From Ignavibacteriales bacterium (GTDB taxonomy: Bacteria > Bacteroidota > Ignavibacteria > Ignavibacteriales > Ignavibacteriaceae), in assembly GCA_020061995.1 (NCBI GenBank), contig JAGUXE010000072.1:1-18129 (forward strand): a DNA stretch of 18,129 nucleotides. The letters run 5' to 3'. This document shows, piece after piece, positions 1-18,129 of the stretch; the first letter of the stretch is position 1, and each line of letters begins with the position of its first letter. The notes under the pieces were generated by a model. It searched no databases. It saw only the letters and a program-made list of their open reading frames with translations, and had not been told where the DNA came from. Position numbers and translations under genes: made by a program.

Positions 1-450
1 AAGTACCTGATATCCTAAAGATTCAACAGTTTTCTTAAACTGTGAGATATTGGCAGCTTTATCGTCAAATTCTATGGTAACTGATTCTGTAGCTAAGTTA
101 ACGGAGGCAGTTGAAACACCGGGTATCTTAGCCAACTTGTTCTGGACTTTTGTAACGCAACTTGCGCAAGTCATTCCCTGTATCGGGAGCAGTATTTTTT
201 TAAGATTTTCCTTTTTAAATTTTACCGGTGTTGAAGGGGTAACTGAAATTTGTATAAAATCGTTTCTTTTTATTGTAATATCATTTAGATTTTGATTAGT
301 TTTTAAATATTTTTTTGGATTCATATCAAAACGTTGCTTACACGAAACAGCACAGAAATAATAATCATTTCCTGCGTATTTGCTTGTTCCTGCTGCAGTT
401 TCCGGGTCAACTTTCATCCCGCAGACTGGGTCGATGTGTTGATTATTCAT
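1..450 (-). CDS. copA: Copper-type P-type ATPase, N-terminal part (YHS + HMA domains), partial
   Basis: The frame is open from an ATG at 448-450 to the window's left edge (150 codons), so the catalytic part lies outside. Residues 7-12 read DPVCGM, the hallmark of a YHS metal-binding domain, with further Cys in YYFCAVSC. Around residues 90-95 is GMTCASC, the CxxC signature of a heavy-metal-associated (HMA) domain, followed by a typical HMA fold (V..KL..IPGV..A.VNLA). YHS plus HMA ahead of a P1B-ATPase core is a known layout of copper/silver exporters of the inner membrane; the ATPase core itself is inferred. The gene follows the HMA lipoprotein and Cys-rich protein on the same strand. A hairpin terminator (464-496) sits just upstream, and no clear Shine-Dalgarno precedes the start. 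It could instead be a Cu-chaperone-like YHS-HMA protein if the frame closes soon after the edge. Confidence 0.8.
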   Translation of the reverse strand, partial: MNNQHIDPVCGMKVDPETAAGTSKYAGNDYYFCAVSCKQRFDMNPKKYLKTNQNLNDITIKRNDFIQISVTPSTPVKFKKENLKKILLPIQGMTCASCVTKVQNKLAKIPGVSTASVNLATESVTIEFDDKAANISQFKKTVESLGYQVL

Positions 451-463
451 ATTGAATGATTAT

Positions 464-496
464 AAAAAAAGCCCCAAATATTTTCAATTCAGGGCT
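464..496 (-). terminator. Rho-independent terminator between HMA lipoprotein and copA
   Basis: Read on the minus strand, AGCCCTGAA (488-496) pairs with TTTGGGGCT (470-478). This gives a 9-bp stem including two G-U pairs and a 9-nt loop, followed at once by six further T (464-469). It lies 36 bases after the stop of the HMA lipoprotein and ends about 13 bases before the copA start. It may therefore act as an attenuator or partial terminator for copA rather than a simple operon end. Confidence 0.75.
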
Positions 497-532
497 ATCT
501 TAACTACTCATCTACTAATATACTTAATTACT

Positions 533-892
533 TCACTTACCATCTTTACAGCAACCCGGTAAACCGTCGTATGCTTCACGGTTGCGCGGAGTTTCGTTTG
601 CATCGTAACCGGCTTCAGAGATTGATTTTTCGAGGGCTGCAATATCTAATTTTACTTTGTCGAATTTTACGGTTGTGGTTTTCTTTTCCAAGTCAACTTC
701 AACGTTTTCGACGCCGTCAACATCAGAGACCGCCTTCTCGATTGTAGTTACACACATACCACACATAATCGAGGAGGTACTAATCGTTATGGTCTCGAGA
801 TTTACTGCTGCCGGTTGTTCGGTTTGTTTCTGTCTGCAGCCGGTCAACAACAAGCCGATTAACATTACTAAAAGAACAATATATTGATACAT
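533..892 (-). CDS. HMA-domain lipoprotein (heavy-metal-associated domain)
   Basis: A 119-residue protein that begins with a lipoprotein signal peptide: MYQY, a hydrophobic stretch, then the lipobox LLTGC with the acylated Cys at residue 19. The mature part is one HMA domain of the MerP/Atx1 fold. Its metal-binding loop is MCGMC (CxxC), with the usual VSDVDGVENVEVDLE beta-alpha-beta pattern. A Gly-Cys-Cys near the C-terminus (LPGCCKDGK) may be a second thiol site. The role is probably binding or handing over Cu or a similar soft metal on the periplasmic side, near the P-type ATPase encoded downstream. HMA proteins are usually cytoplasmic or soluble periplasmic, so lipid anchoring is a mild oddity. 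AAGGA lies 8 bases before the ATG. It starts 11 bases after the Cys-rich gene, so the two are likely co-transcribed. Confidence 0.85.
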   Translation of the reverse strand: MYQYIVLLVMLIGLLLTGCRQKQTEQPAAVNLETITISTSSIMCGMCVTTIEKAVSDVDGVENVEVDLEKKTTTVKFDKVKLDIAALEKSISEAGYDANETPRNREAYDGLPGCCKDGK

Positions 893-903
893 TTATATAT
901 TCC

Positions 904-1419
904 TTAACTTTTCTTTGTACCTTTCTTTTCAGCTTTATCTGGGCATTCGTGTTTGCCATCTTTTGATTTTGAATCATCGCACTTCTTCACGCCAGTTTTC
1001 TGGCAGCAGTCGTCGCCTTTGTCGCATTCTTTTTTAGCATCTTTGGCTTCTTTGCTCATGCAATCCGATTTGCTATTGTGTTTGCCTTCTTCCATTTTTG
1101 CTTTATCTGAACAAGTTTTTTCACATTCCGCTTTTGATTCTTTGCTATGGTCCATATCAGCACAAGCTTTGGCACAATCTTCAGCACTAGCTTTTTTATC
1201 TTTCATATCCGCGCAGCCTTCGTGTGTTTTGGCTTTTTCGGCTTTTGTTATTTTCGAGTGGTCCATTTTAGCCTTATCGGTTTTGGCTGTTTTATACCTC
1301 GGGCAGCACGATTTTTCTTTTGCGTCCTTTTTTGCATCGACAGATTTTGTTGCTTGACTGAAAAGAACTGATGTTGCTAACAAGGCAACTACTAATGTTA
1401 AAAGAATACGTAACTTCAT
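904..1419 (-). CDS. Secreted Cys/Lys-rich putative metal-binding protein
   Basis: The 171-residue product has an N-terminal signal peptide (MKLRILLTLVVALLATSVLFSQA, likely cut near residues 21-23). A low-complexity mature chain follows, with 13 Cys, 5 His and 41 Lys by my count, and many Asp and Glu. Short motifs recur imperfectly: MDHSK twice, KAKM twice, CADM twice, and Cys-Cys pairs at SCCPR and DDCCQ. I recognise no named family. Thiol and His content, secretion and the HMA/copA neighbours suggest a periplasmic or surface metal-sequestering protein; that is inference. A strong AAGGAG stands 6 bases before the ATG, and a promoter-like pair lies at 1457-1487. The antisense frames in this stretch are composition artefacts of the Lys/Cys repeats. 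Confidence 0.75.
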   Translation of the reverse strand: MKLRILLTLVVALLATSVLFSQATKSVDAKKDAKEKSCCPRYKTAKTDKAKMDHSKITKAEKAKTHEGCADMKDKKASAEDCAKACADMDHSKESKAECEKTCSDKAKMEEGKHNSKSDCMSKEAKDAKKECDKGDDCCQKTGVKKCDDSKSKDGKHECPDKAEKKGTKKS

Positions 1420-1456
1420 TTTTTACTCCTTATTATTAATTTTTGTTGATTGTGAT

Positions 1457-1487
1457 TTAATATAGCTATTTGTTTTTAAAAATTCAA
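1457..1487 (-). promoter_or_regulatory. Predicted promoter of the metal-handling cluster
   Basis: On the minus strand TTG (1485-1487) is followed after 20 bases by TATATTAA (1457-1464), close to the Bacteroidetes pattern TTG-N20-TAnnTTTG. The same bases also read as a sigma-70-like TTGAAT-17-TATATT. It lies about 40 bases before the start of the Cys-rich gene. No metal-regulator operator is obvious. Confidence 0.45.
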
Positions 1488-1544
1488 AATTTGATGGAAA
1501 TTTGTTGTTCGTTCAACCCCTACGGATTTCTTCATTCGTCACTT

Positions 1545-1596
1545 ATCCGCTGAAGTTCGGGAGGTTATTCAATGTTTTACCCGAACGTAGGCGGAT
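1545..1596. repeat. 52-bp imperfect palindrome (REP-like)
   Basis: ATCCGC (1545-1550) and GTTCGGG (1555-1561) are mirrored by CCCGAAC (1580-1586) and GCGGAT (1591-1596). This makes a 13-bp stem broken by one symmetric 4x4 internal loop, with an 18-base terminal loop. There is no T-tract, so it is not a terminator. Confidence 0.6.
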
Positions 1597-1682
1597 TTGT
1601 AATTTACTCTACGCTCTTCGCTCTAAGCTACTCACTACATACTTCATACTAAGTTTCTCCGATTCGTCGGATTACACACGCA

Positions 1683-1711
1683 CATCTCACATCGCATATC
1701 TCATATCCTCA
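1683..1711. repeat. Degenerate heptamer tandem repeat
   Basis: Four consecutive units read CATCTCA, CATCGCA, TATCTCA and TATCCTCA (the last with one inserted base). The upstream sequence is similar but less regular. Confidence 0.45.
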
Positions 1712-1722
1712 GAGAATTTCTT

Positions 1723-2060
1723 CTATATCTCTGCACCCAAACGGTACAAATCGTGCTGACGCTTTAGCGATACCGCCTTTGTGTAATAATCCTTCACTTT
1801 GGCAAGAAGCACATTGCGTGAGTCGCTGTACATCGCCGTTGATTTTTTGATTTCTGCAGTCGCTTCATCGACTGGTGCGCTCGTTTTTCCCCAATGTCCA
1901 GAAGGAAAACGGGAGAGTAATTCCAGCCGCTAAACTCCAGCCGCGAAAACCCGTCATCGGCGATGAAACGTATTCAAGTTGGTGCATTGCTTTATCCTTC
2001 TCAACCATCAGCGAATCGCTTCGGAGTTTCGAGCAATTTTTTAATGCGTAAACTTGAATT
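1723..2060 (-). pseudogene. Relic of a TolC/CusC-type outer-membrane efflux protein (C-terminal part)
   Basis: Reading from about 2060 downward gives a chain containing MTGFRGWSLAAGITLPFSFW and then TLGK. This resembles the conserved core of outer-membrane efflux proteins near their second coiled-coil repeat. At about 1885, in a run GGGGAAAAA, one base shifts the frame. The next frame continues naturally as SAPVDEATAEIKKSTAMYSD, then NVLLAKVKDYYTKAVSLKRQ, typical of the helical hairpin, and stops at 1723-1725. The N-terminal two-thirds are missing; upstream the sequence joins the restriction-enzyme relic. Known members export metals or drugs with RND pumps, so this may be a remnant of the neighbouring metal cluster. 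Family assignment is by pattern recognition only. Confidence 0.6.
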
Positions 2061-2063
2061 TGT

Positions 2064-2972
2064 TTAATATCTAAATCGAAAAATATTGTTCACCAAAATC
2101 TCACGCTTCTTGCGCGATGAAAGCTGCATTTGTCCGGTTGCATCAGTATAAGCATCGCGAACTCCGTGTTTTTCTTTTATATCTGCCGGATGCTCGGTGT
2201 ACCACTTGTTCTTGGTTCGATTTAGATTCCGATCCCGCTCAGAGAGCGGGACGGAATGACTTGTGTGTTCTCCATACAGCAGCTTCCCCAACGTATTCTC
2301 AACGATATATTTTACGGACTTCGGGCTTTTCTTCGATGCGGACTTGCTTCTCCGTCATTCGTATCGTCCTGCCTAAGAACCGCTCGTAAATGCTGCCTAA
2401 AATTTCAACTCCGATTTCATCAAAGTTGTATGGCGATAGGGGATAGTTGATGTTCTTAAATATATTTTCAAGAACTTTGTTGCCTACTTCAAGTTGTTCG
2501 CATTCGTGTTCGGCGAAAAGCAATCCGTTATTTATAAAGCGAGCGTCTGTTTTTAATCAGCTCGTTAAATTTGTGGAACAACGAAATTGCAGGATGATCT
2601 TGCCAAAGTCGAAGCAAGGCGAGGAGTGTCCCAGTTTCTTCAATCGTGCGGTCTTCGCACACACGCAGGAAAACAATGCGGTCGAGAATCCGCTGGACAC
2701 ATTCGTTCAATGGATATTGGAACACGTGCCGAAAATCCGTATCGTTTTATCTGAAATATTGCATCGAGATTAGTGGATAAATCGACATAAGGTTTTTTGG
2801 CTTCAACAAAAAATTTTGTTTGCCCTTGAATGCGGAAACAATAATCGGGTTTCTTGGTCGCAAGTTTATGGTCGGCTTTGAACTCATCCCATCCAAATGC
2901 TTCAAAGAAAGGGTCGATTAAAAGCTGTCGGGTTTGCGCCTCGTTAAATGAGGAAGTTTTAATCTGGTGAAT
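2064..2972 (-). pseudogene. Decayed Type IIG-like restriction-modification gene (Eco57I/class I N6-methylase type)
   Basis: Four fragments in order on the minus strand match the usual layout of these fused nuclease-methylases. (1) From about 2972: [20 protein letters not shown] ... FFVEAKKPYVDLSTNLDAIF, the N-terminal nuclease-type domain. (2) 2725-2528: LNECVQRILDRIVFLRVCED. (3) 2523-2299: GLLFAEHECEQLEVGN ... VEILGSIYERFLG ... KPEVRK. (4) About 2318-2064: KYIVENTLGKLLYGE, then WYTEHPADIKEKHGVRDAYT ... KKREILVNNIF. Between (1) and (2) roughly a hundred residues are missing. Between (2) and (3) one extra base in an A-run shifts the frame. The expected AGGVYYTP segment is lost between (3) and (4), and the SAM-binding motif is replaced by a short palindrome. 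The catalytic methylase half is absent, so the gene is dead. Confidence 0.8.
2226..2257. repeat. 32-bp near-perfect palindrome inside the R-M relic
   Basis: ATTCCG-A-TCCCGCTC (2226-2240) pairs with GAGCGGGACGGAAT (2244-2257). The result is a 14-bp stem with a single bulged A and a 3-base loop. It sits exactly where the methylase SAM-binding segment should be, between LLYGE and WYTEHP. It could be a small REP/MITE-like insertion. Confidence 0.65.
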
Positions 2973-3477
2973 ATTTTTTGCTTTGTATAGCTGCTTCTAA
3001 CTTTTTAGCTTTTTGAAGTACGGTTTTCCTTAGTTTGTTTCTATATGTAGCAATTTTTTTTCTGAGTATCGGATATTTAATCGCTAAAACTTCGACTGCT
3101 AAAAGAGCGGCATTCTTCGAGTTATTTATTGCAACTGTAGCAACGGGTATTCCTGTCGGCATCTGAGCGATCGAGAGAAGTGAGTCGAGACCTTTCAACC
3201 AATTTGTACAAATGGGAACACCGATTACTGGAAGTGCTGAGATTGAAGCTGTCATTCCGGGAAGATGTGCCGAACCTCCGGCACCAGCAATTATCACTTG
3301 AATACCACGTTTCTCAGCAGTTTTGGCATACTTGTATAAACGCTCGGGTGTGCGGTGTGCCGAAACGATCGTAATCTCGTATTCAATTTTGAAACTCTCC
3401 AGCACATTTGCTGCTTCCTGCATAACGGATAAATCCGAATCGCTTCCCATGATAATTCCTACTAATATATTTTTCAT
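2959..3477 (-). CDS. purE: N5-carboxyaminoimidazole ribonucleotide mutase (PurE, class I)
   Basis: PurE moves the carboxylate of N5-CAIR to make CAIR in de novo purine synthesis, in the cytoplasm. The 172-residue chain shows the family signatures in order: GSDSD at 11-15, SAHRTPERL at 39-47 with the catalytic His, and [10 protein letters not shown] at 66-75. Length is near the usual 160-170. It starts 3 bases after the purK stop, so the two enzymes are translated from one message. The presence of PurK points to the bacterial two-step route, not the single-step animal type. The last residues (KKYSPD and the stop) lie on bases that, in another frame, begin the neighbouring restriction-modification relic. 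The gene's end may therefore have been remade by that junction. Confidence 0.95.
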
Positions 3478-3480
3478 TTT

Positions 3481-4593
3481 CTACTCTGCTGTTATTTTTA
3501 AAATTGATTTTATTTTTTCGGCTTGTTGGATTGCATCTTCTAAGTTCTTACTTAAAATATTTACGTGTCCCATCTTCCGGAAAGGTGCTGTAATTTCTTT
3601 TCCATAAAAATGAAACGACAATCCGGGGATGCTTAACGCTTCGTTTAATCCTTCGATAACCGGTGTACCTTTGTAATCTTCTCCGCCGAGTAAGTTTAGC
3701 ATTACTGCCGGCGAGAGTAAATCGGTTGAACCGAGAGGTAAACCGGTGATTGCCCTAATGTGTTGTTCGAATTGGCACGTTGTGCACGCTTCAATTGTGT
3801 AATGACCGGAGTTGTGGGGACGCGGTGCAATTTCGTTCACGTAAATATTTTCGCCCGCTAGGAACATCTCGATTCCAAATATCCCGACACCATCGAGCGC
3901 CTCGACCGACTTCACTGCAATTTGTGTTGCTTTTTTGGCGAGATGTTTTTCAATTCGTGCGGGTGCAAATATAAGGTCGCATATATTTGCACGATTATCG
4001 AAAACCATTTCAACAATCGGATAAGTTTTTATTTTTCCCGATGTGCTGCGAGCTACCATAATTGCTAACTCTTTATCGAAATTTATCAACTCCTCAACCA
4101 TCGATTCAGTCTGAATTGCGTTTTGCAGGTCGGATTTACTTTTAAGAACTACTACACCTCTGCCGTCGTATCCGCCTTTGCGGGCTTTCTGAACGACGGG
4201 GAATTTCATCTGTAAAAGTGTTTCTGAAGATTCGACTTTTTGAAATTTCGGAACGGGGATTCCATTTTTAGATAAAATTTCCTTCTGATGTAATTTGTCT
4301 TGTATTATTTCTAACAAATATGGGGAAGGGAAAATTTTATGTCCGGAATCGGAAAGTTTTTTTAGTATTTCTGTATCTATATGTTCGATGTCGAAGGTGC
4401 TTACTTCGCTGTGTGTAACGAGTTCGGTTATTTTTTGCTTATCGTAGAAACCCCCGATGATTATCTCATCAGCAAGTGCGGCTGCAGGACATTTTGGCGA
4501 GGGGTCTAAAACGGAGATATGAAAGCCCATCTTCTTGGCTTTTTGGGACATCATTTTACCGAGTTGCCCGCCGCCAATAATTCCGATTTTCAT
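3481..4593 (-). CDS. purK: N5-carboxyaminoimidazole ribonucleotide synthase (PurK)
   Basis: PurK is an ATP-grasp enzyme that makes N5-CAIR from AIR, bicarbonate and ATP, feeding PurE. From the chosen ATG the protein starts MKIGIIGGGQLGKMM, the standard PurK N-terminus. Later come QKARKGGYDGRGV (ATP-grasp loop), IYVNEIAPRPHNSGHYTIEA (metal/ATP-binding end of the ATP-grasp) and GLPLGSTDLLSPAVMLNLLG. A longer frame starting at 4617 adds eight residues (MIQYKYPL) not usual for the family; neither start has a good Shine-Dalgarno. This start gives 370 residues, a normal length. A weak promoter-like TATATTTA lies at 4623-4630. PurE follows 3 bases downstream. Confidence 0.93.
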   Translation of the reverse strand: MKIGIIGGGQLGKMMSQKAKKMGFHISVLDPSPKCPAAALADEIIIGGFYDKQKITELVTHSEVSTFDIEHIDTEILKKLSDSGHKIFPSPYLLEIIQDKLHQKEILSKNGIPVPKFQKVESSETLLQMKFPVVQKARKGGYDGRGVVVLKSKSDLQNAIQTESMVEELINFDKELAIMVARSTSGKIKTYPIVEMVFDNRANICDLIFAPARIEKHLAKKATQIAVKSVEALDGVGIFGIEMFLAGENIYVNEIAPRPHNSGHYTIEACTTCQFEQHIRAITGLPLGSTDLLSPAVMLNLLGGEDYKGTPVIEGLNEALSIPGLSFHFYGKEITAPFRKMGHVNILSKNLEDAIQQAEKIKSILKITAE

Positions 4594-4617
4594 TAAAGGA
4601 TATTTATACTGTATCAT

Positions 4618-4793
4618 TAATCTAAATATAATACTCTAAATGGAATTTTGAAATTTATATTTCATCAATCTCTACGAGACCGTAGGTCGTCAGAGTCGTT
4701 GACCAAACATCCATTCATCCCAAAATCCATCCGTCAGCCGACGGACTACTACTTTAATTTTCTCCAAACTCTTCTCTCTTTGCTCTTAATTTT
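4618..4793. other. Intergenic spacer with small hairpins between bshB1 and purK
   Basis: No gene. It contains CTACG-AGAC-CGTAG (4672-4685) and TCCGTC-AGCC-GACGGA (4730-4745), two short perfect stems similar in style to those at 1664-1677. Neither has a clean T-tract, so a terminator call is not supported. Confidence 0.4.
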
Positions 4794-5522
4794 TCACCCA
4801 TGCATAATCTTAAAATCAAACAAGTCATTCACTCCAAAAGGGTTAACGGAATATAACGGGTCTCCGTATTTAACACCAATCATTTGTCCGTAAAATTTTG
4901 CGCGAGTATCGATAAACTCCCAAAATGATTTTTTACTCAAAAGCGTTTCAGGGTCTTTTGATTGCGGATTGTAAAATTGCGATTTATAAGCACGAACTGC
5001 ATTTTGCCGTATGTTGTAAACATCTGTTATATCTACAATGAATGACGGTATGAATTCATACCTCATCATGTAATTAAAATAATAATGCGGTCTCCAAGGG
5101 AGTTGCTTTTTGCCGTCGATTTCAGTCTTGATGTTTGCCAATCCTGAATAAAACCATGCTTGATGAGATAGCTGATTAGCGTGGACGTGATCAGGATGTC
5201 GGTCATGCCAATGAGGAAATAGAAGTATTTTTGGTCTGTACTTTCTTAAAATTCGTATTAGTTTGATTTTATTCTCTTGATTTATTTCGATATTCCCGTC
5301 AAGTAAATGAAGATTTTCTCGCGTATGTATGCCCAAAATTTTGGAAGCAAGTTTTGCTTCTTTCGCTCGAATAGATTTCGATCCGCGAGTACCTAATTCA
5401 CCTTCTGTTAGATCAAGTATGCCAACTCTATATTTGAGCTGAACTAACTTTGCTATAGTGCCCGCACAGCCAAGCTCAACATCGTCAGGGTGTGCGCCGA
5501 TTCCTAATACATCTAATTGCAT
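4794..5522 (-). CDS. bshB1: Bacillithiol biosynthesis deacetylase BshB1 (PIG-L/LmbE family)
   Basis: A 242-residue PIG-L-type zinc deacetylase. AHPDD at residues 10-14 and HPDHVHAN at 108-115 supply the Zn ligands and catalytic Asp. LTEGELGTRGS (38-48), and near the C-terminus AYKSQFYNP followed by IGVKYGDPLYS and GVNDLF, are the features I associate with BshB1 rather than other LmbE proteins. BshB1 removes the acetyl group from GlcNAc-malate, the second step of bacillithiol synthesis, the low-molecular-weight thiol of many Firmicutes, Bacteroidetes and Deinococci. BshA and BshC are not in this window. GGAG (5528-5531 on the complement) precedes the ATG by 5 bases. It diverges from xseA. Confidence 0.88.
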   Translation of the reverse strand: MQLDVLGIGAHPDDVELGCAGTIAKLVQLKYRVGILDLTEGELGTRGSKSIRAKEAKLASKILGIHTRENLHLLDGNIEINQENKIKLIRILRKYRPKILLFPHWHDRHPDHVHANQLSHQAWFYSGLANIKTEIDGKKQLPWRPHYYFNYMMRYEFIPSFIVDITDVYNIRQNAVRAYKSQFYNPQSKDPETLLSKKSFWEFIDTRAKFYGQMIGVKYGDPLYSVNPFGVNDLFDFKIMHG

Positions 5523-5594
5523 TATGTCTCCATTAAATTTGTGTTAATATACTAAATTAAATAAAAATTAAAAAGGAAAAATTAAAAAGAGAAG

Positions 5595-5625
5595 TTGTTT
5601 ATAAGTCGGTGTTTCGATATATTTG
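5595..5625 (+). promoter_or_regulatory. Predicted Bacteroidetes-type promoter for xseA-xseB-dxs
   Basis: TTG at 5595-5597, a 20-base spacer, then TATATTTG at 5618-5625: an exact match to the Bacteroidetes housekeeping consensus TTG-N19-21-TAnnTTTG. The inferred transcription start would lie near 5632, giving a leader of about 17 bases before the xseA start codon. Confidence 0.65.
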
Positions 5626-5648
5626 TTTAGAGATTAGAAAGAAAATAG

Positions 5649-6857
5649 TTGCCGAACGGAAAAATATTATCGGTTTCAGAAATAACACGTCAAATCAAAA
5701 GTGTCTTAGAAACCAATTTCAACGACATCATCGTACAGGGTGAGATTTCAAATTTTAAACGGCATTCATCCGGGCATCTGTATTTTACTTTAAAGGATGA
5801 GAATGCTTCTTTAAGCGCAGTTATGTGGCGCGGCAGAGCGGCCCATCTTTTTTTCACTCCGCAAGACGGTATGAAAGTTTTGGCTTGCGGCTCTATATCT
5901 GTTTACGAAGTTCGTGGTTCCTATCAGATTGACGTTATCAGTTTACAGCCGCTCGGAATCGGAGAATTGCAAGTCGCTTTCGAAAAACTTAAACAAAAAC
6001 TTGCAGCCGAAGGGCTTTTCAACGAATCACATAAGAAACCTTTACCAGAATATCCGGAACGAATTGGGATTGTAACTTCACCAACAGGCGCGGCTATTCA
6101 GGATATGCTTAATATTATATCAAGGCGATTTCCAGGGGTCGAGATATTTTTATATCCCGTAAAAGTTCAGGGCGTAGGTGCTGCGGAAGAAATAGCTAAT
6201 GCGATTTGCGACTTTAATGAATACAAAAAATTCGATTCTCGAAAATTCGGTGTGGATGTGTTGATAGTCGGTAGGGGAGGCGGTTCAATAGAAGATTTGT
6301 GGGCATTCAACGAAGAGATAGTTGCACGTGCGATTTATGCTTCCGTAATTCCAATAGTAAATGCAGTCGGACACGAGATAGATTTTACGATAGCAGATTT
6401 CGTTGCCGATTTTCGTGCGCCAACACCATCGGCAGCCGCAGAACTTGTTGTGCCGAATCGCTTCGAATTAATTGAAAATATTAGGAATTTTCACTATACT
6501 ATAAAAAGAAATTTGGAAGAAAGAGTTGTTGACGGAAGAGAGCTGATTGATAATATACTTTCAAGTTACGCATTCAACTCGCCGAAAGGTAGAATGCGGC
6601 AATACTCGCAGCGTCTCGACGAATTTGATAGATTAATAAGGATAAAGATCGCACATAAATTGTTGTTAGTGAAACAAAATTTAAAACAGGTAACCCATCG
6701 CATCGAATCATTAGACTCAGGATTAATGCTGAAACGTGGTTATGCTATTGTTTACAAAGATTCCCGGCTCATCGATTCTGCTTTGAATATAAAGCACGGT
6801 GATGATATTGGAATAAAATTTAAAGACGGCACAGTCGATGCGACTGTGAAGGAATGA
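5649..6857 (+). CDS. xseA: Exodeoxyribonuclease VII large subunit
   Basis: XseA is the catalytic subunit of exonuclease VII, which degrades single-stranded DNA in both directions with XseB. The chain opens with LSVSEITRQIKSVLE and IIVQGEISNFKRHSSGHLYF (OB-fold nucleic-acid-binding domain). It continues with ERIGIVTSPTGAAIQDMLN, VLIVGRGGGSIEDLWAFN and VNAVGHEIDFTIADFVADFR, then PTPSAAAELVVP, all classic XseA blocks, and a C-terminal coiled region ending MLKRGYAIVY. Length (402) is normal. The start is TTG at 5649; an in-frame TAG lies immediately before it, so no longer form is possible and the N-terminus fits homologues. The stop overlaps a possible xseB ATG (ATGA). Confidence 0.95.
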   Translation: MPNGKILSVSEITRQIKSVLETNFNDIIVQGEISNFKRHSSGHLYFTLKDENASLSAVMWRGRAAHLFFTPQDGMKVLACGSISVYEVRGSYQIDVISLQPLGIGELQVAFEKLKQKLAAEGLFNESHKKPLPEYPERIGIVTSPTGAAIQDMLNIISRRFPGVEIFLYPVKVQGVGAAEEIANAICDFNEYKKFDSRKFGVDVLIVGRGGGSIEDLWAFNEEIVARAIYASVIPIVNAVGHEIDFTIADFVADFRAPTPSAAAELVVPNRFELIENIRNFHYTIKRNLEERVVDGRELIDNILSSYAFNSPKGRMRQYSQRLDEFDRLIRIKIAHKLLLVKQNLKQVTHRIESLDSGLMLKRGYAIVYKDSRLIDSALNIKHGDDIGIKFKDGTVDATVKE

Positions 6858-6859
6858 TT

Positions 6860-7111
6860 ATGGTAAAAAAAAGTGTTGAAAAAAAAGAATCGGTTCAAAC
6901 GTTTGAGCAATCTTTCAAGAGGTTGGAAAAAATTGTTGACATTCTTGAGAGAGGAGAAGTCTCGCTCGAAGAATCCATTAAAATGTATGAAGAAGGGATT
7001 GAGCTTTCTAAAGTTTGTTTAGACAAGCTGACAGAAGCTGAATTGAAAATTAAAAAGCTCAGTAAGGATGTAAACGGAAAGCTTGCATTGACTGAAGAAG
7101 ATGAAGAATAA
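6860..7111 (+). CDS. xseB: Exodeoxyribonuclease VII small subunit
   Basis: A short, highly charged helical protein with the XseB core FEQSFKRLEKIVDILERGEV, SLEESIKMYEEGIEL and CLDKLTEAELKI. It binds the long XseA helices and is needed for exonuclease VII activity. Two in-frame ATGs exist: 6854, overlapping the xseA stop, and 6860. AAGGA at 6849-6853 touches the first but stands 6 bases before the second, so 6860 is preferred (83 residues); the other choice adds only Met-Ile. It lies between xseA and dxs with no gap. Confidence 0.93.
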   Translation: MVKKSVEKKESVQTFEQSFKRLEKIVDILERGEVSLEESIKMYEEGIELSKVCLDKLTEAELKIKKLSKDVNGKLALTEEDEE

Positions 7112-9013
7112 ATGACAATCGGACAATATCAGATTTTAAGTAAGATAGATTCACCTGCCGACTTAAAAGAGTTAAACATAAACGAACTAAAACAATTATC
7201 GGAAGAGATAAGAGAATTTTTAGTAGATGCCATCTCGAAAACCGGTGGGCATTTAAGCGCCAGCCTCGGAACGGTCGAACTAACACTCGCGCTCCATTAT
7301 GTATTTGACACTCCCACTGATAAACTTGTATGGGATATTGGGCATCAGGCATACGTTCATAAAATTATAACAGGAAGACGCGATGCTTTTAACACACTCA
7401 GACAACTCGGCGGAATAAGTGGCTTTTTAAGACGTTCAGAAAGCGAGTACGACACATTTGGTGCCGGACACGCAAGCACTTCGATCTCTGCTGCAATTGG
7501 TATAGCTACGGCAAGAGACCTTGCTGATGAAAAATATAGAGTTGTCGCAATAGTCGGCGATGGTTCGATGACTGGAGGTATGGCTTTTGAAGCGATGAAT
7601 AACACAGGCCTATTGAAAAAAAATATGATTGTTGTTTTAAACGACAATGCAATGTCAATCTCGCCGAACGTTTCTGCAATCTCAAATTATTTTACAGAAT
7701 TGATCGCAAGACCGGAATATAACAAATTAAAAGCGAGCGTGTGGAACTTAACAGGTAAGATGGATGCTTTTGGTGATCGATTAAGAAAATTAGCAGTTCG
7801 TGTTGAGGAAGGTATTAAAGTTGTTTTTACACCAGGAATGCTGTTTGAAGCTTTTGGATTCCGTTACTTCGGTCCGCTTAACGGACACAACATACAGAAG
7901 CTCGTGAAGATAATGAACGAGATAAAAGATTTACCGGGTCCGATTCTGCTGCACATTGTAACACAAAAAGGTAGGGGGTACAAGCCTGCCGAAGAAAATT
8001 CTCAGAAGCTGCACGGAGTGTCAGCGTTCGATAAAACCACAGGCATTTCTCCAAAGAAAGAGAATCTGCCCCCAACTTACACAGAAGTTGCCGGCAAAAC
8101 GATAGTTGAACTTGCTAAACAAAATTCAAAACTAGTCGGCATTACAGCCGCTATGGCTGATGGGACGGGCTTGGATTTTCTCCAAAAAGAATTACCCGAA
8201 AGATTCTTCGACGTAGGAATTGCAGAACAACACGCAGTAACTTTTGGTGCCGGACTTGCAACACAAGGCTTTATTCCTTTTGTTGCAATCTATTCAACGT
8301 TTTTGCAACGCGCGTTCGACCAAGTGGTACACGACGTCGCTTTGCAGAATCTGCATGTTATATTCGCAATCGACCGGGGCGGTATAGTGGGTGCGGATGG
8401 ACCAACGCATCACGGGATCTTTGATTTAGCGTACTTAAGAATAATTCCCGGTCTTGTTGTGATGGTTCCTAAAGATGAAAAAGAATTGCGCGATATGTTT
8501 TATACAGCAACAAAATATACAAAGGGACCGATAGCGATTCGTTATCCGCGCGGTATAGGACTCGGAGTTGAAATGCCGGAAAAAATGTATGAAATTCCGA
8601 TAGGAAAAGCAGAAATTTTAACAACAGGCAAAGATGTAGCAATCTTAACAGTTGGCAGTATGGTGACCCACTCATTACAGGCAGCAGAGATTCTGTCGGA
8701 ACAAGGTATTGATTGCGAGATAGTTAATATGCGTTTTGTAAAACCGCTTGACGAACAATTATTATTCAATCTCTTTAAACGATTCAACAGGATTATAACA
8801 GTCGAAGAAGGATGTATAAAAGGCGGCTTTGGTTCGGCAGTATTAGAGTTTATTTCTCAAAATAATATTAACAATCTTTCAGTAATGAACCTCGGTATCG
8901 ACGACAGTTTCGTTACTCAGGGATCACCTCAACAACTTTATGAGTTATTAAAACTCGACCCAAAAGGGATTGCAGAAAGCGTTCTTAATTTTATTAAAAG
9001 AAAAAGTGAATAA
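7112..9013 (+). CDS. dxs: 1-deoxy-D-xylulose-5-phosphate synthase
   Basis: Dxs condenses pyruvate with glyceraldehyde-3-phosphate using thiamine diphosphate, the first step of the MEP isoprenoid pathway; DXP also feeds thiamine and pyridoxal synthesis. The 633-residue chain begins LSKIDSPADLKELNINELKQ and has GGHLSASLGTVELTLALHYV (45-64). The TPP/Mg motif GDGSMTGG is at 149-156 with the partner NDNAMSIS. The second half shows DVGIAEQHAVTFGAGLA with the catalytic Glu, IDRGGIVGADGPTHHGIFDL and IRYPRG. All are typical and intact. The ATG follows the xseB stop directly, so translation is coupled. The xseAB-dxs linkage is common in bacteria. Confidence 0.97.
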   Translation: MTIGQYQILSKIDSPADLKELNINELKQLSEEIREFLVDAISKTGGHLSASLGTVELTLALHYVFDTPTDKLVWDIGHQAYVHKIITGRRDAFNTLRQLGGISGFLRRSESEYDTFGAGHASTSISAAIGIATARDLADEKYRVVAIVGDGSMTGGMAFEAMNNTGLLKKNMIVVLNDNAMSISPNVSAISNYFTELIARPEYNKLKASVWNLTGKMDAFGDRLRKLAVRVEEGIKVVFTPGMLFEAFGFRYFGPLNGHNIQKLVKIMNEIKDLPGPILLHIVTQKGRGYKPAEENSQKLHGVSAFDKTTGISPKKENLPPTYTEVAGKTIVELAKQNSKLVGITAAMADGTGLDFLQKELPERFFDVGIAEQHAVTFGAGLATQGFIPFVAIYSTFLQRAFDQVVHDVALQNLHVIFAIDRGGIVGADGPTHHGIFDLAYLRIIPGLVVMVPKDEKELRDMFYTATKYTKGPIAIRYPRGIGLGVEMPEKMYEIPIGKAEILTTGKDVAILTVGSMVTHSLQAAEILSEQGIDCEIVNMRFVKPLDEQLLFNLFKRFNRIITVEEGCIKGGFGSAVLEFISQNNINNLSVMNLGIDDSFVTQGSPQQLYELLKLDPKGIAESVLNFIKRKSE

Positions 9014-9035
9014 ATCAACATTCTAAAATATTCTT

Positions 9036-10040
9036 ATGGATAAATTAAAGATTGGCGTTGTCGGATTAGGATGGGTTGCTCAAGTGTACCATCTTCCAGT
9101 ACTCAAAAAGATGAGTGACTTAGAGATTGTAGCGATTTGCGATCATGACAAAGGAAAGGCGAAATCCGTCGGTGAAAAATTCGGGGTCTCGAAAATATAT
9201 ACGGATTATGAAGAGATGCTGATAAGCACCGAATTAAATGCTGTGGATATTTGTACGCCTACAGATTTGCATAAAAGTATGTCTATTGCTGCGCTTCAAG
9301 CTGGCTTAGATGTATTCGTTGAAAGACCTATCGCGCGTTCATACCAAGAAGCTTGCGATATATCCGAAGCAGTTACTAAAAACAAGCGCAAATTTATGGT
9401 TGGTATGAACAACCGTTTTAGACCAGATATGATGTTACTGAAAAGTATAATCGAGAACGGAGAAATCGGAAATATTTTCTACGCAAAAGCAGGATGGATT
9501 AAAAAGCTGTCGAGCAATAATCCTTGGATTACGCAAAAGGAAAAATCCGGAGGTGGTGTGTTCTTGGATTTAGGACTTACCGTATTAGATACATTGTTAT
9601 GGTCGTTCAATTTCCCACCTGTTAAACGCGTTAGCGCTGTAACTTATCACCACACAACGAAAAGTGTTGAAGATTCTGGTATAGCTTTTTTCGAAACTCT
9701 AAACGGAGCGACTATGACGCTTGAAGCAAGTTGGTCTTTTCATGCAGCGGCAGATAGTTTCTATTGTGATATTTTCGGATCCAAGGGCAGCGTGCAATTA
9801 AGTCCGTTGCGGATTAATAAATTTATGGGAGAGAATTTTGTGAGTGTTACTCCTACAAAGATGGACACTCAGCAAAACCTGATGAAAAGAAGTTACGAGA
9901 ACGAACTAAGACACTTCATAAATGCTGCAAGAGGATTGCATCTCGTTACTTCTACCGCGCAAGAAGCAGTTCAACGAATGAAAGTAGTCGAAGCTGTTTA
10001 CAAATCGGCAAAAATCCAAAAAGAAGTTTTGCTAAAATAA
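9036..10040 (+). CDS. Gfo/Idh/MocA-family oxidoreductase-like protein with altered catalytic residues
   Basis: The 334-residue protein has the N-terminal Rossmann fold GVVGLGWVAQVYHLPVL (8-23), then VDICTPTDLHKSMSIAALQA (70-89) and a C-terminal alpha/beta domain, the layout of NAD(P)-dependent sugar or inositol dehydrogenases. Two residues usually needed for catalysis differ. The Lys of the EKP motif is Arg (VERP, R97), and the His of the G.H..D motif is Thr (LDLGLTVLD, T182), though the Asp (D185) stays. It may be a non-oxidoreductase member, a sensor-like protein, or use another chemistry; the substrate is unknown. It starts 22 bases after dxs on the same strand, so it is likely in the operon. 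Nothing in the context fixes its pathway. Confidence 0.8.
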   Translation: MDKLKIGVVGLGWVAQVYHLPVLKKMSDLEIVAICDHDKGKAKSVGEKFGVSKIYTDYEEMLISTELNAVDICTPTDLHKSMSIAALQAGLDVFVERPIARSYQEACDISEAVTKNKRKFMVGMNNRFRPDMMLLKSIIENGEIGNIFYAKAGWIKKLSSNNPWITQKEKSGGGVFLDLGLTVLDTLLWSFNFPPVKRVSAVTYHHTTKSVEDSGIAFFETLNGATMTLEASWSFHAAADSFYCDIFGSKGSVQLSPLRINKFMGENFVSVTPTKMDTQQNLMKRSYENELRHFINAARGLHLVTSTAQEAVQRMKVVEAVYKSAKIQKEVLLK

Positions 10041-10056
10041 AATCAGCTCTACTAAG

Positions 10057-10354
10057 ATGGGAAAAACTATAGCATTACTGACTGACTTCGGTTTGCGCGA
10101 CGGTAACGTTGCTGCAATGAAAGGTGTAATATACTCTATCGATCCTGAGATAAGAATAGTTGACCCCGGTGTGGGGAGTAAACGAGATATTTTATGTGTC
10201 GAAACAGATGACTACTACTTTTTAGCGCCAGATAACGGTTTGCTGAAATTTATTTTGGGGAATGAAAAAATCAATACGTAACGGTGATGCCGCCCCCAAA
10301 TTGAAAGTAAAAGTTGGCTCACCTGTAAAACTTGTGAGTTATGAAAAAAAATAA
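10057..10354 (+). pseudogene. Collapsed SAM hydroxide adenosyltransferase (DUF62) pseudogene
   Basis: The frame starts normally for the DUF62 family (SAM hydrolase/fluorinase relatives): IALLTDFGLRDGNVAAMKGV, then IYSIDPEIRIVD. It then jumps straight to DPGVGSKRD, YYFLAPDNGLL. The stretch that normally lies between (about 35-40 residues around the ITH-P motif) is gone, the join falling on the repeated VD. The frame stops at 10281 after 74 residues. In another frame, just downstream, NGDAAPKLKVKVGSPVKLVS and YEKK end at 10354, matching the family's C-terminal strand. Most of the C-terminal domain between is missing. Intact members are about 260 residues. Two deletions plus a frame change mean no function. 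The ribD start codon lies inside its last codons. Confidence 0.8.
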
Positions 10355-11447
10355 CTATGAACATATTGAATATATGCAAGAGTGTTTGTCGCTTGCGCAA
10401 AAAGGACTCGGCAGCGTAAGCCCAAACCCGATGGTCGGCGCAGTCGTAGTAAAGAACAGAAAAATTGTCGGTAGGGGATATCACAAAAAATTCGGGAAGG
10501 CGCACGCTGAAGTGAATGCGCTTGAACAGGCAGGCGATGAAGCCAAGGGATCTACTTTGTATGTAAATTTAGAACCGTGCAGCTTCTATGGAAAAACTCC
10601 ACCTTGCACTGATTTGATAATTTCCAAAGGGGTTAAAAGAGTTGTCGTTGCGATGCGTGACCCCAACCTGCAAGTTAACGGCAAAGGAATTTCGAAACTT
10701 AAAAAAGTGAAAATCGATGTGGTTGAAAATGTACTTTCTAAGGAAGCTGCGCAGTTGAACGAATCGTTTGTCAAATACATAACTAAGAAGTTGCCTTTTG
10801 TTACCGTCAAAATCGCCCAAACGTTGGATGGAAAAATCTCAGATTACCGCGGCGATTCCAAATGGATTACTAATCTCGAATCGCGAAAGGAAACTCATCG
10901 ATTGCGCGCTATGCACGATGCAATTCTCGTCGGCGCCAATACGATAAAAGCCGATAATCCTGAGCTTACAGTTCTCCTGGTAAAAGGTAAAAGTCCCATC
11001 CGAATTGTTATCGATGGTAAACTTTCGTCTCCAAACAACTCAAAAATATTTTTGACCGCAAAAACCGTTCGGACAATCGTTTTTGTAGCGGAATCAAGCT
11101 TTAAACGAAGTTGTAAAAAAGTTGAATCATTACAGGAATTAGGCGTCGAAATTTATCCCATCAAAACACAAAACAATCATATTCCGTTACTTCAGATCTT
11201 GAAATTGATCGCTAAACTTAATATCGCATCTGTTTTAATCGAAGGCGGTGCAAATATCTTCTCACAATTTATTCAGAATAAACTTGCCGATAAAGTTGTT
11301 ATATTTATTGCGCCGAAGATATTCGGAAACGGAAAAGATGTTGTCGTAATAAAAAATAATAGATCGCTTAAGAGCGCAATCTCTCTTACGAATGTATCTT
11401 ACCGTAAGCTCGGTGGTGATATGATGATAGAAGGATATCTAAAATAA
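10341..11447 (+). CDS. ribD: Bifunctional riboflavin deaminase/reductase RibD
   Basis: RibD carries out the second and third steps of riboflavin synthesis: deamination of the GTP-derived pyrimidine, then NADPH reduction of its ribosyl side chain. The N-terminal cytidine-deaminase-like domain has SPNPMVGAVVV (27-37), HAEVNAL with Zn ligand His and catalytic Glu (55-61), and PCSFYGKTPPC with the two Zn Cys (79-89). The C-terminal DHFR-like reductase has VKIAQTLDGKIS, GDSKWITN, ILVGANTIKADNPELTV and VLIEGGANIFSQFI. Length 368 is standard. The start ATG at 10341 lies inside the tail of the DUF62 relic. ribE follows after 13 bases. No FMN riboswitch is seen near it. Confidence 0.96.
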   Translation: MKKNNYEHIEYMQECLSLAQKGLGSVSPNPMVGAVVVKNRKIVGRGYHKKFGKAHAEVNALEQAGDEAKGSTLYVNLEPCSFYGKTPPCTDLIISKGVKRVVVAMRDPNLQVNGKGISKLKKVKIDVVENVLSKEAAQLNESFVKYITKKLPFVTVKIAQTLDGKISDYRGDSKWITNLESRKETHRLRAMHDAILVGANTIKADNPELTVLLVKGKSPIRIVIDGKLSSPNNSKIFLTAKTVRTIVFVAESSFKRSCKKVESLQELGVEIYPIKTQNNHIPLLQILKLIAKLNIASVLIEGGANIFSQFIQNKLADKVVIFIAPKIFGNGKDVVVIKNNRSLKSAISLTNVSYRKLGGDMMIEGYLK

Positions 11448-11460
11448 TAAAATCAAAAAA

Positions 11461-12108
11461 ATGTTTACAGGAATTATTACAGAAATAGGCAAAGTTGAAT
11501 CAATTCAACGCAAAGGTAAAGGCGTCGTCCTGCAAATCAACGCCCCGGCGAGTTTAAAAGAACTTAAGATTGACGATAGCGTTTCGATAAACGGAGCTTG
11601 CCAAACCGTTGTTGCTAAATCTAAGAACTCATTCGAAGTTGTTGCAGTCGAAGAAACATTGAAGAAGACCACACTCGGAAATCTTAAATCCGGCGAACAG
11701 GTGAATCTTGAATTAGCGATGAGACTGAGTGATCGACTGGGTGGGCACTTGGTATTAGGACACATCGATTGTGTAGGTAAGATAAAAACAATCGAACAAA
11801 GAACCGTTAGCTTGCTGCTCACGGTTGTATTCCCGAAAGAGTTTATGAAGTATGTAATTCCTGTTGGCTCTGTTGCGATCGATGGCGTGAGTTTGACCGT
11901 TGCGGATGTTGGGGAAAATAGTTTAAACGTTTCAATCATTCCACACACGATGGAGAATACAATATTCCGGAATAAGAAAATAAACGATATAGTAAATATA
12001 GAGTTCGATGTGCTGGGAAAATATGTTGAGACCACCCTAACTAAAACTCAAAAAGAAGACGGTAAAGAAAAACTGACGGTTAAGGAATTAAGATCGTTAG
12101 GTTATTAA
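11461..12108 (+). CDS. ribE: Riboflavin synthase (alpha chain)
   Basis: Converts two molecules of 6,7-dimethyl-8-ribityllumazine into riboflavin plus a pyrimidine that is recycled. The chain begins MFTGIITEIGKV, an essentially invariant N-terminus. It is an internal duplication of two lumazine-binding barrels: the first with SVSINGACQTVV, the second with GGHLVLGHIDCVGKI and GSVAIDGVSLTVADV. IIPHTMENTIF and FDVLGKYVE complete the second barrel. The 215 residues include a short C-terminal tail typical of the family. It is directly downstream of ribD; ribH and ribBA are not in the window. Confidence 0.96.
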   Translation: MFTGIITEIGKVESIQRKGKGVVLQINAPASLKELKIDDSVSINGACQTVVAKSKNSFEVVAVEETLKKTTLGNLKSGEQVNLELAMRLSDRLGGHLVLGHIDCVGKIKTIEQRTVSLLLTVVFPKEFMKYVIPVGSVAIDGVSLTVADVGENSLNVSIIPHTMENTIFRNKKINDIVNIEFDVLGKYVETTLTKTQKEDGKEKLTVKELRSLGY

Positions 12109-12110
12109 AA

Positions 12111-12815
12111 ATGGCAAGAAGAATTCACTACTTTGTTCGCGACGACGGAGTAAATATAATCTCTGATAAAGAGTGGGAAAAAATTCAAAAATTACAAAGG
12201 TGGTATAACTCGGAGTTTATATGGAGTGCCGGAAGGTTGGCTCTGAAAATGTATTCGATTTTCCCGAATTGGGAAAATAAAAACGTTGACAAAAAATTAT
12301 TCTGGGAAATAATTTCCAAGCGGCGAAATGAATTGTCGAAGTTAGAACTTTCCGAGAACAGGATCATCGAACAGTTGCAAGAAGAAGGTTTGATCATAGC
12401 AAAACGGGGAGGGTATCGAGATAATTGCATAGCAAGCGGATTTACAAAAGTTGCCGGAAATGAATTTAATGCATACCTTGTGTGTGAGTTTCTACTCAAG
12501 GTTTCTACGATTGCTCAAAAATGTTGCATCGAAGTTCATGATGAGGGAAAATTCATCAAATGTCAAACTGTATCGTTTAAGAATGGAGACGTAACGAGTG
12601 ACCAAAGAAAAATATTTTCAACAGTCAATCCTGAAAAGTATAATAATTTTCCGAGTTACCATACTTATGTACTTAATTATGCGGGATTAGATATTGACGA
12701 TAAAAATAAAATTTTGCACGATTGGAAATGGCTTGGGTTCGACGATAACTACGATTTCAACGGAGATGATTCATCGGGTTATGATTTGAACAAAAAAATC
12801 AGGGGTTTCTCTTGA
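12111..12815 (+). CDS. Uncharacterised 234-residue protein downstream of ribE
   Basis: I do not recognise this family. It starts 2 bases after the ribE stop, so it is very likely translated from the same message. There is no signal peptide or membrane segment. The N-terminal half is helical and charged with many Trp and aromatic residues (EWEKIQKLQRWYN, FWEIISKRRNELSKLELSE). The middle has two adjacent Cys (QKCCIEVHD). The C-terminus is Asp-rich (LGFDDNYDFNGDDSSGYDLN), somewhat like an acidic metal-binding loop, although no canonical EF-hand spacing is present. Codon use looks like its neighbours. It could be lineage-specific; its link with riboflavin genes may be positional only. Confidence 0.7.
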   Translation: MARRIHYFVRDDGVNIISDKEWEKIQKLQRWYNSEFIWSAGRLALKMYSIFPNWENKNVDKKLFWEIISKRRNELSKLELSENRIIEQLQEEGLIIAKRGGYRDNCIASGFTKVAGNEFNAYLVCEFLLKVSTIAQKCCIEVHDEGKFIKCQTVSFKNGDVTSDQRKIFSTVNPEKYNNFPSYHTYVLNYAGLDIDDKNKILHDWKWLGFDDNYDFNGDDSSGYDLNKKIRGFS

Positions 12816-12842
12816 TATTAGATTAAAATTTTGTTATCTTTT
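12812..12842 (+). promoter_or_regulatory. Predicted promoter of secG/tRNA-Lys
   Basis: TTG (12812-12814), overlapping the previous stop codon, is followed after 20 bases by TATCTTTT (12835-12842). This fits TTG-N20-TAnnTTTG except for the last base. The secG start lies 28 bases further on and carries its own GGAG. Confidence 0.5.
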
Positions 12843-12870
12843 TTGAGTGTAAATTAGTAATGGAGATAAA

Positions 12871-13209
12871 ATGTTTTGGTTTTTAATTGGAATTGAAATA
12901 ATAATAGCAATTTTAATCATTATTGCTGTACTAATGCAATCGAGTAAAGGTGGCGGTTTAGCCGGCACATTCGGAGGCGGTCAGATGGGAACCATGTTCG
13001 GCGTACGCCGCACAGCCGACTTTTTGAGTAAATTTACAAGTATTTTAGCTGCTATATTCATTACATTAAGTTTGGTTATCAACATATTCTTTTTACCGAA
13101 TCGATCAACTCCAACTGAGAGTGTGATACAGCGAGGGACGAGCACAGTTCCACCCCCGATTCCTCCGCAGCAGCATCAAACACCAACCCCGACTCAGCCA
13201 GGTAACTGA
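12871..13209 (+). CDS. secG: Preprotein translocase subunit SecG
   Basis: SecG is the small inner-membrane partner of SecYE that aids SecA-driven protein export. The 112-residue chain has two hydrophobic segments (about 3-22 and 53-75). They are separated by the conserved cytoplasmic loop VLMQSSKGGGLAGTFGGG and FGVRRTADFLSK, typical of SecG. After the second segment there is a Pro/Gln/Thr-rich tail (PPPIPPQQHQTPTPTQPGN), common but poorly conserved. A clear GGAG (12862-12865) stands 5 bases before the ATG. tRNA-Lys starts 11 bases after the stop and may be transcribed together with it. Confidence 0.93.
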   Translation: MFWFLIGIEIIIAILIIIAVLMQSSKGGGLAGTFGGGQMGTMFGVRRTADFLSKFTSILAAIFITLSLVINIFFLPNRSTPTESVIQRGTSTVPPPIPPQQHQTPTPTQPGN

Positions 13210-13220
13210 TCTAAATTTTA

Positions 13221-13293
<73 letters not shown>

Positions 13294-13314
13294 CGAACAT
13301 TTTTAATTCTTTTC

Positions 13315-14118
13315 CTAAAATTTGAAACCCAATTTTGTCTTGAGTCCAATAATAAGATGATAGATTGAATAGCCAGAAAATTTGGTATTCTGAATTCCAC
13401 CAATTAAAGCAATATTATCTGAAACGTTATAATCAACCCGTAAATTTACAAGATATTTCTGAACCTCTTGTTGATTGAACAATACCAACAGGTCGTTATC
13501 AAAATAATATATCCTTTCACCTATTGTCCCTCCAACTTTAATTATAAATTTTGAAGTTGGAGCGAAATTAACCTTGCCTGCAATTGAATAATATTGTTGA
13601 TTTGCTGAAGTAAAAGTAAAGTTTGGTCTTAATGAGACATAAATCCGAGGGGAAACTATCCAGTCCAATCTCAGTGTAACTTGATTCCCAATTGTTTTTT
13701 GCTCATCATTAATTTTATGAAATGTATAAGCTGTGCCTAAATAGAAACGTTTTATGAAATAAAAGATTTCGGCTGAAAGTAAATTCGACGAATAATTATT
13801 TTCCAAAATATCCGAATCAATATGTGAATAATATAATTTGAAAAAATATGGGAACCGGTTGAGATATCCACCCGCTAGATAATTTTTCTGGGCTAATTTA
13901 AAATCAGGATATTTTAACGTTATATATTCGTAGGATCCGGTTATATAAAATCTATCCGTAATCTTTATGGAATTATAAAATGAAAATGCTGTTAACTTTC
14001 TGTCATCGGAATAATTCCCTTTTACAAAGTAGGCAGATGGATAAATTGTTAATGCATCTGCTTTAATATTGGCTTTGAAAATGATTATATTGTTTTGCCG
14101 ATATATAATCCCCCAAAT
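13315..14118 (-). CDS. Outer-membrane beta-barrel, C-terminal part of a TPR-barrel protein (frame-shifted from the TPR half)
   Basis: An open frame without its own good start: the first start-like codon is a TTG at 13806, but the frame is open and protein-like from 14118. It shows alternating hydrophobic/aromatic strands with short turns: ALTIYPSAYFVKGNYSDDRK, KLTAFSFYNSIKITDRFYIT, then TLRLDWIVSPRIYVSLRPNF. It ends LIIGLKTKLGFKF, a terminal Phe typical of BAM-inserted barrels. The missing N-terminus is supplied by the TPR protein in the frame just upstream. Joining them needs the loss of one base between 14063 and 14118. Together they would form a YaiO-like TPR plus barrel protein of about 410 residues. 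Whether the break is real or a sequencing error cannot be told here. Confidence 0.65.
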   Translation of the reverse strand: MWGIIYRQNNIIIFKANIKADALTIYPSAYFVKGNYSDDRKLTAFSFYNSIKITDRFYITGSYEYITLKYPDFKLAQKNYLAGGYLNRFPYFFKLYYSHIDSDILENNYSSNLLSAEIFYFIKRFYLGTAYTFHKINDEQKTIGNQVTLRLDWIVSPRIYVSLRPNFTFTSANQQYYSIAGKVNFAPTSKFIIKVGGTIGERIYYFDNDLLVLFNQQEVQKYLVNLRVDYNVSDNIALIGGIQNTKFSGYSIYHLIIGLKTKLGFKF

Positions 14119-14554
14119 TTAAAAATATCTGACCGAGCCGCAAGTTAGCGGTATAATTGTGGTAATCTAACTTTATAATTTCTTTGTAGGTGCTTTTAAC
14201 AGCATTCCATTCGTTCATTGCCGATAGGGGTAGAGTTAAACCTAAAAGCGCCTCGACACTTTTCCTATTGGTTATAGTTATGGCTTTATTATAATAGTCT
14301 TTAGATTCATTGAATTTTCCTATATTATAATAAAGCCAACCCAACCTTAAGTTTACGAGATAATCATTCTGATTATCCTTATAAATTCCCAATAATTTGT
14401 TGATTGCCTTTTGGTAATCGCCGGAAGTCTCCAGTTGAATTGATTCATTGAAAATTGTGATTTTTGGATCTGATTTTTGAGTTAAAACATCACTAGTGAA
14501 AATAGCTAATATGAGAGCTATGACGATTATGCTAAGTAATACATACTTATTCAT
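14063..14554 (-). CDS. TPR-repeat envelope protein, N-terminal part (frame-shifted from the barrel half)
   Basis: A 163-residue frame with an N-terminal hydrophobic signal or anchor (KYVLLSIIVIALILAIFTSD). Tetratricopeptide repeats follow: SGDYQKAINKLLGIYKDNQN, LRLGWLYYNIGKFNESKDYY and TANLRLGQIFLNLGDYISAK. The TPRs put it in the periplasm and suggest protein-protein contacts. The frame stops abruptly inside a repeat (KQYNHFQSQY) while the beta-barrel continues in the +1 frame, so the true product is probably larger. Its ATG overlaps the stop of the preceding gene by 8 bases (ATGAATAA), implying coupled translation. Confidence 0.75.
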   Translation of the reverse strand: MNKYVLLSIIVIALILAIFTSDVLTQKSDPKITIFNESIQLETSGDYQKAINKLLGIYKDNQNDYLVNLRLGWLYYNIGKFNESKDYYNKAITITNRKSVEALLGLTLPLSAMNEWNAVKSTYKEIIKLDYHNYTANLRLGQIFLNLGDYISAKQYNHFQSQY

Positions 14555-15104
14555 TTTGATTTTTCTTCTCTAATATATTGGTTGCTTTAAAATATACTTT
14601 ATTTCCTTTATAAAATTGAAACGTTTTAATATTGCTTGAACTATCAACAAAAATCTCACCGTTAAAAACATTTTTGTAAAACGAGAATAAACCTTTGCCT
14701 TCGACATTTATTTTACTGATAATCTGATATTCCTTTTCATCTGATTCATCATAATTAAAGGAAATATTTGCTTGAAGTGGATTCCCGAATAAAATGAAAA
14801 ATTCCGATAAGTAACGTATAAAGTTGTTCAGGAGAGCAGATATTACAAGATAGTCTTTCCAGAATAAATTTTTATGATAGCAAAGCGGAACTTGTTGTGA
14901 TACAAGATAAAAATAGTACAAGCCAGAGTTTTTATTACCGACAAAATTAATCAAATAAAATATTTTATCAGTTTTATCAAAATAAACTGTCGATCCGCGA
15001 TTTGATTCAATATACTGATAATTATTAGTATCAACTTTGACTTCCCACTCTTCAACAAAGGAACTACTTCCAAGCTTACATTCAAACTTATAAATGTCCC
15101 CCAA
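14547..15104 (-). CDS. C-terminal beta-rich domain continuing the M23 peptidase (frame-shifted)
   Basis: A 185-residue frame that stays open upstream to 15176, beyond its listed start, and reads naturally there (HSNFEIHKIISKAFDFKLGD). It has no signal peptide, no convincing start (a TTG) and no recognised domain. It is rich in Tyr/Phe and alternating residues, suggesting a beta-sandwich. Restoring one A in the A4 run at 15162-15165 joins it directly to the M23 peptidase as DYPEEKQFHSNFEIHK. I therefore read it as that protein's C-terminal domain rather than a separate gene. It overlaps the TPR gene start. Confidence 0.6.
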   Translation of the reverse strand: MGDIYKFECKLGSSSFVEEWEVKVDTNNYQYIESNRGSTVYFDKTDKIFYLINFVGNKNSGLYYFYLVSQQVPLCYHKNLFWKDYLVISALLNNFIRYLSEFFILFGNPLQANISFNYDESDEKEYQIISKINVEGKGLFSFYKNVFNGEIFVDSSSNIKTFQFYKGNKVYFKATNILEKKNQNE

Positions 15105-15787
15105 TTTAAAGTCGAATGCCTTACTAATGATTTTATGGATTTCAAAATTTGAATGGAACTGTTTTCTTCTGGATAGTCAAATATTTTTAAGATATATTGT
15201 TCGTCTTTCTTTTCTACAAAATGTTCAAACGGGTATTTTAAAGTTTTCGCACCCAATTTATCATTAATTTGAAATTGAAGATGCAGATGAGGATAGGGAG
15301 AGCGTCCGCTGTTCCCGCATAATGCAACAATGTCACCTTTCTTAACTTTATCTCCTTTTTTAACTTTTATTGAATCCGGCTCTATATGAGATAAAGAAGA
15401 GTAAAGATTCGGGCCATGTCCGATGATTATCGTGTTGCCCCAGTTTTTTTCTATATTTACTTCGCCAATTGGATTATTATGTATACCATCGATAACTTTA
15501 ACAACTTCTCCGTCTAATGGAGAGGCAAGGGGGAGTTTATAACAATAATAATCGCTTAAAGTGTTACCTTTGTCTGAAAATTGAGAGTTCGTACTATCCA
15601 ACACTACAAAATCGTATGCATATTGCCAATCACCCTTATGAGTTAATTTGCCGTTATGTCCTTGAATCACATTCCATTCTCCAAAAAAGGGGAGTTGAGG
15701 GGCAAGAGATTTAAATTTATCAAATCTAAATTTTCGGTTATTATGATAGTAATAATTTTCTTCAGGTGTACCCGGTTGAAAAAACAA
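14951..15787 (-). CDS. M23-family zinc peptidase domain (peptidoglycan endopeptidase type)
   Basis: M23 (LytM-type) enzymes cut peptide cross-links in peptidoglycan. Visible metal-site motifs are HKGDWQYAYDF (His50, Asp59), the lid region SLSHIEPDSIKVKKGDKVKK, and GRSPYPHLHLQF with the HLH motif (167-169). The strand pattern LASPLDGEVVKVIDG is typical. The listed start is a TTG inside a T6 run, with no upstream ribosome site. Residues before it in the same frame merge with the urea-transporter frame if one T is removed. After about residue 208 the frame is lost at an A4 run and the listed tail to 14951 is out of frame. The natural protein is therefore probably a transporter-M23 fusion with a further C-terminal domain. 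Confidence 0.8.
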   Translation of the reverse strand: MFFQPGTPEENYYYHNNRKFRFDKFKSLAPQLPFFGEWNVIQGHNGKLTHKGDWQYAYDFVVLDSTNSQFSDKGNTLSDYYCYKLPLASPLDGEVVKVIDGIHNNPIGEVNIEKNWGNTIIIGHGPNLYSSLSHIEPDSIKVKKGDKVKKGDIVALCGNSGRSPYPHLHLQFQINDKLGAKTLKYPFEHFVEKKDEQYILKIFDYPEENSSIQILKSIKSLVRHSTLNWGTFISLNVSLEVVPLLKSGKSKLILIIISILNQIADRQFILIKLIKYFI

Positions 15788-16610
15788 GAACAGGAAGCAA
15801 AAATCCAGAGAGCAATTTAATAAAGAATACTGTAAATATTACCACGATTAGAGTCGCAAGAGAAACCAAAAAGATACTTTTTCGAGAAGAAATAATTAAA
15901 CTTCCACCGAGGGCAAAAGCAGTTAATATCGAATTAAAACTTGTTAAAATTAAAACAGTTTCGTTTTGCTCGAACAAGACCAAATGTAAAAATAGATAAT
16001 TGAATAAAAATGCTATTATGCTGAGTAAAAATAAGATTCTAGAAAAGAAAAATATTGCAATAGCTAATATTAAACCGGAAATTACGCTTGATTGAAAAAG
16101 AATTAAAGAGATAGATTTTAGATATGTAATTGCCAAAGGGTGAAGGGATGATAAATACTCAAACCCGACAAATTCAAAATATTTATAATCAATAAAATCG
16201 TAATTACCTAAAAATATAAAAAATATATAAAGCGAAAAAACAAAAGGTAGGCTTAATCCGGGTAAATTGAACGCTGATGCTAAATAATGTTCAAGCGCCG
16301 CTGAGATAAAAAAGGTGATGATAATAAAAATTGGAATCACCAGAAGTAAAAAAGGACTAAGCTCAAAATAAAAAGATGCAGCTGCACCGAATAAAATACC
16401 GTTGAAGCCATAAAAGCCGCTTCGAGTTTTATTTTTATCAAATTTTAATATGAATGCCAGAAAATTAGAAATAACAACGCCAAGCAATGCCATTAAACCT
16501 AATTTTGGAATCACAAATGTTGCGACCGATGCGATAACACCAAACCATTTTCGGTTAGAAAAAAAGATTTGGCTATAGCTAAAAAATATTGAATCGAGAA
16601 ATAATGTCAT
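15762..16610 (-). CDS. Urea-transporter-family membrane protein (N-terminal half of a transporter-M23 fusion)
   Basis: A 282-residue, very hydrophobic protein with roughly eight to ten membrane spans. The blocks GLMALLGVVISNFLAFIL, SGFYGFNGILFGAAASFYF and the later FNLPGLSLPFVFSLYIFFIF fit the urea transporter (UT) family. In that family a Gly-Tyr-Asn-rich motif sits at the pore of each half. It starts 3 bases after the decarboxylase stop. The frame ends LLPVLVFSTGYT just past a T6 run, while the +1 frame carries on as FQPGTPEENYYY into the M23 peptidase. UT domains joined to M23 peptidases occur in Bacteroidetes as far as I recall, so one protein is likely. Urea itself need not be the substrate. 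Confidence 0.75.
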   Translation of the reverse strand: MTLFLDSIFFSYSQIFFSNRKWFGVIASVATFVIPKLGLMALLGVVISNFLAFILKFDKNKTRSGFYGFNGILFGAAASFYFELSPFLLLVIPIFIIITFFISAALEHYLASAFNLPGLSLPFVFSLYIFFIFLGNYDFIDYKYFEFVGFEYLSSLHPLAITYLKSISLILFQSSVISGLILAIAIFFFSRILFLLSIIAFLFNYLFLHLVLFEQNETVLILTSFNSILTAFALGGSLIISSRKSIFLVSLATLIVVIFTVFFIKLLSGFLLPVLVFSTGYT

Positions 16611-16613
16611 TCG

Positions 16614-17969
16614 TTACTTTAGTTTGAGTTGTTTAGGGATTAATTCTTGATTCAAGATATAGTCAATGGATTCTTTTTTTCTGATTAATTCAACGCTTTT
16701 ATCTTCCATTATCATCACGACATTGGGTCTCATCGTAATAAATTGCATCCATTGCGTCAAGTTGTATGCCCCCGCATAATGAACGACAAGTTTATCTCCC
16801 TTTTTTAGGGATGGAAGTATGATGCTTTCTCTTATGCAATCGATATTCATACAAAGTGGTCCGTATAATGTCGTATCTTCTGAGTGAATAGAGCTATCTT
16901 GAGCTATAGATATTTTGTGATTATACCAGAAGCTTGTGAACATTATATTAACACCTGCATCTATAATTACAGCACGTCTGCCGCTTGTCAGACGTTTATT
17001 AGCGACAACCGAAGTTATTAAGTACCCGGCATCGTCTATGAGCGCTCTACCGGTTTCTAAAATCAGCGTAGGAAGTTCTGCTTGGCTGAATGACAATTCA
17101 AATAAACCCGATGTGATGGCTTCGGCATATTGCTCAAGCGATGGAACTACCTGTTCAGCAGGCAGATACTGTCCGATAAGTGTATTGTTAGATGTAAAGC
17201 CGCCGCCAAGGTCTATATAATCTATATTTTTCCCGAATTCTGATTTAATACTTTTTGCCAGTTTTCCAAGATTAATAGCGGCCAATCTGTATGCTTCGGA
17301 ACTCATAATATAAGTACCAATGTGTGTATGAAGGCCGATCAGTTCTAAATTTTTATTTACGACAATTCTTTTAATCGCTTGCCATGCTTCTCCGTTTTCA
17401 TAATTAAATCCGAACCTATCCCATTTGGGGTAAATTCCAACATCCATGTTTATACGAATTGCTACCTGTGCCTTTAGTTTGTTTTTATCTGTCAGTTCGA
17501 TGATTTGATAAAGTTCATCAAAATGGTCGATATGGATTTTTGCTTTATCTTTTATTGCTTTTATTAAAGCAGTTTCACTTTTATCCGGACCATTATATAT
17601 AATATTTTCGCCTATAACACCGAGATTTTTAGCTTTATCATATTCGAATTCCGAAACAACCTCTGCCCATGAACCTTCCTGATGAAAAACAGAACATACT
17701 GCGTTCAAATAATTTGTTTTATAAGACCAAGCAAACTGAACTTTTGGGTAACGGTTCTTAAATATACGGTATGCATTTTTTTGATTCTGCCTTATTCTCT
17801 TTTCGGATAATACAAATAGGGGAGAGTCGAACTCTTCTATTAATGAATTGATACTAACCCCATCGATATCCAACATCGGAGCTGAGATGGTCTGCGTCCC
17901 GAATTTATTCATCAATCCCGACTGAAGTTTCGTAATAATAGGTCTTTCGTATCTTTTTCTTGATGTCAT
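16614..17969 (-). CDS. Fold-III PLP-dependent decarboxylase (diaminopimelate/ornithine decarboxylase-like) with leader-like N-terminus
   Basis: A 451-residue alanine-racemase-fold decarboxylase. FAWSYKTN contains the PLP Lys (K84). HTHIGT (214-219) stacks on the cofactor, IDLGGGF (252-258) binds phosphate, and ETGRALIDDAG (305-315) is the EPGR-type loop. GPLC (370-373) carries the catalytic Cys and AGAYN (399-403) the phosphate-binding Tyr, so the active site looks complete. The substrate could be meso-diaminopimelate, another amino acid or a peptide-bound residue; it resembles but is not clearly LysA. The first 30 residues, with RYERPIITKLQSG and then NKFG, precede the catalytic fold and are unusual. 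AGGAG lies 10 bases before the ATG. It starts 2 bases after the previous stop and 3 bases before the transporter gene. Confidence 0.85.
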   Translation of the reverse strand: MTSRKRYERPIITKLQSGLMNKFGTQTISAPMLDIDGVSINSLIEEFDSPLFVLSEKRIRQNQKNAYRIFKNRYPKVQFAWSYKTNYLNAVCSVFHQEGSWAEVVSEFEYDKAKNLGVIGENIIYNGPDKSETALIKAIKDKAKIHIDHFDELYQIIELTDKNKLKAQVAIRINMDVGIYPKWDRFGFNYENGEAWQAIKRIVVNKNLELIGLHTHIGTYIMSSEAYRLAAINLGKLAKSIKSEFGKNIDYIDLGGGFTSNNTLIGQYLPAEQVVPSLEQYAEAITSGLFELSFSQAELPTLILETGRALIDDAGYLITSVVANKRLTSGRRAVIIDAGVNIMFTSFWYNHKISIAQDSSIHSEDTTLYGPLCMNIDCIRESIILPSLKKGDKLVVHYAGAYNLTQWMQFITMRPNVVMIMEDKSVELIRKKESIDYILNQELIPKQLKLK

Positions 17970-17971
17970 AA

Positions 17972-18127
17972 TTATAATTCTCCTGAAACAGCAATTTTTT
18001 CAAATATTTTAACGTCTGTGATTAAATCCCAGGCGCTTCTTACAAAAATTTTACCAATCTCATAATTTTCATAAGTGGCAACATCTTTTGACGTTGCTAA
18101 TTCTATGAGGGAGTAGGGCATATTTTG
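17972..18127 (-). CDS. C-terminus of an unidentified protein, partial
   Basis: Only 51 codons are visible before the right edge. The tail reads LIELATSKDVATYENYEIGK, IFVRSAWDLITDVKIFEKIA and ends VSGEL. I do not recognise it. An ATP-grasp-type ligase is a guess based on what often accompanies such decarboxylases, not on a motif in these residues. It ends 2 bases before the decarboxylase start and carries that gene's AGGAG in its last codons. It is clearly part of the same operon. Confidence 0.6.
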   Translation of the reverse strand, partial: QNMPYSLIELATSKDVATYENYEIGKIFVRSAWDLITDVKIFEKIAVSGEL

Positions 18128-18129
18128 TC

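What the first reader, a model, noticed from the sequence alone, without database searches (positions are those of the whole stretch)
13315..18129. Compact operon linking a PLP decarboxylase, urea-transporter-M23 peptidase and TPR-barrel protein
Five consecutive minus-strand frames are spaced 2-3 bases apart or overlap, so they are made together. The mix is a DAP-decarboxylase-like enzyme, a UT-family membrane protein tied to a peptidoglycan peptidase, and a periplasmic TPR plus outer-membrane barrel. It spans cytoplasm, inner membrane, periplasm and outer membrane and is not a textbook pathway. One reading is an envelope or peptide-modification system; another is export or uptake of a decarboxylated amino-acid or peptide product.
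Basis: partly seen in the sequence, partly recalled or inferred. Interest (0 to 1): 0.72.

Follow-up and report, generated by a model that had tools for sequence, protein, structure and literature searches.

The report
Decaying copy of unnamed tagged-decarboxylase cassette
This is a broken copy of a widespread but apparently undescribed set of Bacteroidota genes, in which a small peptide-recognising protein seems to grip a leader-like tag on the front of a decarboxylase, pointing to an unknown biosynthetic pathway.

Summary
Relatives in Ignavibacteria and Bacteroidia carry one cassette: PqqD-type recognition protein (RRE), ATP-grasp ligase, PLP decarboxylase, a urea-transporter-fold::M23::C-terminal fusion, TPR protein, and usually an outer-membrane barrel (order complete from RRE to TPR in 90 of 106 loci). 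The partial gene at the window's right end is the ATP-grasp. In the window the fusion is broken by an ~80-nt loss plus a 1-nt shift, and ~200 nt joining the TPR and barrel genes are gone; the decarboxylase is intact. The nearest genome lacks the cassette. New observation: the decarboxylases carry an N-terminal tag, YERPxI...G..NKFG, matching the [Y/W]xxPx[LVIFA] leader motif bound by lasso-type RREs. The cassette RRE keeps the two residues known to hold that motif, and the one clade that changed the tag Tyr to Phe also lost the Tyr-binding Asp of its RRE (a single coincident switch). The RRE therefore most likely docks the decarboxylase. M23 is predicted cytosolic, against a peptidoglycan role. 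Substrate and product are unknown. No description was found in the papers searched.

The parts
17972..18127 (-). 3' end of the ATP-grasp ligase gene (contig ends inside it)
   Evidence: tblastn of 17 ATP-grasp relatives: their residues 294-344 (296-346 in L018) at 18127-17975, 39-59% identity; sequence shows TAA two bases before the decarboxylase ATG
16614..17969 (-). PLP-dependent decarboxylase, fold type III, intact 451 aa
   Evidence: PF02784/PF00278; 62-72% identical over full length to 17 relatives, 54% to the partial one of L011
17898..17951 (-). Leader-like N-terminal tag of the decarboxylase, Y7 to G24
   Evidence: in 118 distinct tags P10 118, K22 118, Y or F at 7 118, G24 117; lies before the LysA/FslC match, which starts at residue 32-38
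15783..16610 (-). UT-fold part of the broken fusion (residues 1-276 of the intact protein; last membrane helix lost)
   Evidence: PF03253 142.6 bits
15125..15793 (-). M23 part of the broken fusion (other frame), zinc-ligand residues kept
   Evidence: PF01551 50.3 bits; residues ~300-522 of relatives; ligand residues read
14562..15149 (-). C-terminal domain of the broken fusion (residues ~515-700), back in the frame of UT; 1-nt shift near 15150
   Evidence: no Pfam family
14087..14554 (-). TPR gene, first ~155 of ~211 residues; C-terminal end lost
   Evidence: PF13181/PF07719
13315..14091 (-). Outer-membrane barrel gene without start and signal peptide (open frame only)
   Evidence: 13 relatives match in frame -1 from their residue 8-43 onward, 21-36% identity; relative L008 modelled as a ~14-stranded barrel

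Best explanation
The window holds a degenerating copy of a conserved Bacteroidota biosynthetic cassette (PqqD-type RRE, ATP-grasp, tagged PLP decarboxylase, UT::M23::CTD, TPR, OmpG-like barrel). Shown: the gene order, the fusion, the tag, and the breaks in this copy. Supported by inference: the RRE binds the decarboxylase's own N-terminal tag the way lasso-type RREs bind a leader (Tyr/Phe plus Pro in the RRE groove) and, its gene overlapping that of the ATP-grasp, brings decarboxylase and ligase together. Inferred only: the ligase attaches an amino acid by its distal end to an acceptor, the decarboxylase removes the alpha-carboxyl group of that attached amino acid (as FslC and BtrK do on theirs), the membrane-anchored cytosolic M23 hydrolase releases or trims the product, and the UT-fold pore, TPR protein and barrel take it out (or bring something in). 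In this genome only the decarboxylase, and perhaps the ligase and RRE beyond the contig end, could still work.
For: Order PqqD-ATPgrasp-DC-UT-M23-CTD-TPR in 90 of 106 loci (three contigs are in the 106 twice). Of the other 16, eleven are cut by the end of a contig or stretch, and five (L047, L049, L092, L177, L192) really differ. PqqD-ATP-grasp spacing has median -4 nt in 103 pairs. Tag profiles hit 26 of 296 phylum genomes, 74 of 395 of one class, 28 of 341 of one order; samples share genomes. RRE: PF05402 48.4 bits against a cut-off of 23.4; nearest solved chain TbiB1, a lasso RRE. LppB N33 and D70 hold leader Pro and Tyr (PMC13381572 section 10); they correspond to N30 and D67 here through the alignment to 9x8z, same spacing of 37 (that 9x8z is LppB is inferred). 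100 distinct tag/RRE pairs: 96 are Y with D67, 4 are F with Y/Y/Y/H. In 58 further loci, 30 of them from genomes already counted plus L083 and L197 seen before, 47 of 47 Y-tags with an RRE found have D67 and 8 of 8 F-tags have Y. Decarboxylase residues K84, HxH, GGG, ExGR, C373, GxY invariant in 131 of 131 (rows with 30 or more gaps dropped). Closest solved decarboxylase is N-citrylornithine decarboxylase (8.6e-64); BtrK is at 5e-31.
Against: The Y-to-F and D-to-Y/H switch is one event on the tree (11 F tips, monophyletic), so the covariation counts once. N30 is S in 3 and unread in 2 of the 58 extra loci. In L051 (genome G017) no RRE gene lies before the ATP-grasp although the contig goes on; genomes G007 and G017 have an RRE match on another contig, so the RRE is not always in the cassette. 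L192 has RRE, ATP-grasp and decarboxylase but no UT::M23 within the 11 kb read, so the membrane part may be dispensable. No binding was measured or modelled as a complex. No substrate or product is shown. The UT pore differs from urea channels, and export rather than import is not shown.
Confidence: 0.55

Rival explanations
1. A true RiPP pathway: the RRE serves a separate, unseen precursor peptide; the decarboxylase modifies it, and its YxxP tag is a competitor, a regulator, or the remnant of a precursor fused to its enzyme.
For: Lasso-type RRE residues kept; YxxP leader motif; a peptidase fused to a membrane protein recalls peptidase-containing transporters of RiPP clusters (recalled).
Against: In the genome searches the tag profiles found frames of 447 aa or more except three (244, 168 and 139 aa; the 244-aa one, L163, is cut by the contig end, the other two were not read). 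No small ORF with the NKFG motif among the loci held. A 41-residue search of the protein database found nothing, a weak word-based test.
Confidence: 0.2
2. Small-molecule pathway with the tag used only for enzyme assembly: ATP-grasp and decarboxylase make a diamine or acyl-diamine (siderophore-like or polyamine-like), the RRE is only a clamp, and the barrel imports or exports the compound.
For: Best solved relative is a siderophore-pathway decarboxylase; the barrel model is nearest OmpG, a monomeric porin; the decarboxylase has C-M-N-I-D where the LysA structure 2p3e has C-E-T-G-D, sharing C-M with FslC.
Against: Does not explain the conserved K22, F23, G24 beyond the RRE-binding part of the tag, nor a cytosolic M23 hydrolase.
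Confidence: 0.35
3. Ordinary genes that happen to be neighbours: lysine/peptidoglycan supply (DAP decarboxylase), urea uptake and a wall peptidase.
For: General database names say so (names; Pfam).
Against: Fixed order across the phylum; decarboxylase scores 232.5 against the lysA cut-off 297.9 and UT 101.1 against the urea-transporter cut-off 274.6; UT second-half polar residues replaced in L008; M23 predicted cytosolic.
Confidence: 0.03
4. The breaks in the window are sequencing or assembly errors and the organism has an intact cassette.
For: No second assembly of this copy was found to compare: the 282-aa UT frame matched itself only in this contig. The 1-nt shift alone would be a common error.
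Against: Losses of about 80 and 200 nt are not typical read errors; the enzymes named among the ten frames scanned left of the tRNA (PurE, PurK, XseA, Dxs, MocA-type, RibD) each read in one frame; the nearest genome (94-97% identical over most of 5307-13124) and the four other genomes of its family lack the fusion; a relative with a 1.7-Mb genome carries only a piece of it.
Confidence: 0.2

Closest known systems
Discrete lasso/LPP-type RREs (TbiB1, TfuB1/FusB1, LppB, PbaB1)
   Same: PqqD fold family, N and D recognition residues at the same spacing, YxxPx[I/L/V] partner
   Different: The proposed partner is the N-terminus of a 450-aa enzyme, not a short precursor; the RRE gene sits beside ATP-grasp and decarboxylase genes
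N-citrylornithine decarboxylase FslC (7kh2) and BtrK (2j66, 7ru7)
   Same: Solved relatives (FslC the best); by their names and from recall they decarboxylate an amino acid whose far end is attached to something; FslC shares C-M in the motif
   Different: 245.1 bits against the FslC cut-off of 500; the tag lies outside the aligned part; their partner enzymes differ (recalled)
LysW carrier pathway (LysX ATP-grasp, LysJ PLP enzyme, LysK zinc peptidase; recalled)
   Same: Same trio of chemistries: ligate, PLP step, zinc-hydrolase release
   Different: LysW was not looked for; the carrier role of the tag is a guess; the PLP step is a decarboxylation; the hydrolase is M23 and membrane-bound
Urea transporter dvUT / SLC14 fold
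   Different: Glu and Thr of dvUT's second half align to Leu and Val in L008; fused to M23
PgaA/BcsC-like TPR plus barrel exporters (recalled)
   Same: TPR protein next to an outer-membrane barrel
   Different: Separate genes in Ignavibacteria; the barrel is small, about 14 strands, OmpG-like

Membership tests
YxxP-binding RRE (PF05402) | PqqD domain above curated cut-off | tested here: met
   48.4 bits against 23.4 for L008; the window's own RRE lies beyond the contig end
YxxP-binding RRE (PF05402) | Asn and Asp that hold leader Pro and Tyr | tested here: met
   N30 in 100 and D67 in 96 of 100 distinct pairs, the 4 without D67 having F tags; N30 is S in 3 and unread in 2 of 58 extra loci
RiPP pathway | Short precursor peptide encoded nearby | tested here: inconclusive
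   No short ORF with the tag found; a precursor of other sequence was not sought
RiPP pathway | Leader peptide bound by the RRE | not testable with these tools
   Only sequence match and one coincident switch
Diaminopimelate decarboxylase LysA (TIGR01048) | Score above curated cut-off | tested here: not met
   232.5 against 297.9
Diaminopimelate decarboxylase LysA (TIGR01048) | Glu after the active-site Cys (C-E-x-x-D) | tested here: not met
   C-M-[NQ]-I-D in 131 of 131; 2p3e has C-E-T-G-D; that this Glu defines LysA is recalled
N-citrylornithine decarboxylase FslC (NF041039) | Score above curated cut-off | tested here: not met
   245.1 against 500
XrtA-associated decarboxylase (TIGR03099) | Score above curated cut-off | tested here: not met
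   114.9 against 478.45
Urea transporter (TIGR03441) | Score above curated cut-off | tested here: not met
   101.1 (window), 111.8 (L008) against 274.6; PF03253 itself is met
Urea transporter (TIGR03441) | Polar pore residues in both halves | tested here: not met
   In L008, dvUT GEVMFQ aligns to SLIIFQ and ALTWPF to LLVLPF; which residues line the pore is recalled
Peptidoglycan M23 peptidase | M23 domain with zinc ligands | tested here: met
   PF01551; His, Asp and HxH invariant in 16 and in 12 sequences
Peptidoglycan M23 peptidase | Located outside the cytoplasm | tested here: not met
   K+R per loop residue 0.206 on the side of the C-terminus against 0.034 on the other, 16 sequences, loops assigned by hand from the model's helices; split M23 of L092 has no signal peptide by eye. 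A prediction, not a measurement
Lasso peptide cluster | Asn-synthetase-like cyclase and B2 protease beside the RRE | not tested
   None among the few neighbours scanned with Pfam; neighbours of most loci were not scanned

The most novel reading that the evidence does not exclude
The decarboxylase is its own carrier protein: the RRE presents the N-terminal tag to the ATP-grasp, which ligates an amino acid to the tag's invariant Lys22 (118 of 118 distinct tags); the decarboxylase domain acts on this tethered amino acid in cis or in trans; and the cytosolic, membrane-anchored M23 domain cuts the product loose beside a UT-fold pore. That would be a carrier-peptide biosynthesis built from a lasso-type recognition module, with a zinc peptidase coupled to a channel.
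Probability: 0.2. Interest if true: 0.88.

Novelty: new variant of a known kind. Interest (0 to 1): 0.68.

Why it matters
The cassette's tagged decarboxylase occurs in about 9% (26 of 296), 19% (74 of 395) and 8% (28 of 341) of three overlapping Bacteroidota genome samples, yet the names seen for the fusion are only 'urea transporter' and 'peptidase M23'. The likely use of a RiPP recognition element to hold an enzyme's own tag, instead of a precursor peptide, would widen what RREs are thought to do, and I found no described counterpart of a cytosolic M23 on a urea-transporter fold in the searches listed. It also suggests that naming these genes as lysine synthesis and urea uptake is wrong. The window shows the cassette being lost.

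Tried and rejected
Peptidoglycan role of M23: dropped after the topology results. Plain DAP decarboxylase and urea channel: fail curated cut-offs. Defence system: no PADLOC match for the six proteins of L086 at 1e-5. Stand-alone precursor with the tag: the 41-residue protein search was empty, and a scan for the NKFG motif in the loci held then found only long decarboxylase frames. RNA elements: only tRNA-Lys reached its cut-off. The window's own genome is not held. Literature: no paper joining these parts in the listings (no papers; 2; none; asked for the butirosin analogy; 4; 5; 40 papers, 8 listed). Of the papers opened I saw passages and section 10 of PMC13381572, and passages found by term of PMC12710340, PMC10352776 and PMC8939145; nothing there described the cassette. 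The library holds open-licence papers only. The C-terminal domain of the fusion was not folded alone, and the whole-protein comparison hardly tested it, so nothing is said about its fold. I first took PqqD to be missing from four outer relatives; a profile later found it in the stretches of two (L047, L049) and elsewhere in the genomes of the other two, so that contrast was dropped. The Y/D covariation was first counted over 100 pairs and then reduced to one event by the tree.
Full report
1. What is in the window. Pfam gives Orn_Arg_deC_N/Orn_DAP_Arg_deC, UT, Peptidase_M23 and TPR; the frames 14547-15104 and 13315-13806 have no family above its cut-off. A scan of public species genomes with the window's UT frame gave 18 loci, all metagenome-assembled genomes titled Ignavibacteria(e), Ignavibacteriales, Melioribacteraceae, Chlorobi(ota) or Bacteroidetes. 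All 18 carry decarboxylase and UT side by side; M23 follows in 17 (L007 ends inside UT).

2. The frames are wreckage. In the relatives UT, M23 and the unnamed frame are one protein of about 710 aa, while TPR (about 210 aa) and barrel (about 275 aa), where both are present, are two genes. Mapping the relatives' proteins onto the window puts fusion residues 1-276 at 16610-15783, about 300-522 from 15793/15787 in another frame, and about 515-700 from 15149 in the first frame again. DNA alignment shows gaps of 38 + 42 bases at the first junction and one base at the second. Between matching points of TPR and barrel there are 215 nt in L008 and 13 in the window. The lost piece of the fusion is the last membrane helix of UT with its linker. 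The enzymes named among ten frames scanned left of the tRNA (PurE, PurK, XseA, Dxs, a MocA-type oxidoreductase, RibD) each read in one frame. The nearest held genome G001 matches 5307-10164 at 94% and 10266-13124 at 97% but has no DNA match to the cassette and only generic M23 hits (best 4.2e-4), as have the four other genomes of its family. Genome G046 (1.7 Mb) keeps a piece of the fusion (residues about 224-440 of L008); of the cassette proteins of L002, L008 and L018 nothing else matched in its 16 kb. Loss of the cassette is therefore likely going on in this group. Assembly error cannot be excluded, because no second copy of this contig was found.

3. The intact cassette. Clustering neighbours in the 18 loci showed an 84-aa and a 347-aa gene before the decarboxylase in 15 and 17 loci; in L008 they are a PqqD domain and an ATP-grasp. 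Profiles of the decarboxylase N-terminus then found the family in 26 of 296 genomes of the phylum, 74 of 395 of one class and 28 of 341 of one order; the samples share genomes. In 106 loci read (three contigs twice), 90 have PqqD-ATPgrasp-DC-UT-M23-CTD-TPR in this order, some with further TPR or barrel hits. The 16 others: eleven are cut by the end of a contig or stretch (L007, L011, L013, L048, L051, L163, L167, L168, L169, L175, L178), although L051 also lacks the RRE on its uncut side; L047, L049, L092 and L177 lack a TPR hit (L049 also the C-terminal domain), and L192 lacks everything after the decarboxylase. Genomes G007 and G017, whose loci L048 and L051 show no RRE, have one on another contig. 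UT and M23 are in one frame in 100 loci, split in one, incomplete in five. A search with a profile of 12 fusions gave 3242 proteins at E <= 1e-20 among 7997 candidates scored; the 120 listed carry both Pfam domains, with names from Algoriphagus, Cyclobacterium, Cecembia, Balneolaceae, Rhodothermaceae, Tenuifilaceae and one Fidelibacterota.

4. The tag. Before the LysA-like domain the decarboxylases have a tag of the form K.YERPxIxK..xG..NKFG. Among 118 distinct tags (rows with a gap at position 7 dropped) Pro10 and Lys22 are invariant, position 7 is Tyr (108) or Phe (10), position 12 is I, L or V, and Gly24 is 117 of 118. Discrete lasso RREs recognise [Y/W]xxPx[L/V/I/F/A]; in LppB Asp70 bonds the Tyr and Asn33 holds the Pro kink (PMC13381572, passages and section 10). 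The profile of this RRE aligns to TbiB1 (9.3e-14), TfuB1 and two PqqD chains, 9x90 and 9x8z; the equivalents of N33 and D70 are N30 and D67 (that 9x8z is LppB and 9x90 PbaB1 is inferred from residues and spacing). D67 is kept with every Tyr tag (96 of 96 distinct pairs; 47 of 47 where an RRE was found, many of these the same genomes) and is Tyr or His with every Phe tag (4 of 4; 8 of 8, one of them already counted). On a tree of 122 decarboxylases built without the tag the Phe tags form one clade of 11: one change of the tag, two of the RRE residue, which differs from D only in that clade. So this is one coincident switch of two otherwise fixed residues, strengthened by the known contact, not a repeated pattern.

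5. The enzymes. The decarboxylase residues K84, HxH, GGG, ExGR, C373 and GxY are invariant in 131 of 131 (rows with 30 or more gaps dropped); the motif after the Cys is C-M-N/Q-I-D, not the C-E-T-G-D of a LysA structure. The best solved relative is N-citrylornithine decarboxylase, and BtrK, named as an acyl-carrier-bound glutamyl decarboxylase, is also found. These act on an amino acid tied up at its far end (recalled), which fits an ATP-grasp partner. The window's decarboxylase keeps all of this.

7. Reading. Order, fusion, tag and breaks are shown. Docking of the decarboxylase by the RRE is likely. Substrate, site of ligation, the job of M23 and direction of transport are guesses. The boldest form, a self-carrying decarboxylase loaded on Lys22, is not excluded. 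The window's copy can at most still run the soluble first half of the pathway.

Noticed in passing
window 13221-13294 (+); L024: tRNA-Lys(CTT) ends about 20 bases from the barrel gene's stop; in the nearest genome a contig begins at this same tRNA and goes on with a GAF-type protein and a short-chain dehydrogenase (names from reading the sequences), so the region right of the tRNA differs between close relatives.
   Followed up: partly
L003-L010, L012, L013, L016 upstream of PqqD: A protein of one cluster (about 280 aa where complete) lies directly before PqqD in 11 of the 18 loci; that of L008 has FG-GAP and T9SS sorting-domain matches just above cut-off. A possible surface partner of this group.
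   Followed up: partly
L002:4215-5456, L008:11592-12677, L056:3229-4737, L057:9976-11085: A membrane acyltransferase (HGSNAT_cat / Acyl_transf_3 in L002 and L008; the others by similarity) beside the cassette.
   Followed up: no
L092:9944-12198: The only one of 106 loci with UT and M23 as two overlapping frames; useful for topology and function tests, unless it is a frameshift.
   Followed up: partly
L192 (genome G364): RRE, ATP-grasp and tagged decarboxylase with no UT::M23 in the 11 kb read: a possible minimal form.
   Followed up: no
L050:7966-8628 (genome G046): Solitary relic of the fusion in a 1.7-Mb genome.
   Followed up: yes
window 1420-2958: About 1.5 kb without a frame over ~110 aa, 1774-2089 matching G001 at 75%; either intergenic or decayed genes.
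   Followed up: no
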